A stretch of DNA of 64,000 nt, taken from the NCBI RefSeq assembly GCF_002980525.1, contig NZ_PVBQ01000001.1, forward strand, positions 310,001 through 374,000, read 5' to 3'. The DNA is from Sphingobacterium haloxyli (GTDB lineage Bacteria; Bacteroidota; Bacteroidia; Sphingobacteriales; Sphingobacteriaceae). The notes under the pieces are model-generated. The model was not told where the DNA came from, searched no databases, and saw only the letters and a program-made list of their open reading frames with translations. Shown here piece by piece: positions 1 through 64,000 of the stretch. Each line of letters starts with the position of its first letter. The first letter of the stretch is position 1. The translations under genes and the position numbers were made by a program.

Positions 1-757
1 TACCCCGAAGGATGCAACTCATCTCGCTATCCCGGGTAACCGGCTGAACAGGCCCGGTATAGGCGCCACTTACACGCGCTACCCTACCGTCAGTAGCTTT
101 GAATATAAAGTGCATCGTATCGGCATTTTGCAAACCGCCCTTTCGGCCGTTAGCGCTCAACATGCCGTACCCCATCACCTCCTCTATATTAGGAAGATAC
201 CAACGTATAAAATCCACCGGATGACTCAACCCACCGTACAGCCATTTAAATGATGACTGCAATGACCACGGTTTTTCTAAAAACCAACGATGGTCGGCAT
301 GATAATAGCCTTCGATGGTAATTAGATCCCCAATCAGGCCTGCCTCGAAATCTGCGCGCTGCTTTTTCATCGGTTCGAAAAAGCGGGAACTCTGACCAAC
401 GAAAACCCGTTTTCCGGTCTGTGAAGCTAAAGCCAGCAGTTCGTTCGCGTCCGCTAGGTTGTCAATAAAGGGTTTTGTGCAGATGACATGTTTACCATGC
501 TCCAACGCCTGTTTGATGTGTGTAGCATGCAGATGATCTGGCGTATAGATAGCGACGGCCTCTAGCTCAGGGTTTTCTAATAAATCTTCATAACGTTTAG
601 TATACGCATGGAAATCGAACTCCTTCATGCGCTTGCGTCCGAGTTCTTCATTCAAATCGCAAACTTGCATCAATTCTATATGTTCACTTTGTAAAGCCGC
701 AGACATGGTGCTTCTTCCTTCACCAAGGCCTAGAATACCTAATCTTAATTTCTCCAT
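1..757 (-). CDS. Gfo/Idh/MocA family oxidoreductase, C-terminus cut by window edge
   Basis: About 252 N-terminal residues are visible, starting at the ATG at 755-757; the frame stays open to base 1. The protein begins MEKLRLGILGLGEG, a Rossmann NAD(P)-binding start, and carries the CTKPFID segment that corresponds to the family's EKP motif. The second half (IEGYYHADHRWF onward) matches the alpha/beta substrate domain. No signal peptide is seen, so it should be cytoplasmic. It lies 9 bp after the beta-helix gene and is the last visible member of the run that starts at 28742. Such enzymes oxidise or reduce sugars at a hydroxyl or anomeric carbon. The known D-apiose 1-dehydrogenase (ApsD) is in this family, but the visible part does not decide the substrate. 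Confidence 0.85.
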   Translation of the reverse strand, partial: MEKLRLGILGLGEGRSTMSAALQSEHIELMQVCDLNEELGRKRMKEFDFHAYTKRYEDLLENPELEAVAIYTPDHLHATHIKQALEHGKHVICTKPFIDNLADANELLALASQTGKRVFVGQSSRFFEPMKKQRADFEAGLIGDLITIEGYYHADHRWFLEKPWSLQSSFKWLYGGLSHPVDFIRWYLPNIEEVMGYGMLSANGRKGGLQNADTMHFIFKATDGRVARVSGAYTGPVQPVTRDSEMSCILRG

Positions 758-766
758 TTTTGTATC

Positions 767-3283
767 TTATCTCTTATAAAAAATCCACGTTTCGTTTGCG
801 GCTGTGCCCGGAACACCTTCCTGATAAGTACTCATCAGTTGGTTCCACTTCGCTACTCTAGGATTATCTTTGGTCGTTAGTGTATCAATCTCGGCAAAGT
901 CTTTTCCTTTGGGAAAAGAAATATACAGTAACAGTTGCCTGCCGCTTCGGTATAACAATACCTCCTGAAAGTCTGCCTGGCAAAAACCCGCTGCTACTTC
1001 CGGCCATTCTTCGAACTGTTTTTCGTGATATCGGAAGTATTCCTTTTGTTTGCTTTCATCCGCCACCAATTGCGCTGTCAAAAGTACAAAATCCACCTCA
1101 TCCGCCCCCGCCCCTTCTTGATTTTCACAATGCTGCCGGTCAAATGTATAGAATACATCGTTGAACATGTTAACCGTTAGTTGGGGATAATTCGCCAACA
1201 TGGCACTTGTCAGCTTTTTTGCGTGTTCGTCGTCGGTCTTTAACAGCATATAATCGCCCCAAGAATAGATTTGTGGATGTGCTATCCCCTGTGTCTTAGC
1301 AAACGATGCTAATCCATCTTTTGATAGTGACCGCTGGGTATCCCGTACTTGTACGAAAACAGGTTTTGTAAACGGTATATATTGATTAAATGTATAGCCA
1401 TCTTTGACCGGCTCTTTATGTTTAAGCAGGTCGCGGAATGGTTCTTCCAAACCTGTATTAAATGCTGTTCTATCGGCTTCAGGGCCGTTATTTTCCCAAA
1501 TGACACCGGGTCCATTTGCATTTTTTAGAATCTTATTTTCAGGGAACCAATTGTTGGAGACATCCATGTAAGCAGACCCTTCGTCGGTATATAAATAAAA
1601 CCAATGGTCTGGGATATGCGCGTAGGGTGATACATATATACTATCTATTTCGTTCTCCCTTATTTTGGTGCCTGGCTGTGCTGAAAGTGTATAGATTCCT
1701 GCCACATCATACATAAATTTGCCATAGCGTGTTATCTTATTCCGCTCGACAGTATTGTTCTTCATCACATTTACGGTTGGCGTCCATCCCCAACCCAAAC
1801 TGATTCCCGAATAAGCGATATCGCTGATATCATTATGAGAAATGTCCACGCCCTGCACAAATCCCGCTCCTATGCCCACGGCACCCCAGTCTTCATTTGC
1901 CGTGTTATGGATAAGGTTATTGCGAACAACAACTTCTCGTGTCAGCTCTCGTTCATCTTGCGGATCATAGGGTAGATGCGCTTCGAATTGATCGTCCGAA
2001 AATTTCCCGATAAGTATTGCATTCCCGCCAACGTCATAAAAAACATTTCCCTCCAATCGATCTCGAAAATTACCTGCATAAAAATCGAATCCCGTGGATG
2101 CCAAATAACTAAATGTACAGTGTTGAAACTGGACATGACTCGTGTTTTTAAGTACGACGGCACTTGCAGGCCGTCCCACCCATGCCTGATTTTCAAGTCC
2201 CGCTTTATCGGGTGTGCCGGGTTTATCTAATTTGTACGCTTCATGAAAATACATCCCAGCTTGCAACGCGACATGACCATGTGTATTGGGTCGGAACCAT
2301 GCGGCATGGGCAAAAGACACACCCTCAACCTGTATATGAGAAACCGGATCCTCTAATGTACCCTCTAATTGCACGATAGTCTCTAGATAGGGGAAGATCA
2401 CCCGTGCCTGTTCCATATCCTCGCCATCGCGCTTGTAATAATATACTTTCCCTTCGTCTTCATCCAAAAACCACTCTCCTGGTTTGTCCAAAAATTGTAG
2501 TGCATTGACCAATCGAAAGGCTGAGTTTCCTGATTCTTTCGATAGCCATGGTTTAGGCCAAGGATGTTCACTTTGGATTTTGCTCTCCGGTTGGTGAAAA
2601 TACACTTCAATACTATCCTTATGCACTACAGCATTTTTTATGCGAAGCTGCGCAATAGCCCACCACTGATGAATAAAGAATTCCATTCCTTCAGCAAAAG
2701 CGAACTTGCTAAACACGTTCGGAATAATGGCAGTTTGTTTATCAAAGTTCCAATTCAAAATACGAGGGAGCTCCAAATCACCGTGACTTTCTGCACGAAC
2801 AGCTTTTTTGTCGTTCACCCATAACTGACGGAAGCTTACGCGCTTCCCCCCGACTTTAGGTGCGTCTGCTACATAAATATGCCGGGCAACTGCTAATGGG
2901 ATGTCTCGGTGCTTACCCAGCTTCGTCCAACCCAATATTTGCCTTCCGCCAGAGAACACCACCTTGTCCCCTGTTATTGAGCGTATCCGTGTAGGACTTT
3001 CCGGTGTGCCACTGTCTTCGGGACGAAGTCGAATTGTTTGTTCAGGAAAATAAACTCCTTTGTTAATCCAGATATTGATTCCCTCGGAGATGCTAGGGTC
3101 ATTCAATCGGCGAAGCTCCCTAGCGTGGCGTATAGCATCTTCCAATGCGTTATAAGGACGCGCCATAGAGCCGTCGCCAGCAATATTTTCGCCACTTTGC
3201 GCCACGTATATATCTGCAGCATGCAAGGAAACAGCAACACAGAGCATACATATTAACCAAATGATCTTCTTGCTTATATTCAT
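767..3283 (-). CDS. Secreted parallel beta-helix protein fused to an L-rhamnose-mutarotase-like domain
   Basis: 838 residues with a Sec signal (MNISKKIIWLICMLCVAVSLHA). Residues about 25-620 look like a right-handed parallel beta-helix: N-rich turns such as VVVRNNLIHNTANEDWG and VDISHNDISDIAYSG, as in pectin-active helix proteins. Residues 728-838 match the L-rhamnose mutarotase fold: EYFRYHEKQFEEWPEV, then LLYRSGRQLLLYIS, then PRVAKWNQLMSTYQEG. Residues about 635-715 may be a second ferredoxin-like unit, which would let one chain form the dimeric alpha/beta barrel. The gene follows a GH2 gene (62 bp gap) in the run that includes a GH78 rhamnosidase. The family suggests epimerisation of released rhamnose anomers next to a glycan-binding or cleaving helix. 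No catalytic site in the helix could be assigned. Confidence 0.75.
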   Translation of the reverse strand: MNISKKIIWLICMLCVAVSLHAADIYVAQSGENIAGDGSMARPYNALEDAIRHARELRRLNDPSISEGINIWINKGVYFPEQTIRLRPEDSGTPESPTRIRSITGDKVVFSGGRQILGWTKLGKHRDIPLAVARHIYVADAPKVGGKRVSFRQLWVNDKKAVRAESHGDLELPRILNWNFDKQTAIIPNVFSKFAFAEGMEFFIHQWWAIAQLRIKNAVVHKDSIEVYFHQPESKIQSEHPWPKPWLSKESGNSAFRLVNALQFLDKPGEWFLDEDEGKVYYYKRDGEDMEQARVIFPYLETIVQLEGTLEDPVSHIQVEGVSFAHAAWFRPNTHGHVALQAGMYFHEAYKLDKPGTPDKAGLENQAWVGRPASAVVLKNTSHVQFQHCTFSYLASTGFDFYAGNFRDRLEGNVFYDVGGNAILIGKFSDDQFEAHLPYDPQDERELTREVVVRNNLIHNTANEDWGAVGIGAGFVQGVDISHNDISDIAYSGISLGWGWTPTVNVMKNNTVERNKITRYGKFMYDVAGIYTLSAQPGTKIRENEIDSIYVSPYAHIPDHWFYLYTDEGSAYMDVSNNWFPENKILKNANGPGVIWENNGPEADRTAFNTGLEEPFRDLLKHKEPVKDGYTFNQYIPFTKPVFVQVRDTQRSLSKDGLASFAKTQGIAHPQIYSWGDYMLLKTDDEHAKKLTSAMLANYPQLTVNMFNDVFYTFDRQHCENQEGAGADEVDFVLLTAQLVADESKQKEYFRYHEKQFEEWPEVAAGFCQADFQEVLLYRSGRQLLLYISFPKGKDFAEIDTLTTKDNPRVAKWNQLMSTYQEGVPGTAANETWIFYKR

Positions 3284-3345
3284 ATTTTCAATATCCTGTA
3301 TTTTGATTAAATCACGTAGAATAGCGATAAAGACCGCTTGAAAAC

Positions 3346-5736
3346 CTACTTAATCACTATTTCTTTTTTGATTGTATTGGCTTTTACGATTATTTTTGCT
3401 CCCTTTTCCATGCTATTTTTTTGAATCATTGCTACGGCAAAACCTTTATACGTGTTCCGTTTAGGGCTAGCTAGCGAATTCAAGTCAGCTTGATAACCAT
3501 TGTCAGTACCTCTGATTGTTAGATTTTCTTGAGGCAAAAAAGACACCTCCACATCATTATCCGGAACAATAGTACCATTTTTGTCTACTAAGGACACCGT
3601 CAGAAAATATAAATCTGTCAATCCATCTACCGCATAACGATCATGCTCCACGTCAACGACGATATCGACAGGTTTACCTGCTGTTTTTTTCACGGTCTCC
3701 TGCACTACTGTTCCATCTTTGATTTTCACCACTTTCAATTCACCTGCTTCATATGGTACTTTCCAGCTGGCATGTAGCCGTTCATCGGTTTTTGACCGAC
3801 GCCCAAGACTTTGTCCGTTCAAAAATAACTCGACCTCGTCGGCATTATTATAGTAACACCATACATCGACTTGTTCACCCTCTTTCCAGTTCCAGTGCGG
3901 CAAAAGATGCAGCACTTCCGTATCTGTCCACTCCGATTGGTACATATAATACACGTCCTTCGGCAGTCCGGCTAAATCGACGATTCCGTAATAAGAGCTA
4001 CGCGCAGGATACGGATAAGGCACCGGTTCGCCAAGATAGTCAAAACCCGTCCATACGAAAATACCACCTAAGAAATCGCGTTTCTTCACCTCCAGCCAAG
4101 CACGCTCATGGCTCGTTCCCCAATATGCGGCCACGTTATCATAGGCAGAAACGGTAAAATCAGGATTGCCGTTCGTCACGAACTTATCCGCGGACGAAGC
4201 CGGCCATAACTGGATGGTATCGTGTAAGGCATCATACACCCCTCTAGTTTGCAGGGCAGAAGTTGTTTCGGAAGCAATCAACGGAACTCCTTTAAATTCC
4301 GTCGGCAATTTATCATAATCGAAATATTTATAATTAAATCCTAGCACATCCAATACTCCTGCTTGCGCGATAAAATTCTTTTCGTAATTAGTCTCGGTTA
4401 ATGCAGCAGTTACCGGACGCGTCGGGTCCAGTTTCTTCACCACTTCCGTCATTCCTTTTGTGAGTGCAACCCCTGTATCGTCAAATTGTTCGCGGATCTC
4501 GTTCCCGATACTCCACATAAAAACAGAAGGATGATTACGGTCACGCTTCACCAAAGTGATGAGGTCAACTATATGATGTTCCTTAAAATCGATGTGATAA
4601 TCAAATTTGTTCTTACGTTTTGCCCACATATCGTAAGCTTCATTTTGCACTAAAAATCCCAATTCGTCACACAGGTCCAAAAATTCTTCCGCAAATGGAT
4701 TATGGGCGGTTCGGATAGCGTTTACGCCCATATCTTTCATGATCAACAACTGTCTTTTAGCCGCAGATTTGTTGAATGCCGCGCCCAACGCACCTAAGTC
4801 GTGGTGAAGACACACGCCTAACAACTTAAATGGCTCGCCGTTCAAAGCAAATCCATTTTCGTCAAACTGAAAATACCGGAACCCCACTTTATACCTTAAC
4901 TCATCCAATATCTTATTTGTATTATCCAGCACAGTAATGTCCAGATCGTATAAGGTCGGGCTATCTGGAGACCACAACGAAACCCCATCTACTTGCAATT
5001 CACCTTCAATTTGGCTACTGGAAAACAACACTGTCTTTTCGGCGATAGTCTTCTTGTTTTTATCCCGCAATTTCAGCACTACCCGTCCTGCTTTTCCAGA
5101 CCCGGCCTGGCTGAGTACCGACTGCACACGTACTGAGCTTTTCTCAGTTGATACCTTAGGCGTTGTTATGAAAGTTTCTGCGGGCAGCAAATGAACTGGG
5201 GCGCGTTTCTCCAGCCGAACGTCTCGATATATACCCGAGCCAGTATACCAGCGGGAATTGGGCTGGAGGCTATTATCTACACGAACAGCGATGACATTTT
5301 GCTCATTTCCATACCGTAAATAGGGTGTCAAATCGCGTTCAAACGAAAGGTACCCATTGATATTTTTCCCTAGATACTGATCATTCAACCAAACTTCTGC
5401 ATACCGATACACACCACCAAAATATAAGGTATAATGGCTGCCCTTGTCATTTTCTGATAACTGAAAGGCTTTTCGATACCAGCCGATACCCCCGGGAAGA
5501 GCACCACCCGCGTTGCCAGCCGGATATTCTTCGCCAAAGTCGAAACCTATACTCCAATCATGTGGCAATGAAACCTTTTTCCAATTTACAGGAGAAAAAC
5601 TGGCTCGTCTGAACTGTAAATCATCTTCTAATGTAAAAGACCAACCTCCATTAAAATCAATTGTTTCCCGCGGCTGTGCCATGCTGGGCAGGACCGTAAC
5701 AAACAAAACTAGAAAACACACGAACTTACTAAACAT
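3346..5736 (-). CDS. GH2 glycoside hydrolase, beta-galactosidase type
   Basis: 796 residues with a signal peptide ending near SMAQ (residue 21). Order of domains: jelly-roll sugar-binding (about 25-180), Ig-like sandwich (about 190-290), TIM barrel (about 295-600), then Ig-like domains as in the DUF4982 and GH2 C-terminal families. The acid/base is probably E413 in MWSIGNEIRE and the nucleophile E490 in PLIASETTS. The segment NAIRTAHNPFAEEFLDLCDE is the GH2 barrel signature. It lies between a propeller glycosidase (28 bp upstream) and the beta-helix/mutarotase gene. Exo-acting beta-galactosidase or beta-glucuronidase activity on pectic side chains is expected; the exact sugar is not fixed by the sequence. 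All key residues are present. Confidence 0.9.
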   Translation of the reverse strand: MFSKFVCFLVLFVTVLPSMAQPRETIDFNGGWSFTLEDDLQFRRASFSPVNWKKVSLPHDWSIGFDFGEEYPAGNAGGALPGGIGWYRKAFQLSENDKGSHYTLYFGGVYRYAEVWLNDQYLGKNINGYLSFERDLTPYLRYGNEQNVIAVRVDNSLQPNSRWYTGSGIYRDVRLEKRAPVHLLPAETFITTPKVSTEKSSVRVQSVLSQAGSGKAGRVVLKLRDKNKKTIAEKTVLFSSSQIEGELQVDGVSLWSPDSPTLYDLDITVLDNTNKILDELRYKVGFRYFQFDENGFALNGEPFKLLGVCLHHDLGALGAAFNKSAAKRQLLIMKDMGVNAIRTAHNPFAEEFLDLCDELGFLVQNEAYDMWAKRKNKFDYHIDFKEHHIVDLITLVKRDRNHPSVFMWSIGNEIREQFDDTGVALTKGMTEVVKKLDPTRPVTAALTETNYEKNFIAQAGVLDVLGFNYKYFDYDKLPTEFKGVPLIASETTSALQTRGVYDALHDTIQLWPASSADKFVTNGNPDFTVSAYDNVAAYWGTSHERAWLEVKKRDFLGGIFVWTGFDYLGEPVPYPYPARSSYYGIVDLAGLPKDVYYMYQSEWTDTEVLHLLPHWNWKEGEQVDVWCYYNNADEVELFLNGQSLGRRSKTDERLHASWKVPYEAGELKVVKIKDGTVVQETVKKTAGKPVDIVVDVEHDRYAVDGLTDLYFLTVSLVDKNGTIVPDNDVEVSFLPQENLTIRGTDNGYQADLNSLASPKRNTYKGFAVAMIQKNSMEKGAKIIVKANTIKKEIVIK

Positions 5737-5764
5737 GGGTATTATGATAAGATGTTATTTATTT

Positions 5765-6859
5765 CTATTCAAACGTCACTTTACTTTTTCCTTTATCACG
5801 AGACGTTGCCAACGCAATGCCTCGATTTCCGTCTTTATCAACTGCACAATAATAGTGATAAACAACCCCTTTATGCTTAATGACAAAGGATTTATGGGCA
5901 TATTGACTGTCGAAATCTTCGGAAGATTCAATGAGGTTATCACCCTGCCAATCGGTCCAGTGAATCAGGTCTTTAGAGGCGGCAAACCGATTGAATGCGC
6001 CTTTCCGATCTTTCCAAAAAGCTCCAAAATAAAACATTACCCAGGTGTTATTGATCCGCTGAATCATGGGGTCGCCGGTTATTCCCATGGGATGATGTAC
6101 AACAGGTTCTTCTAGATAGCGTTTCCAATTTTTCATATCATCAGAGACGGCCATACCGATACGTTCATACCAACGTGTCGGTTTATTGTTCTCCAAAGAG
6201 TCGCCCACGGCATTATAATACATGATAAAACGGTGTCCCGTATTTCTTTTCTTATCCTCCATCACGTAGCTTTTAAAAAGCTTGTGCCGGTTCTCCCACC
6301 AACGCACATCCTCATCCTCACTAGTTAATACAGGTTTATCCAATCGCAACCATTCCGTAGGCTTCGTCGGTTTCGCTGTGGTATAGGCCATTCCAATCGC
6401 CAGCGGCTCCGGCTCATACCCTACAGAAGATCCTCCGAAATAGGACATCCAGTACTTACCGTCGTACTTGTGAAGCTTGTAACCCCCTCCCCATTTGGTG
6501 TCAATCAGCGCATTATATCCCGCCCGTTGCTTGCTATCCCATTTGTCTCCTGGTTCTTTTGACATTTGCTTCCCGAGAGGCGTCCACACTAGTAAATCCG
6601 AACTTTCTGCCAACCAGGTTTCATATCCTTCTCCATCAAAGACAAGATACGTCATATACCATTTTTTTCCTATGCGGTATACGCTTGGACAATCCATCAA
6701 GTCCCCTTTTTGGTTAGGCGTCAAGACCAAGCCATATTTGTAAGGCGTCTTCACTTCCTGATAAATCTTTTCCATTTCCGTTTCGGAAATTGTTCCGGGC
6801 TGTGCCGCCCCCATCTTTGCGACCCATACTAGACACAGCAATAGCCATATTCTTCTCAT
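5765..6859 (-). CDS. Secreted five-bladed beta-propeller glycosidase, GH43/GH130-like, family uncertain
   Basis: 364 residues with signal MRRIWLLLCLVWVAKMGAAQ. Repeating blades show the W/Y-x-M-Y-Y pattern typical of GH43/GH32/GH130 propellers: KKWYMTYLVFDG, KYWMSYFGGSS, HRFIMYYNAVGD, NTWVMFYFGAFWKD. Candidate acidic active-site residues lie in MDCPSVY near residue 57 and in GITGDPMI near residue 260, but the exact CAZy family cannot be set by eye. The gene lies 7 bp after the GH78 gene and 28 bp before the GH2 gene, so it is almost surely co-transcribed with them. It probably removes a terminal sugar from an oligosaccharide in the periplasm. Confidence 0.7.
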   Translation of the reverse strand: MRRIWLLLCLVWVAKMGAAQPGTISETEMEKIYQEVKTPYKYGLVLTPNQKGDLMDCPSVYRIGKKWYMTYLVFDGEGYETWLAESSDLLVWTPLGKQMSKEPGDKWDSKQRAGYNALIDTKWGGGYKLHKYDGKYWMSYFGGSSVGYEPEPLAIGMAYTTAKPTKPTEWLRLDKPVLTSEDEDVRWWENRHKLFKSYVMEDKKRNTGHRFIMYYNAVGDSLENNKPTRWYERIGMAVSDDMKNWKRYLEEPVVHHPMGITGDPMIQRINNTWVMFYFGAFWKDRKGAFNRFAASKDLIHWTDWQGDNLIESSEDFDSQYAHKSFVIKHKGVVYHYYCAVDKDGNRGIALATSRDKGKSKVTFE

Positions 6860-6866
6860 TACCGTA

Positions 6867-9626
6867 TTATTTTATATTATATTGTCCTGAACCCAACTGA
6901 ATTTCAAGCCCAGCATCTGTCAACCTGTATTCATAGGCGTCTAATTTTTCTCCATTGATGCGATAGTCGGCAGATTCCGGGAGCACCAAAGTACATCTAC
7001 TGTTTGCCGGGATGTCAACATGAAAACGTTCCCCATCATGCTCAAACATCACCGGTCCGTATGGACTTTCGTATGTTACTGTCCGCTGTTTAACAACGTC
7101 GAGCATTTTAGGCGCTATACGTATATGTTTATAAGCAATGGATCCCTCCTCCTGTCCGAGGCCTCCTAGGCGGGTATGGAACCATTCCATCAGATGTCCG
7201 AGCATAAAATGATTATTCGATACCGTTGGCAAAGCTGCCCAGGATTCCGTCAACGCCGTCGCACCCTTACGTATCTGGTAGCCGTACCCTGGACGGGTAT
7301 CATCCTTATGCATCGCGTAGATCAGATCGTCTCGTCCCGCTTGCTGCAAAGCCTGCAACAGGTATCGGTGACCAATATCCCCAGCTGTGAAGCTTGTATC
7401 CCTATCTGCAATATCTTTTATGAGATTCGCCAACACCTTATCCTCATTTGCCTCATCTACTAATCCCACGTACAAAGGCATAGCTAACGCCGTCTGGCTT
7501 CCGGAGCCATACACCGCATCGCGCTCGTCATAAAACTTTTCATTAAACGCCTGATAAACTTTATTCTGCAGCGAATCAGCATAGCTTTTATATTCATTGT
7601 CCTCCAGCAACGCAGCAATTTGACTCAAAATCTTCAAATTATAATAGTAGATAGCGGTTGCGGTAATACCCGGAGTGGTTAGCTGAGAAAAACCGGGGCG
7701 CTCAGGTCCGAGATCGTACCAATCGCCTAAACCATGATAAAGGACATTATCTTTCGCTTTTCCCTTGAGATAATGCATATACTTTTTCATCATATCATAG
7801 TTATCCGTCAGGAAGGCTTTATTTCCGTACCATTTATATGCATACCATGCCAATATAATCGAACTCGACCCCCACTCTGGCGAATCGCGGAACACATCGC
7901 CGCCCCAATCGAAATGAACATACTCCGGTGCCGTCTCGGGTACCAGCCCTTCTTCCGTCTGCGACTGTCGCATATCGCTCAATGATTTAGCAAATAAACG
8001 CTCGACGTCAAAATTGTATTGTACAGAAGGTCCCATGAGGTGCAATTGTTCCAGCCAACCTAGTTTTTCACGATGTGGGCAATCCGTAAAGACACTGACC
8101 ATATTGCTTTTGATACCCCAATTAATCAAAGTGTGTATTTGGTTAAACAGGGTATCAGACGACTGAAAGCTGCCGACCTGTTGTGCCCCGTTCCGAATAT
8201 GTTCAGCGGTGATCTTCTGTATTTCTATTTCTTCGTTTCCAGCAGGCAGCAACCTAACCTCGGCATATCGGAACCCGTAATAGGTGAAACGGGGACGCCA
8301 ACTGATTTCACCGTCTTGCGCAAATATATATTGGTAGTAATAAGGGCTTCCGGAATGTTTTTGATTTGCACGTCCTTCGTCATTCAGGAGCTCTGCGGGA
8401 TAGATCCGTACGGTATCTCCCTGATGACCTTTCATTTCCACATGTACGATACCTGATGCGTTCTGTCCAAAATCATATACCCGTGTGCGTTCGTCGATAC
8501 GGTTTACAGCTTGCGATCCAAATCGCTCCATAATACGAACTGGTTCCGTCTCCTGCGCACGCAGGGGTGGACCATCCACCAACAACACGTTATCCCAAGC
8601 TGTATCATCATATTCTGGCTTACTCCATGATGTTGACAAAACACGCTCATCATAGTCTTCGCCACCATACATACTCGAAAATGTTATTGGCGATTGATGT
8701 ACTTTCCAGGTACTGTCACTATCGATTGTTTCTTTACTGCCATCGTCGTAGGTATTGACGACTTTCATTTTTAACTTCGGTAGCCCAAAGGCCACCTTGT
8801 GTTTTTGGTAACGTCCCTTAATGGGGGGGATATAATAGAACCCGTTTCCGAGTAATACACCGATCGTGTTCTTTCCTTGCTGCCAGCGGTCTGCCAGATC
8901 GTAGACAACATAGTAAGCCTCTTTATCATACTTTGTCCAGCCCGCCTGCAGTACTGCGCTATCTACTGGTTGACCATTGATGAGCAGCTCGTAATGCCCC
9001 AACCCCGAAATATAGGCTATAGACGAGGTCACTTTTTTATCGACGTTTACATTCTTCCGAAATACAGGTAACTCGTAACTTTTATCGATGCGTAATTTGC
9101 TCGAGCTTAACGGCAAAGGGTTTACCAAAGAATCTGGCAATTTCTCATTGGTTATCCATTGTGCCTCGCCCCAATCCGCTTCCGAGAGTAGTCCGGTATG
9201 AAAACTTTGTACGGCGCTCTCCGCAACGTTTCCGTGGTTATCTTTTACCGCTACGCGAGCGTAATAGGTCGTCCCTCCGTCGAGATCTTGTCCATTATAA
9301 ATATTATATAAGGATTGGTCTGTCGTCACCCAGTCCGAATCCCACACGATCGCTTCCTGTGTTAAGAAATCCCCATCTGTACTGACCAGGATTCTATAAT
9401 CGGTCTGCATTACGTTATGCCCGTCGCTCCGGAGCTGCCAACTAAATGACGGTGTCAGTGTATTAATGCCCAATGGGTTCGCCCGTCCTTCTATTAACAC
9501 GTTTTCAACGTGTAATTTCTTTGACGCAGAACAGCCTGACAGCCCCGTCAAAATAAAGGTGACAAATATGTAAAAAAATACGCTTCGATAATTTTTAAGC
9601 CCCTTCATTCTATATAAAATTTTCAT
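6867..9626 (-). CDS. GH78 alpha-L-rhamnosidase, lipoprotein
   Basis: 919 residues. A lipobox (LTGLSGC, Cys32) follows a hydrophobic stretch, so it is probably membrane-anchored; a start at Met7 is also possible. The order fits GH78: Ig-like domain with VENVLIEGRANPLGI (about 38-145), beta-sandwich domains (about 155-480), an (alpha/alpha)6 barrel (about 490-830) and a C-terminal sandwich. The active-site segment reads DCPHREKLGWLEQ at 515-527; the more usual form is DCPQRxERxGWxGD, so the Gly-Asp is replaced by Glu-Gln. It removes terminal alpha-L-rhamnose, which in RG-II is attached to apiose and other sugars. A 148 bp gap separates it from the preceding SusD gene. Confidence 0.92.
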   Translation of the reverse strand: MKILYRMKGLKNYRSVFFYIFVTFILTGLSGCSASKKLHVENVLIEGRANPLGINTLTPSFSWQLRSDGHNVMQTDYRILVSTDGDFLTQEAIVWDSDWVTTDQSLYNIYNGQDLDGGTTYYARVAVKDNHGNVAESAVQSFHTGLLSEADWGEAQWITNEKLPDSLVNPLPLSSSKLRIDKSYELPVFRKNVNVDKKVTSSIAYISGLGHYELLINGQPVDSAVLQAGWTKYDKEAYYVVYDLADRWQQGKNTIGVLLGNGFYYIPPIKGRYQKHKVAFGLPKLKMKVVNTYDDGSKETIDSDSTWKVHQSPITFSSMYGGEDYDERVLSTSWSKPEYDDTAWDNVLLVDGPPLRAQETEPVRIMERFGSQAVNRIDERTRVYDFGQNASGIVHVEMKGHQGDTVRIYPAELLNDEGRANQKHSGSPYYYQYIFAQDGEISWRPRFTYYGFRYAEVRLLPAGNEEIEIQKITAEHIRNGAQQVGSFQSSDTLFNQIHTLINWGIKSNMVSVFTDCPHREKLGWLEQLHLMGPSVQYNFDVERLFAKSLSDMRQSQTEEGLVPETAPEYVHFDWGGDVFRDSPEWGSSSIILAWYAYKWYGNKAFLTDNYDMMKKYMHYLKGKAKDNVLYHGLGDWYDLGPERPGFSQLTTPGITATAIYYYNLKILSQIAALLEDNEYKSYADSLQNKVYQAFNEKFYDERDAVYGSGSQTALAMPLYVGLVDEANEDKVLANLIKDIADRDTSFTAGDIGHRYLLQALQQAGRDDLIYAMHKDDTRPGYGYQIRKGATALTESWAALPTVSNNHFMLGHLMEWFHTRLGGLGQEEGSIAYKHIRIAPKMLDVVKQRTVTYESPYGPVMFEHDGERFHVDIPANSRCTLVLPESADYRINGEKLDAYEYRLTDAGLEIQLGSGQYNIK

Positions 9627-9774
9627 TTATCTATATCATCTTATCACGCTTTCCAGAGTCTAGGAAAATAAACGTCAGATTCCGGTGAAAGTATCAAAAG
9701 GCATGTATATCGCCATCCTGTAGCGTCCTGTTTGTTACAAACGAGGCGTTCAGTCTATTTTACGATCTTATAGA

Positions 9775-11277
9775 TCAAAATGCAGGGTTTTGTTTCAGAT
9801 TGTCGTTTGCTAACACATCCGCAGGCGGAATAGGATATAGCAAATACTGCAAAGCGCTTTTTGGTTTTAGATGCCATTCTTCCAAGAATTTTCCAAACCG
9901 AATTAAGTCTTGTCGTCGATGTCCCTCCCAGAACAGCTCTCTTCCTCTTTCCTCCAAAAGATTGGTCAAATTTAATGAATTTAACGTGGACGCCTGACGA
10001 TTTTCCCGGATATCGTTGACAATTTCCAGTGCTTCCGCTTCTCGCCCCAATCTTAATAATGCTTCTGCTTTCATCAATAACACATCGGCATACCTTATCA
10101 GCACCACATCATTGTCGGCATTGGCATTCATATTCCCATAATCGGGAATGTATTTCACCGGGCGGTAACCATCAAAGGAGCCCGCACCTACTAAAGTAGG
10201 CACTTCTTTCCTAAAGATAACACCATTTAAAGGTTCTCCGTTAGGTCCATATTGCTGGCCGATCAAAAAACCAGCGTTATATCTTCTGGACACCAGAAGC
10301 GGGTGTTCATAATATCGTCTGATATCGTCCTCCTCAAATAAATCGTATAAATCTCCGGTGGCTGCAAATCCATTCCATCCTCCACCGGTTGGCAAGTTCA
10401 TTTCTATCGGGAAAATAGCGTGTAACCATACCCATAAAGAATGTGAACGAACCCCTCCCCGACCTTCGATCGTAAAAAGAAGCTCGGAGGATATTTCATT
10501 GTTGTTTGGCGTGAAGTTATCCCAATAAAAATCGAGTTCCTTTCCTGAAATCTCCTCACTGTATTCAATAACTTTTTCCAGATCCGCGGTGACAAACTGA
10601 GGATTTTTTCGGTCAGCATAAACGCCCCGGTTCAGGTAGAGCCGGGCCAGAAAGCCGCGTGCGCCATTTTTCGACGCGCGATATGCCGGATTATCGTCTG
10701 GCAGGTCCTGCAATGCAGCTTCGACTTCCTGGATAATGAAATCAACAGCGTCCTTTCCTACGAATACCATAGGCGGTTCCAACAAATTGTCGCCTGGATT
10801 GCGAAACGGCACTTGATTGTATAAATCCAAAATCGTAAACATAAAATAGGCTCTTAGGAATCTAGCCTCGGCAGCGATATGTGCTGGTGGATTAAATCCC
10901 AAGACATTCGTCGAATTGAAAACACCACGATTCAATGTTCTCCACACCGATTGGATATAGTTATTTTCGGGGACCCACCGGTGCGCATGAAGCTGTCGGT
11001 ATAGCCCCCCGTTGTCCCATCCCGAAGGCCGAGAAGGAACAATAGCTCCGTCCGCACTCACTTCCTGAAGCAACCATACACTCCCTTCGTGTTGCAAAAA
11101 CACATTGTCGAAATCACGGTAGGCGCGCTCCAACAACGTCGAAACGTCCGTATTCTCATCTAAGAATTCTTGTGCCTGCTCTTTCGTCAGATCTGATTTA
11201 AGGTCTTCATGGAGATCGGTACAAGACACCCCAAGTACTCCCATAGCAAGCAGATTGATAATATATTTGATTTTCAT
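9775..11277 (-). CDS. susD: SusD/RagB-type outer-membrane glycan-binding lipoprotein
   Basis: 500 residues. Lipobox LGVSC places the lipidated Cys at residue 19. The SusD pattern is clear: the early segment EDLKSDLTKEQ, helices such as AEARFLRAYFMFTILDLYNQVPF (tetratricopeptide-like region), and the C-terminal RYADVLLMKAEALLRLGREAEALEIVNDIR and RGRELFWEGHRRQDLIRFGKF. It sits 18 bp after a SusC gene, the standard pair. It would lie on the cell surface, capping the SusC channel and binding the oligosaccharide. The downstream genes suggest a pectic or apiose- and rhamnose-containing ligand. Confidence 0.95.
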   Translation of the reverse strand: MKIKYIINLLAMGVLGVSCTDLHEDLKSDLTKEQAQEFLDENTDVSTLLERAYRDFDNVFLQHEGSVWLLQEVSADGAIVPSRPSGWDNGGLYRQLHAHRWVPENNYIQSVWRTLNRGVFNSTNVLGFNPPAHIAAEARFLRAYFMFTILDLYNQVPFRNPGDNLLEPPMVFVGKDAVDFIIQEVEAALQDLPDDNPAYRASKNGARGFLARLYLNRGVYADRKNPQFVTADLEKVIEYSEEISGKELDFYWDNFTPNNNEISSELLFTIEGRGGVRSHSLWVWLHAIFPIEMNLPTGGGWNGFAATGDLYDLFEEDDIRRYYEHPLLVSRRYNAGFLIGQQYGPNGEPLNGVIFRKEVPTLVGAGSFDGYRPVKYIPDYGNMNANADNDVVLIRYADVLLMKAEALLRLGREAEALEIVNDIRENRQASTLNSLNLTNLLEERGRELFWEGHRRQDLIRFGKFLEEWHLKPKSALQYLLYPIPPADVLANDNLKQNPAF

Positions 11278-11295
11278 CTGTATAAATTTATGCGG

Positions 11296-14244
11296 TTAGA
11301 AAGATGCCGTTAACCCGAGCATAAATGTTCTCGAGGTAGGATAAGGTATGTACTCTATACCTAAAGACGGTACGCCATTCACACCTTTGTTCGTATTCAC
11401 TTCTGGATCGAAACCACTATAATCAGTAATGACAAACAAGTTTTGGCCGGTAAGGGATAACCTGACATTATTGACCCAGTCTCTGTAGGACCCCAGGTTA
11501 TACGATAAGGACATATTTTGGAGACGGAGGTAATTGCCATTTTCCAAAAAACGAGTAGACATGACGTTACCATTCGCGACACTTTCCTTCCCCTGTCCTA
11601 TTTCTGGCGAAGTATTTCGCCCCAACCCAAGGTTAGCCGCCGTGATAACGGCATTGGCGGTGTTGTTGTATAGCTGGTGACCGAATACGCCATTCAAGCT
11701 TGCCGAAAGTGAGAATTTCTTATAATCTAGAGACGTAGAAAGCCCCATCAAGAAATTCGGGTTGGGATCACCTACGACTTCGGAAGTTTCACTATGGCGA
11801 GACAGTCCATTTTCGTCGAGTCCCTCAAATCGAGGCATATAAAAAACAAATAGTGGTTGGTTATTGAGCAGCTGCTGCGAATAATTACCAGGTAATCCAC
11901 TACCATGGATCTGTCCGGTTAAAATGGGGGCACCAGAATAACCGCTGAAGCGGTTTTGTAATATCGTAGCATTGGCCCCGATATCCCATACCACATTTTC
12001 ATTTCGAATGGCCGTATAATTTAACGTGAGCTCTGCGCCATTGTTTCGTATGGTTGCTGGTAAATTCGTCCAGAATTGTGCGGCAGGAGCTGGTTGTAAT
12101 GCAGGGAGCTGGAACAATAGATCATGGGTACGCTTATCGAAATATTCTATAGAACCATTTAGACGGCTTTCAAATAAAGCGAAATCAAGCCCGATATTGT
12201 AGGTTTCCGTAGTTTCCCATCTCAAATCGGGGTTTGCAACATTGTTTAAAGAGATTTGTTGTAACCCGAAGGAGTAGCGTTCCTGCGAAGCTCCCGCCGG
12301 AAATTCTTGGTTTCCCGTGCGACCCCAGCCTAAACGGAGTTTCAAGTGATTTAGTCCCCTGACTTCGTTAAATAGTGATTCTTCCGACAGGACCCATGCC
12401 GCTGCCAACGAAGGAAAATAGCCATACTTGTTATTTGCACCGAACTTGGTGGAACCATCAGCGCGCATGGTCGCTGTTAGGAGGTATTTATCGGAAAAGG
12501 CCATATTTAAACGTCCGAAATACGATTGCAACTGGTTGGTCGGGTCTTTGAAGGAACTAACTCTGATATTGTCACGAGAAGGGTTTTGGAGAATATCAGA
12601 TCCTTTGATTTCAAAGGATGAGAATCCCGTCGCCTCAATATTGGTATACCGATTTTTATAATCTTGGAATTCATAACCAACCAACGCATTCAGTCGCACA
12701 CCATTAAATTCTTTTTCGTAATTCAACGTATGTGTTAGGGTCCGGCTGTCGAGCTGACTATTACTGACGACGGTCTGCCCGAGATCTGTCACCAGGTTTA
12801 AAAATAAGTCGCCAGAAATATCAACAGCGCGATCACCTTTGGCATGATTGATACCTAAGCCGAATTTATAGTTTAAACCATCCATAATACGGAATGTGAC
12901 GCCCATGCTCCCCAGGATATTGGTTATGTTTGCCCTGTCACTGTAATAGTTAATTAACGCTAAGGGATTAGTCGGCAAACCGGGTACGTTTTTGTATTGC
13001 CGCTGTACATAGTTACCCTCCGCATCTTGTAACGGGACGGTCGGGTTCCACTCCAGCGCGTTACTCACCAAGCTACCATAAACGTTCGAGGTCTCTGCAA
13101 TAGGAGCGCCCGATTCGGCTGTATTGGAAGCCATTAAATTAACATCTAATGTGAGTCGATCCTCTGGCAAAAACTTATAACTAGACGTATAATTGCCTGT
13201 ATACTTACGTAACCCAGAGTTCTGGATAATTCCGTCCTGATCGTGATAACCAGCGGATAAGCGATAATTCCCCTTATCATTCCCACCTCCTACGGACATA
13301 TTGACGATATTGGTTTTGGCTACACGCGTTACCGCTTTCAACGCGTCCACATTTGCCCCTCCGTCGTATTCCGAAAGCTGCCGATTTGCTAGCGCACTCC
13401 TGAAGGTAGCGGCATCCATCATCTCTGGAACACGAAATAGGCTGCTGATACCGGTTTGTGCATCCACTGTCAGGCTTGGTGCGCCCGATTTTCCTTTTTT
13501 CGTGGTAATAATCACCACGCCGTTAGCTCCCCGAGAGCCATAGATGGCCGTGGCAGAAGCATCTTTCAAGACATCGATACTGGCGATATCATTCGGATTA
13601 ATAAAATTTAAAGGGTTAGATGTCTCTGCATCCCCTAAGCTCTCTGTAAACGCACCTGGTTTGGTCGATCGACCATCAATAGGCACACCGTCGACAACAA
13701 AAAGTGGCTGGTTTCCAGAACGAACGGAAGAGCTCCCTCGAATTCGGAATGTTACACCCCCGCCCGGCGAACCGCTATTGTTTACGATATCGACACCCGC
13801 CGCCTTTCCTTGAATCAGCTGGTCTGGGGATGTCATCACGCCACGGTTGAAATCATCCTCTCCAACGCGGGTAACAGACCCTGTTAAATCGCGCACACGA
13901 CTTGTACCATAACCGACCACGACGACGGCATCCAACTGCCCTACGTCTTTAACCAAGGCGATGTCTATTTGCGATCGCTGCTGCACGTCTACATCAAAAG
14001 CCTGGTAACCCACATAGCTGAACCGAAGTGCCTGTCCACTTTCTTCAAGCTTCACGGTAAATTGTCCGTTCCCATCGGTATAGGTTTGGTGATCGCTGCC
14101 AATTACGGAAACGCTCACGCCGACAAGCGACGTCCCCGTTTCCGAATCCGTTACCTTCCCCGTCACCGTTCCACTTTGCGCATGCGAGGGCGTGCAAAAA
14201 AATGCCAAAAACACCAATGGCATAAAAAAACGAATAATATGCAT
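11296..14244 (-). CDS. susC: SusC/RagA-type TonB-dependent outer-membrane transporter
   Basis: 982 residues with signal MHIIRFFMPLVFLAFFCTPSHAQ. A carboxypeptidase-regulatory-like domain (about 25-110) is followed by the TonB-box region DAVVVVGYGTSRVRDLTG, a plug domain with the SusC signature (LFVVDGVPID, ASATAIYGSRGANGVVIITTK) and a long beta-barrel ending in Phe (MLGLTASF). It imports oligosaccharides with the SusD partner immediately after it. Only 43 bp separate it from the DUF1537 kinase gene upstream, with no room for a normal promoter, so this transporter seems to be transcribed together with the cytoplasmic sugar-acid genes. That arrangement is unusual for a SusC gene. Confidence 0.96.
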   Translation of the reverse strand: MHIIRFFMPLVFLAFFCTPSHAQSGTVTGKVTDSETGTSLVGVSVSVIGSDHQTYTDGNGQFTVKLEESGQALRFSYVGYQAFDVDVQQRSQIDIALVKDVGQLDAVVVVGYGTSRVRDLTGSVTRVGEDDFNRGVMTSPDQLIQGKAAGVDIVNNSGSPGGGVTFRIRGSSSVRSGNQPLFVVDGVPIDGRSTKPGAFTESLGDAETSNPLNFINPNDIASIDVLKDASATAIYGSRGANGVVIITTKKGKSGAPSLTVDAQTGISSLFRVPEMMDAATFRSALANRQLSEYDGGANVDALKAVTRVAKTNIVNMSVGGGNDKGNYRLSAGYHDQDGIIQNSGLRKYTGNYTSSYKFLPEDRLTLDVNLMASNTAESGAPIAETSNVYGSLVSNALEWNPTVPLQDAEGNYVQRQYKNVPGLPTNPLALINYYSDRANITNILGSMGVTFRIMDGLNYKFGLGINHAKGDRAVDISGDLFLNLVTDLGQTVVSNSQLDSRTLTHTLNYEKEFNGVRLNALVGYEFQDYKNRYTNIEATGFSSFEIKGSDILQNPSRDNIRVSSFKDPTNQLQSYFGRLNMAFSDKYLLTATMRADGSTKFGANNKYGYFPSLAAAWVLSEESLFNEVRGLNHLKLRLGWGRTGNQEFPAGASQERYSFGLQQISLNNVANPDLRWETTETYNIGLDFALFESRLNGSIEYFDKRTHDLLFQLPALQPAPAAQFWTNLPATIRNNGAELTLNYTAIRNENVVWDIGANATILQNRFSGYSGAPILTGQIHGSGLPGNYSQQLLNNQPLFVFYMPRFEGLDENGLSRHSETSEVVGDPNPNFLMGLSTSLDYKKFSLSASLNGVFGHQLYNNTANAVITAANLGLGRNTSPEIGQGKESVANGNVMSTRFLENGNYLRLQNMSLSYNLGSYRDWVNNVRLSLTGQNLFVITDYSGFDPEVNTNKGVNGVPSLGIEYIPYPTSRTFMLGLTASF

Positions 14245-14287
14245 AATTAAGATCTATATATGTTTATAACTATCTTGGTTATTCTCG

Positions 14288-15667
14288 TTAGGATGTTCCC
14301 CGTTCTAACTGAAGAAAATAATCCAGATTCCCAACTTGTCCACCTTTAAAATTAATGGTGATACCCTTTATGTATTCTTTTTTAGCGTGTATACGGCAAA
14401 GTGGGGCGCCAGGTACAATTGGTGACACCATTTCTACAGCATCGATACCCAGATGACGGGCAAATAAGCTGGATGTATCGCCTCCTGCAACGACCAGTCG
14501 TTCGAGTGTAAAAGATTGCGCTATATGATCGGCAACCTGCGCCAGTGCTTTACCATATAAGGCGGCAGTATAACTGTTAATCTGCTGCGCGCTAAACCCC
14601 CGTTGCACAAGGATATCACGTGTCCGTGCTATCCGAGGGTCGTCCGGCCCGATACTGGTATGCACTACCACACTTCTCCCCTGTTTCATTTCGTGCAACA
14701 CTTGTTTGATTATGGTCTCCATATGTATACTAGCGGCTTCCGACAAGAGCTGCTCGCCGTCTACGGCGACATCCGCAAAACCGTGTTCCAGCGCATGGGT
14801 AATCTGCCTACCGGATACTAGCGCGCCACTTCCAGAAAGGACCAATAAAGGCTTTGCTTGTTTAATTGCCGGCCAGTCCGCGCGTGGTGTGAGCACACCA
14901 TTTTTCCTCCACTCGGCACACAGCGCCTTGGACACCGCCGAAGAGCCAACGGAAAACAAGGGCTGCTGATTTCTGGATAAGCCCTCCAAGACGGCACCTA
15001 TCTTTTCCAAATGCCGCTCCGTCATCACGTCAAATAGCACGACCGCTTTAGCGTTATCTCGGTTTTCTTCAATCCAATCGACTATATCGTCTACCGATTG
15101 TTCCAGCTGTGTTACATCGACGAGTATACTCTTTTGGTCTGTCTGCCGCGCCAAATGTAGGCGTAGATCACTTTCTTCCGCAGGCGTAACCGGATGCTTA
15201 GACATACTAGGGTGTCTGTCTAGGCGGAAGACCTCACCCGTTTTACCCGTCCCCATACGCGCAAACAAATTGCCAAAAACACAGAACCTTCCCAGATAGG
15301 GCGCGCCCACGACCAACGGAACCACCTCGCTGGAAAATGCTGCTGCCCCAAGATCGATGGCCTTACCGATACTTCCTACTTCTGGGGATGAGTCGAACGT
15401 GGAACATACTTTATAGTGGAAATGCCGTACATCCATTTCCGAAAATCGGGCAAACACCTGTTGGAGTTGCGTTTCTACTTCTGCCGTCGCCATAGTCCTG
15501 GTCATTCCGGCGACGCCGATGGCTTGCTTGTCGCCAAACATCGCCAGTTGCTCAGGAGTCGGCACTTCGGTAAACAGCACCGTCCGAAGCCCCATTTCTT
15601 CGAGTGTTTCCAAGGCATCGGTCGATCCGGTAAAATCATCTCCATAAAAAGCTATTTTATACGCCAT
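14288..15667 (-). CDS. DUF1537 four-carbon acid-sugar kinase family protein (candidate 3-oxo-isoapionate kinase)
   Basis: 459 residues from the ATG at 15665-15667; the frame runs back 45 codons into the RuBisCO-like gene, but MAYKIAFYGDDFTGSTDALE is the real family N-terminus. That GDDFTGS motif marks the DUF1537 N-terminal domain. The C-terminal nucleotide-binding domain has VVAGGDTSSLFARHLG and FKGGQVGNLDYF. The family phosphorylates acid sugars such as threonate and erythronate, and one member (OiaK) acts on 3-oxo-isoapionate. The immediate neighbour upstream is a RuBisCO-like protein, the same pairing as OiaK/OiaX in D-apiose degradation, so that role is favoured. This is an inference from context. 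Confidence 0.88.
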   Translation of the reverse strand: MAYKIAFYGDDFTGSTDALETLEEMGLRTVLFTEVPTPEQLAMFGDKQAIGVAGMTRTMATAEVETQLQQVFARFSEMDVRHFHYKVCSTFDSSPEVGSIGKAIDLGAAAFSSEVVPLVVGAPYLGRFCVFGNLFARMGTGKTGEVFRLDRHPSMSKHPVTPAEESDLRLHLARQTDQKSILVDVTQLEQSVDDIVDWIEENRDNAKAVVLFDVMTERHLEKIGAVLEGLSRNQQPLFSVGSSAVSKALCAEWRKNGVLTPRADWPAIKQAKPLLVLSGSGALVSGRQITHALEHGFADVAVDGEQLLSEAASIHMETIIKQVLHEMKQGRSVVVHTSIGPDDPRIARTRDILVQRGFSAQQINSYTAALYGKALAQVADHIAQSFTLERLVVAGGDTSSLFARHLGIDAVEMVSPIVPGAPLCRIHAKKEYIKGITINFKGGQVGNLDYFLQLERGTS

Positions 15668-15702
15668 ATGCTTATTATTACTTGGATTTATCTTCGATGA
15701 GC

Positions 15703-16956
15703 TCACTTCGCTCGGTTTCCAAATTTCTCCACTGCCTGTTGCACGGCCGGATATTTCTGGGCTGCTTCTTCTAACGTCAACCCTGTTATCGCGGCTTCCC
15801 AAGCCTGTTTAATAGCCGTCACACCGCCGCTAATACCTCCGGGGTGTGCCATAATCCCCCCTCCGGCCAAGTAGAGATAATCCGTAGCTTGGGTAAACTT
15901 GTAAGTATCTATCGCTTGGCCTCCCCATTGCCCCGAAGAAAGAACGGGCAAAGCCGGCAATATGCCTTTCATAGGTTTCAAACATGCTTTTATGGAGTTT
16001 ATGACCGATTCATCGGATTCCCAGAATTTATTGCGGATGCCATTAACGTGCAATTGGTCCACGCCCGCCAGTCGCCATAGCTTCTGATACGCCGAAAACG
16101 TCACCCCTAACAACGGATGCCGATTCAACATTCCCCATCCATTGCGATGTCCATGGATAGTCAGTTGTCCAATATCCGCAACACGTTTTACGGCGGTTAA
16201 TCCGACACTATACAAACTGACCATTGCACAACTCCCGCCTGCATTGACTATCGTGTCATAGTTTCGGAGCATATTATCCATTTCATCGCTGATGTTGAAT
16301 GCGTACATCACTTTTTTTCCGGTTTTGTCCTGATGCTTATTCAGCACATCCATAACAGCCTGAACCCGGTCCTTAAACGGCGAATTGGCTGCAGAGCCCA
16401 TGAGCTCGTCATCCTTAATGAAATCAATGCCCGCTTCGGCAAGTTTCCTGACAATCTCCGCTGTATCGGCAATTGATAAACCCACACTCGGTTTAATAAT
16501 CGTACCTATCAACGGGGGTTTAGCTTCCGGCGAGATTAGAGCAGCCGTTCCGCTGATACCAAACTTAGGTCCGCGGAACTGCTGTGTATAAGTATCCGGC
16601 AATTGAATATCGACCAGCTTAATACCCGTAAACTGACGTAGCTCGTATAAATTGCCCATGAGCGTCGAGCACAACACTGGTAGATTGGTCCCAAAATTGG
16701 AAAACGACCAGGAAAGCGTAATCTTCCCTCGGTAATACTTTTCAAAAGGTAACTGCTCGGCGTATAACGATGGTACTGTCACGGTATCTAATTCCTCAAC
16801 ATGCTCCACTCGCGCCGCATATCGCAATTTTAATTCTTCGGTTTCGCCCGGTATAGCCACAAATGTACCCGACGATTGTTCGCCCGCCATCACCGCGGCG
16901 GCATCCGCCAGCGGGTAGGGAGTTTCTACGTAATAAGTTGCTTCAATCCTATCCAT
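15703..16956 (-). CDS. RuBisCO-like protein (form IV type; candidate 3-oxo-isoapionate-4-phosphate hydrolase)
   Basis: 417 residues, about the length of form IV RuBisCO-like proteins. Motifs: GTIIKPSVGLS (Lys155, matching the catalytic Lys175), GIDFIKDDELMGS (Lys181 for carbamylation, Asp183 and Glu184 as metal ligands), HGHRNGWG, and the phosphate-binding GGGIMAHPGG. The loop-6 Lys334 of true RuBisCO is not evident: the equivalent stretch is LSSGQWGGQA. It is therefore not a carboxylase but could act on an enolisable branched sugar-acid phosphate. OiaX of the apiose route is a RuBisCO-like enzyme that yields glycolate and 3-phosphoglycerate. The gene overlaps the upstream transporter by 8 bp and is followed by a DUF1537 kinase. 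Confidence 0.92.
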   Translation of the reverse strand: MDRIEATYYVETPYPLADAAAVMAGEQSSGTFVAIPGETEELKLRYAARVEHVEELDTVTVPSLYAEQLPFEKYYRGKITLSWSFSNFGTNLPVLCSTLMGNLYELRQFTGIKLVDIQLPDTYTQQFRGPKFGISGTAALISPEAKPPLIGTIIKPSVGLSIADTAEIVRKLAEAGIDFIKDDELMGSAANSPFKDRVQAVMDVLNKHQDKTGKKVMYAFNISDEMDNMLRNYDTIVNAGGSCAMVSLYSVGLTAVKRVADIGQLTIHGHRNGWGMLNRHPLLGVTFSAYQKLWRLAGVDQLHVNGIRNKFWESDESVINSIKACLKPMKGILPALPVLSSGQWGGQAIDTYKFTQATDYLYLAGGGIMAHPGGISGGVTAIKQAWEAAITGLTLEEAAQKYPAVQQAVEKFGNRAK

Positions 16957-18298
16957 TATCTTCTTTTAATTCTATTCGTTTATAGTCGCTTTTTATTTCT
17001 TTATCTGATTGCTCCGTTTGCATAGCTATCCGCTCCTGCTTTTTTCTCCAATAATTAGCCAATATGGACCCCGAGATGTTCATCCAAGGACTAAATACAG
17101 CAGCAGCTAAGCCAAGTGTTCCTAACTTGCCCATACTCCCTGCTAATCCGCTGGCCATGCCACCATTTTGCAAACCGACCTCCAGCGCCATAGCACGCGC
17201 CGAATAGGCATTCAACCCAAATAGCCTACTGAACCAATATCCAAAGAAGTAGCCTGCAGCATTATGGACAACGGCAGCCAAAAACAATAAAAAACCTATT
17301 TGCATCAAATATTGCTGCCCGGCAGCGGTCGTCACCGCTGTAAAATAAACAATCCCAAACATAGAAAAATAAGGCATTTTCTTGTCCATAGAAGGCCATT
17401 TGCGAGCAAGCACGTGATATCCAAAACCGACTGGTATGGCGCCCAATAAAAAGTGCAGCCCCTCTATAATGGCTACACCGGTAGACGTAAAGCCGTTGAT
17501 AAAAAATGGCCAAAGGTAACCGATGTTAACGAACAGCAGCAACACGATAAATACAGACGTGATCCCTATAGCACGATACCTAGACCGAGGTGCTGTTTTC
17601 AGGTAATCGTGTAATAATCCCGCCCCAATGGGCACGATCATAATCTTTATAATTTCCATTGCCATACTCAAGACGCTGACTTCTACCATCGTCCCAGCGT
17701 AAACCTTCATCATCAGCGGCGTCATCAGTGGTGCGGCCAGTGTTGTCAAGGCCGTTACGGTCACCGACAACACCAGATTGGCTTTCGCAATGTAAACCAT
17801 TACGTTCGACGCTAGCCCACTAGAACAGCAACCTATCAGGATAACCCCCGCGGCAATTTCAGGTTCAAAGCCAAACCCTCTTGTCAAGAGAAATCCGATC
17901 AGGGGCATGATCGTAAATTGCGTAACCAAACCGATAGCAACCCCCTTTCCAGACGCTCCAATGCGTGTAAAATCACGTAATCTCATCTGTATCCCCATGC
18001 CAAACATCACGAGCTGGACGACCACGAGAATCATCCACTTGTTGCGCATATCAAATTCACCCACATGCAGTATACGATCAGGGAAAGTCATGCCCGCTAC
18101 GACAGCAACCACGATCCACATCGTGTATTGGTAGCCTTTGGTCGCGCTAAACGCGCCCATTCCAATGGCACCCAACATGGCAGCCAAGAGCAGTGCATGG
18201 CGGAAGTAGGAAAAACCCGCTACAAAGAAACCAATAGCGGCAACCATCAACATAACGCCCGACGCCACCAAGCCCCATAACCTCACTTTATATATCAT
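16949..18298 (-). CDS. Bile acid:sodium symporter (BASS) family transporter
   Basis: 449 residues with about 10-12 hydrophobic helices and a charged cytoplasmic tail (KKQERIAMQTEQSDKEIKSD). Two family-like segments are visible: IAAGVILIGCCSSGLASNVMVYIAKAN and AMALEVGLQNGGMASGLAGS, the paired discontinuous-helix regions of BASS proteins. Members carry organic anions with sodium, including pantoate and bile acids. Its stop overlaps the start of the RuBisCO-like gene, so uptake of a small sugar acid such as apionate is a reasonable guess. It would provide an inner-membrane route besides the ABC importer in the same run. Confidence 0.85.
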   Translation of the reverse strand: MIYKVRLWGLVASGVMLMVAAIGFFVAGFSYFRHALLLAAMLGAIGMGAFSATKGYQYTMWIVVAVVAGMTFPDRILHVGEFDMRNKWMILVVVQLVMFGMGIQMRLRDFTRIGASGKGVAIGLVTQFTIMPLIGFLLTRGFGFEPEIAAGVILIGCCSSGLASNVMVYIAKANLVLSVTVTALTTLAAPLMTPLMMKVYAGTMVEVSVLSMAMEIIKIMIVPIGAGLLHDYLKTAPRSRYRAIGITSVFIVLLLFVNIGYLWPFFINGFTSTGVAIIEGLHFLLGAIPVGFGYHVLARKWPSMDKKMPYFSMFGIVYFTAVTTAAGQQYLMQIGFLLFLAAVVHNAAGYFFGYWFSRLFGLNAYSARAMALEVGLQNGGMASGLAGSMGKLGTLGLAAAVFSPWMNISGSILANYWRKKQERIAMQTEQSDKEIKSDYKRIELKEDNG

Positions 18299-18305
18299 AT
18301 GACGA

Positions 18306-18968
18306 TTAGGATTGATCGCATAAACCCGCTAAGTGATCTACCGCGATACCCGGACTACTGAAGATGGGCACCTTCCGTTCATGTGCTGGCATTTGATCCA
18401 CGACGCGCGCCATGGAAGCCTGTGCCAATAGAATCACATCAACCTGATCGGATAGTTCGCGAAGCGCTTGCATTACCATTCGGTCATGTTTGGGAGCGTC
18501 TCCACTCATCAGAGCCTCAAAAGCACCTTCACATAATCTACTCACAAGCTCCACATCTTTCCCCGCTTTTTCCGCCCTGCGCAGCACCAAATCGCTTGTA
18601 GGTTCTAAGGTGGTGGGCAATGTTGCCACGACACCTATCCGCTTCCCTTCAGCAACGGCACGGTCCGCCATCGGCTGATCCACACGGATAACGGGCACAC
18701 CAGCCTTCAATGCTGCTTGCTCTACTGCTCTGCCTATAGAAGAGCAAGTCACCATAATCAGCTCGGCTCCCGCATCTTCGGCTGATGCCACGTAATTCAT
18801 GACGCGCTCCGCGGTCTTGTCTTCCAACCGTCCTTTAGCAATAACGTCCTTGATCAAACTGTCATCGACAATGTTAAAAATCTCTGCGTGAACTGCTTTT
18901 TCATCAAACAACTGTTGAAATACCGGCACTAGTGTTGCCGACGTATGAACTAATCCTATCTTCTTCAT
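18306..18968 (-). CDS. Aspartate/glutamate racemase-superfamily protein lacking the second cysteine
   Basis: 220 residues, cytoplasmic. The N-terminus MKKIGLVHTSATLVPVFQQLF and the segment ELIMVTCSSIGRAVE (first cysteine, about residue 79) match the Asp/Glu racemase fold. At the position of the second catalytic cysteine the protein reads VILLAQASMARVV, with Ala-Ser in place of Cys-Thr, so ordinary two-base racemisation is unlikely. It lies between the FGGY kinase (34 bp) and the BASS transporter (7 bp), inside the sugar-acid run. Relatives with one cysteine include isomerases and decarboxylases of acids; a role on a sugar-acid intermediate is possible, but no reaction can be assigned. Confidence 0.8.
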   Translation of the reverse strand: MKKIGLVHTSATLVPVFQQLFDEKAVHAEIFNIVDDSLIKDVIAKGRLEDKTAERVMNYVASAEDAGAELIMVTCSSIGRAVEQAALKAGVPVIRVDQPMADRAVAEGKRIGVVATLPTTLEPTSDLVLRRAEKAGKDVELVSRLCEGAFEALMSGDAPKHDRMVMQALRELSDQVDVILLAQASMARVVDQMPAHERKVPIFSSPGIAVDHLAGLCDQS

Positions 18969-19002
18969 ATCTATTTATTATTTTATTGTGTGTTTCTGGA
19001 CG

Positions 19003-20502
19003 CTATGTCAGGTTAACGAAATGATTGACATGGTCCAGCCAGTTCTTATAATTTTTCTCTACAGTCTCCCTCGAAGAGCTAGGGTAGTACACGTTTGTGT
19101 TGGCATCATCCTGTGGCAAAATGGCGTTTACCTGCTTATCCCATACACTTATAGCAGCTAAGCGTGCACATCCTAACGCCGAAGCATCTGGCATAGTGCT
19201 GCACAGCACAGGTTTGTCCAGCACGTCCGCTAAAAACTGTACTACGAAAGCGTTCTCCGACATCCCACCATTGACCACTAACTGGGATAAGCTGAGTTGG
19301 TGTTCGCTCTCCGTTGCCGTAATGACATCCTTTATTTGGAAGCACACCGATTCCAAGGCGGCACGTATCAGATGAGACCGATTGCTAGCAAATGTCAAGC
19401 CTAGAATGGCGGCCTTTGCGTCTTTTTTCCAATAAGGCGTCCCCATACCGCTAAAGGCAGGTATCACGGTGACCCCGTGGTCCGCTGGCACCTCCCGTGC
19501 GATCTGCTCCAATTCGCGCTCATCTGCAAATAACCCCAACTGTTCTTTCATCCAAGTTATCGTTGCCCCGCAGGAAACGATAATGCCCTCCGCGGCATAC
19601 ACCACGCCCTTTTCCGTACTGTAATAGATGGCATCAACGGTGTTTTCGCCCTTATACCTCAACTCTTCCCCCACAGCCATCATGATGGAGCTCCCCGTAC
19701 CTAATGTTGCTTTTGCTTCTCCTCTTTGAAAGCATCCTGCCCCCAATGCGGCCGCCTGCGAATCACCGACGACAGCAGAAATGGATAATGGCTCGGAAAA
19801 CAATCCTTCAAAGCTAGACCTCGCGTATTCATAGGCCGAAGGATGTACCTCTGGAAGCTTTAACCCCCGCAGTCCGAATTGTTCCAATAGTACATCATCC
19901 CATGCCAATTCATAAATATTGAACAACATGGTTCGGGAGGCATTGGTATGATCGGTCCTATAGCATTTGCCACCGGTCAATCGGTATAATATCCAGGTAT
20001 CTATGGTTCCGAAAAAGACATTTCCCTGCGCTAATTCAGCTGCAATGGCCGGCACATTTTCAACTAGCCACATCAGCTTGGTTGCCGAAAAATAGGGATC
20101 AATAAGCAGTCCGGTTTTCGCCTTTACCAAGGCTTCTTTCCCTTCTTCTTTTAAGCGATCGCAAATAGCTGATGAACGCTTACATTGCCAGGAAACCGCG
20201 TCGTACAATACTTTTCCCTCACTATCCCAGAGCACAAATGTTTCTCGTTGATTAGTTAAGCCAACCGCCACAACCTGGCTCGGCGATATGCCTAGTTGTT
20301 GCAAATCATCGCGACAGGCCGCGACGGATTGCAACACGCTGCGGTAGAGCTCCTCCGGGCATTGTTCTACAAAGTTATCTTTATAATGGATATCAAGCTT
20401 AGCGCTACCCCGGGCAACCACACGCCCACCTTCATCAAATGCCAGCGTCTTAGTACTACTCGTGCCTTGATCGATCGCCAGTATATATTGTTTGCCGTCC
20501 AT
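19003..20502 (-). CDS. FGGY-family carbohydrate kinase, glycerol-kinase-like (candidate apulose kinase)
   Basis: 499 residues from the ATG at 20500-20502 (MDGKQYILAIDQGTSSTKT); an earlier in-frame ATG at 20547 would overlap the permease gene. It shows the ATP-binding DQGTSSTKT, GLTNQRETFVLWD, and GDSQAAALGAGCF, the last with the catalytic-base Asp. The glycerol-kinase polyol-binding residues (Arg-Glu in NQRET, the Trp in SWQ, the Tyr in DPYFSATK) are retained, so the substrate is small, such as a four-carbon or branched ketose. The known D-apulose kinase (ApsK) belongs to this family. It sits between an ABC sugar importer and the RuBisCO-like genes, with split transketolase in the same run. 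Confidence 0.9.
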   Translation of the reverse strand: MDGKQYILAIDQGTSSTKTLAFDEGGRVVARGSAKLDIHYKDNFVEQCPEELYRSVLQSVAACRDDLQQLGISPSQVVAVGLTNQRETFVLWDSEGKVLYDAVSWQCKRSSAICDRLKEEGKEALVKAKTGLLIDPYFSATKLMWLVENVPAIAAELAQGNVFFGTIDTWILYRLTGGKCYRTDHTNASRTMLFNIYELAWDDVLLEQFGLRGLKLPEVHPSAYEYARSSFEGLFSEPLSISAVVGDSQAAALGAGCFQRGEAKATLGTGSSIMMAVGEELRYKGENTVDAIYYSTEKGVVYAAEGIIVSCGATITWMKEQLGLFADERELEQIAREVPADHGVTVIPAFSGMGTPYWKKDAKAAILGLTFASNRSHLIRAALESVCFQIKDVITATESEHQLSLSQLVVNGGMSENAFVVQFLADVLDKPVLCSTMPDASALGCARLAAISVWDKQVNAILPQDDANTNVYYPSSSRETVEKNYKNWLDHVNHFVNLT

Positions 20503-20503
20503 C

Positions 20504-21487
20504 TTATTTCTTGTCTTTATGTTGTGAACGGTCAATAATGACCGCAACCAAAATTACCGTCCCTTTCACCACTTGCTGCCAAAAAGGCGAAACCCCGAGT
20601 AGCACCAAACCGTTATTCAGTACACCAATGATAACGGCCCCCAAAACAGTCCCCATAATGAGCCCGCGTCCACCCGATAAAGATGTTCCGCCGATCACTA
20701 CTGCTGCGATCGCATCTAATTCATATCCTTCGCCAGCATTAGGTTGTGCCGAATCTAAACGGGAGGTAACCAATATACCACCGACTGCAGCCAACATGCC
20801 CGATAACACATACACAAGGGTCTTTACCCGATTGACTTTTATACCCGACAGGCGTGCTGCGCGCTCGTTTCCGCCAATAGCGTAGATATATCGACCAAAC
20901 CGTGTCTTCTTCATGACAAAGACCGCTAAAGCGGTCACGGCCGCGGCGATCCAAACGGGGATAGGGACTCCTAGAAACCATCCGGTACCCAGGCCCGCGA
21001 AATCGTCGCCCAGCGAGCTAATAGGATAACCCTGTGTCCATAGCATTGTCAGGCCGCGCGCAATAGTAAGCATAGCCAATGTCGCGACAAAAGGCTGTAC
21101 CCTAAAATAGGTGATTACCCATCCATTAATCCAACCTAAGGCACCTCCCATCAGTATTCCCATCAATATCGCACCCACAGGTGTAACACTTAGATACACT
21201 CCGAAAACGGGAATCTCAGCCCCCATACTCAAAAACGAAGCTGTGACTGCGCCTGCAAAAGCCAAAATAGAACCTACGGAAAGATCTATGCCTGCGGAGA
21301 TGATAACTAAAGTCATCCCGACGGAAATACAGATATTGACTGATATCTGGCGCATGACATTCCAAAGGTTAGTCATAGACAGAAAGCGATCGGAAAAAAT
21401 AGCGATGACCAAGCACAATAAAAATAATGCGATCAAGGGTTGCAGCTGCTGTAAACGCTTCTTATATGCTGATACGGTGATGTTCAT
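20504..21487 (-). CDS. Ribose-type ABC transporter permease (RbsC family)
   Basis: 327 residues with 8-10 hydrophobic segments. RbsC-family stretches: ISVGMTLVIISAGIDLSVGSILAFAGAV, GALGWINGWVITYFRVQPFVATLAMLTIARG and the late GGTSLSGGRGLIMGTVLGAVIIGVLNNGL. It should form the membrane channel with the ATPase gene 72 bp upstream and take substrate from the binding protein at 23713. The kinase start codon follows its stop by one base. ABC sugar importers of this class are uncommon in Bacteroidota polysaccharide loci. Confidence 0.95.
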   Translation of the reverse strand: MNITVSAYKKRLQQLQPLIALFLLCLVIAIFSDRFLSMTNLWNVMRQISVNICISVGMTLVIISAGIDLSVGSILAFAGAVTASFLSMGAEIPVFGVYLSVTPVGAILMGILMGGALGWINGWVITYFRVQPFVATLAMLTIARGLTMLWTQGYPISSLGDDFAGLGTGWFLGVPIPVWIAAAVTALAVFVMKKTRFGRYIYAIGGNERAARLSGIKVNRVKTLVYVLSGMLAAVGGILVTSRLDSAQPNAGEGYELDAIAAVVIGGTSLSGGRGLIMGTVLGAVIIGVLNNGLVLLGVSPFWQQVVKGTVILVAVIIDRSQHKDKK

Positions 21488-21559
21488 CTAATTATCTTTT
21501 TTTATTTTATGATTTATATCTCGGTTTCATATGTAAATGATCTATTTTCATACACAATA

Positions 21560-23065
21560 TTATTTATCGGGCAATGCCGCTTGTAGTATAGCTTCTTCTG
21601 TAGCTTCCTCTGTTTTAAATCCTTGGGTGATACGACCGTCACACATGACAAGAAGACGATCTGCAATGGCAAATAACTCGGGTAGTTCGGACGACACCAC
21701 AATGACGCCCAATCCCGCCGTGGCCTGCTCCCGGATTAAATCATAGATTTCGCCTTTGGCATACACGTCGATTCCGCGAGTTGGCTCATCCAACATCAGC
21801 ACTTTCGGATGCGTCGCCAGATATTTGGCCAATACGACCTTTTGTTGGTTTCCACCGCTCAAACTACCGACCTGCTGTTGGTCATTTGCAGCCTTGATAC
21901 GCAGCCTATCCACATATTGTTGGCAGAGCTCCTTCTCCTGTACGTCCGCCAACACACCCAATGTTTCCAAACTCGACAGTACCGACAGGCTTAGGTTCGA
22001 GCGTACATCCATACCCAACACCAAACCGTCCGACTTCCTATCTTCTGGCACGAGCGCTAAACCATACCGGAGTGCTTCGTTAGGTGAACTGAAAAACGGG
22101 GCGTCTTCCCCATCGAACGTAAAATCGCCCGAAGCCGGTTTACCGCGCAAGCCAAACAAGGTTTCCAACAATTCCGTTCTACCCGCTCCCATAAGTCCGA
22201 AGATGCCCAATATCTCACCTTTGCAGAGTTCGAACGACACCTGATCGAGCAACATGGCGTCTTTTCCAGGATGTATCAGCGATAGGTTATGCACTTGCAG
22301 CACTTTCTCTTCTGTCGTGCGGCATGGAGATTTCGTCCGTTCGCCCAGGGCTCTTCCCACCATCATGTTTACGAGTTGCTGTTCATCAACTTCTGCTATT
22401 TGCCCTTGCCGAACCAGCTGGCCGTCTCGCAACACCACATATTCATCCGCCAGCGTAAAAATTTCCTTCATTTTATGCGAAATGTAGATAACCGTGGTAC
22501 CTGACGCTTTTAGGTCGCGTATGATATCGTACAGAGCGTAGACCTCGGACTCGCTAATAGCCGAAGTGGGTTCATCCATGATCACCACATCACTTTCCAC
22601 CAGTAACGCCTTCGCAATCTCGATCAGCTGACATTCGCCAACTTTCAGTTGCGAAACAGGCATGTCTAGATTCAACGTTAACTTCAAGCGGGCGAGTAAC
22701 CTTTTAGCTATGGCTTTCATCTCCGTCCTGTCCAACGCCCCCCAAGTCGTAACCAACTCTCTTCCTAAGAAAATATTCTCCACTACACTGAGGTGCGGGA
22801 TAAGATTTAACTCCTGATGGATAATAGCGATACCTTGATCCTGCGCGTCGCGTGGTCTTTGAAAACGAACCGAATCGCCTCTATATAGGAGTTGTCCCTC
22901 ATAGTCAGGATAGACGCCGCTTAATATATTCATCAGCGTGGACTTCCCCGCACCGTTTTCCCCAATCAAAGCAATCACTTTCCCTGCTGGAAAATCGATA
23001 CTAACGTCGCGGAGGGCGTATACACCATTAAACGTTTTTGATATATTTTTTAATGAGACCACCAT
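21560..23065 (-). CDS. Ribose-type ABC transporter ATP-binding protein (RbsA family, two ATPase domains)
   Basis: 501 residues from the ATG at 23063-23065 (MVVSLKNISKTFNGV). Earlier in-frame codons overlap the DUF2291 gene, and the family starts here. First half: Walker A GENGAGKST, signature LKVGECQLIEIAKAL, Walker B VVIMDEPTSAIS. Second half: degenerate Walker A GLMGAGRTE, signature LSGGNQQKVVLAKYL, Walker B VLMLDEPTRGIDV. This doubled arrangement is typical of RbsA/XylG/MglA. It powers uptake by the adjacent permease. Only one base separates it from the DUF2291 stop codon. Confidence 0.95.
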   Translation of the reverse strand: MVVSLKNISKTFNGVYALRDVSIDFPAGKVIALIGENGAGKSTLMNILSGVYPDYEGQLLYRGDSVRFQRPRDAQDQGIAIIHQELNLIPHLSVVENIFLGRELVTTWGALDRTEMKAIAKRLLARLKLTLNLDMPVSQLKVGECQLIEIAKALLVESDVVIMDEPTSAISESEVYALYDIIRDLKASGTTVIYISHKMKEIFTLADEYVVLRDGQLVRQGQIAEVDEQQLVNMMVGRALGERTKSPCRTTEEKVLQVHNLSLIHPGKDAMLLDQVSFELCKGEILGIFGLMGAGRTELLETLFGLRGKPASGDFTFDGEDAPFFSSPNEALRYGLALVPEDRKSDGLVLGMDVRSNLSLSVLSSLETLGVLADVQEKELCQQYVDRLRIKAANDQQQVGSLSGGNQQKVVLAKYLATHPKVLMLDEPTRGIDVYAKGEIYDLIREQATAGLGVIVVSSELPELFAIADRLLVMCDGRITQGFKTEEATEEAILQAALPDK

Positions 23066-23066
23066 A

Positions 23067-23726
23067 TTAATCTTTAAACTGTAATTGTATAGGTTTAATT
23101 TCCACATCGGGATCCCACCCTAATCGTCTATTCAGCGCAAAAGCGCCTTGCACCTGTATAGTCTTACCCTCTTTTACGCTCTTCAAGAAAGGTGCCACCA
23201 CTTGCTTGCGCACACGTTCGTTGATCGACTCCGATAGGCTATTAAACGTAGGTAAGCTACCAACCTCCTTGAGTTGTAATTTTCCGGACGCATCCCGGAT
23301 TTCATTACCGAAGATATAAACCGTCGAAATACGGAATGTACATTGCGCTTCTCCCGTTCCGAATGTCACGGTGATAAAGTCGTCTTCTACCGTATTTACC
23401 TGACCCTGACCGCTGATCAGAAAATAGTATCTGTTCCCGATTGCGGTCTGCTGCCCATATTTCTCCCAGCCGTTGCTATCCTCTGTTTCCAGCGTCTTCA
23501 GCAAGCCGCAGGGCTGAGGTGCATCCAACATAACCGCCGGCAGGGTTTCTTCAAAGTAGACCGCTACCATTTCGGCGACATCCTCGCCCGCTGTCGTTTC
23601 TGCTCGTTCGTCCAACGGCACGATATCGAAAGACAAATACAATAACACCAAGCCAATCAATGCGGATATCCCGTACACGAGTGACCTTCTTTTCTGAGGC
23701 GACCTATATGTTTCATTCTTTACCAT
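23067..23726 (-). CDS. DUF2291 family membrane-anchored periplasmic protein
   Basis: 219 residues. One N-terminal membrane segment (SLVYGISALIGLVLLYLSFDIVPL, about 15-38) precedes a periplasmic domain with EDVAEMVAVYFEETLPAVM and GQGQVNTVEDDFITVTF, as in DUF2291 proteins. This family occurs with ribose-like ABC importers, usually between the binding protein and ATPase genes as here, but its role is not known. Its start overlaps the end of the binding-protein gene by 14 bp and its stop abuts the ATPase start, so the set is translated together. Loss of the usual lipobox Cys may be noted: no Cys occurs near the N-terminal segment. Confidence 0.85.
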   Translation of the reverse strand: MVKNETYRSPQKRRSLVYGISALIGLVLLYLSFDIVPLDERAETTAGEDVAEMVAVYFEETLPAVMLDAPQPCGLLKTLETEDSNGWEKYGQQTAIGNRYYFLISGQGQVNTVEDDFITVTFGTGEAQCTFRISTVYIFGNEIRDASGKLQLKEVGSLPTFNSLSESINERVRKQVVAPFLKSVKEGKTIQVQGAFALNRRLGWDPDVEIKPIQLQFKD

Positions 23727-24663
23727 AGCTCGTATATCTATCTACGTTGGTGGGTGTCACGAGTTCAACATCGACCAATGTTTTTTGTTGAAACTCGGTC
23801 TTTCCCTTAAAATATTCGTCCGAAAATGCGACCGCGGTCTCGGCAATCTTCTGTGGAAACTGCATGACCGTCGCATCCAACCCGCCGGCCTGCACCGAAC
23901 GTACCGCATCTTCCGACCCATCGAAGCCGTAAACACGGATCGCTTTGTCTTTTCCGGCAGCGACCAATGCTTGCTGAGCTCCCATAGCCATCGCATCGTT
24001 TCCGCAGAACACGGCGTCGACATCGGGATGTGCCTGCAAGATCGATTCCAATACTTCCATCGCTTTGTTCCGATCAAAGTCCGCACTTTGCTGCGCCACC
24101 ATCTCCATCTCGGGAAACTGATCAACAACGGCATGGAAGCCTTTCGATCGGTTCCAGGTATTATTATCACCCACCAATCCAAGCAATTCGACATACTTTC
24201 CCTTTCGCTTCAGGGAACGAACGAATAAACCGCCCAGTTCGACACAGCCAGAATAACTATCCGAAACAATCTGCGAAGTCGCAGCATCGGGATTATTCAG
24301 TTCCCTATCCATGCAAAATACAGGAATACCGGCTTCCATCGCTTTTTTTGCATTAGCCACTGATCCATCGGAATCTGTGGCATTCAGTAGTATAGCATCG
24401 TATCCTAGCGCCACGGCATTTTCAAAGTGATTCGACTCCAATGAAGTATTGTTTTGTGAATCGAAAATACGAGCAACATACCCTCGGTTTGCTGCCTCTT
24501 CTTTAGCCGTTTCGGCCAGAAATACAAACCAGGGATTATTGAGGGTAGACACAATAATCGCAATCTGCTTGGCATTATCCTTCTCCGACTCGTTGGAGCC
24601 GCAGGAAAAGCATAGCAACAGGGCCAAGCATACGCATAAACATCTGCCAATGATATACATCAT
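23713..24663 (-). CDS. Ribose-type sugar ABC transporter substrate-binding lipoprotein (RbsB family)
   Basis: 316 residues. Lipobox LLCFSC gives a lipidated Cys at residue 21. The fold is type I periplasmic binding protein: IAIIVSTLNNPWFVFLAETA, GYDAILLNATDSDG, GIPVFCMDREL, DAVFCGNDAMAMGAQQAL, RVYGFDGSEDAVRSVQ. The FDG and DREL segments line the sugar pocket in ribose/galactose-type proteins. It would bind a monosaccharide in the periplasm for the importer encoded just downstream. Because the glycosidases nearby include an apiosidase, D-apiose is the leading candidate ligand, by inference. Confidence 0.94.
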   Translation of the reverse strand: MMYIIGRCLCVCLALLLCFSCGSNESEKDNAKQIAIIVSTLNNPWFVFLAETAKEEAANRGYVARIFDSQNNTSLESNHFENAVALGYDAILLNATDSDGSVANAKKAMEAGIPVFCMDRELNNPDAATSQIVSDSYSGCVELGGLFVRSLKRKGKYVELLGLVGDNNTWNRSKGFHAVVDQFPEMEMVAQQSADFDRNKAMEVLESILQAHPDVDAVFCGNDAMAMGAQQALVAAGKDKAIRVYGFDGSEDAVRSVQAGGLDATVMQFPQKIAETAVAFSDEYFKGKTEFQQKTLVDVELVTPTNVDRYTSYGKE

Positions 24664-24712
24664 CTATTTGGTTTATTTTTTGTTTATAATGGCGCACTAA
24701 AGCGCGCGTATT

Positions 24713-25681
24713 TTACGCTTTTTCGGCGGTATGCAAGAGCTCCAAGGCTGCTGTCGCGATTCCCGCGCCGTTGATACCGTAGTGATCGAAGATATACTGC
24801 TGCGAACCGGTGACGGTATATTCATCCGGAATCCCCATGATATGGAAGGCATTGTGATGGCGTCCCTGTAGTAAGAACGCCGCACAGGCTTCGCCCAAAC
24901 CACCGTTCACACTATGCTCTTCTACGGTAAGGATAGGCATGCCTTTTTCTCGCAGCTCAGTGAGCAATGTCGTATCCAGCGGCTTCACCGTGTGCATACT
25001 GACAACCATGGCTTCCAAGCCCTCCGACGCCTGGAGCATTGCTGCAGCATCCATCGCCGGGTGAACTGTTTCACCGGTAGCCAAAATAACCATATCCTTG
25101 CCTTCGCGCAGTACGCGACCTTTACCAAACGTAAACGGCACATCCTCTCGAAGTATGGGCATCGGTCGCTTGCCAAAACGTATATACACCGGGTGGTCGG
25201 ACACTGCGGCTTGTTGCACCGCTTCTCGGGTCTCAAAATTATCCGCAGGCGCGCAAACCACTATATTGTGAATTGCTCGCAGTGCAGCATAATCGTGTAG
25301 ACTATGATGTGTCGATCCTAATGCGCCGTAGCTGACCCCCGCGCTGATGCCCACCAACGTAACCGGATTGTCCGAATACGCTACATCGTTCTTGATCTGT
25401 TCCAACGATCTTGCTGTCAGAAAACACGCTGGCGACACGGCAAAAACCTGTTTTCCTGTAGATGCCAGCCCGGCGGATATTCCCACCAGATTCTGCTCTG
25501 CAATGCCCACCTCGACCAGCTGGCGTGGAAAGCGTTGCGCAAAGGGCACCAGTTTTCCCGATCCTCTGGAGTCGCTTGTAACCACCAACAGCCCCTTATT
25601 TGTTTCTGCAATCTGTTGCAACGTCTCCGAAAACACCTCCAGATTCGCTTTTCCCATTTTAATTTCCTTGTTCATATCCAA
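24713..25681 (-). CDS. Split transketolase, C-terminal subunit (candidate apulose-4-phosphate transketolase)
   Basis: 322 residues, covering only the pyrimidine-binding and C-terminal transketolase domains. The cofactor Glu is in VEVGIAEQNLVGISAGLA; the C-terminal domain has KDMVILATGETVHPAMDAA and VEEHSVNGGLGEAC. It lies 12 bp after the gene for the N-terminal subunit. Split transketolases are often used for special substrates; the known apulose-4-phosphate transketolase (AptA/AptB) is split in this manner and gives xylulose 5-phosphate and DHAP. With the FucI-like isomerase upstream and FGGY kinase downstream, this role fits well, but a housekeeping transketolase cannot be excluded from sequence alone. 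Confidence 0.92.
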   Translation of the reverse strand: MDMNKEIKMGKANLEVFSETLQQIAETNKGLLVVTSDSRGSGKLVPFAQRFPRQLVEVGIAEQNLVGISAGLASTGKQVFAVSPACFLTARSLEQIKNDVAYSDNPVTLVGISAGVSYGALGSTHHSLHDYAALRAIHNIVVCAPADNFETREAVQQAAVSDHPVYIRFGKRPMPILREDVPFTFGKGRVLREGKDMVILATGETVHPAMDAAAMLQASEGLEAMVVSMHTVKPLDTTLLTELREKGMPILTVEEHSVNGGLGEACAAFLLQGRHHNAFHIMGIPDEYTVTGSQQYIFDHYGINGAGIATAALELLHTAEKA

Positions 25682-25693
25682 GCCCGTTTTTAA

Positions 25694-26512
25694 TTAAAGC
25701 GCCAAAAGAGCGTCATCCAATTCCTTTTGTGCCTGTTCATACTCCTGTTCACTTGGCACACCGTGGTGCCATTTCAGTACATTTTCCATGTAACTGATAC
25801 CTTTACCTTTGATCGTATGCGCGATGACCAAGCTAGGTTTCTCCGTAGTTAGCGGGAGTGAGCGAAACGTTTCCTCCAATTCATCAACATCATGTCCATC
25901 CACTTCGATCACCTCCCAGCCGAAACTTTTAAACTTATCAGCTACTGGATCTGTATTACACACCTCTCGAGTAGGGGCCGAAATCTGCAACTGATTATAA
26001 TCGATGATCGCACAAAGGTTATCCAATTTATAATGCGCAGCGGTCAGCGCGGCCTCCCAGTTCGATCCTTCTGCCAATTCGCCATCACCCATCAGGGTAA
26101 ATACTTTGTAATCTTTCGCGTCGAGCTTTCCGGCAATTGCCATGCCGACACTCAAGGAAAGACCATGCCCTAGGGCTCCTGTATTCTGCTCTACACCCGG
26201 CACCTTTCGGGTGGGATGCCCGATGAAATGCGAACCTCCTTGGCAAAGATTTTCCAGTTCGACTTCGGGGAAAAAACCCTGATCGGCCAATACAACAAAG
26301 AGCGCCTCCACACAATGCCCTTTACTCTGGATGTAACGGTCCCGATCGGGACTATCAAAGTTTGAAGGTCCTACGTGCATAACCCTATTATAGAGCACAT
26401 TCAATATGTCTACGCAGGATAGACTACCTCCAGTATGCCCCGCTTTTGCTTTATAGATATATTTTAGAATACGCTTTCGGTATTCAATTGATTTTTTTGC
26501 TAACGATTCCAT
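25694..26512 (-). CDS. Split transketolase, N-terminal (thiamine diphosphate-binding) subunit
   Basis: 272 residues from the ATG at 26510-26512 (MESLAKKSIEYRK); another ATG six codons earlier overlaps the isomerase gene by 14 bp and is less likely. It has GHTGGSLSCVDIL, GALGHGLSLSVGMAIAGK and the thiamine diphosphate motif GDGELAEGSNWEA followed by IIDYNQLQ. It pairs with the C-terminal subunit 12 bp downstream. An AAGG/GGATAAGGG stretch precedes the chosen start. The context is the candidate D-apiose run. It should act in the cytoplasm, moving two-carbon units between sugar phosphates. Confidence 0.92.
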   Translation of the reverse strand: MESLAKKSIEYRKRILKYIYKAKAGHTGGSLSCVDILNVLYNRVMHVGPSNFDSPDRDRYIQSKGHCVEALFVVLADQGFFPEVELENLCQGGSHFIGHPTRKVPGVEQNTGALGHGLSLSVGMAIAGKLDAKDYKVFTLMGDGELAEGSNWEAALTAAHYKLDNLCAIIDYNQLQISAPTREVCNTDPVADKFKSFGWEVIEVDGHDVDELEETFRSLPLTTEKPSLVIAHTIKGKGISYMENVLKWHHGVPSEQEYEQAQKELDDALLAL

Positions 26513-26516
26513 TCCC

Positions 26517-27929
26517 TTATCCTTTATCATGGTTGTAGACTTCCCAATCGAAGTAATTCCCTAGTGCTTCTTCCAATATCTTCGCTGTTCGAGAGGCATT
26601 CATGACGACATGATGTTCGAAGCCATTACGGCATACGTACTGCATCAGCCCCTGCAAATCCGGGATGCGTGCCACTGCACGGTTACCGAACGTATTTAAT
26701 TCATCGTCCGTAAGCTCTCCTTCACCTATATACACTTTGATCTTGCCTTGCATATCATCCGTACTGATCCGTCCATACGTCAATGGCGATGCCGGCGTCC
26801 GTCCGTCCAACGCCCCCCAAGTATTTTCTACACCCAGAGACGATCCTAAGATGGGTGCGTTGCTGATTTCTATATCCGGTAAGAATGCCTTTGCCCAATT
26901 CCCACAGTGAAACAACACGGTTTTATTCGGGTCGTCGGCATAGTTATTATTCCAATCCACCAACGCACTTGGCGAACCGGAGGCCAATTGCATAGCGTAC
27001 ATGGTCAAGGTGCCCGTAACATCCACTTCACAGGCGCTTGGGAGCATATTTTCACTCATCATGCTCATGGAAGTACACACGTTACAACCAAAATTCTGTT
27101 GCAACGAGGTCCAACATTGCAATGCCGTGGCATCCAAGGCATGTTCTTCGACAAACTCCTGCAACACAAAATCCAGCTTGGCCATCTGCACCAACGATTC
27201 ATCCGGCGTCAGTCCGCGTTTAGCATAATTGGTTATAGCTTCTATCCGTTGCTTCACAATCGTATCATCATCTTTGATTCGGTTTGCACGCCCCAATATC
27301 TCGGAGAGATCGGCCGTTACAACGGTGATACCGTTGCGCTGCAATATCTTTTCGCTGTAGCGTACAGTGTTGAAGCCCCCTGGCCGAGCGCCGATCGCTC
27401 CAATCCGCATGCCTTTTATTCCGCTAACGACACGGCATACAGCGGCGAAATCACCTATTTCCTGTTTGAAATCTGCATTATCCGGACGGATGACATGTTG
27501 CTCCGTTAAACTATATTTTATGCCGTATTGGTATAGGTTATTGCAAACGGAAATCTTTCCACACCATGCGTCGCGCCGACGGGCAACATCCAGTTTGTCA
27601 AGGTCGTCCGGATATGCTTGCACGAGCACGGGCACATCTAAGCCCGACAGCCGAATGGTTTCGGCCATTCCGCGTTCGTCGCCAAAATTGGGCAATATCA
27701 CTAATATCCCCATAATCTCCTCACGATGGGCTTTAAAAAGGTTAGCACATTTCTGGGCGTCAGCAAAGGTTTCCACGCCGCCTAATTTCGTATCAGACTC
27801 CGCTAACATAACATAGTCCAAACCCAGCTCATCCAACACCGCTTTCACCTCTTTTCGCGCAGTTCCCACCAAGTGATCCGGAAAAAAATCACGATTTCCA
27901 AAAATGACACCAAAAACTCCTGTATTCAT
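26517..27929 (-). CDS. L-fucose/L-arabinose isomerase-fold protein (candidate apiose isomerase)
   Basis: 470 residues, similar in fold to the FucI/AraA superfamily: N-terminal flavodoxin-like part (GVFGVIFGNRDFFPDHLVGTARKEV), a central part with IGAIGARPGGFNTVRYSE, and a C-terminal part with CEVDVTGTLTMYAMQLASG and VLFHCGNWAKAF. Glu and Asp in CEVDVTG are likely metal ligands, and the His in LFHCGN likewise. It is the first enzyme gene after the DeoR regulator (42 bp gap). Aldose-ketose isomerisation before phosphorylation is expected; in this context D-apiose to D-apulose is proposed. A different aldose, such as fucose or arabinose, remains possible. Confidence 0.82.
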   Translation of the reverse strand: MNTGVFGVIFGNRDFFPDHLVGTARKEVKAVLDELGLDYVMLAESDTKLGGVETFADAQKCANLFKAHREEIMGILVILPNFGDERGMAETIRLSGLDVPVLVQAYPDDLDKLDVARRRDAWCGKISVCNNLYQYGIKYSLTEQHVIRPDNADFKQEIGDFAAVCRVVSGIKGMRIGAIGARPGGFNTVRYSEKILQRNGITVVTADLSEILGRANRIKDDDTIVKQRIEAITNYAKRGLTPDESLVQMAKLDFVLQEFVEEHALDATALQCWTSLQQNFGCNVCTSMSMMSENMLPSACEVDVTGTLTMYAMQLASGSPSALVDWNNNYADDPNKTVLFHCGNWAKAFLPDIEISNAPILGSSLGVENTWGALDGRTPASPLTYGRISTDDMQGKIKVYIGEGELTDDELNTFGNRAVARIPDLQGLMQYVCRNGFEHHVVMNASRTAKILEEALGNYFDWEVYNHDKG

Positions 27930-27971
27930 TTGCTCTCTCTATTTGAATTTACAATGTATAGCCAGCTACAC

Positions 27972-28742
27972 CTAACCGCCGGCAATAATAATATCAATCT
28001 CGTGGTCCCGAAACATATTTTTATGTATCTCATCAATTTCGGAATCCGTTACCAAAAAATTAACAAGGGACATCGCGCCTAAACTGGCAAACGATGTCTT
28101 GCCGATTTTAGTTGAATCCGCAACCAAGTAGGTGGTTTGCGCTGCGTCTACCATCGCCTTTTTTACAATGATATCACTGATACTCGGGTAGGTGAGGCCG
28201 GCTTTCAGCGATACACCTGCCGTAGCTAAAAAAAGCTTCTGCACATTAATTCCCTTAAAAAAATCGGAGGCCTTCTGGCCAGTTAGCGACAAGGTAGGAG
28301 GTTTGAACTCTCCCCCCGTCATGATGACTTCAATACCCGGCTCGGCACCAAGCATCAGGGCAATGTTAAGGGCATTGGTAATGACGGTCAGATTTTTTAC
28401 TCCCTTGATCTTGCGGGCAATCTCTGTGGTAGTAGAACCGGAATCCAAAATAATCGTATCCCCATCTTCGATAAGTTCTACGCATTTTAATGCAATCTGT
28501 TCTTTTTTAGCGATGTTTTCGTATTGATTGGCAAGCGAAAAATTTCGTACCTGATCTTCGATATTGCGTAAATAAGCCCCACCATGATCCCGGGATATGA
28601 GTCCTTCTTTCTCCAGCTTCTCTAAATCTTGGCGGATGGTTGCTTCGGTCACCTTAAAAAGTGCTGCTAAATCGATTACTTTAGCTGCCCCATCCTCTTT
28701 TAGCAAAGCCAATATTTTTTCTCGTCGTTGTATTGGAAGCAT
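27972..28742 (-). CDS. DeoR-family transcriptional regulator
   Basis: 256 residues. Residues 1-57 form the DeoR winged helix: RREKILALLKEDGAAKVIDLAALFKVTEATIRQDLEKL. Residues about 75-235 are the sugar-phosphate sensor domain, with DSGSTTTEIARKIKG, NALNIALMLG and VVADSTKIGKTSFASLG-like VADSTKIGK. It heads a run of sugar-catabolism genes, with 42 bp to the isomerase gene, so it probably represses this run and itself, with a sugar phosphate as inducer. It is the only regulator in the window. An 11-bp perfect inverted repeat 114-137 bp upstream of its start is a possible operator. Confidence 0.95.
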   Translation of the reverse strand: MLPIQRREKILALLKEDGAAKVIDLAALFKVTEATIRQDLEKLEKEGLISRDHGGAYLRNIEDQVRNFSLANQYENIAKKEQIALKCVELIEDGDTIILDSGSTTTEIARKIKGVKNLTVITNALNIALMLGAEPGIEVIMTGGEFKPPTLSLTGQKASDFFKGINVQKLFLATAGVSLKAGLTYPSISDIIVKKAMVDAAQTTYLVADSTKIGKTSFASLGAMSLVNFLVTDSEIDEIHKNMFRDHEIDIIIAGG

Positions 28743-28855
28743 AATAACTTAGTATTATAACATTTTAGCTTCGTTAAATATCGAAAATAAAACGCAATAA
28801 ACAAAGAAAAAAGAAAATAAATGAAAATCGACTGCTGTTAGAAACCACGCATTGC

Positions 28856-28879
28856 CACCCAACATGAACATGTTGGGTG
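28856..28879. promoter_or_regulatory. Perfect 11-bp inverted repeat upstream of the DeoR gene (candidate operator)
   Basis: Arms CACCCAACATG (28856-28866) and CATGTTGGGTG (28869-28879) are separated by AA. Neither side has a run of T, so a Rho-independent terminator is less likely, though a hairpin ending the GH28 transcript cannot be ruled out. It sits in the 175 bp between the GH28 stop and the DeoR start. A dimeric regulator site is the favoured reading. Confidence 0.5.
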
Positions 28880-28917
28880 TGTATCAAAGACAGATGTATT
28901 ATGTTAACGGGATGATA

Positions 28918-30375
28918 TTACCGTTGTATTACCCGCACTCGCTCCGTTTTAAAGCCCGAGACATGAACGCTATCGACAGCACATTCTTCGCAATATACTT
29001 CACTATCTTTTAGCACGAAATTATCGACGTCATTTAACGTGAGGTAATTTTTGCCAGTTGCGTGGAGATTGGTTATTTCCACATTCTTTAACGTTGATTC
29101 GGGGATGCCCTCCACGTTGATGCAGTTTTCCGATGATTCGATTAAGACATCGTTGATCTTAACGTTGGAAAATTCCGGCGTCAGGTCATTGATAGCAACC
29201 TCAAAATCCCGACTTGCTTGGGCTCCAACATGCGTGGCGCTTCCCAGCATATCCCAGCGCAAGGCCGAATGGACAACGTGCATGCGGATATTCTCAAAAG
29301 TAATATCGTGTCCACCGCCTCCACGCGGGCGACGTGTCTTAAAGCGGATGCCTACGTCTGTGCCGTCGAAAGCACAGTCGTGCACATATAAGTTCTTGAT
29401 CATGCCCGCCGTTTCACTGCCTAGGGTAATGCCTCCATGCCCTGTTCCTGCCAAACAATACCGTACCACGATATTTTCGGACGGCTTGTTTACCCGCAGT
29501 CCGTCGTGTCCCCGGCCGGCCTTAATAGCGATACAATCGTCACCAGTATAGAGGCTACAGTATTCCACCAGTACATTTTTAGACGATTCGATGTCAATTC
29601 CGTCACCCCGCTGTATGCCTTCTGAATACACTTTAATTCCGCGAATGACGACATCTTCGCAATAAGTCGGCACCACATTCCAAAAGGCCGAACGCTCCAG
29701 CGTAACGCCCTCTATATACACTTTTTTACAGTTGATCGGTGCAATCAAGGCCGGTGGAAATATAAAAGATGCGGTTTCCCCGTCGTAGATACGCTCGTTG
29801 ACCGGAAGGTCTAAGTTGACCACCTTTTCGATGACCTCATGTGTCATGGTCCGTTCGCGCACCGACCCTTCACCGGGGCCTACTAATTTTCCTTTTCCCG
29901 TCACTGCGATATTTTCGGCATCACGCGCATAGATACAGGCGCCCAGAGAATAAAGCTCAATTCCTTCGTTTCGCGTAAACACTACCGGCAGGAAATCCGA
30001 TATTTCGCTTTTAAACGTAAGTACCGCGCCTTCTTCCAGATGCAGGTTGATATTCGATCGGAGTTCAATTCTTGCAGAAGTATACTCGCCCGCTGTTAAC
30101 AACACGGTGCCACCTCCCACCGCAGCAAGCAGATCAATACGTTTCTGGATATCCGACGCGCCAGGGAGCAGCGAATCGACTCGTTCGGGAAAAACAGGAC
30201 GCTTAAAATCGTAGTCAAAATAAGGTGATTGAATGGGCGCAATCGTATCAGGCATCACATCTGCTCCTACCTCGTCATATTGCGGTAATGCCGCGTCTAA
30301 TCGTTCTTGTAGCGAGGTCGACGCGCACGCGCAGCATAAAAGCCCAACCAAGCTGATCCATATTGTTTTCATCAA
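28918..30375 (-). CDS. GH28 polygalacturonase-type hydrolase, lipoprotein-like
   Basis: 485 residues, N-terminus with cysteines at 14-17 (GLLCCAC) suggesting a lipobox. A parallel beta-helix holds the GH28 active-site pieces: GDGIDIESS (Asp258, Asp261), TGDDCIAIK (Asp279, Asp280), GTGHGGITLGSE (His313) and the RFK at 344-346. It should hydrolyse alpha-1,4-galacturonosyl bonds of the pectin backbone. It is the last gene of the run beginning at 53276, 30 bp after the sugar isomerase-like gene, and is followed by the DeoR control region. In Bacteroides RG-II loci a GH28 enzyme acts on the backbone after side chains are stripped. Confidence 0.93.
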   Translation of the reverse strand: MMKTIWISLVGLLCCACASTSLQERLDAALPQYDEVGADVMPDTIAPIQSPYFDYDFKRPVFPERVDSLLPGASDIQKRIDLLAAVGGGTVLLTAGEYTSARIELRSNINLHLEEGAVLTFKSEISDFLPVVFTRNEGIELYSLGACIYARDAENIAVTGKGKLVGPGEGSVRERTMTHEVIEKVVNLDLPVNERIYDGETASFIFPPALIAPINCKKVYIEGVTLERSAFWNVVPTYCEDVVIRGIKVYSEGIQRGDGIDIESSKNVLVEYCSLYTGDDCIAIKAGRGHDGLRVNKPSENIVVRYCLAGTGHGGITLGSETAGMIKNLYVHDCAFDGTDVGIRFKTRRPRGGGGHDITFENIRMHVVHSALRWDMLGSATHVGAQASRDFEVAINDLTPEFSNVKINDVLIESSENCINVEGIPESTLKNVEITNLHATGKNYLTLNDVDNFVLKDSEVYCEECAVDSVHVSGFKTERVRVIQR

Positions 30376-30405
30376 ATTATTATCTTTTAAACGACAGTGA
30401 AGCCA

Positions 30406-31302
30406 TTATCCTTGAAAAATAGATTTCACATATCTGGTATTAGCACCGAAGTTTTCTTTCACCATGCGTGGCGACAAGTTTGCATCTCTGGAACGTTCAA
30501 TAACTAACCAACCCCTCCAGCCCATTTTATCTAATGCTTCTTTTACTTTCGGCATGTCTAGACGCGTGTTGTTTTCTAACCAGACACCGTCTTCGTCCGT
30601 ACAATGAATTTGGCAAATCCGCTTTTTGCCTAAGACTTTCAATTCTTCTATCAAATCCCGGCCTTCCTTCAAAGGATTAGAAAAGTTGAAATAAATCTGA
30701 ATATTTTTAGAACCGATGTCTCTTAATAGTTCTACTTCTCCTCGGGCATCCAATGCCGTTTCTATTCCCACGATAACACCGGCTTTTTTCGCCATCTTAC
30801 CGACTTCCCGCAGGCGTTCCACAATCGCAGGGCGCAACTCGGGGTTCTTCACCAAATCTCCTTGCACGCCTAACGGCAGAAAGGCAATCTTAGCACCCAA
30901 TAGATTACAGGTCTTTAAACAGTCATCGACCATTTGCTTATACGTTGGCCGCGTTGCGAACGACTGTGCATAGAAGCCGGTCATCGCCACTGAAGCCACC
31001 TCGATTCGGTGTTCCCTCAAAGCGTTAATATAATTTGTCCGGAATTCCTCGTCGAAAAACTTATTATCGAATGTATCCCGGTTACCTAGTCCCCCCATAT
31101 CGATTTCCAGGCCGTCGGCACCGATTTCACTGGTCAATTTAACTGCACTTAGCTTCTGTCTTTTCAAGATCATCAAATCAATGACCGCCACTTTATAGCG
31201 CTGATCTTTCCCTGCGCGTGCCCAAGTTGATTCCGGCAACATCAAGCTCGTTGCGCCAAGTACAGCTGTCGTGATAAATGCTCTTCTGTCTATTACCTTC
31301 AT
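30406..31302 (-). CDS. Exported sugar phosphate isomerase/epimerase-like TIM-barrel protein
   Basis: 298 residues. The N-terminus DRRAFITTAVLGATSLMLPESTWARA has an Arg-Arg pair ahead of a hydrophobic stretch, like a Tat signal. The rest fits the xylose-isomerase-like TIM barrel (AP endonuclease 2 family): EIGADGLEIDMGGLG, GVIVGIETALDARGEVELL, ICQIHCTDEDGVWLE, WRGWLVIERSRD. Glu and His residues in those segments may bind a metal. It lies one base before the esterase gene and 30 bp before GH28. Substrate unknown; a periplasmic sugar isomerase or epimerase would be unusual. Confidence 0.75.
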   Translation of the reverse strand: MKVIDRRAFITTAVLGATSLMLPESTWARAGKDQRYKVAVIDLMILKRQKLSAVKLTSEIGADGLEIDMGGLGNRDTFDNKFFDEEFRTNYINALREHRIEVASVAMTGFYAQSFATRPTYKQMVDDCLKTCNLLGAKIAFLPLGVQGDLVKNPELRPAIVERLREVGKMAKKAGVIVGIETALDARGEVELLRDIGSKNIQIYFNFSNPLKEGRDLIEELKVLGKKRICQIHCTDEDGVWLENNTRLDMPKVKEALDKMGWRGWLVIERSRDANLSPRMVKENFGANTRYVKSIFQG

Positions 31303-31303
31303 G

Positions 31304-32695
31304 CTATTCGTCTTTAAATAATAGTTTTTCTAAATTTTCATAACCGTGTATCGCGTTAGATGGCAAATTTTCCCCATTCGCCCCAAAAGCGTATAACGCG
31401 TTTTCTTCTTCTATGATACAGTCTGACTCGTCATAATCACCGGCTGCATTTTTAACCCGCTGCGTATTCAGACCAAAATGCTTGCTGATAAAATCGTAAA
31501 CAGGTTTACGTTTGGAATAACCGAAATCATGGCCATCCTCGGGGAGATGTACATTTTCCACCAATTCGGTTTCTCCGTAATAGCCATATATTTTTTGGAG
31601 ATAAGGGAAATCATGTTGGCGCATGTGTGCTGTCCAATCTTTGCCGTCCGAGATTACTAACTGTGGTCTGGGCGCCGCCATAGCCGCCAATTCAACATTA
31701 TTTGTTCCACCGGCACTCGCATGTATAGGCATCCCACTCTCGCAAGGGCATCCCCCATAGAAATAGGAAGACAACGAAACGACCGGAACGCTCAACGTAA
31801 TACGGTCATCCAGCGCGGTCATCAGTACCGTCTGACTGCCACCCCCAGAACCTCCGCAGATACCCACGCGTGTCGTATCGATCTGACTATCTTGTAACAT
31901 CCAATCTAGTATACGTATAGCTCCCAATGTTTGAACGGTCAACGACAAGCTCTTGCGGTGGTCGCTATACTGAAATTGTAGGCCGGACTCTCCCCAGCCA
32001 AAAAGATCGTAACTCACGGCAACCGCACCCATTTGTGCGGTCATCGCGCAGCGAATCTGCGCGTCCTTCCGGAAACGATGACCAGCCCAATGTCCATCTG
32101 GACTCAACATCAGCGGCACCTTACCTTTTGATTTCAAAGGTCTATATATCGAACCGTTAACATATAAGCCGGGCATGATCTCCAAAGCAAAATTTTCCAC
32201 GGTATAGTTCTTAAACTTCCGTTTTTTTGTAACCAAGGGTACTGACTGCGGTCGTGGAGGCAAAGGCGACAGCTTCAAGGCTTTGTACAAATCCGGCCGA
32301 ATCTGTTGTTTCCGTTGTTCCCAGCTGTCCCTATCCTGATACCGCGAGGCCAATTGATCGAGATAATCCCATCCGTCCTGCGGCTCCCATCGGTAATATT
32401 CATATTCTTTTAGCTTATATTTACCTTTCCCTTCTTTATTCGCCTTTAGATCCAACGGAGCTAATAAATTTCGAAGGGTCTCATCCACATCTGCACGGAA
32501 ACGCCACGCGGCGTAATTCAACGATTTGCCCGCTACGAGCTTTTGATCATACTTGATATCGATATTGTATCGCTCTTCCACGATATGGATAACATCCTCA
32601 AGCGGCATACGGTATCTATCATCCGAATTTTGTGCCCTACTAAAATGGATAAAACAGCACAAGTATACCAAAGTGGTAATGACGACTTTTCTCAT
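31304..32695 (-). CDS. Secreted alpha/beta-hydrolase esterase with an N-terminal STN-like domain
   Basis: 463 residues, signal ending near residue 21 (HFSRAQ). Residues about 28-95 resemble the secretin/TonB short N-terminal domain: MPLEDVIHIVEERYNIDIKYD, then DVDETLRNLLAPLDLK. Residues about 170-400 form an alpha/beta hydrolase with nucleophile Ser283 in GICGGSGGGSQT and likely Asp350 (VISD) and His389 (EDGHDFGY). Acetyl-xylan-esterase-like proteins of this kind are found in pectin loci, and an RG-II pectin methylesterase (BT1017) is an alpha/beta hydrolase. Removal of methyl or acetyl groups from pectin is likely. It overlaps the symporter gene upstream by 4 bp (ATGA). Confidence 0.8.
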   Translation of the reverse strand: MRKVVITTLVYLCCFIHFSRAQNSDDRYRMPLEDVIHIVEERYNIDIKYDQKLVAGKSLNYAAWRFRADVDETLRNLLAPLDLKANKEGKGKYKLKEYEYYRWEPQDGWDYLDQLASRYQDRDSWEQRKQQIRPDLYKALKLSPLPPRPQSVPLVTKKRKFKNYTVENFALEIMPGLYVNGSIYRPLKSKGKVPLMLSPDGHWAGHRFRKDAQIRCAMTAQMGAVAVSYDLFGWGESGLQFQYSDHRKSLSLTVQTLGAIRILDWMLQDSQIDTTRVGICGGSGGGSQTVLMTALDDRITLSVPVVSLSSYFYGGCPCESGMPIHASAGGTNNVELAAMAAPRPQLVISDGKDWTAHMRQHDFPYLQKIYGYYGETELVENVHLPEDGHDFGYSKRKPVYDFISKHFGLNTQRVKNAAGDYDESDCIIEEENALYAFGANGENLPSNAIHGYENLEKLLFKDE

Positions 32696-34254
32696 GATTC
32701 TATTCCCCTTTCGCGGTCAAGCCGGCGGTTTCTTTTCCATCCCCTATAGTACAGATTAGAATCTAATACAGGTTTTGGAAAAAATAAACTAGCCAAATAG
32801 CCGACAACAACAACGACCAAGTGGCTATATACCCCCAGCATCATCTTATGATGCGTAAAATTATATTCACCCAAATCCAACAGAAGAAACGTGTTTCCTC
32901 CAAATTCAATCTCGGTGCTGGTTAAAAATGCGTAAGCAGTAAACAGCACACACACCGCAATCGCAATATTTATTCCTTGGCTATTCGCGCGTTCGGTGAA
33001 AATACCCAATAAGAAAATACCGACTATACCGCCCGAAAATATCGCGTATAGTGTAAAGATAATACCCAGGATACTTTCGCTCCCTAGTTCCACGTAGATA
33101 AAGCCAATAATCATGGAAATGGCTCCCGCAATGGCGACCATCCAACGACTAGCACGGAGATATTCGTTATCCACACGCTCGGGACGCAGTTTTTTGTAAT
33201 AATCTTCGATGCCTACGGCCGCTAGCGAGTTGAGGTCAGCACTAAGGCTACAAATAGCCGCAGAAATCATCGCCGCCAGGATAAATCCGACCACGCCCAC
33301 AGGCAATTGTGTCATGATGAAATACGGAAACACGCTATTGGGACCTATATTATCGGGTAATGGTTGTTGCATATAGTACACGAAAAGCGCTGTACCAATA
33401 AACATAAAAAGCGACCATACCGGAACCGTTAGTAAAATCCCCATTAACGACGCACGGATCGCCGATTTATCTGAACGTGCGGTTAGATACCGTTGGATGA
33501 CGGTTTGGTCTGTCCCATACTTTTGGATCGCATAAAACATTCCGTTGATGGCCATCACCACAAAAGTCAACCGCGTAAAATCCAGATCATACGGCCCGAA
33601 TCCTGTCCTCCCGCTTTCGGAGGCCACCCGCCACACTTCCGGAAAGCCACCATTCACGGAGAAGATAATAACGAGCAAACATAAAATTCCGCTGGCGAAG
33701 AGCATGAATCCCTGAAATACATCGAGCCAGATGACCGCCTCAATACCACCAAGCAAGTTCACAATAACAATGATGCTTCCCACCACGAGAATAATCCAAT
33801 ACGTGTTGATGTTCGTCATGCTCGATAGCGCCACCGCGAGAAGATACAGCACTGTTCCCATTCCAGAGAACTGACGCAATACAAACGCAATGGAACTATA
33901 ATAGCGCGCAAAATTGCCAAAACGCTTCTCAAAATACTCATAGGTACTCAGGCCAATTACCTTTCGGTACAACGGTACAATAAACCATACGGTGCCCATC
34001 AGCACAATAGGCACCATCAGCCCTTGAACCAGTAGTATCCAATTATTAGCGTACCCTTCGGCGGGATACCCTAGAAAAGTGACACTACTAATCAGAGTTG
34101 CCAACAACGACATACCTATCGCCCAAGACGGCACACGCCCTTTGGCAGAAAAATAGGCTTCAGTAGACTTCTGATTTTTTGCATATCGAAGTCCAAAGTA
34201 TAAGGTAATCAATAAAACGGCTATAATTATTCCGTAATCAAATATGCTCAACAT
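32692..34254 (-). CDS. Sodium:solute symporter family transporter (SSS)
   Basis: 520 residues with about 13-14 membrane helices. Family segments: FGLRYAKNQKSTEAYFSAKGRVPSWAIGMSLLATLISSVTFLG, and GVVGFILAAMISAAICSLSADLNSLAAVGIEDYYKKL (helix 8 region). SSS members carry sugars, amino acids and sialic acid with sodium; the sialate carrier SiaT is one. It sits beside a DUF1537 kinase, PdxA2 and a NAL-type aldolase, which suggests a sugar-acid cargo, possibly the RG-II acid Dha or Kdo. Gap to the kinase gene upstream is 39 bp. Confidence 0.92.
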   Translation of the reverse strand: MLSIFDYGIIIAVLLITLYFGLRYAKNQKSTEAYFSAKGRVPSWAIGMSLLATLISSVTFLGYPAEGYANNWILLVQGLMVPIVLMGTVWFIVPLYRKVIGLSTYEYFEKRFGNFARYYSSIAFVLRQFSGMGTVLYLLAVALSSMTNINTYWIILVVGSIIVIVNLLGGIEAVIWLDVFQGFMLFASGILCLLVIIFSVNGGFPEVWRVASESGRTGFGPYDLDFTRLTFVVMAINGMFYAIQKYGTDQTVIQRYLTARSDKSAIRASLMGILLTVPVWSLFMFIGTALFVYYMQQPLPDNIGPNSVFPYFIMTQLPVGVVGFILAAMISAAICSLSADLNSLAAVGIEDYYKKLRPERVDNEYLRASRWMVAIAGAISMIIGFIYVELGSESILGIIFTLYAIFSGGIVGIFLLGIFTERANSQGINIAIAVCVLFTAYAFLTSTEIEFGGNTFLLLDLGEYNFTHHKMMLGVYSHLVVVVVGYLASLFFPKPVLDSNLYYRGWKRNRRLDRERGIES

Positions 34255-34293
34255 AAGGTTTATCTATCATTATTCGACATTACATCGATTGGG

Positions 34294-35403
34294 CTAAAAT
34301 ACCCATAATTCTTCTGTCCACGGATAACTTCCTGGCTTCAATGTTACCGTCAATGCTACTTCGGGCACATGATTCCGAATAACACCCTGCCCATACTCCC
34401 ATGTGGGCACGAGCGTGTCGATACCAAGCACTTCCAATATTGCCCGAGCTGTTGCACCTCCCTCAATGACCAACTCATGCAGTGTATACTCCTGATAAAG
34501 AATAGCGAGCACTTGTGCAATATGCTCCCGGACGATTGCTGCATCGCAACGCACCGTGGGAGCAACGGCTAGTATCACTTTGCCATATTTATCCATCTTG
34601 CGACAAATAGTTTTTGCCACTTCTTCTTCTTCACCAATATCCGCCCAATATACCACTTTATTGGTATTAACCGTCGCAATACGTTCGATACTGCTTTCAT
34701 GACGGGACCCACACACATATAATACAGGCGTTTGAGGCAGGGGATCCAAATTATTCGATACCGGACGCTGCTCTGTCTGCTGACGAAGCAAAGCATCAAA
34801 AAACGCAGCACCTCCCGCGCAGATCCCAAAAGATATTCCTACAGAAGCCCAACTATCCAAGCCTGCTTCGTCTTTGACTGCGGCAACGGTGTATGGCGGC
34901 TTTACTGTCGATAATGTTTTTACATCGTCCGTCAGATGCCAAGATTTGGCACCAAGGGTCTCCAATATACGACTTTTTGTTACCGGGAACTCGGGATCCT
35001 GCGCGAAGTCGGTTTCCGCAATAGGCTTGCCACTAACCCAATACACGCCATCTTTAATGACACGCCCCAATGCCGGATTAACGGGACAAAAGACTACATT
35101 ATCCTTTTGGAAAAAAGTCCGATAGAAGGATATCTCTTCTTTGATATGCCCACGGAGTGCTGAATCAAACTTGAGGTATATCCAGTCCCATTTGAGGCCT
35201 TTGTCCAGCAAAAATGTCGTTTGCAGGTGAAGAAGCACTTCATCCGCTTTTAGCGACCGTGTATTTGTATTCAGAATCCGAACATCTTTACTTATTGGCG
35301 ATGCTAATGTATGCACGATCTCTACCGATAATCCGTGACGCAAGACCATCCCGCCTATTTCGGCAGCACCAGTCAAATCATCCGCAATTACCAATATCGC
35401 CAT
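34294..35403 (-). CDS. DUF1537 four-carbon acid-sugar kinase (candidate D-threonate kinase)
   Basis: 369 residues, shorter than the copy at 14288. N-terminal domain: MAILVIADDLTGAAEIGGM, NTNTRSLKADE, YLKFDSALRGHIKEEI, VFCPVNPALGRVIKDGVYWVSG. C-terminal nucleotide domain: LVIEGGATARAILEVLGI and TLKPGSYPW. The ADDLTGA, DSALRGH and NPA motifs are typical of DtnK/LtnK-type kinases. It lies 6 bp after a PdxA2 gene, the standard partner: kinase makes 4-phospho-threonate and PdxA2 oxidises it to DHAP. D-threonate is favoured, erythronate or L-threonate are alternatives. Confidence 0.92.
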   Translation of the reverse strand: MAILVIADDLTGAAEIGGMVLRHGLSVEIVHTLASPISKDVRILNTNTRSLKADEVLLHLQTTFLLDKGLKWDWIYLKFDSALRGHIKEEISFYRTFFQKDNVVFCPVNPALGRVIKDGVYWVSGKPIAETDFAQDPEFPVTKSRILETLGAKSWHLTDDVKTLSTVKPPYTVAAVKDEAGLDSWASVGISFGICAGGAAFFDALLRQQTEQRPVSNNLDPLPQTPVLYVCGSRHESSIERIATVNTNKVVYWADIGEEEEVAKTICRKMDKYGKVILAVAPTVRCDAAIVREHIAQVLAILYQEYTLHELVIEGGATARAILEVLGIDTLVPTWEYGQGVIRNHVPEVALTVTLKPGSYPWTEELWVF

Positions 35404-35409
35404 CAGATT

Positions 35410-36435
35410 TTATTTATTTAAAGCCAATTGTACAGCCGATTCAATGGCCAACACCATAGCATCGGGACTAGCCACGCCTTTGCCCGCAATTTCAAAAGCT
35501 GTTCCGTGATCTACGGAGGTTCGAATAATGGGCAGCCCCATCGTAATGTTCACGCCTTTCACACTATCCATTTGTTTCTTCTCCGCATTCCATTTAAAAC
35601 CGGTGAGCTTAAATGGAATATGTCCCTGATCGTGATACATCGCGACAATACCGCCATAGTAACCCGTAGCTGCTTTCGAAAAAAGCGTATCCGCAGGTAC
35701 AGGCCCTTCTACGTCATATCCCCTTTTACGTGCTTCTTCTACCGCCGGCACAATTTCCTCATCGTCTTCCGTACCGAATAGCCCTGAATCTCCAGCGTGT
35801 GGATTAAGCCCAGCTATACCGATTTTAAGGTTGGTTTCTCCCAGACTAGCTAGCCCTTGATGCAGTAATTCCGTGACCTCCACGATACGGTCTTTTTTCA
35901 CCAAATCACAAGCTTCGCGCAATGGTACATGGGTGGACACGTGAATAACTTTCATGTTTTCCTCCACGAGAAGCATGGCATATTTCTTTGTCTGGGTGTA
36001 ATGTGCATAGATCTCTGTATGACCTGCAAAATGGTGGCCTGCTTCGTTTACAGATTTCTTATTGATCGGCCCGGTTACAGTGGCATCTATTTCTCTTTTC
36101 AGCGCTAGATCGATCACCTTTGTAACCGCTTCAAACGAAGCATTTCCCGCTTCCGCCGATATCTCTCCAAACGTGATTTTAGCTAAATCCGTGTTCTTCA
36201 AGTCCAATACATCAGCCTCTCCCGAAACAAATTGAGCTTTCGAAACCTCATCGATGGCGTGAACGTTGATAGGTAGCTGCAGTTGCGATATGATTTGTTG
36301 AAAAACAGCCGCATCGCCAACTAAAATAGGTCTGCAAATATCCTGCACACGTGTATCCAACAATGCTTTTAATGCGATTTCGGGACCAATGCTCGCCGGA
36401 TCCCCCATCGTGATCCCAATAATTGGCTTATACAT
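35410..36435 (-). CDS. pdxA2: PdxA2-type 4-phosphothreonate dehydrogenase
   Basis: 341 residues of the PdxA family. Motifs: ITMGDPASIGPEIALKAL near the start, GPINKKSVNEAGHHFAGHTEIYAHYT, GLNPHAGDSGLFGTEDDEEI and AMYHDQGHIPFKL, with the metal-binding His residues in GHTE and YHDQGH. Pairing with a DUF1537 kinase (6 bp gap downstream) marks it as the catabolic PdxA2 rather than the vitamin B6 enzyme. It oxidises 4-phospho-D-threonate or -erythronate and the product decarboxylates to DHAP. It overlaps the aldolase gene upstream by 8 bp. Confidence 0.92.
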   Translation of the reverse strand: MYKPIIGITMGDPASIGPEIALKALLDTRVQDICRPILVGDAAVFQQIISQLQLPINVHAIDEVSKAQFVSGEADVLDLKNTDLAKITFGEISAEAGNASFEAVTKVIDLALKREIDATVTGPINKKSVNEAGHHFAGHTEIYAHYTQTKKYAMLLVEENMKVIHVSTHVPLREACDLVKKDRIVEVTELLHQGLASLGETNLKIGIAGLNPHAGDSGLFGTEDDEEIVPAVEEARKRGYDVEGPVPADTLFSKAATGYYGGIVAMYHDQGHIPFKLTGFKWNAEKKQMDSVKGVNITMGLPIIRTSVDHGTAFEIAGKGVASPDAMVLAIESAVQLALNK

Positions 36436-37366
36436 GACTTATTAAATTCAGTTTAATGTTATCTTTTGTTATCAAAGCTTGAAAAGCTTCCACAATATGC
36501 GTTTCTTCCTGTTCGCTCAAGGTGTATAAAGGGGGCATCATAAACGATTCACATAGGCCCAATTGTTTCATTAGCACCTTAAGTGCCCACAACGATTCCC
36601 CTAAAGACTTATTTGACTGATATAATGCACCTAGATCATCCGATTGCTTTTGTAAAGCGTAAGCACTTTCCAAATCACCTTGTTCCGCTGCGCGGCACAT
36701 ATCTCGGTATATCGCGGGAGCAAAATTCGCCGAACTGGGCACGACGCCATCACTACCGTTAATTAGGGAATGTGCAGAGGCTCCCGCCCAGCCCATATAG
36801 TGTTTGAAATCCGTCCGATCGCGCCATAAATCCAAGGATTGGTCTATTCGTTCCATATTACGCTCTGAATCTTTCACCGCAACAATTTTCGGATGATGGC
36901 TCAGCCGTTCTAACAGATTCAGCGGAATAGACATGTGTGTCGTCGCAGGAATATTATAGGCGATCAGGTTAGGTTCAATAGCCTCTGCTAAGTCTAAGTA
37001 ATATTTCTCTATCTGTACATCCGACAACTTATAATAGGTTGGCAATGTAGCCGCTACTTCGGATACCCCTAATTCGAACGCCAGATTCGCAAAAGAAATA
37101 GAGTCTTCGAGAATATTAGATGAAATACCCACATATAGTTTTTCCCCTTCGGGTCTATTAACAACAGCTGATCTTAAATATTCTTCTTTAAAAGTATTAG
37201 ACAACGATGCTGATTCGCCAGTAGTCCCTAAGATAAAAGGCGTGGCTCCATTAGCATACAAATAGGAAAATATACGGGATACCGCATCTTCATCTAAACT
37301 TAAATCTTGTTTCAACGGTGCAACCACCGGAACAATCGTTTCTTTTCTTGTTTTTATTTCTTTCAT
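36428..37366 (-). CDS. DapA/N-acetylneuraminate-lyase family class I aldolase
   Basis: 312 residues, one TIM barrel. Key motifs: LGTTGESASLS, AYNIPATTHMSIPL (Tyr137) and VAVKDSERN (Schiff-base Lys165). The family cleaves or forms 2-keto-3-deoxy acids with release of pyruvate. It is linked by overlaps and a 2-bp gap to PdxA2 and an iron alcohol dehydrogenase, and lies two genes from a sialidase-like propeller. Retro-aldol cleavage of Dha, a C7 diacid of RG-II, to pyruvate and a C4 aldehyde-acid is proposed. Kdo lyase (pyruvate plus arabinose) or sugar-acid dehydratase activity are alternatives. Confidence 0.9.
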   Translation of the reverse strand: MKEIKTRKETIVPVVAPLKQDLSLDEDAVSRIFSYLYANGATPFILGTTGESASLSNTFKEEYLRSAVVNRPEGEKLYVGISSNILEDSISFANLAFELGVSEVAATLPTYYKLSDVQIEKYYLDLAEAIEPNLIAYNIPATTHMSIPLNLLERLSHHPKIVAVKDSERNMERIDQSLDLWRDRTDFKHYMGWAGASAHSLINGSDGVVPSSANFAPAIYRDMCRAAEQGDLESAYALQKQSDDLGALYQSNKSLGESLWALKVLMKQLGLCESFMMPPLYTLSEQEETHIVEAFQALITKDNIKLNLISHV

Positions 37367-37368
37367 TT

Positions 37369-38520
37369 TTAGTAGGCAGCATTAAATATTGATACGGCAT
37401 CTTGCAATGTAATCTCTCTAGGGTTGTTGACTAACAACCTCGTAATCTTCATGGCGTCCTCCGCCATCTTCGGAATAGCCTCTTTCGGTATTTCTACATC
37501 GCGCAGTCGAGCAGGGATACCGCAAGCATTGATTAATGTCCTGACTCGTTCGATGCCCGCACGAGCTGTTTCTTCGTCGGTAGCTAAACGGCTGCATCCT
37601 AAAGCAACCGCCACTTCAGCGTATTTTTTGGGTGATGCCACGTAATTATATTCCATAATATAAGGCAGTAAAAGTGCGTTGGAAAGACCATGGGCCAAAT
37701 GAAACATACTGCCCAACGGATAAGACAACGCATGAACTGCTGCCGTATTCACTGGGCCTAAACAGAAGCCACCCAGCATACTTCCCATCGCAACATGATA
37801 TCTCGCTTCTTCGTTCTTTCCGTTATGAACAGCTTCTTTTAGGTTCTCTGCTATCAAGCGCATGCCCTCATAAGCGTACATATCGACAAAAGGTTGGGAA
37901 AACTTATTGGTATAGGCTTCCAAGCAATGCGTCAGGGCATCCAAACCCGTCGCTGCGGTAATAGCTGGCGGCACACCAATCGTAAGCAATGGATCTACAT
38001 ATACCTTATCCGGAACCAGATAAGGACTGATGATTCCTTTTTTCTGATTTTCGTCATCCACCAGAATCGCATTCGGGGAAACCTCGCTTCCCGTTCCAGC
38101 GGTAGTCGGCACACAGATAAGACCTTTATTCCGGCCTTTTAATAGACCGTTTCCGACGATCTCTTCCAACGATTGCGCGTTCTCCAGTTGTGCAGCGACT
38201 AATTTCGCTACGTCTAATACACTTCCACCACCGATACCGATAACCGCATCCGCCGCCACAGTTGAAAGTTGCTGCAATACCATTTTTACATCTGAAAAGG
38301 TAGGTTCTTGCTCGATACTGGTATCCGTCGACACATCGATCTTATTCCGCTCCAATATTGCTACAAAATCAGCTAGCTGTCCTAAAAGTGGCTTAATTGT
38401 CATGATAATGACGGCTTTATACCCCTGCTTCACCACATCTTCGGCTAGCTGCTTCAGCACTCCATTTCCAAAAACCAAGCTCCCCGGAAAGCTAACCCTT
38501 GTTATCCGATCTATTGACAT
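37369..38520 (-). CDS. Iron-containing alcohol dehydrogenase
   Basis: 383 residues. N-terminal NAD-binding motif GIGGGSVLDVAKLVAA (about 97-112), CVPTTAGTGSEVSPNAI, and metal-ligand segments GLDALTHCLEAYTNKFSQP and FHLAHGLSNALLLPYIMEYN. All four expected metal ligands (Asp, His, His, His) appear to be present. It is 2 bp from the aldolase gene, so the two probably act in sequence: reduction of the aldehyde made by the aldolase. In the proposed Dha route this would give D-threonate. Cytoplasmic, no signal peptide. Confidence 0.93.
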   Translation of the reverse strand: MSIDRITRVSFPGSLVFGNGVLKQLAEDVVKQGYKAVIIMTIKPLLGQLADFVAILERNKIDVSTDTSIEQEPTFSDVKMVLQQLSTVAADAVIGIGGGSVLDVAKLVAAQLENAQSLEEIVGNGLLKGRNKGLICVPTTAGTGSEVSPNAILVDDENQKKGIISPYLVPDKVYVDPLLTIGVPPAITAATGLDALTHCLEAYTNKFSQPFVDMYAYEGMRLIAENLKEAVHNGKNEEARYHVAMGSMLGGFCLGPVNTAAVHALSYPLGSMFHLAHGLSNALLLPYIMEYNYVASPKKYAEVAVALGCSRLATDEETARAGIERVRTLINACGIPARLRDVEIPKEAIPKMAEDAMKITRLLVNNPREITLQDAVSIFNAAY

Positions 38521-38537
38521 ATTATTTCGACATCTAA

Positions 38538-39689
38538 TTATTCTTCTTCTGCTTTATAAGTTTCTAGCTTTGGCAATGTATAACCCTTCACTTCGGGCCA
38601 AGCACCGTCCTTTATCGCTCTTTTCTTTAATTTTTTAGGGTTGACGACCACATGTTTCATTTTTTGTCTCCTCCAAGTATAAGCGAAATGCAATAGACCA
38701 TCACTTGTTTGTATAACCGCCGGGTAAGAGTACTGACTGATCGGTGAATCTTCTAAGATCAATACCGCGTCCCATTTCTTACCATCTTTCGATATGGAAA
38801 CATTTAACGGGGTCCGTGGCCCTTTCGGATTTTCTGGTGGAGGTAATACGTGGTTATAAACCAGTACATGCGTTCCGTTTTCCATCGTGACAGCATCCGT
38901 GCCCGAGTTATTATTAGGCAAACTTGTTTTGCGCAATGGCGTCCAAGTTTCACCATAGTCATCCGACCATGATTCCACCAGCGCCCAATTACGGCTTCTT
39001 GCCAAAATCTGTAGTTTGCCGTTTCCGTGATCTAAAACACTGGGCTGAATCGCCTGGAGGCTATCTTCTCCCGTTGCGATCGGTCCGACCTTGCGCCAAG
39101 TCTTCCCGAAATCGGGTGTAATTTCAAAATGAATATTCCAGCCATCCCCTTCTGTACTGCTTGGACAAATCAAGTTGCCATTGCTCAGCAAGACAGGCTT
39201 GTTCTTAATGGGGCCAAGAAATCCTTCCGGTAATTTTTCCGCATCCGACCATGTTTTCCCACCATCAGTTGAGCGTTTCAACAGGCCCCACCATTCGGAT
39301 GGTTTAGGCCCTACTTTATAAAACAACAGTAAGTCGCCATTGGGAATCTGATACAGTACCGGGTTCCAGGTGGGCAAGCGGCTTCCGTCTTTCTGCACAC
39401 CATCAGCAACAGATTGCGGTCCTGTCCACTGCCCATTTTCATACCGGCAGATATAAATTTCTACGTCGGGATTGCGTTCCCTCGTTCCGCCAAAAAGGGC
39501 GTACACCAAGTTGCCTGCCGTCGTTTCCACGATACTCGCCGAATGACAAGAAGGAAAACTGGCTTTATCATAGATAAACTCATTGGTGACAATACCTTTT
39601 TGCCACTTGTGGAGTGCATTTTGCTGTGCCTGCGTTCCAACGAGGAACAAAAAACTAATAATAACGGATAAACCTATTTTATTTTTCAT
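38538..39689 (-). CDS. Secreted sialidase-like (Asp-box/BNR) beta-propeller protein
   Basis: 383 residues with signal ending near GTQAQ (residue 22). Propeller repeats include Asp boxes STDGGKTWSD, TPDFGKTWRK and SDDYGETWTP. The early segment SCHSASIVETTAGNLVYALFGGTRERNPDVEIYI is typical of the predicted-neuraminidase group found in pectin loci, but the RIP arginine motif of true GH33 sialidases is not visible there. It overlaps the DUF3826 gene by 11 bp and lies 17 bp before the alcohol dehydrogenase gene. It may release a 2-keto-3-deoxy acid or another terminal acid sugar from RG-II; this is not proven by residues seen. Confidence 0.8.
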   Translation of the reverse strand: MKNKIGLSVIISFLFLVGTQAQQNALHKWQKGIVTNEFIYDKASFPSCHSASIVETTAGNLVYALFGGTRERNPDVEIYICRYENGQWTGPQSVADGVQKDGSRLPTWNPVLYQIPNGDLLLFYKVGPKPSEWWGLLKRSTDGGKTWSDAEKLPEGFLGPIKNKPVLLSNGNLICPSSTEGDGWNIHFEITPDFGKTWRKVGPIATGEDSLQAIQPSVLDHGNGKLQILARSRNWALVESWSDDYGETWTPLRKTSLPNNNSGTDAVTMENGTHVLVYNHVLPPPENPKGPRTPLNVSISKDGKKWDAVLILEDSPISQYSYPAVIQTSDGLLHFAYTWRRQKMKHVVVNPKKLKKRAIKDGAWPEVKGYTLPKLETYKAEEE

Positions 39690-40323
39690 TTGATTTTCTT
39701 GCTTTTTCGGCTTTAGCCTTATTCACGTAATCTTTATATAACTGTCTCCAACTTCTGCCGTTGGCGTTCAAATACTGCTCTGATTTGGTTTTATAAATCT
39801 CGAAAATGGCAGAGATCTGCTTCATGTTTTTGTAGTCGATCGCCATTTCCCTCGCCTCTTCCAAATTAGCTCTGATCACTTTTTCCTCTTCCGCGGTCAA
39901 ATCGGGCACAATGGCTTTATAACCGTTCATGGTAAAATCAACCTTACCAATCGTGTATTTGTCCAATATAAAAGCCACTTGAGCAGTATCTAATTCTTCT
40001 CTTAAACCATCCATTAACGTTTTATGAACGATATAAGGCATAGCCGAATCGGCAATAATAGTTCTATCCAGCTCACTTAATTTCTGACCGGTTAAAGGGT
40101 TGATTCCGGCTGGAACCGTACTCGCCGGATGACTATTATGCCATTCTTTAACGGCAACCAGATGGTTAAAGATTAACGTCTTTATACGCTCTTCTTTTTC
40201 GATGTCGTTAAGTTCAAGCGCGGCACTCCATTCGGCGGCCCGTTTCTGTTCCCCTGTATTATCCTGCGCCTTCAGACTTACCGCTAAAAAGCTCAGAAGA
40301 AAAATCACGAATATCTTTTTCAT
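39679..40323 (-). CDS. DUF3826 family secreted protein
   Basis: 214 residues with signal MKKIFVIFLLSFLAVSLKAQ. The body is mostly helical and charged: IEKEERIKTLIFNHLVAVKEWHN, GINPLTGQKLSELDR, VDFTMNGYKAIVPDLTAEEEKVIRANLEEAREMAIDYKNMKQISAIFEIYKTK. These segments match DUF3826 proteins, common beside GH78 and pectin enzymes in Bacteroidota. Function unknown; it is not a recognisable hydrolase. It is 4 bp after the GH78 gene. Confidence 0.82.
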   Translation of the reverse strand: MKKIFVIFLLSFLAVSLKAQDNTGEQKRAAEWSAALELNDIEKEERIKTLIFNHLVAVKEWHNSHPASTVPAGINPLTGQKLSELDRTIIADSAMPYIVHKTLMDGLREELDTAQVAFILDKYTIGKVDFTMNGYKAIVPDLTAEEEKVIRANLEEAREMAIDYKNMKQISAIFEIYKTKSEQYLNANGRSWRQLYKDYVNKAKAEKARKSNEK

Positions 40324-40327
40324 GTGT

Positions 40328-43069
40328 TTATAATTTAGTTTTGAATTGATAAGTTCCCGACCCGATCGCTATCTTCACCCTATCCGCGTCCGCTGACAGT
40401 ATTTTGATATCTTTATGCGCACTTAAATTTTTGTTGCCTTCGGTAATTGACGATGTTTCTTTTGCAGGTAAATACACCACGGCTTTTGCATTTTCTGGAA
40501 TAGCGATCTTCCATTCAAAAGCAGATTTGTGCTTTGTCCAGTTAGACACAATTTCGCCATATAAACTCTCGTACCTAGCGTCCACATGATCCAACCCGGC
40601 AATCAGCTCAGGCTTCATCACGATGGTTTGGAACCCATTTTCTTCGGATTTAATCCCAGCCAGATTTTCGTAATACCACACAATCAAATCGCCCAGCATC
40701 ATGACGTGGTTTTGCGAGTTCATTCTTGGATGGGCCGTATCGCCATTCCACAGTTCCCAAATCGTTGTCGCACCGTGTTCAATCATATAACCCCACGACG
40801 GATAGGCAGTATTGGTGGCCAGCTTATACGCCAAATCGGAACGTCCTATATCGGTCAACGTACGCATAATCCATTGTGTTCCCACCACGCCTGTACTCAA
40901 GTGTCCATTATTTTCGTTTTCGATAATTGTTACAATCCTATCAGCAAGCTTTTCCTTGTTCCCGTCTTCTACTAAGCCGAAGTACATCGCCAATATATTC
41001 TCGGTCAGCGTATTTTTGCCATAATATCCGCCCGGGTGGTAAAACCGCTTATTAAAATCTATCTTCATTTTTTCGGCAGCCTGCTCGAAGGCCACTCGGT
41101 CCTGTACGTTTTCGGTATGTTCCGAAAAGCGCGCCATCATATTCAACAAATGATAATAGTATGCTGTTGACAAGAGCGGATTCGGATATTTCTTGTCCGC
41201 ACTCTTCCCGCGGCCTTCTTCTATGGTTGCCGGCGGCGCGCACCAGTCTCCGTAGCTATCCTTGGTGATGATCCCTTCATCATCCATATAACGCGCCTGC
41301 ATATACTGCATCCAGCGCTTCATGGCCGGGTAATGATTTTGCAACACGCGTATATCTCCAGTCTGTTGATAAAGCATATCTGCTATAATCAGGTACGTCC
41401 CTGGCCAAGTCATATTATCACTATAGTACCGCCAAAAAGCCGGTGCGACATCCGGTATTGCGCCATCCTCCTTTTGAGAGAGCCGAATATCTTCTAACCA
41501 TTTGAAATAGAAATTCGCATTATCGAACATGAAATTTTCTCCGTAAGCACTGATTGGGCGGTCGCCCAGCCAAGCTTGGCGTTCGTTCCGTTGCGGACAA
41601 TCTACCGGAATACTTTTATAATTGGAGGCGATTCCCCACCAGGCGTTGGTGTATATCTGATTCAATAATCCATTGGATGAGCTAAACGATCCCACGGTCT
41701 CCATTTCATCGTATACCAAACGTCCTACAAAGTTGTCCGTAAGTGCCTCTCCGGGGTACCCCTCTACCTCTACATAACGAAACCCGTGGTAAGTAAAGCG
41801 AGGTTCCCATTCTTCTACGCCCTGGCCTTTTAAAACATAGACATCGGTTGCCTTCGCAGCCCTTAGGTTGTCGCGGAACAGCGTACCATCTTCATTTAGT
41901 GATTCGGCAAAACGTAAGGTCACTTTCGCTCCGCTTTCACCCTGCACACGCATCTTCACCCATCCCGAAAAGTTCTGTCCATAATCAATAATATACTTGC
42001 CATCCCCTTTTGCGATGATAGAGACCGCTTTGAGATCTTGCATCACCTTCATGTTCCGGTTTAGCTGAGCTTCATAGTTCCCTCCGGGCTCTTGCACGTA
42101 TTCAGCTTTCCTCCATGCGCCGTCATCATAGCCCACCGTTGCCCAACCTCGTAATTCCTTACGTGCGTCATATATCTCCCCATCGTATTCGTTATTGGAC
42201 AGGATTGGTCCTTCCGTCGTACCTTTCCATGTATCATCGGTGTGTATCGTCTGCTGCGATCCGTCGGTATACGTAATCCGAATCTGCATCTGCATTTTTG
42301 GGAAGCCAAAATTTTTCACTTTATACGGCTTTTCCTGTCGTATCGCATAGTAGCGTCCGTTTCCTAATATCACGCCCAACGCGTGTTCCTTGCCGCTAAG
42401 TGATTCCGTAACATCGAACACGTTGTATTTGACATTTTTGGTATAATCGGTTAAACCCGGCGCTAGTACCTGATCGCCGATCTTCTTACCATCAATATAC
42501 AACTCATATAAGCCAAGCCCCATGATGTAGGCTGTTGCCTGCTGCACTTCTTTTGTTAAGGAAATCTCCTTTCTGAAATAGCGTGCACTAAGGTAACCAG
42601 CATCTTTGTCGTCACTGTCGAAGTATCCATCAAAGCCGATCCACCGCCGATTCCAATCCTTATAATACAATAGCCCTACCCGCCAAGACGCTGGTGCTGA
42701 CCAATCGGATTCTCCTTGATTGGTGGAGACTTTTACTTTCCAAAAAACCTCCATATCACTCTTTAAGGCTTTCCCATCATAGAACACGGAAATAGAATTA
42801 TCGGATATTTGTTTACCTGAATCCCATAAGTCGCCGATATGTTGTGCCAGTTTTTCGGGTGAAGATGCCACCAGAATATGATATGCCGTCTGAACAACAT
42901 TTCGGCCATCTGCCTGTATTTGCCAACTTAGTCTGGGGTTTGTCTTATCTATACCAATTGGATTAGTCAACAGCTCACACCGCAGTACATCCACACGGGG
43001 TTGTGCAAAAGCTGTTAAGCTTAAACACACCCAAACTAGCACCCCTGTTATCTTGCCTATTCCTTTCAT
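40328..43069 (-). CDS. GH78 alpha-L-rhamnosidase
   Basis: 913 residues with signal ending near AFAQ (residue 23), no lipobox. Domain order as for GH78: Ig-like (VLRCELLTNPIGIDKTNPRLSWQI), two beta-sandwiches, (alpha/alpha)6 barrel, C-terminal sandwich. The active-site segment is the usual DCPQRNERQAWLGD at 490-503, unlike the variant in the first GH78. A later stretch SYGDWCAPPATIEEGRG belongs to the barrel. It probably cleaves rhamnose in RG-II side chains or RG-I in the periplasm. 82 bp separate it from the GH2 gene upstream and 4 bp from DUF3826. Confidence 0.94.
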   Translation of the reverse strand: MKGIGKITGVLVWVCLSLTAFAQPRVDVLRCELLTNPIGIDKTNPRLSWQIQADGRNVVQTAYHILVASSPEKLAQHIGDLWDSGKQISDNSISVFYDGKALKSDMEVFWKVKVSTNQGESDWSAPASWRVGLLYYKDWNRRWIGFDGYFDSDDKDAGYLSARYFRKEISLTKEVQQATAYIMGLGLYELYIDGKKIGDQVLAPGLTDYTKNVKYNVFDVTESLSGKEHALGVILGNGRYYAIRQEKPYKVKNFGFPKMQMQIRITYTDGSQQTIHTDDTWKGTTEGPILSNNEYDGEIYDARKELRGWATVGYDDGAWRKAEYVQEPGGNYEAQLNRNMKVMQDLKAVSIIAKGDGKYIIDYGQNFSGWVKMRVQGESGAKVTLRFAESLNEDGTLFRDNLRAAKATDVYVLKGQGVEEWEPRFTYHGFRYVEVEGYPGEALTDNFVGRLVYDEMETVGSFSSSNGLLNQIYTNAWWGIASNYKSIPVDCPQRNERQAWLGDRPISAYGENFMFDNANFYFKWLEDIRLSQKEDGAIPDVAPAFWRYYSDNMTWPGTYLIIADMLYQQTGDIRVLQNHYPAMKRWMQYMQARYMDDEGIITKDSYGDWCAPPATIEEGRGKSADKKYPNPLLSTAYYYHLLNMMARFSEHTENVQDRVAFEQAAEKMKIDFNKRFYHPGGYYGKNTLTENILAMYFGLVEDGNKEKLADRIVTIIENENNGHLSTGVVGTQWIMRTLTDIGRSDLAYKLATNTAYPSWGYMIEHGATTIWELWNGDTAHPRMNSQNHVMMLGDLIVWYYENLAGIKSEENGFQTIVMKPELIAGLDHVDARYESLYGEIVSNWTKHKSAFEWKIAIPENAKAVVYLPAKETSSITEGNKNLSAHKDIKILSADADRVKIAIGSGTYQFKTKL

Positions 43070-43151
43070 CTGCTATTTTTCATTTTTATCTGCCAGACGG
43101 AGCCTTTGTTCAATAATGATTTTGATCATATCGGGTTCATCTGTTATTTCT

Positions 43152-45932
43152 TTACTGCTGGACCGAAAAATCAAAATACAGTACCATATGCAATGCACGA
43201 ATCGGCTCTTTCTCAAAATCGTAGTACACGTGCTTCATACCCATTGGCCCCGTCGTTTCCGGCTTTTGCGTCTTCGTACCGATTGCGGAGATACCATTCA
43301 TAAAAGAGATGTCGCCGTTAGGAAAAGTTGGCTCCATATTTTTCCAGTCGGTGTCTTGTTGCTCCCTCGGCGTAAATAACCGTAAGAATACATCTTCTCT
43401 ATCAGTGAATACCAAAAACGATTGCTCATCCGTAATGAATTTCGTCCAGTACATATTACTGTGGTATCCTTTGAATTCCGGATATTCAAACGGGATCTCG
43501 CCAGTCGCCGCGTCATTATAATCTTTCTTCCATACGCCAAACTGATTGCCTTTCATCCGATTTTTCCACACCCGGTAAGGCCCCATGCCCATGTATTCTA
43601 CCCCTTTCATTTTATCTTCGGGAAACGAGAAATTGACGCCTACGAACTTGGTAAAATATTCTTGTGGAAAGTACTGTACATGCATTTTCACCTGTCCCGA
43701 TGGATAAATCTCCCACGTCAACGTATTATAACTTTCTTTCTTATCGAACGTAGAGGCAATCACGACTTTACTGTCTTCTTTCTTGACGGTGAAATTTTTG
43801 AAATTAGTTACAGCTTCCTGGATTGTAGGTCCGTTGTTAAAAGGAATAATACCTTTGCCATTTCTCACCTCCTCCATCAGCCCACTCTCCTTATTGAATT
43901 GAATGGTGATTCCGTTGGCAGAGACGACATAGCTTGCGGCCGTCTCTTCTACATTAACACTTGCTCCTGTTTTCGTTAGGAAATTTTCTGCAACGTCATT
44001 CGGACGACTTATCGGGAAACTCCATGAGTAAATTTCCAGACCATTTACATCTTTCGCCGTGATATACAACACGTCATAGTCTTGCCAATCTGCCGGAAAA
44101 TCTAGTTTTAAAATACCCCGATGATACGGCTCGATATCAGGAGCAGCGATTGTCCCGGTTGCACCTCCCTTGTCTTCCCCATACTGTCCCAGTTTCTTTA
44201 ACTCGTAACTGAACGAACATTGGTTTGTATTCGTAAAGGCGTATCGGTTTTCGATATTAAATGTACCATCAAAGCCGGCAGTCATTTCCCTCTTTTCGAA
44301 GAAAATAGGACTCCAAACTTCTTTAATGGTATAGAAACTCCCCTCTTTTTCATAATAAGGCCCTACGATTCCGTCAGCGCCGTGGTTTCCATCGGTATCG
44401 ATGATATTATCCTTATCCGTACGCACCAATCCCTGGTCTTGAAAATCCCAAAGGAACCCGCCGGCAGACAGTGGATTTGCCCACATTGCTTTCCAGTAAT
44501 CTTCGATTCCTGCACCATGACCACCATCCCACATACCGTGTAAAAATTCGGTCGGCATGACAATATTACGACCGTGGTCATAAGTTCCTATACCGTAATT
44601 ATATTCCCGGTAGTGGGTTGTCTCGAAGCCGCCATATACCGCCCAAGGATAGATCAATGGGCGTTTTTGAATATCGTAAGCAAAAAAGATGCTGTCTAGT
44701 TCCGGATTGTGTCCACCTTCATTTCCATTCGCCCAAAAAATAATAGAGGGGTGGTTTTCCGATACCACCATCATCTCTTTGAGGAGTTTCGTGCCAGTTG
44801 GTGTGTCGTAATAGCCATGCCATCCACCAAGTTCATTCATTACATACAACCCTAAAGAATCGCATACTTCGAGAAAATGGTTGTCGGGTGGATAATGTGC
44901 CATCCGGACGGCATTCATATTCATTTCCTTGATCAACTTCACATCGTGAATACTAATTTCCTTACTCGTTGTTCGACCCGATTCGGGGTGGAAAGAATGA
45001 CGGTTTACGCCTTTAAATTTAATTTTTACGCCATTGATATACACGCCGTCACGTTCTTTCACTTCGACGGTCCTAAAACCAAATTTCTGTACCTTTTCAT
45101 GTACCTTCTTTCCTTTTCTCCACAACGAAATATGCGCTTGATACAGGTTAGGAAATTCGGAAGACCATAAATCAGGATCGGAAAACTGACCTTTCAATTC
45201 GGTTTTATCCTGTTGAAAACGTGCGGATAGCTTATCGCCATAAGACCGGCCGTTCGAATCGGTTATTTGGATTTGAATTTCGTCTGCATCACCACGTCTT
45301 TCTACCACACTACGAAACTGGCCGTCTGCTTTCGCATCAATCGATACACGCTGTATATGACTTTGTGGTAGTGCTTCCAAATACACGGGGCGATAAATAC
45401 CCCCAAATATCCAATAGTCCGCTTCCCGCTCGGCCGCATTCACCGATTTATTCTCCGAATGCTTCGCTACGGTCACCTCCAACAAATTCTCTCCTTTGTA
45501 GTTTAACAGTTTCGAAACGTCGTATTTAAAGACATAAAAAGAGCCTTGATGGATCTCGCCTGCCGACTTTCCGTTTACCTTAACTTCCGCATCAGTCATC
45601 ACGCCTTCGAAGACTAGGTTCACCACCTGTCCTTTCCATCCTTTGTCTACGGCAAATGTATATTTGTACAGTCCTTTCTCTTTCCCTTTCTTTTCTTCCT
45701 TGTCAAACCCATAATTGTATTTGCCGAAACCATGCAATTCCCAATTGGAAGGCACCGGAATTTTCGACCATTTTCCCGCCTTCATTCCATCCGTGACGAA
45801 AAAATCCCACAAGACGCCGTCGTCCTTGCCTTTCCCTGATAAGTATTTCACCTGTGTACTTTGCGCATGCGAAAAACACATCCCTACACACCACAAACAC
45901 AACACCCACACATATCTAAAATCAGTCTTCAT
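43152..45932 (-). CDS. GH2 beta-galactosidase-type hydrolase, LacZ-like domain order
   Basis: 926 residues, signal ending near SHAQ (residue 24). Order: jelly-roll domain (about 50-190), sandwich (about 195-295), TIM barrel (about 300-560), then the small-chain beta-galactosidase domain at about 640-920, with MGMGPYRVWKNRM. The acid/base is probably Glu405 (ANGNEGG) and the nucleophile Glu462 (MPTEFLHGMW). The segment NAVRMAHYPPDNHFLEVCD is the barrel signature. It would remove a beta-linked galactose, glucuronate or arabinopyranose residue; the exact sugar is not fixed. It is distinct in domain layout from the GH2 at 3346. Confidence 0.92.
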   Translation of the reverse strand: MKTDFRYVWVLCLWCVGMCFSHAQSTQVKYLSGKGKDDGVLWDFFVTDGMKAGKWSKIPVPSNWELHGFGKYNYGFDKEEKKGKEKGLYKYTFAVDKGWKGQVVNLVFEGVMTDAEVKVNGKSAGEIHQGSFYVFKYDVSKLLNYKGENLLEVTVAKHSENKSVNAAEREADYWIFGGIYRPVYLEALPQSHIQRVSIDAKADGQFRSVVERRGDADEIQIQITDSNGRSYGDKLSARFQQDKTELKGQFSDPDLWSSEFPNLYQAHISLWRKGKKVHEKVQKFGFRTVEVKERDGVYINGVKIKFKGVNRHSFHPESGRTTSKEISIHDVKLIKEMNMNAVRMAHYPPDNHFLEVCDSLGLYVMNELGGWHGYYDTPTGTKLLKEMMVVSENHPSIIFWANGNEGGHNPELDSIFFAYDIQKRPLIYPWAVYGGFETTHYREYNYGIGTYDHGRNIVMPTEFLHGMWDGGHGAGIEDYWKAMWANPLSAGGFLWDFQDQGLVRTDKDNIIDTDGNHGADGIVGPYYEKEGSFYTIKEVWSPIFFEKREMTAGFDGTFNIENRYAFTNTNQCSFSYELKKLGQYGEDKGGATGTIAAPDIEPYHRGILKLDFPADWQDYDVLYITAKDVNGLEIYSWSFPISRPNDVAENFLTKTGASVNVEETAASYVVSANGITIQFNKESGLMEEVRNGKGIIPFNNGPTIQEAVTNFKNFTVKKEDSKVVIASTFDKKESYNTLTWEIYPSGQVKMHVQYFPQEYFTKFVGVNFSFPEDKMKGVEYMGMGPYRVWKNRMKGNQFGVWKKDYNDAATGEIPFEYPEFKGYHSNMYWTKFITDEQSFLVFTDREDVFLRLFTPREQQDTDWKNMEPTFPNGDISFMNGISAIGTKTQKPETTGPMGMKHVYYDFEKEPIRALHMVLYFDFSVQQ

Positions 45933-45952
45933 ATTTCTATTTCGGTTACTCT

Positions 45953-47791
45953 TTATTTCAATTTTTCTGCTTGGAAAAGCGATATCGCATATGCAGCTTC
46001 TCTATCTACCTCGTCAGCATCTTCCACATCAAAGTCCTGATCCGTTGGTGTATCGGCATCCGGATACCGACGCACGTCCCCTGTCCGGAACGATACACGG
46101 CTAATTTCACTTACCGGCTGGAAAAATAACCGGGTGCCTTTTTCCGTTCCGTTGATCTTGACTTGATAGGAACGCGTCTGTACATCTACCGTCAACTCCA
46201 TATGGTAGGTTTTTCCAGCATCATAAGAATGTAAGCCAGACAACCGATAACCGGCCTTGTTTTTAATCTGTCCGTCTGCATCAAACACTATACGGGCCGC
46301 TGCTTGTCCTAAATCATTGACAAGCTCGATTTGTAAGCTGCCGTGGTCCGCCTGCTGTGGTGTAACCGTAAAAGCAATTTTTACTTTCTCCGAAGATTCA
46401 ATTACCCGTTCCGCTTTCGCATAGTCAAACTTATCTTTATCCCGTAACATCAAGGCATTATCTTCTACCTTGACAGATGCCCATAGCGGACTATATATAT
46501 TCCATTGGTTGAATACCTCGGTCGCATTTTTTGAGAAGTCGTCATGTACTTTATCCTCGACGACTGCCGTAATCGGTACGGGTACTTTCGACACCCACAT
46601 ATCTTCTTTGTTTATGCTGTACGTCACCCACATATTACCATCTGGCGGCAAGCCGTTCCCCTCCTGTATCCCTCTCGGGTATTGTGGCCCATACGACTTA
46701 TAGTTCCCGCCGTAACGCATGGTGGTGATTTCACCGTTGATCAATAGCAAATCGGTATACGTTAAGCCGTCGTTGCTTGTAGATACCGCTAAAGGCCAAC
46801 GAAACTCCGACGGGTTGTAAACGGTGGCAAAGCGATTGTCGGATGTCCGTTGGCCCCATATTTTAGCGTTACTGTTTACAAAACCTGGTGCACGCAAAGG
46901 ATCGTACGCCCAACTTTTGCCTTTATCTTTGCTTACCGATGTCAGCGCATGCTTCCACATACCCACCACATCGCCGTTATCCAATGTATAATAAGCAAAC
47001 GCCTTTAGCGGACGATTGTAAGGAATCAAAGGGTCGTCACGATCGGCTTCTTCTACCCACTGTTGCATTTGCAAGGGTTGCTCCATTAGCTCCTTGCATG
47101 CTTGCACAAATGCCTTGTCTTTACTCTTTGTATACAGCGGGTATATCGCTAACTTTTGGTCAAATGAAGAATTAAAACGAATAAAATAAATAGGTCCGAA
47201 AGAACCGTCTTTCTTAATTTCCCGGACGACACGTCCTACGCCATATCCGTCGTTAGGGCTGTCTTTTGCATCGAGTGCTACCCCGTAATACCCGATAGTT
47301 AACAGTTTACCATTTTTAGCCGTGTAAAACCCCATACGCTGGTGCATAATCGCGTATAAATCTTTACCAGCTTTGTCGGTTCTACCGGGCTTACTAAAAC
47401 CTTCCGGCACCGGATAAGGAGGGAAAAGCTCGATAGGATCCGACCAGTTATAGCCATCCTTGGAGGTCTGGAGTACGGATTTACCTTTGCCGATATGCTC
47501 CCCCACAGGATTACCTAAAAACTGTAAATAATAAGTTTCGTTCCAGTACGCTAAAAACGGCTGATGATTATAGGTGAAATCGTGTCCGCCTGCTCGTTCT
47601 GGATACGCTCTGCTTGCCCGGAAGGTTTGTATATTGTGCGTCCCCACCGCGGGTTTCAGCTGCCCATGGTGATAGTCTACGTTAGACAGGGTCTTTCCTA
47701 CGTATTTCATCGTATCTTGTGCCGAAGCACCATACGCCGCACATAACAAGGTAATTCCTAATATCGTTGATCTCATCTTTTTATCACTCAT
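45953..47791 (-). CDS. Secreted seven-bladed propeller, GH145/PL-like, with C-terminal sandwich
   Basis: 612 residues; the start may be five codons later (MRSTILGITLLCAAYGASAQ), which gives a cleaner signal. Residues about 28-420 form a propeller of the type seen in GH145 and related rhamnose-glucuronate enzymes: VDYHHGQLKPAVGTHNIQ, HDFTYNHQPFLAYWNETYYL (His76), LFPPYPVPEGF, GVGRVVREI. Residues about 430-612 resemble a jelly-roll or LamG-like sandwich (DHGSLQIELVNDLGQAAARIVFD). A catalytic His and lyase or hydrolase chemistry are known for relatives; which one applies here is uncertain. It lies between GH2 (20 bp) and GH43 (13 bp). Confidence 0.75.
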   Translation of the reverse strand: MSDKKMRSTILGITLLCAAYGASAQDTMKYVGKTLSNVDYHHGQLKPAVGTHNIQTFRASRAYPERAGGHDFTYNHQPFLAYWNETYYLQFLGNPVGEHIGKGKSVLQTSKDGYNWSDPIELFPPYPVPEGFSKPGRTDKAGKDLYAIMHQRMGFYTAKNGKLLTIGYYGVALDAKDSPNDGYGVGRVVREIKKDGSFGPIYFIRFNSSFDQKLAIYPLYTKSKDKAFVQACKELMEQPLQMQQWVEEADRDDPLIPYNRPLKAFAYYTLDNGDVVGMWKHALTSVSKDKGKSWAYDPLRAPGFVNSNAKIWGQRTSDNRFATVYNPSEFRWPLAVSTSNDGLTYTDLLLINGEITTMRYGGNYKSYGPQYPRGIQEGNGLPPDGNMWVTYSINKEDMWVSKVPVPITAVVEDKVHDDFSKNATEVFNQWNIYSPLWASVKVEDNALMLRDKDKFDYAKAERVIESSEKVKIAFTVTPQQADHGSLQIELVNDLGQAAARIVFDADGQIKNKAGYRLSGLHSYDAGKTYHMELTVDVQTRSYQVKINGTEKGTRLFFQPVSEISRVSFRTGDVRRYPDADTPTDQDFDVEDADEVDREAAYAISLFQAEKLK

Positions 47792-47804
47792 AACTTGTAA
47801 CTCA

Positions 47805-48719
47805 TCACTTATCCAACAACCTATTCAAATCCTTTTTGGAAGCTTTGAAGATCGTTCCGTGTTTATGTCCTTCTGGGACGCTAATCTTATCGTTAACTTT
47901 TTTGAACGTTTTAAAATCTGTGGTTGACACCGCTTCATAGCTTTTGCTACCATAGGAGTCAAAATAGATCAACCACTCACCCCCCAATTTGATCACACTA
48001 GGCCCTTCTGTTTTAAAATCAGAATACGGCTCCGACACATTTTCGTAAGGCCCTAACGGATTGTCCGCAAAAGCGACTTTCAAATTACGATTCGGACGTG
48101 TGTTGTCTTTTAATACCAATACATAATCGTCTTTATCTTTCTTTACAATCACCGCATCGATGATGCTGAAACCGGGATCCGCAAATAGTTTGGTTTCTGT
48201 AAACGTTTCGAAATCCTTGGTCGTCGTGTAGTACATTCGATGGTTGTTTCTTTCTTCCTCTTCCCCTTTCGGAAAACGTTCTGGAATAGTTGACGCCCAG
48301 ATAATAATAAACCGGTCTTCATCTTCATCGTAGAACAGTTCTGGCGCCCAGATATTCACGGTGCTAGTTTCATGTTCCATAACGGGCACGATCTTTTTGT
48401 TTTCCCAATGGATAAGATCTTTAGACGAAGCATACCCGATACCTTCATTTCCTTGCCAGCCGATTGTCCAGACCAAATGATAAATTCCTTTATCATCACG
48501 CACCATGGACGGGTCACGCATAATCTTCTGTTCGCCTAATTCGGGTTTCAGAAAGATACCATCAATTGCTGTCCAGGAATAGCCATCTTCACTGTAGAGA
48601 TAGCGTAGCCCTTCATCGGCGGGTTCACGAAAAGAAGTAAACATATAAACATCCCTCTGGCACGAAGCCAAAAGGGATGCCGCTAACACAACAACTAAAA
48701 GATTTAATTTTGTTCTCAT
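47805..48719 (-). CDS. GH43-family lipoprotein glycosidase
   Basis: 304 residues, lipobox LLASC with Cys20. A single five-bladed propeller carries the GH43 acid residues: Asp69 in RDPSMV (base), Asp188 in IIDAVIV (modulator) and Glu238 in TEGPSVI (acid), plus NIWAPELFYDED. Such enzymes remove alpha-L-arabinofuranose, beta-xylose or galactose. The subfamily is not resolvable by eye; one resembling GH43_18 enzymes from RG-II loci is possible. Its start overlaps the GH140 stop by one base, so the two are co-translated. Confidence 0.88.
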   Translation of the reverse strand: MRTKLNLLVVVLAASLLASCQRDVYMFTSFREPADEGLRYLYSEDGYSWTAIDGIFLKPELGEQKIMRDPSMVRDDKGIYHLVWTIGWQGNEGIGYASSKDLIHWENKKIVPVMEHETSTVNIWAPELFYDEDEDRFIIIWASTIPERFPKGEEEERNNHRMYYTTTKDFETFTETKLFADPGFSIIDAVIVKKDKDDYVLVLKDNTRPNRNLKVAFADNPLGPYENVSEPYSDFKTEGPSVIKLGGEWLIYFDSYGSKSYEAVSTTDFKTFKKVNDKISVPEGHKHGTIFKASKKDLNRLLDK

Positions 48720-50137
48720 TATAAACTATCTAAAATCAGCACCCAATCAGTCCCATCTTTTGCTTCTCCCGCTGGTTTGAATGTTTGTACACCTGTATTT
48801 TCTACCTCACCAATAACGGTCTCTTCGCCATTTCGCGGATTGAACCAAGAGGCTTTCACTTTGTCTCCTTTAATTTTACCCATATTGATTTTCATTTCTC
48901 TACCGTTGTAATTGTAGATAAATGCATAGTTATCCGTACGGGTTGCTAGTAAACGGTTATACTTTTCACCATTTTCAGCAATCAGCGTCTGGTCCGGAAC
49001 GCGCTCAAAATAGGCATCTCTGGACAACATTAAATCTTTTAAATACTGCATTTGCGATGCTCCCGGTGCATTTAGCCCTTCGGTCCAGAGCTCCGACGAG
49101 CCATAGGCTGTCGTCGAATCGGTTGCCGAGTGCATTTGCATAACCGAATTCTGTCCATAGGTATATCCAAACGCTCCTGCAAATACAGACCAATATCCAT
49201 AGCGACGCACATCGTGGTCTTTCCAACGTGGTTCTTTAATATCATGTAGACCTTGTGGAATTCCCTCATACGACGGTTCGCCATCAATGGTTGGCTTTAC
49301 AGGACTTAATGCCCAGTCGACCTCCATAAATTTCCAGTTGTCCTCGCCATAGTGTTTATTTTCATTGCGGGAGGTATCTTGATCGTAACGTCTGTGACCA
49401 GATTGCACCATATTAAAATCCAACCACGATTCGTTGTGAAACCAATCCGAAGAAGCAGTTCTGCCCCGCGGATGAAAAGTCATTAGGTGATTTTGATCGA
49501 TCGCCTTAATGGTTTTTCCCAATTCCAACCAAGCGGCAGTAGAATCCGAACCGTGGATATCGCCTCCGTTCAACCAAATGATATTCGATTTATCTTTCCA
49601 GCGTTCGGCTAGAAACGTGCCGTATTCAGTAGCCTGTTTTACCGACATCATTCCAGCTTTCACGGGCGATCCCCATACCGGTACTACAGCCATGTAAATA
49701 CCTTTTTCTGCTGCTTTATCAATAATATAATCGACGTGATCCCAATAGTCATATTCTTCGTCCACGTCCGGGTTGTTGCCCTCTGTCACGAGTGGGCGGG
49801 CAATATCCTTATTCACAACCGAGGAATCGCCATAGACATTTACTGACGGAACTGTATGCAACACCATCGCTTGCACCACATTGAACCCTTTTTGTTTTCT
49901 ATCGTCCAAATACTGTTCCGCCTCATCCCTGTTCAGTTTGTTAAACAACAGCCAGCCTGTATCGCCAAGCCAAAAGAAAGGTTTGCCATCGTCAGTGGTC
50001 AGATACCTTCCGTTTTCCGACACCTTCAACGCAGGCATTCCGGTGGACGATGTGTTTTGATCAGAAGGAGATGTACAGGATGATAAAAGTGCTCCTGCGC
50101 ATACAAATGGTAATAATTTTTTACGAATAGACATCAT
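48719..50137 (-). CDS. GH140 apiosidase-type hydrolase, lipoprotein
   Basis: 472 residues, lipobox LLSSC with Cys21. The N-terminal (beta/alpha)8 barrel is of the DUF4038 type with the hallmark PFFWLGDTGWLLFNKLNRDEA. Candidate acid/base Asp193 (LNGGDIHGSD) and nucleophile Glu287 (TIDGEPSYEG) line up with the pair reported for the Bacteroides RG-II apiosidase BT1012. The C-terminal sandwich has KASWFNPRNGEETVIGEV. GH140 removes the D-apiose-linked chain from galacturonate of RG-II, so this enzyme would supply apiose to the catabolic run at 14288-28742. One base separates it from the next upstream gene. Confidence 0.9.
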   Translation of the reverse strand: MMSIRKKLLPFVCAGALLSSCTSPSDQNTSSTGMPALKVSENGRYLTTDDGKPFFWLGDTGWLLFNKLNRDEAEQYLDDRKQKGFNVVQAMVLHTVPSVNVYGDSSVVNKDIARPLVTEGNNPDVDEEYDYWDHVDYIIDKAAEKGIYMAVVPVWGSPVKAGMMSVKQATEYGTFLAERWKDKSNIIWLNGGDIHGSDSTAAWLELGKTIKAIDQNHLMTFHPRGRTASSDWFHNESWLDFNMVQSGHRRYDQDTSRNENKHYGEDNWKFMEVDWALSPVKPTIDGEPSYEGIPQGLHDIKEPRWKDHDVRRYGYWSVFAGAFGYTYGQNSVMQMHSATDSTTAYGSSELWTEGLNAPGASQMQYLKDLMLSRDAYFERVPDQTLIAENGEKYNRLLATRTDNYAFIYNYNGREMKINMGKIKGDKVKASWFNPRNGEETVIGEVENTGVQTFKPAGEAKDGTDWVLILDSL

Positions 50138-50138
50138 A

Positions 50139-53100
50139 TTACTGCTTAGTTATCCAGATAATTTCTGGGCTATTTTTAAACGTTTTTAAGGCGACGCGTG
50201 TTCCCGTTTTTACACGTTCCGATCCCAAAATTGCGCCGGTTTTTGGATGGATATGGTATGCTTTATAATTTCCTTTCCATGCTGGCAAGTCCACTTCGAG
50301 GGATCCTTTACCGGCATTGTAAAAAATGGCAGCGTCTGCTCCTTGTAAGCACCACACACTGTCTTGTATCTTAGTTTCCATACCGGAAGCTTCTTTATAA
50401 AAATCCGCGTGTGCCACTCGCGGCACGTTCGCCATCGATCCGCCGGCCATAAATACCGCCCAGGCCTGTTCCGGATAACTGCTACTATGATAAACTACAG
50501 CTTTATCGGGAAATTTGGCACGGTATTCAGAAACCGCGCGGTACACCTGTTCGGGCGACGTTCCGCTAGATTTCATCTTGCGTGCATGTTGACGTGGCGC
50601 AAGATTCTTTCCACCTTCCGGCGCATAAGGATCTCCATTCTTTTGGTAATACCAATACCGGATATCGATTACCTGAATCTCGCTGGCACGCTCCGCATCC
50701 GCTAAGATAGCATCCTGCACATCTTTGGTAGCGCTGAGTCCGATCATGGGATTATAACCCGTCTCGGCCTTCCATTCCTTGATAACATCTATCCAAAACT
50801 GAACGAAATGTAATGGGCCGGTATATTCCGCACTGATCAATTGAATGACACCTGTGTTGTCTTTGAAGTTTTCTAAACATTGGCGGATATACGCCCTGTG
50901 CAATTCGCGACGCGCAGGATGGGTAACATCATAAAATTGTTCCGCCATAAAAATCCGCTTATCGCCTGCATACGGTACAGGTTCTGGGAAACCTACGTCG
51001 TTGATGTTATTTGCCGTTCGCCACGGGGAATCCGTGTAATGTGCACCTGCTTCCAAAATATTGTGCTGAAAATAATTCTGATGCAACAACACCAGTCCTT
51101 TTTGGTCTGCTAGATCTGCAAACTGTTTAAGGCGGTCCCAATAGAAGGGGTTATATTTTGTCAAATCATATTTCGATAAACCATCATACGCCAGCCCTTG
51201 CCCACTTCTGGCAAAAGGCAATTCATAGAACGGAGGCCATACTTCGCCATCCATCCGGCGTATCCGCTCGTGGTCGTCCCGACGGCGATCATACCATAAA
51301 CCATAGTTATGATCTATACTCAAGATATGATTTGCCAACATACTATCCACCACTTCGTGCAGATCATCCGTCAGACCAGTTCCAGTCTCTCCAGGAACAT
51401 AGCGGGTAATATGCGGCTTGGCGTCTTTCAGTCCACGCGGACGGATATTACCGTTCCACCATTGAATATCGTGTTTACGCCCTACGATCACCTCATCATC
51501 ACGCACCAACCAACCATTCTTGATGGTCATATCGGCTGCTTTCACTACGCCCTTCTTCTGCGGAACATCTTTCGCTGTCAGTGCCCTTGTGTTTTCAACG
51601 TCTATGTCCAGCGGCTGGCGTTCCGATACGCTGGTTATCAAATCTTTCAGTTGCAAAGCGGGTTCCTTTGCCATTTCAGTCAACTCCTGGGCTTCGGCTA
51701 TCGTCGGGCTCGTGGATGCTTCAGTCGTCATCGGCAACAGCACCGTCCTTTCTTTAGCGGACTGTCCTATGCGCTCTTGCAGTTGCGCATAATACAAGCT
51801 CCGCGGGTTAATATGGCTATTCGATTCCGCCCAATAGGCATCTCCCTGGAATTGCGCCCAGAGACCGAACCCCCAGTTCTGTGCAGTTGGCGGTTGTACA
51901 TTTTCTATCAGTGCTGCCGTAGATTGCCACAAAACGCTATTTGCAGCGGTCCAGCCAGCACCTTTTCCATCCTGTCCTCGGTTGCCATAACGCAGCGCTT
52001 GTGCATCGATATCGACAATATCAAATAATACCCCAGAAGCCCAGCTATCTATCGTACCACTAAAACTGTACGGCTCTACGGCCTGACATTGTACAAAAGC
52101 ATTCGGACCGGCAGCTACAAAACCTACTGCGAAATCATGATAGCCTTTTTCCGAATACAGTCGCTGGAACAACGTCTGTTGGCCTCGGGTATAAAAGGTA
52201 TATCTTCGCTGTCCTCCGATTTCAGAAACGGGATCTCTCGAGATACAATCTTCAACGGTCAACTTACTGGAAGTTTCTTTTGCATACACCGCTGATCCCG
52301 CAAAGTGGCGGAACTGCATGCGCCGAACCCATACATTCGCTGCATTTTCAACTGTAATAGCCATCCATCGATGGTCTTCATCTTTTGGATTCGACGCGTT
52401 ATAAGTTGATTCCAGTAGTATATTTTCAATACCGACCTGCGTAATCCGGCCGTTCCACGTATATTTCTCCACCTTAGCACCACCATAACGTTGGTCTAAA
52501 GCTATCGTGAGGGGAACATCTACCTCAACTAAGTCTCCTTCGATACGAACGACTGTCCGATCCCAAGTTGTATTCCAGTACCCTGGCTTCCAACCCAAGA
52601 ACGACATCCCGCCTCCAAACTCTTCCGCTTTCAGCGTCTTAATCCATTCGTCTGTTGACGGACGGGTAATCATGATGCGGTCGCCCGTGCGCAGATCGCC
52701 TGCATTATCCACATGAAACGTCCGCGCATTTACAGGAACATAAGCGTCCCGAACCTCTCGTTTTTCTTCACGAACGATATCAGGCTGTCCTGCTATACGG
52801 ATTAACGTTTCTCTGGTTGTGCCTTCACCTATCAACGAGGTACCGTTTTCTGTAAAACCGGAACCTCTCAGTACTACACCGGAAGTATGCAGCTTCAAAG
52901 AAGCCGATAGGTAGTATTTTCCCGGTTGCAACAGCACCGCTCCACGTAAGCCTTGCTCATCCACAGGCAACTGTGACACATAATCAATCGCCGCTTGGAT
53001 ACGTGCCGTAGCGTCGCCATCTTGTATCGGCACAACCATTTTCACTGGCGCGTCGGGAATAGCTTTGTTACCGCCCTCATAGCCTGCATGCGAAAAATCA

Positions 53101-53276
53101 GGAATGCGGTTGCCCAGTGAATCCTGTTGGTAGACTAACTTTCCTTCCTTCCAAATTAAGGGTTTAGCGGCATCTTGCGTATATCCTACAAAACAGCTGA
53201 CGAAAAACAACGCAAACCCCAGCAATATTCTACTCGGAAACCATGGACAAAATATATGTTTATTATTCAACTTCAA
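50139..53276 (-). CDS. Two-domain protein: parallel beta-helix plus TIM-barrel (DUF4955/DUF6298-like)
   Basis: 1045 residues with signal ending near VGYTQ (residue 34). Residues about 60-500 look like a parallel beta-helix of the pectate-lyase kind (AAIDYVSQLP, GRITQVGIENILLES, MAITVENAANVWVRRMQFRHF). Residues about 620-1000 look like a glycosidase-type barrel (SIDHNYGLWYDRRRDDHERI, LLHQNYFQHNILEAG, QLISAEYTGPLHFVQFW, AVVYHSSSYPEQAWAVFMAGG); Glu in LISAEYTG is a candidate acid. This is the first gene of the long run to 28918, beginning from a TAnnTTTG promoter at 53375. Likely pectin-related; no activity can be assigned with certainty. Confidence 0.78.
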   Translation of the reverse strand: MKLNNKHIFCPWFPSRILLGFALFFVSCFVGYTQDAAKPLIWKEGKLVYQQDSLGNRIPDFSHAGYEGGNKAIPDAPVKMVVPIQDGDATARIQAAIDYVSQLPVDEQGLRGAVLLQPGKYYLSASLKLHTSGVVLRGSGFTENGTSLIGEGTTRETLIRIAGQPDIVREEKREVRDAYVPVNARTFHVDNAGDLRTGDRIMITRPSTDEWIKTLKAEEFGGGMSFLGWKPGYWNTTWDRTVVRIEGDLVEVDVPLTIALDQRYGGAKVEKYTWNGRITQVGIENILLESTYNASNPKDEDHRWMAITVENAANVWVRRMQFRHFAGSAVYAKETSSKLTVEDCISRDPVSEIGGQRRYTFYTRGQQTLFQRLYSEKGYHDFAVGFVAAGPNAFVQCQAVEPYSFSGTIDSWASGVLFDIVDIDAQALRYGNRGQDGKGAGWTAANSVLWQSTAALIENVQPPTAQNWGFGLWAQFQGDAYWAESNSHINPRSLYYAQLQERIGQSAKERTVLLPMTTEASTSPTIAEAQELTEMAKEPALQLKDLITSVSERQPLDIDVENTRALTAKDVPQKKGVVKAADMTIKNGWLVRDDEVIVGRKHDIQWWNGNIRPRGLKDAKPHITRYVPGETGTGLTDDLHEVVDSMLANHILSIDHNYGLWYDRRRDDHERIRRMDGEVWPPFYELPFARSGQGLAYDGLSKYDLTKYNPFYWDRLKQFADLADQKGLVLLHQNYFQHNILEAGAHYTDSPWRTANNINDVGFPEPVPYAGDKRIFMAEQFYDVTHPARRELHRAYIRQCLENFKDNTGVIQLISAEYTGPLHFVQFWIDVIKEWKAETGYNPMIGLSATKDVQDAILADAERASEIQVIDIRYWYYQKNGDPYAPEGGKNLAPRQHARKMKSSGTSPEQVYRAVSEYRAKFPDKAVVYHSSSYPEQAWAVFMAGGSMANVPRVAHADFYKEASGMETKIQDSVWCLQGADAAIFYNAGKGSLEVDLPAWKGNYKAYHIHPKTGAILGSERVKTGTRVALKTFKNSPEIIWITKQ

Positions 53277-53373
53277 TACCGTTTTAAAAAGATCTACAAC
53301 GCTTTAAATAAATCAGTTAGATATCTCGACCATAACTTGAAATTTTTGTATCTAAGCTTACTTATCGTTTACA

Positions 53374-53436
53374 CAAACATAGCCAAAAGGCCAAAACCAT
53401 GTTTATAGTATTTTCTCCAGCTATTGTACCATTTTG
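53374..53436. repeat. Promoter-linked 63-bp element, copy A
   Basis: A 63-bp stretch aligns without gaps to 55152-55214, about 70 percent identical by hand count, with shared blocks such as ACAAAC at one end, ACCATG and TTATA in the middle and CTCCAGCT/TTCCGGCT near the other end. It lies just upstream of the gene at 53276 and holds a TAnnTTTG box. Common regulation of this operon and the pectate lyase gene is suggested. Confidence 0.6.
53375..53382 (-). promoter_or_regulatory. Candidate -7 promoter box TATGTTTG for the 16-gene run
   Basis: TATGTTTG on the minus strand fits the Bacteroidota -7 consensus TAnnTTTG. The start codon follows 98 bp later. No -33 TTTG is seen at the expected distance, which fits an activator-dependent promoter. 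Confidence 0.5.
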
Positions 53437-53503
53437 CCGGTCAATGCCAGAACCGTGAACCCCGATAAGTAGCAAATAAACACAATACTTACGACTATCC
53501 GGG

Positions 53504-53540
53504 TATAAAAAACGCTCGTCTATTTCCGGTAGACGAGCGC
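53504..53540 (-). terminator. Rho-independent terminator after the pectate lyase gene
   Basis: Arms CGCTCGTCTA and TAGACGAGCG (53513-53522 and 53530-53539) pair perfectly over 10 bp with a 7-nt loop, followed on the minus strand by six T. It is 20 bp after the pectate lyase stop codon. Confidence 0.9.
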
Positions 53541-53560
53541 TTCGTTGGGATAATTGTGTA

Positions 53561-55123
53561 CTAACTTATCGTGTCAACATTATTACCAAGATTCCGGTAA
53601 TCAATCTTTTCTTTCGGATTTGTTCCGTTCAAGTATTCTTCCACATTGGTATAACCATCGCCGTCGGCGTCCTTAGCACCATCCGTAGCGTCGTTTGGAT
53701 CTAAGCCATATTTTATTTCCCATTCATCCGGCATGCCATCGCCATCGGTATCAACAAGCACTTCCGCAGGGTCGTAAGTTAACTCCGGGTAACCACCCAC
53801 TTCATCCACAGTCTTGATAATGCCGGTTTTGGTTGTTGGCTTTCCCGTACGCACCGTTTCCACCACGCGAGCATCAACCACATCTCTTTTCGGCAAGGTG
53901 GCTCCTGCTTTCGCCAATACGGCTTCGAAAGCATCTTCTGCCGTTTGGTGTGGGGCTACCGGCCACCCCTCAAATGGCGTGTACACACGTGCATATTTTT
54001 CCGCTTCATTTTCGTTCGGAATGATCGATCCTTTCGTTTCTTTTACACGCATACCCGCCCAGTTATTTTGGGTAACTTCCTCGTTGTCGTGCATGACATT
54101 GCCGGCCACGTACCATTTTCCTGGACGATTTACCTCTTTCGGATACCAATCACCCGCTGCCCATGCATTGCCTGGTGAGTACATACTACGTTGTTCGATA
54201 CGCGCTATGACGCCACGCATATTGTCATTCGTCGCCGGTCCTGGCCTGAAATAGTTATTAATGATATTAATTAACGAAGTCTCATCGCCACCATCTATCG
54301 TCCGATGACGCCAGTTGAAAAGCACATTATATCGAAAATCAAACGCGCCCGACATACCAATAGACGGGTTTCGTGCCGTGTTGCTCGCAAAGAGATTATG
54401 ATGGAATGTAGACGGTGTGCCGCCCCAAGTGGCACCGAAAGCATGACCTTTAGCATCCAAGGCTTCACTTGAAATCGTCCATTGAATCGTGATGTTTTTT
54501 GCAGGATCTTTAATTTGCGTGCTTCCGTCTAACGATGGTCTCATGTGCCGGTAAAGGGAAATATTCTCGTCCATACCCCAGCTTGTGGAACAGTGGTCAA
54601 TGATTATGTGATGATGCGGATTTCCGCCAATGTTGTCATCCCCTTGTCCACCGACGGGCACACCACGGCGCACCCGGAGGTGTCTAACAATAACGTTGTG
54701 TGTGTTGATATTAAGCGTACCAGCGATACAGATACCGTCACCGGGTGCAGATTGGCCTGCAATGGTAATATCGGGATGATTGATATTTAGGTCTCCATTC
54801 ACTTTTATCGTGCCCGCGACGCGAAATACGACGATACGCGGTCCTTTTGCTTCTAGAGCGGCACGTAAGCTACCCTCACCGTTATCATTGAGATTCGTCA
54901 CTGCGATTACTTTTCCTCCGCGGCCACCTGTCGTAAACATCCCCCCGCCCCAAGCTCCGGGAAATGCTGGAATAACCTCTTCGGGCAATCTTGGAGGATG
55001 TGGAGGGATTTGTCCGCGTTCGGGTTGCCCCGCTTGTTGCGCCTGCACACCGGCTCCAGCAGATAACAGCGTCATCAAAAGCAAGCCCTTTATTGTTCTG
55101 TGTGAAAATGTCTTCATGTTCAA
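53561..55123 (-). CDS. Secreted pectate lyase, PL1-like, with calcium-repeat C-terminus
   Basis: 520 residues, signal ending near VQAQ (residue 29). A proline-rich linker leads into a parallel beta-helix: IPAFPGAWGGGMFTTGGRGGKVIAVTNL, GSLRAALEAKGPRIVVFRVAGTI, ITIAGQSAPGDGICIAG, HHHIIIDHCSTSWGMDENISLY. This N-terminus is typical of bacterial PL1 lyases. Residues about 455-505 carry Asp-rich calcium-type repeats (DTDGDGMPDEWE, DADGDGYTNVEEYLNGT). It stands alone between a promoter at 55153 and a terminator at 53504. It would cleave the homogalacturonan backbone by beta-elimination; the catalytic Arg was not located with certainty. Confidence 0.9.
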   Translation of the reverse strand: MNMKTFSHRTIKGLLLMTLLSAGAGVQAQQAGQPERGQIPPHPPRLPEEVIPAFPGAWGGGMFTTGGRGGKVIAVTNLNDNGEGSLRAALEAKGPRIVVFRVAGTIKVNGDLNINHPDITIAGQSAPGDGICIAGTLNINTHNVIVRHLRVRRGVPVGGQGDDNIGGNPHHHIIIDHCSTSWGMDENISLYRHMRPSLDGSTQIKDPAKNITIQWTISSEALDAKGHAFGATWGGTPSTFHHNLFASNTARNPSIGMSGAFDFRYNVLFNWRHRTIDGGDETSLINIINNYFRPGPATNDNMRGVIARIEQRSMYSPGNAWAAGDWYPKEVNRPGKWYVAGNVMHDNEEVTQNNWAGMRVKETKGSIIPNENEAEKYARVYTPFEGWPVAPHQTAEDAFEAVLAKAGATLPKRDVVDARVVETVRTGKPTTKTGIIKTVDEVGGYPELTYDPAEVLVDTDGDGMPDEWEIKYGLDPNDATDGAKDADGDGYTNVEEYLNGTNPKEKIDYRNLGNNVDTIS

Positions 55124-55152
55124 AGTTTATTTAGTTATTCATTTACTCTAAA

Positions 55153-55160
55153 CAAACGTA
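55153..55160 (-). promoter_or_regulatory. Candidate -7 promoter box TACGTTTG for the pectate lyase gene
   Basis: TACGTTTG on the minus strand matches TAnnTTTG. The ATG is at 55121-55123, giving a leader of roughly 25 nt. It lies directly after the T-run of the hairpin at 55167-55203. Confidence 0.5.
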
Positions 55161-55203
55161 ATAAAAAGAGCCGGACCATGCTTATAACATATTTTCCGGC
55201 TCT
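55161..55203 (-). terminator. Rho-independent terminator of the SusC/SusD operon
   Basis: Arms AGAGCCGGA (55167-55175) and TCCGGCTCT (55195-55203) pair over 9 bp around a 19-nt loop; on the minus strand the hairpin is followed by TTTTTAT. It would end transcripts coming from the SusD gene and the structured block. Confidence 0.75.
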
Positions 55204-55206
55204 TGT

Positions 55207-55405
55207 AGTATGTTAGCGCTTGATCGCCGGGATTACCTTCGGTGACCTCCCGTTGATCGGTTTTGCTTCTAACGATATCGTACCTTTCAGTTTGACCCTT
55301 TGGTACCTGTCGCAACTCGAACGCTGGCTCTACTCACGTCCCTAGGTTGCTCAAGCGTACCCAAAGGGATTTCGATTGATCCAGTGTTCCATACGTTTCT
55401 TACCT
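55207..55405 (-). other. Unexplained structured intergenic block after SusD (possible ncRNA or remnant)
   Basis: About 200 bp with no credible gene. On the minus strand CCCTTTGGGTAC and GGTACCAAAGGG face each other across about 50 nt, enclosing a GCAAC/GTTGC pair. A second hairpin is CGGGA/TCCCG in a GATC-flanked stretch. A terminator follows at 55161-55203. This layout resembles a small structured RNA. A short frame (about 38 codons) is also open on the minus strand and could be a remnant instead; no known RNA family was recognised. Confidence 0.35.
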
Positions 55406-55408
55406 CGA

Positions 55409-57307
55409 TCAATAATTCGGATTTTGTCCGAACTCCTGCGGATTCGCTATAGCATCCATAAAGGATTGCGGGACTGGGCGTACTGTGTGTTTATTAGCAT
55501 CGAAAAATCGAATATCCGGATTCGTAGCCTGCAAATAATCGGTGGTCAGTTTTCCCATCCGTTTTAGATCATACCAACGTATTTGTTCTCCTGCCAATTC
55601 GCGACCTCTTTCAGCTAATATAAAATCCAGTGTCACCTCTCCAGCACCTACCTCCATTTCACTTTGTCTTGACGTAACGGCCGCTCTCTTACGGACCTGG
55701 TTAACATACTGCTGAGCCTTGTTTACGTCGTTGTTATATAGCAACGCTGCTTCAGCTGCAATTAAATATACCTCTCCCAAACGGATAATTGGGATATCGC
55801 CTAACCAATACTGACGGTCCATTACATATTCCCAGCTTGAAAATTTCTTCAAAGAAGGATACACCTCGCGGGTATACGTAGCCATACTATTACTTTCTGG
55901 CTGCACCCATCTCCCATCAGCCTGATACCAGTCGGAGGGATCGACGATCCAGAACGGAAGATCTCTTTTCTCGGCGGCCGACATCACCCAATTCGGTGTA
56001 AATACGGACAAACCGTCCAGCCAGCCATCATCGTTGTCATCTACCATATTCTCAACCCCCATGCGCCAGGTCGAGGTATTGCCTTGCACCAACGTCACAT
56101 CACCTGCAGCTGTATTCTTAATCACATGACCGACCAGATCCGGATTCTTACCATATTGGTTCACCATTGACTGGCTAATCGTTACATCCTCCCACTTAGC
56201 GTTGTAGTACTCATAGAAAAATGTTTCTTTAAACCGGGTATCTGCCGGATCAGAAACCGGTTCAAATAGCTCCGTCAACAAATATTTTGTCGGCTTAAAG
56301 TTCCGGCTGTTAGACCGTCCCGTCCACGTCTCATTTTCCTGTGTCCCCCAAGGGGCTCCGGTGGTACGTGTATCGGCTAGATAATATTGGCGTGTCCTTC
56401 CCCTGTTCCATCCCTCAGGATTCCTTCCTTCGGTATGATCCACTGCTTCGATGAATAAAAATTCGGTATTATTTTTGTTGTTGGCGCCACTCCAAAGCTT
56501 GCCGAAACCAGATTGCTCGTCGTCGCTCTGGTACAAAGAAACGCCATAGGCACTACCATTGGTTATCAATTCTTCAGCTGCTTCCAAGGCCAAGCGGGCA
56601 TTTTCCTGTACATCGCCTAAACGAGTACGCTGCAGATAGGCTTTCGCCAACATCGCGTAAGCTGCCTTTTTGGTCACGCGCCCTCTTTCCCCCTCTGATC
56701 GATTCGGCAAGTGTTCGGTTGCAAATATCAAGTCCGAAATAATCAGATCGTAGAACGCTTGCTCACTTGATCTGACCGGGCTATTGACCGGGCCGGTTTC
56801 CGTGGAAGGAACAGTTGTCAGTGATACGCCGCCGAATTGCTCTACCAGATGCCAATTTGCCCAACCCCGGAGAAAATATGCTTCCGCTACTTTTGCATTT
56901 CGTTCTTCTTCTGATCCAAAGCCCTCCACCTGGTCAGCATAATAGATCGCGGTATTACAGTAATTTACTGTCGCATACATGCCGTTCCATATCGTCGCTA
57001 GTGTTCCTAACTGCGCGTTCATATTACTGTTGTACAGTGTAAAACCTGTCTCAGCATTAGCCACATTCGCCCAAAGGTCGGTTCCCATTTCCATGGCGCC
57101 GATACCATCTATCTTCCCATAAAAGTAGTACAGACCATCGTAGCAGTAATTGACCAAACTCTCGTACCCGTCTCTATATTTATAGCCCGTTTCTACGTCC
57201 ACGGTAGAAGGATTCCATTCATCCAGTGTGCAGGAACTAATTCCTACCGCCATCAACAGCCCGAAAGAAATTTTATATCCTAATCTTTTCATTGTCGTAT
57301 TTTTCAT
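55409..57307 (-). CDS. susD: SusD/RagB-type glycan-binding lipoprotein
   Basis: 632 residues, longer than most SusD proteins. Lipobox GISSC with Cys26; a start at Met6 is possible. Features: VDVETGYKYRDGYESLVNYCYDGLYY, AEAYFLRGWANWHLVEQFGGVSL, then PIIRLGEVYLIAAEAALLYNNDVNKAQQYVNQVRKRA and the terminal AERGRELAGEQIRWYDLKRMGKL. It follows a SusC gene by 42 bp. It caps the SusC barrel and binds a glycan at the surface. Ligand unknown; its neighbours suggest pectin. Confidence 0.95.
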   Translation of the reverse strand: MKNTTMKRLGYKISFGLLMAVGISSCTLDEWNPSTVDVETGYKYRDGYESLVNYCYDGLYYFYGKIDGIGAMEMGTDLWANVANAETGFTLYNSNMNAQLGTLATIWNGMYATVNYCNTAIYYADQVEGFGSEEERNAKVAEAYFLRGWANWHLVEQFGGVSLTTVPSTETGPVNSPVRSSEQAFYDLIISDLIFATEHLPNRSEGERGRVTKKAAYAMLAKAYLQRTRLGDVQENARLALEAAEELITNGSAYGVSLYQSDDEQSGFGKLWSGANNKNNTEFLFIEAVDHTEGRNPEGWNRGRTRQYYLADTRTTGAPWGTQENETWTGRSNSRNFKPTKYLLTELFEPVSDPADTRFKETFFYEYYNAKWEDVTISQSMVNQYGKNPDLVGHVIKNTAAGDVTLVQGNTSTWRMGVENMVDDNDDGWLDGLSVFTPNWVMSAAEKRDLPFWIVDPSDWYQADGRWVQPESNSMATYTREVYPSLKKFSSWEYVMDRQYWLGDIPIIRLGEVYLIAAEAALLYNNDVNKAQQYVNQVRKRAAVTSRQSEMEVGAGEVTLDFILAERGRELAGEQIRWYDLKRMGKLTTDYLQATNPDIRFFDANKHTVRPVPQSFMDAIANPQEFGQNPNY

Positions 57308-57349
57308 CTAATTAACTTTTTTGTTGATTATCCCCATGTTGTTCTCCTT

Positions 57350-60300
57350 TTAGAAAGACATGTTCACACCGAAAACCATTTGTCTATACAACGGAAAAGA
57401 GTCTGACGCTCCTGTTTCGGGATCCATGCCATTCAGCAGATGGCTCCGGGTAAAGATAATCGGATTATGCATCGTCGCATATACGCGGAATCTGGACAGC
57501 TTGATATTGTTGCTTACATTTTCGGGCAAGGTATAACCTAGCGTAATATTCTTGATTTTAATGAAGGAAGCATCGACCACATTCATACCTAGCAATGGGT
57601 TACTGTGGTTTGCCGACGTCCTGTTTATATAGGGTCTTGGATAATCATTTGTCGGATTGTCTGGCGTCCAGTAATCGTATACAGCCGGAATATTTCTCGC
57701 GCCATAACTATTCATGTAACCCAGCAGTTCTGCATCAATATGATGTCCCCAGCGAGCAATTGCGAAAACATTTAGGTCAAACCCTTTGTACTGAAACGTG
57801 TTCTGCCAGCCCGCTGTCCACTTCGGCGTTCCCTGTCCGAGGATGACGCGATCGTCGGGCGAAATTGCATATGGATTCTCCGCCGAGTACTCCACGCCTT
57901 CTTCGTCCACCCAAACGCCATCGCTCACCTTGATGAGGTTGGATTGCGTTTTCACATCTCCCGGCAATAGACCGAAGGCCGCAGCATCCGCCATTTCTTC
58001 GGTTTGCCAGATACCCAATTTTTTATACCCAAACAAGGTATTGCTTGGTCTCCCCATGAATAGTCCCAATGAAATCAGATCATCTACGCTCGTACCGCTG
58101 CCTAGGTCAATGGAGCGCACCTGCTCATTGTTATGTGCAAAGGTTACCGTGGAATTCCATTTGAACGAATTGCCATTCAGTATATTATTACCGTTTAAGG
58201 TCACTTCGACACCTCGGTTATTCATGCGCGCAATATTGTCGGTCATCCGATATGGAATCTTCGGGGTGAAACCACCACTAGAGAAGGGTAAATTACGTGC
58301 ATACAATACATCACGTGTATCTGTATCATACCATTCAATGGCACCCGTTAAGCGATTGTTGAATAGTCCAAAGTCTAAACCCAGATTAAAATTGTATGAT
58401 TTTTCCCATGTCAATAATGGGTTACCTACCGCTTGGGTTAATACACTGACGGGCAAAACCCCGCCACCAAGGTTTATTTGATCCAAGCCTGTACTAGTCA
58501 CCTCTGTCAACGTGGAATATGGGTTAATTCCAGAGTTCCCCGAAACACCGTACGAGGCTCGGAACTTCAGTTCATTAAGAAAATCCCGTGTACCGTCCAT
58601 AAAGCTTTCGTCACTTATACGCCACGCACCGGCTGCAGCCATAAAGGTATCCCATCGACGCGCCAGCTGCGATACCCCATCGGTACGTTGGGTCAATGTC
58701 AACAAGTAACGTCCCTTATAGCCATAATTAATCCGCGAAGCAACGGACATCCGTTTGCCCATGGTATAGCCTGTTCCTGCAAATGGCACCGTGCCCGATC
58801 CTAAACTATAGTATAGATACTCATCATATAAGAATCCTTGATTGCTCGACGTCGAGCTCTCATTTTGCGTGTGTGCCCAAGAAGAAACGAGCGTCGCAGA
58901 TAGATCGTGATCCTGTCCAAAAGTGGTTTGATAATTTAGGATATTCTCCCATACGTAACTGTATCCGAGCGCTGTTTCATAGCTTGCAGTACGCACCAAC
59001 GCACCACTTCCGGACAATTTCATATAGGTCCGGTCACTTTCAAATTGCCCAGTTCTACGGTTACTTAATGTAGCACCTAAAATCGAACGAAAGGTCAACC
59101 CTTCCATGATGTCCACATCAATATGGGGGTTAACGGTCAGGTTCAGGTGCTTCGAATTGTTGCTTAATGTATTCGGAATATCATCGGCTAATAAGCTCGG
59201 CTCGGTCAGTCCTGCAATTGGCCACACATTGATATTACCATATTCGTCATACACCTGTCCTACAGGCGCGATGCTGAAGGTATTATTTAGACGACTTGGG
59301 CGCGTATCATTATCTCTCCAAGTCAGGTTAGTCACGATACCACCTTTAAACCAATCTGTAATTTTATTGGTTGCCCCGGTCCGGACGGTAAACAAATCTG
59401 ACTGATCATTCCGATATATCCCTTTTGTGGAGTTATAGCCCATCGAGAAAAAACCTTGGGTTTTCTCGGTTCCACCGTTTACAGAGAGCGTATAATTCTG
59501 CTGCACTCCCGTGCGTAACGTTTCATCTACCCAGTTAATCCATTGCCCGTTGTCGATATAAGGACTAATCTGTTCTGGATTCAGGTTCCAAGCGCTTAGC
59601 AGCTCGTTTCGATCGGCGGGCGCTTTGTTGAAGGATGCTACAAAAGCGTCTTCCAGATACCTCAACCAGTCATTTTGCTGTAAAGCGGATGGGTACCGAG
59701 CATTAGAATTAATGCCCGCATAGGCGTCTAAGTTCACGGAAATCCTCCCCGCCTTTGCTTGTTTGGTCGTAATAATAAATACCCCGTTTGCACCGGCCGA
59801 ACCGTAAATCGCGGTAGAAGCTGCATCTTTCAGGATGTCAATACTCTCGATGTCATTTGGGTTGAGATTCGTAATGTTTCCGGGAATACCGTCAATGATG
59901 TACAAAGGCTCACTACCGGCCGTCAACGACCTATTCCCACGCAGTAATATACTGGAGTTTGAGTTTGCTTGACCGGACTCGCGGGCAATATCCAATCCTG
60001 CTACCCGACCCTGCAATGCTTCAATTGGATTGGCTACTGGCGCCATCATGATTTCTTCCGACTTAACAGAAGCAACTGCTCCGGTTAGATCTCGGCGCTT
60101 TACTGATCCATAGCCAATAACGACCACTTCTTCCAATGTTGATTCTCCGGCTTGTAACACGACATTAAGCACAGTATCCTTCGTCGCCGTTATCGTTTGT
60201 GGCAGGTATCCGATAGCAGAAATCAACACCGCTTGACCGCTTTTCGTCCGCACACTGAATCTTCCCTCATTATCTGCAGATGTTTCGCCGCCACCATAAT

Positions 60301-60475
60301 CTATCGTAGCGCCCGCGACCCCTTCTCCTTGCACAGACTGGATTTGTCCCCTTATTTGAATTGTGTTTTGCGTTTGTTCGGCTTGTGCCTGTGCCTTCCC
60401 TGATGTCGGCCGTCCTATAAATAGGGCCGATACACACAACGTACACAAAAGACTTTTTTTAATTGATATTACCAT
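57350..60475 (-). CDS. susC: SusC/RagA-type TonB-dependent transporter
   Basis: 1041 residues from the ATG at 60473-60475 (MVISIKKSLLCTLCVSALFI); an ATG ten codons upstream is less likely because it precedes the signal peptide. Carboxypeptidase-regulatory-like domain (IRGQIQSVQGEGVAGATIDYGG), TonB-box/plug region LEEVVVIGYGSVKRRDLTGAVASV, SusC plug segments LYIIDGIPGNI and AASTAIYGSAGANGVFIITTK, then a beta-barrel ending VFGVNMSF. It pairs with the SusD gene 42 bp downstream. The promoter at 60550 and the terminator just before it isolate this pair as its own operon. Confidence 0.95.
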   Translation of the reverse strand: MVISIKKSLLCTLCVSALFIGRPTSGKAQAQAEQTQNTIQIRGQIQSVQGEGVAGATIDYGGGETSADNEGRFSVRTKSGQAVLISAIGYLPQTITATKDTVLNVVLQAGESTLEEVVVIGYGSVKRRDLTGAVASVKSEEIMMAPVANPIEALQGRVAGLDIARESGQANSNSSILLRGNRSLTAGSEPLYIIDGIPGNITNLNPNDIESIDILKDAASTAIYGSAGANGVFIITTKQAKAGRISVNLDAYAGINSNARYPSALQQNDWLRYLEDAFVASFNKAPADRNELLSAWNLNPEQISPYIDNGQWINWVDETLRTGVQQNYTLSVNGGTEKTQGFFSMGYNSTKGIYRNDQSDLFTVRTGATNKITDWFKGGIVTNLTWRDNDTRPSRLNNTFSIAPVGQVYDEYGNINVWPIAGLTEPSLLADDIPNTLSNNSKHLNLTVNPHIDVDIMEGLTFRSILGATLSNRRTGQFESDRTYMKLSGSGALVRTASYETALGYSYVWENILNYQTTFGQDHDLSATLVSSWAHTQNESSTSSNQGFLYDEYLYYSLGSGTVPFAGTGYTMGKRMSVASRINYGYKGRYLLTLTQRTDGVSQLARRWDTFMAAAGAWRISDESFMDGTRDFLNELKFRASYGVSGNSGINPYSTLTEVTSTGLDQINLGGGVLPVSVLTQAVGNPLLTWEKSYNFNLGLDFGLFNNRLTGAIEWYDTDTRDVLYARNLPFSSGGFTPKIPYRMTDNIARMNNRGVEVTLNGNNILNGNSFKWNSTVTFAHNNEQVRSIDLGSGTSVDDLISLGLFMGRPSNTLFGYKKLGIWQTEEMADAAAFGLLPGDVKTQSNLIKVSDGVWVDEEGVEYSAENPYAISPDDRVILGQGTPKWTAGWQNTFQYKGFDLNVFAIARWGHHIDAELLGYMNSYGARNIPAVYDYWTPDNPTNDYPRPYINRTSANHSNPLLGMNVVDASFIKIKNITLGYTLPENVSNNIKLSRFRVYATMHNPIIFTRSHLLNGMDPETGASDSFPLYRQMVFGVNMSF

Positions 60476-60549
60476 AGTTAATACATGATTTATAACTACT
60501 TGCATTCGTCCGACAGCACCCTGTGCCGGATTAGCCAGCGTATAGCTTA

Positions 60550-60557
60550 CAAAGGTA
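60550..60557 (-). promoter_or_regulatory. Candidate -7 promoter box TACCTTTG for the SusC/SusD pair
   Basis: TACCTTTG on the minus strand fits TAnnTTTG and lies about 75 bp before the SusC start codon at 60475. It abuts the T-run of the terminator at 60557-60597. Confidence 0.45.
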
Positions 60558-60597
60558 AAAAGGGCAAATACAGTATATTTGTACTGTATTGCCCTTT
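60557..60597 (-). terminator. Rho-independent terminator after the broken receptor gene
   Basis: Arms GGGCAAATACAGTA (60562-60575) and TACTGTATTGCCC (60582-60594), one bulged A, loop 6 nt, flanked by A and T runs, so it could work in both directions. It ends the transcript of the pseudogene at 60680-62016. The inner ATACAGTA/TACTGTAT symmetry could also serve as a protein site. Confidence 0.75.
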
Positions 60598-60679
60598 GAT
60601 TATAAAATCTTATCAGCGGCTTATTATAAACGTTGCGTTAAGGTTTTGTTATTTTAATATATCGCACTACCCCTAGCGG

Positions 60680-62016
60680 CTAACCTCCAAAATTCTGCAA
60701 TCGATAATTAAAAGACAGCATGAAGTAAGTGCTCAGACGATTGCTACGGGTATCCACAATTTCATTGTCAAGAATATCACGCTGTATACCTGTGTTTTGT
60801 CCGAAAATGTCGAATCCTTGTAGCCTGATTTCTCCCTGATTATTCTTTAGGAACCGGTGTTCCAGGTAGATGCTCAAAAATGTTGGATCCCCGATACCGG
60901 CATTATAACCTCTATTGAATCTCTTAGTCAAATCGTACCCCAATGTATATAATTATTAGTGTCTGGGCGGTATTCGAAATTCCAAGAGAAGCGCTGATCT
61001 TTCCTTTTCCGCTGATTACTACTTTCCCTAACCTCATACCGGGTATAATCCGGAAAGAAAGTCTCGCTGCTAGTATTTACCCAACTGTCATTATCATTGA
61101 CGTCAAAGCGGTAATTGCCGTACGACTCCAATTTTTTACCCCAGTTATCCCTGTAGTTGCCTTTCAGCGATTGCCGGTCGTTAACTCCCGAAGAACGTCC
61201 TCTATTATTGTTTGCGCCGGCATCTAGCGATAACTGTTGTTCACCGTTCAGGTAATTTCCCCTTAAACGGCTGTTATACCTACTCTCCGTACCCAAACCT
61301 GCAGCAACCCGCGCAAAATACCCTCTTTTTTTATCGTCTTGGAGGTTGATGTTCAGCACTTTTTCCGGCGTACCGCTTTTTAAGCCTGTTTCGTTGGCCT
61401 GTTCTCCGTAATCGTCTATGACTTGCAGGTTCTTTACAATATCGGCTGGTAAATTCTGGATAGCACCGGCGACATCATCTCCGAAGTATTCTTTACCATC
61501 TAGCCGTATGCTCGTAATCGGTTCGCCGTTTGCCGTGAAATTTCCATCGTCGTCAACATCGATGCCCGGCAGCTTCTTTACCATCTCTTCTACCGCATCC
61601 CCTTCCCGCACCCGGTATGCCCGCGCATCATACTGGACCGTGTCCTCTTTCAGAACAACGGGTATCATGGCAGTAACCATTACCTCGTCGAGCACGCTAC
61701 TGGCACCGCGTAGCATGATGGATCCCACATTATTAATTTGTAGCTTTTTATCAATGGAAAATGACCGATAAAGACTATCATACCCCATGGATTTGATACT
61801 GAGCGTAACCGCAGTATCTTGAACTCCCGGAAAGGAGAAGACACCATTCGCATCCGTCGACATCGACAGTTTTAGGCTGGCGGACCGTAGGCTGATCAAT
61901 GCACCGGGAATAGGACTACCCGTTGAATCGGCTACTGTTCCTTTCAGTTGAATACCTTGTGCAAAGAGCGTGAAGGACGTTATAATAAATAAAATTAATA
62001 ATATTAATTTTCTCAT
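60680..62016 (-). pseudogene. TonB-type outer-membrane beta-barrel protein, internally deleted and frameshifted
   Basis: The first frame (60928-62016, 362 residues) has a signal, a carboxypeptidase-regulatory-like domain (GTVADSTGSPIPGALISLRSASL) and plug (MVKKLPGIDVDDDGNFTANGEPITSIRLDGKEYFGDDV), as in the outer-membrane beta-barrel family 3. It stops after WNFEYRPDTNNYIHWG. The next frame (60680-60943, 87 residues) holds only the last strands, RFLKNNQGEIRLQGFDIFGQNTG to FMLSFNYRLQNFGG. Members are usually near 900 residues, so roughly 450 residues of the barrel are missing and the join near 60940 shifts the frame. The protein cannot form a full barrel. Confidence 0.85.
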
Positions 62017-62104
62017 CTCTTAGTCAACTATGCCTAAACTCACTTAGAACTGTGGATAAGTTTAAAAAAGGTGTTGTTTAGAGCGTTAGCTATTTACAGC
62101 TATC

Positions 62105-62112
62105 CAAAGCTA
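62105..62112 (-). promoter_or_regulatory. Candidate -7 promoter box TAGCTTTG for the broken receptor gene
   Basis: TAGCTTTG on the minus strand matches TAnnTTTG in the 274-bp gap before 62016; no matching -33 box is obvious. The rest of the gap, apart from the terminator at 62231, shows nothing recognisable. Confidence 0.35.
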
Positions 62113-62230
62113 GGCAGGTTTGCGGATTATTTATTATATCATTTTTACGCGTTCTTCCAAGATATTACCTAAGGCGATTATCCTCCCTATCTTGTTTTTT
62201 GAGCCCTCTTGCTATTCGACGGTAGGGATA

Positions 62231-62264
62231 TAAAAAATCCGAGCATGTAAAAAACATGCTCGGA
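62231..62264 (-). terminator. Rho-independent terminator after the surface lipoprotein gene
   Basis: Arms TCCGAGCATG (62238-62247) and CATGCTCGGA (62255-62264) pair perfectly over 10 bp, followed on the minus strand by six T. It is 27 bp after the stop of the gene at 62291. Confidence 0.9.
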
Positions 62265-62290
62265 TGGAATACTGGGTTATAAAAACTTAT

Positions 62291-63253
62291 CTACTTCTGA
62301 ATCTTCACGTGCATGTTGACGTAGGGTCTTCCGTCTGAGTCTTGTGTGGATTGAGTGATATACAAAGCACCGTATTTCCCTTCGGGTGTTCGGAAGTACA
62401 ACAACGTATTCGGAGCCAAGCCTTGCACGTGATAAATAGCATCCGTTTGCTTGCGATCAATCGTCACTTTCTCCGCCTCTTCCTGAATCTTACTCGCTGA
62501 CACCAATACGCGGGTATAGTTCGTATTCGTGTAATTCTCGATAGGTGCACTAAACAGCGTTTCTCGTTTGGTCCAGCCGGAAAGATCATAGAACGGTACG
62601 GGATACTCATCCACACTTGTTGAGTAGAGGTTATACACCAATTCAGTAGGATTATTCTCATCCGCGGTTAATACCGTATCGATCCCCAAATCAATTTCAG
62701 CGGATGCACTGCTTCCTTCACTGTAGCTATAGGTTCGACCCGTCGTTAGCGATAAAAAGCTTGGTAATTCCGGGGTATCTTCGCTGGGTGCATACAGCCG
62801 TCTATTTACAAAGTGGTCGAAGCTCGGGCGGGCATCTATGGTAATGGAAGTATAGCCATCTCCCAGATACTCGTTTTTGAAATCACGGGCATAAAAACGG
62901 AAGGTTACTTTTCCGTCGCGCTGCATCTTAAATTTCCGCACGCCGGAGAAGGAACGACGCTCACTATCCTCTGTATCGATGATCACCGTGGACCAAGTAC
63001 CGGTACCGTTAGTGCTATCCACCACAACCGAATACATATCCTCTTTAGCCGAGGTAATGGTAAAATAAATGTGCACACTATCGCCATCATTCACCACGGC
63101 ATCTTCGGTAACGGCGAATTCACTGCTATTTTGGAAGGTAACTTCGACATCCCCAAACATGGTGAATATATTCTCCGACTCCACCTTACAGGCGCTAAAG
63201 GCCAGCAAGGTAAAGAAAAGCGGCAGGTATCTTTTTATTTTCATCTTCTTCAT
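62291..63253 (-). CDS. SusE/SusF-like surface lipoprotein of unknown ligand
   Basis: 320 residues, lipobox FSAC with Cys22 after a short hydrophobic stretch. The body is beta-rich with Ig-like segments: VEVTFQNSSEFAVTEDAVV, SVHIYFTITSAKEDMYSVVV, KFKMQRDGKVTFRFYARDF, and a later part with AIYHVQGLAPNTLLYFRTPEGKYG. It lies 36 bp after a SusD gene, the place of accessory glycan-binding lipoproteins. No hydrolase motif is seen and no named family was recognised. Probably on the cell surface. Confidence 0.7.
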   Translation of the reverse strand: MKKMKIKRYLPLFFTLLAFSACKVESENIFTMFGDVEVTFQNSSEFAVTEDAVVNDGDSVHIYFTITSAKEDMYSVVVDSTNGTGTWSTVIIDTEDSERRSFSGVRKFKMQRDGKVTFRFYARDFKNEYLGDGYTSITIDARPSFDHFVNRRLYAPSEDTPELPSFLSLTTGRTYSYSEGSSASAEIDLGIDTVLTADENNPTELVYNLYSTSVDEYPVPFYDLSGWTKRETLFSAPIENYTNTNYTRVLVSASKIQEEAEKVTIDRKQTDAIYHVQGLAPNTLLYFRTPEGKYGALYITQSTQDSDGRPYVNMHVKIQK

Positions 63254-63289
63254 CTTTAAATCATTTAATTAATTAATCAACCAGCCCTA

Positions 63290-64000
63290 TTAATCGTCAA
63301 GCGGATCAAATGTACCCCCCTCCCAACCAATAGTAGGTTGAATATCCACCCCCCTCCACACATAGTCGTTGTGGAAAGTGTAGAAATTATGATATGCCGG
63401 AATATCGATAGGCCTGAAGTTTGCCGCCTGCACAATTCTTCGTGCTTTAAAATGTTGCGAATACTCTCCCGGATCGTTCATATCGATACCATCCCGAAAT
63501 GGCCGTCCCGTTTCCGGATCTATCGCTTCCAATTCCGCAATTTTCTCATTCCGCAAACTACTTGCGTTACTGGCAGTTTCGTCATGTTCTACCACAATCA
63601 TCACTGTCGACAATATTTCTCCGGATAGTTTATGCCAATTGCGTGTACGGCGGAGGTCAGCATTTCGCTTATTCTCAAAAGGAAACTCGATCATACGTTC
63701 GTTGAGCAACAGCGCACGCATTTCCTCGATACTAGCAATATGTCCGAGGCCGTAGTCGTTGCTTCCTTGCTCAATGCCGGCACGCTGGCGAATCTGACGT
63801 ACCATTTCCTTGGCTGTCCCCATATCCCCGGTTTCATTTGCACAATCCGCGAGGTTCAACATCACTTCTGCAAAGCGCATTTCTATCCAATCCACAGGGT
63901 TTCCTCCGCCGGTATCGTTATTGTAACCAACCGCTGTGCGTGCCAGGGTTGGCGAAGCAAAGCGTTTGCAATAAACACCCCAATTGGCTCCTTCACTACG
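63290..64000 (-). CDS. susD: SusD/RagB-type lipoprotein, N-terminus cut by window edge
   Basis: About 236 C-terminal residues are visible and the frame is open to the window edge, so the real start is outside. The segment MRFAEVMLNLADCANETGDMGTAKEMVRQIRQRAGI and the ending NERMIEFPFENKRNADLRRTRNW match the SusD C-terminal region. The GTG-start frame inside the window is not the true N-terminus. A SusC partner is expected just beyond 64000. It forms one operon with the lipoprotein gene at 62291. Confidence 0.9.
   Translation of the reverse strand, partial: RSEGANWGVYCKRFASPTLARTAVGYNNDTGGGNPVDWIEMRFAEVMLNLADCANETGDMGTAKEMVRQIRQRAGIEQGSNDYGLGHIASIEEMRALLLNERMIEFPFENKRNADLRRTRNWHKLSGEILSTVMIVVEHDETASNASSLRNEKIAELEAIDPETGRPFRDGIDMNDPGEYSQHFKARRIVQAANFRPIDIPAYHNFYTFHNDYVWRGVDIQPTIGWEGGTFDPLDD

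Follow-up and report, generated by a model that had tools for sequence, protein, structure and literature searches.

A block of five minus-strand genes in Sphingobacterium haloxyli, spanning positions 38520 to 32692 of the window (the whole 64,000-nucleotide stretch of DNA that was analysed), likely encodes a catabolic route for the RG-II sugar Dha that would pass through D-threonate. This route had been proposed in an earlier sequence-only reading and was supported here by comparison. The block lies in an RG-II context with a GH143-type hydrolase, kinase and hydrolase co-occur in two families, the whole block is absent from two congeners, and the aldolase and reductase are missing at three loci in hydrolase-less genomes. 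Gene content, gene order, block behaviour, hydrolase co-occurrence, family placement and kinase fold were all computed. The earlier reading knew of no described Dha catabolic pathway, and in the open literature searched none was found among the matches listed.

The gene block and its RG-II locus

The features considered were as follows.

31304..32695, minus strand: alpha/beta-hydrolase (esterase-like), flanking the block; Pfam GCE_fung 36 bits plus other weak matches
32692..34254, minus strand: SSS sodium:solute symporter, last gene of the block; Pfam SSF 128 bits; proposed Dha importer
34294..35403, minus strand: short DUF1537-type kinase; Pfam SBD_N 112 bits; proposed D-threonate kinase
35410..36435, minus strand: PdxA family protein, PdxA2-like; Pfam PdxA 348 bits; proposed D-threonate 4-phosphate dehydrogenase
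36428..37366, minus strand: DHDPS/NAL-superfamily class I aldolase; Pfam DHDPS 148 bits; proposed Dha aldolase
37369..38520, minus strand: iron-containing alcohol dehydrogenase (Fe-ADH), first gene of the block; Pfam ADH_Fe_C 191 bits, Fe-ADH 136 bits
38538..39689, minus strand: BNR_2 protein with sialidase fold; Pfam BNR_2 303 bits; member of the RG-II locus, outside the block
45953..47791, minus strand: stand-alone GH143-type relative (Dha-hydrolase half of BT_1020); PF24067 371 bits, PF22585 235 bits
48719..50137, minus strand: GH140-type apiosidase; Pfam Apiosidase 395 bits; RG-II context

Intergenic gaps from the BNR_2 gene to the esterase gene, in transcription order, were 17, 2, -8, 6, 39 and -4 bases. 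The six genes previously described as a tight run, symporter to BNR_2, were confirmed as intact minus-strand ORFs with Pfam matches to SSF, SBD_N, PdxA, DHDPS, Fe-ADH and BNR_2, but the run lies within a larger RG-II locus. This comprises GH140, GH141, GH78, GH2, GH28, GH43-like and DUF6298 genes and two SusCD pairs.

At least 303 relatives of the kinase were found and 80 were retained for locus comparison. An SSS match was present in 76 of these 80 loci and a BNR_2 gene in 42. Where all five ORFs were present, they followed one order on one strand in 60 of 63 loci, which exceeds chance, and the four enzyme genes lay together in nearly all loci. In the Sphingobacterium congeners G475 and G579 the RG-II gene order is the same, the four enzyme genes are jointly absent and the kinase is absent genome-wide; the block is missing between BNR_2 and esterase, which adjoin directly. 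Because the order is kept in this way and the block is missing whole in two congeners, the five genes are one unit. Three further loci (G363, L058 and L093) hold the kinase and PdxA genes without adjacent aldolase and Fe-ADH genes, and the hydrolase is missing from all three genomes.

Co-occurrence with the Dha hydrolase

Bacteroides thetaiotaomicron degrades RG-II with BT_1020, the GH143 half of which is described as a proven Dha hydrolase with a Tyr-Glu nucleophile pair (PMC6811678). A close relative of this enzyme is encoded at 45953-47791, by a gene that the sequence-only reading had left out. The protein carries the BT_1020-type five-bladed propeller domain (PF24067 at 371 bits, cut-off 27) and aligns to residues 23-605 of the BT_1020 structure 5mqr (E 8.6e-229). 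As in the B. thetaiotaomicron system, a GH143-type Dha hydrolase is accompanied by other RG-II enzymes (PMC6811678); unlike in BT_1020, the hydrolase is a separate protein that has no GH142 half. The locus here also holds candidate genes for handling Dha inside the cell.

The sialidase-like fold of the BNR_2 propeller was upheld by its structure model (pLDDT 87.8; best VIA Z 36.6 to NanI, rmsd 2.2, 312 residues). Ten RG-II loci that have no block also carry the BNR_2 gene, at 56-71% identity, and because it is conserved there the propeller is probably not what frees Dha. It was set aside as the Dha hydrolase, a GH143 relative being present.

In the family sample, a full hydrolase domain was found in 48 of 49 kinase genomes and in 35 of 202 others, without correction for kinship. 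Only full-length PF24067 (E<1e-50) was counted; at the tool's cut-off the others numbered 40 of 202, the five extra matches being partial. In the distant family the hydrolase was present in 3 of 3 kinase genomes (2 of 2 without the centre genome) against 1 of 116 others, counts likewise uncorrected for kinship. The phylum sample is weak when taken alone (2 of 4 kinase genomes and 14 of 291 others; p 0.016, kinship-uncorrected); G203, matched at 29% over residues 3-146, was excluded from its kinase count. Of the 14 genomes of this sample that have the hydrolase but no kinase, nine were covered with extra flanks around the hydrolase, in some on one side only. When genomes were picked by kinase alone (80 of at least 303 relatives), PF24067 exceeded its cut-off in 74, one of them a fragment; set against 17 of 296, this figure is descriptive only, as the samples were differently drawn. 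Among the 20 loci counted as matching the Dha hydrolase, L088 has a C-terminal fragment only, and the hydrolase-match count of 26 of 30 includes G595, in which only profile positions 203-236 were matched. Conversely, the kinase was missing from 35 of 83 hydrolase genomes of the family sample, and four block owners (L079, L055, L090 and G074) lacked the hydrolase.

These distributions bear on what the block acts upon. The kinase and PdxA might use environmental threonate or erythronate, with the aldolase and Fe-ADH serving an unrelated sugar acid and the RG-II neighbourhood being one of convenience. The three kinase-PdxA pairs without adjacent aldolase or Fe-ADH would fit, as would the four complete or near-complete blocks in hydrolase-less genomes. 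We nevertheless regard this as improbable: the hydrolase is in the genome for 71 of 74 aldolase-bearing loci, and the four enzyme genes run together in nearly all loci and are jointly missing in G475 and G579.

Alternatively, the block could serve Kdo, the other 2-keto-3-deoxy sugar of RG-II, from which the aldolase would release pyruvate and D-arabinose. Kdo cleavage is NAL-type chemistry, which counts for this assignment; against it, D-arabinose is not known to be used by pairs of a four-carbon-acid kinase and PdxA2. A separate DHDPS gene accompanied by a FucI-like isomerase and an SSS symporter, a set suited to D-arabinose, is moreover present in the genome and near RG-II genes elsewhere. 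Kdo is located in side chain C of RG-II (PMC12282258) and the RG-II context is common to both sugars, but a block serving Kdo has little probability.

Because genes for RG-II breakdown move as a group, Dha is not distinguished from the other RG-II sugars by co-occurrence alone, and another component (aceric acid, or acids derived from L-galactose or galacturonate) might be the substrate. By our own reasoning, no route from these could be drawn in which a pyruvate aldolase and an aldehyde reductase work together with a four-carbon-acid kinase/PdxA2 pair, and such a substrate is very unlikely.

Family placement of the enzymes

Membership of the aldolase family is indicated by K165 (the Schiff-base Lys), Y137 and GTTGE (T48-T49-G50-E51), all invariant in 28 alignment rows. 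The top NCBIfam score was for DapA (132 bits, under the cut-off of 206), but the protein reads YNIPATT, without the Arg of YNVPxRT, and is not identified as DapA. Nor is it identified as NAL (105 bits, cut-off 281), having GWAG where NAL has GYDE; the archaeal KDG-aldolase model scored 114 bits (cut-off 390). A second DHDPS protein in the genome keeps GYDE and has NAL as its best model (177 bits, cut-off 281). A sialate or KDG lyase in a sialic-acid or hexuronate cluster, as the NAL and KDG-aldolase matches and the adjoining sialidase-fold protein might suggest, was rejected on the model scores (both far under cut-off), the missing GYDE and the separate NAL-like gene, and is extremely improbable; a four-carbon acid would come from neither cleavage. 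The alternative DHDPS of locus L149, found in 96 of 251 family genomes, is unsupported as a replacement Dha aldolase because it is present with and without kinase and hydrolase alike. For the Fe-ADH, the best NCBIfam models were ErcA (261 bits) and lactaldehyde reductase (254 bits), every one under its cut-off.

The kinase is short (369 aa). Its Pfam match, SBD_N, is the N-terminal half of DUF1537 kinases, and no Pfam match to NBD_C was found. The structure model (pLDDT 92.2) matched 8 PDB chains at E<=0.001 over 391-414 alignment columns; six of the chains carry DUF1537 in their titles, and the other two (3dqq) are labelled putative tRNA synthase. Together, SBD_N and the whole-length model match predict the two-domain DUF1537 fold. 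The best NCBIfam model was D-threonate kinase (DtnK; 107 bits, below the cut-off of 450), and the same search gave no match to OiaK.

The PdxA protein scored 304 bits against the NCBIfam PdxA2 equivalog (below the cut-off of 583) and passed a single NCBIfam cut-off, that of the generic pdxA model (344 against 290). Against PDB sequences it scored 266 bits for 2hi1 (PdxA2), 263 for 6e85 (D-threonate 4-phosphate dehydrogenase) and 204 for 1ps7 (PdxA), and is thus closer to PdxA2 than to PdxA by about 60 bits. The other PdxA of the genome, used as a control, was not nearer PdxA2 (181 and 189 bits for the PdxA2-type structures, 192 for PdxA). No curated D-threonate cut-off in NCBIfam was reached by either kinase or PdxA.

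Proposed route and comparison with known systems

In the route that follows we infer each of the substrates, as well as the cofactors and the import of Dha. Dha would be imported by the SSS symporter and cut between C3 and C4 by the DHDPS-type class I aldolase, giving pyruvate and D-threuronate. The aldehyde of D-threuronate would be reduced by the Fe-ADH to give D-threonate, which the DUF1537 kinase would convert to D-threonate 4-phosphate. The PdxA2-like enzyme would then oxidise C3, and loss of CO2 would give DHAP. In sum, Dha and ATP would yield pyruvate, DHAP and CO2, and the reductant of the third step would be regained in the fifth, provided both share a cofactor. The stereochemical argument made earlier came out right on our own working: retro-aldol cleavage and reduction would leave the lyxo C5 and C6 centres as those of D-threonate.

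Catabolism of D-threonate and D-erythronate by a DUF1537 kinase and PdxA2 was reportedly described by Zhang in 2016. The final two steps proposed here are alike: phosphorylation by the kinase is followed by a PdxA2-type oxidative decarboxylation that yields DHAP. The block kinase differs in being shorter and far below the DtnK cut-off, and kinase and PdxA here share a fixed gene order with an aldolase and an aldehyde reductase, which would make D-threonate an intermediate derived from a C7 acid. In the D-glucarate/galactarate pathway (GarL-GarR-GarK), a 2-keto-3-deoxy aldarate is likewise cleaved by retro-aldol reaction to pyruvate and an aldehyde acid, followed by reduction and phosphorylation. 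The block substrate would be one carbon longer, a DHDPS aldolase, an Fe-ADH and a DUF1537 kinase would fill these roles, and a PdxA2 step would be added. Sialic acid catabolism employs a sialidase, NAL and an SSS transporter, and similarly groups a hydrolase with a DHDPS-family aldolase and an SSS symporter; here, however, the hydrolase is GH143-type and lies outside the block, the aldolase is without the GYDE of NAL, and no amino-sugar genes were found among the block ORFs.

Apiose/apionate-like genes, omitted from the earlier account, were also observed in the window at 14288-27929, including an OiaK-like DUF1537 kinase (405 bits, cut-off 700). Apiose/apionate catabolism, reportedly described by Carter in 2018, resembles the Dha proposal in serving a special RG-II sugar with a DUF1537 kinase encoded in the same window; it uses other genes and other chemistry.

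RG-II is described as conserved across plants (PMC12168206). Enzymes that dismantle it are known, while the intracellular fate of Dha, one of its hallmark sugars, is without description in the open literature searched. The present analysis supplies named candidate genes, a proposed order of reactions, and congeners with and without the block. A Dha-specific aldolase might also be run in reverse to make Dha, which would be useful because Dha standards are lacking (PMC12168206). We lean towards a complete, net redox-neutral Dha pathway spread through Bacteroidota as a single five-gene cassette that RG-II loci gain or lose, hydrolase-less owners using the Dha that others leave. If this is true, many RG-II degraders would free Dha without consuming it, and the distribution pattern predicts cross-feeding on Dha.

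Gene content and conservation of the block

The six genes that the sequence-only reading had placed in one tight run were intact minus-strand ORFs of the families it named (ORF reading and Pfam profile matches), with intergenic gaps of -8 to 39 bases. The first five genes listed here are referred to as the block.

37369-38520, minus strand, iron alcohol dehydrogenase (Fe-ADH)
36428-37366, minus strand, DHDPS-type aldolase
35410-36435, minus strand, PdxA
34294-35403, minus strand, DUF1537-type kinase
32692-34254, minus strand, SSS symporter
38538-39689, minus strand, BNR_2 protein
45953-47791, relative of the Dha hydrolase
14288-27929, apiose/apionate-like gene set: OiaK-like kinase, OiaX-like RuBisCO-like protein, split transketolase, FGGY kinase, FucI-C protein, ABC transporter, DeoR regulator

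Kinase matches were obtained in 6/296 genomes of an even phylum sample (own genome counted, one match partial). All four good matches outside the own genome had Fe-ADH, aldolase, PdxA and kinase in one run, followed by the symporter in three. The run adjoins apiose-type genes in genome G033, and a Dha-hydrolase relative lies within 10 kb of it in G031. A kinase scan of species genomes retained 80 loci from at least 303 relatives. Within 10 kb, contig permitting, these contained PdxA (79/80), SSS symporter (76/80), aldolase (74/80) and Fe-ADH (71/80); the BNR_2 protein was present in only 42/80. The order ADH-aldolase-PdxA-kinase-SSS on one strand was kept in 60 of the 63 loci having all five as ORFs; two others were permuted and one had a reversed symporter. 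Two Sphingobacterium genomes (G475, G579) have the window's RG-II gene order with BNR_2 adjoining the esterase and the five genes absent between them; the kinase was not found anywhere in either genome. Judged by this conservation, the five block genes form a unit.

The own genome comprises 4,694,399 bases in 75 contigs. Among the matches listed, the closest kinase relative with a species name was from Sphingobacterium gobiense (90% identity), where the flanking genes match window genes at 90-100%; on these identities the own genome most likely belongs to Sphingobacterium. Throughout loci L017-L096, divergence is far faster in the kinase than in the genes next to it: its identity is often 31-37% where PdxA of the same block has 73-81%. 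Presumed LacI-type regulators, judged by eye, directly precede the block at L088:5802-6803, L090:5767-6798, L077:92-1111 and L094:5828-6847; none was seen adjoining it in the window.

RG-II surroundings

Profile matches in the window included GH140 apiosidase, GH141, GH78, GH2, GH43-like, GH28 and DUF6298 proteins, a pectate-lyase-like protein and two SusCD pairs, and on these matches the block sits inside an RG-II utilisation locus. The 45953-47791 protein, approximately 7 kb upstream of the block, has a BT_1020-type propeller (PF24067, 371 bits) and aligns with residues 23-605 of the 1108-residue BT_1020 (E 8.6e-229). BT_1020 of B. thetaiotaomicron is described in PMC6811678 as bi-modular, one site acting as a Dha hydrolase (family GH143) and the other as a beta-L-arabinofuranosidase. 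The extent of the match indicates that the window encodes a free-standing relative of BT_1020's Dha-hydrolase half. The BNR_2 protein has a predicted sialidase fold (VIA Z 36.6) and is conserved in RG-II loci whether or not they carry the block; as a guess, it perhaps frees Kdo from side chain C.

In the 14288-27929 set, the best models were OiaK for the kinase (405 bits) and OiaX for the RuBisCO-like protein (480 bits), both under the cut-off of 700. The set looks like apiose/apionate catabolism as reported by Carter 2018. On this likeness, intracellular genes for a second special RG-II sugar would be neighbours of the block.

Proposed route from Dha

Dha has a C1 carboxyl, C2 keto, C3 methylene, lyxo C4-C6 and C7 carboxyl. 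Retro-aldol cleavage at C3-C4 would give pyruvate and a C4 aldehyde acid (C7H10O8 = C3H4O3 + C4H6O5), and reduction of the latter would give D-threonate. The stereochemistry proposed from sequence was borne out by our own working: C5 and C6 are kept, and the reduced product, numbered from the carboxyl, is D-threonate. Kinase and PdxA2 chemistry would then yield DHAP and CO2, regaining at the PdxA2 step the reductant spent by Fe-ADH. This final pair of reactions is an established pathway. Among the RG-II sugars considered, only Dha would, by our working, employ all five block genes. The route combines known enzyme kinds and families in a way not found described in the open papers searched; no Dha catabolic pathway was found there, and the earlier reading had known of none.

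In a 28-row alignment of the block aldolase, the Schiff-base lysine, tyrosine and GTTGE were invariant in 28/28 rows, as were KDSE, Arg173 and Trp193; Arg169 was nearly invariant. Either arginine might, at a guess, contact the far carboxylate. In the own genome, DapA and a NAL-like protein are encoded by separate genes, scoring 328 bits with the DapA model and 177 bits with the NAL model (cut-off 281), respectively; compared with these the block aldolase is without the DapA arginine (YNIPATT versus YNVPGRT) and the NAL GYDE motif. Block PdxA scored 266 bits to solved PdxA2, 263 to D-threonate 4-phosphate dehydrogenase and 204 to PdxA; the genome's second PdxA scored 181, 189 and 192, respectively. 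The best structure match of block PdxA, however, was 4jqp (269 bits), titled 4-hydroxythreonine-4-phosphate dehydrogenase. The best curated model for the kinase was D-threonate kinase (107 bits), and its predicted structure (pLDDT 92.2) matches DUF1537 structures. None of the block enzymes reached the curated D-threonate cut-offs, so the assignments are to be read as "works like" statements.

Co-occurrence with the Dha hydrolase and other routes

Among genomes found by the kinase alone, 74/80 had PF24067 over cut-off (48/50 and 26/30, one of the 26 a fragment), compared with 17/296 in the phylum sample. In 251 genomes of the window's family, own genome counted, the full hydrolase domain was present in 48/49 kinase genomes versus 35/202 others, or 40/202 with partial matches (Fisher p 1.2e-27 for full domains, kinship uncorrected). 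The two genes lay within 50 kb in 35/48 genomes and farther apart or on separate contigs in 13/48. The 119-genome family of G609 was searched using the L087 kinase: the hydrolase was present in 3/3 kinase genomes, each time on other contigs, versus 1/116 others (p 1.5e-5); G609 was known beforehand to have both, and without it the count is 2/2. In the phylum sample minus the own genome, numbers were small (2/4 versus 14/291, p 0.016). By these counts the block follows the Dha hydrolase. A fragment directly upstream of one block (L088:5303-5711) matches the Dha-hydrolase protein solely in its C-terminal region (residues 473-611).

In G363, the sole family-sample kinase genome lacking the hydrolase, kinase and PdxA adjoin another transporter, with aldolase and Fe-ADH absent in the 20 kb viewed around the kinase. 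Both were also absent within approximately 10 kb each side of kinase/PdxA at L058 and L093, in whose genomes the hydrolase was not found. The kinase and PdxA pair alone fits plain threonate use. The hydrolase was in the genome for 71/74 loci having the aldolase, and on this count aldolase and reductase associate with it; L029, L040, L061 and L096 gave no aldolase match on contigs too short to judge absence.

Two observations count against the proposed Dha route. First, the hydrolase was not found in the genomes of four block owners (L079, L055, L090, G074), which are candidate scavengers of free Dha. Dha is also reported from scales of the alga Mesostigma (PMC1413533) and so is not confined to RG-II, which may explain some of these owners.

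A DHDPS protein with LSSE replacing GTTGE occurs together with a FucI-like isomerase and an SSS symporter at L161:6280-10415 (own genome, contig C2), L149:7159-12529, L151:6542-11845 and L107. This candidate Kdo-to-D-arabinose set is near RG-II genes in the last three and away from such genes in the own genome. DHDPS and SSS pairs at L143:8329-10772 and L145:17383-19999, each close to a Dha hydrolase in a genome that lacks the kinase, are possible other Dha or Kdo routes.

The second observation against the proposed route comes from the phylum sample, where 14 genomes had the hydrolase without the kinase, and 5/14 had a different DHDPS and SSS pair near it. A near relative of the block aldolase was found in 0/14 (best matches 22-28% identity, versus 38-49% for four block aldolases in the same search), which argues that many RG-II degraders waste Dha or have another route.
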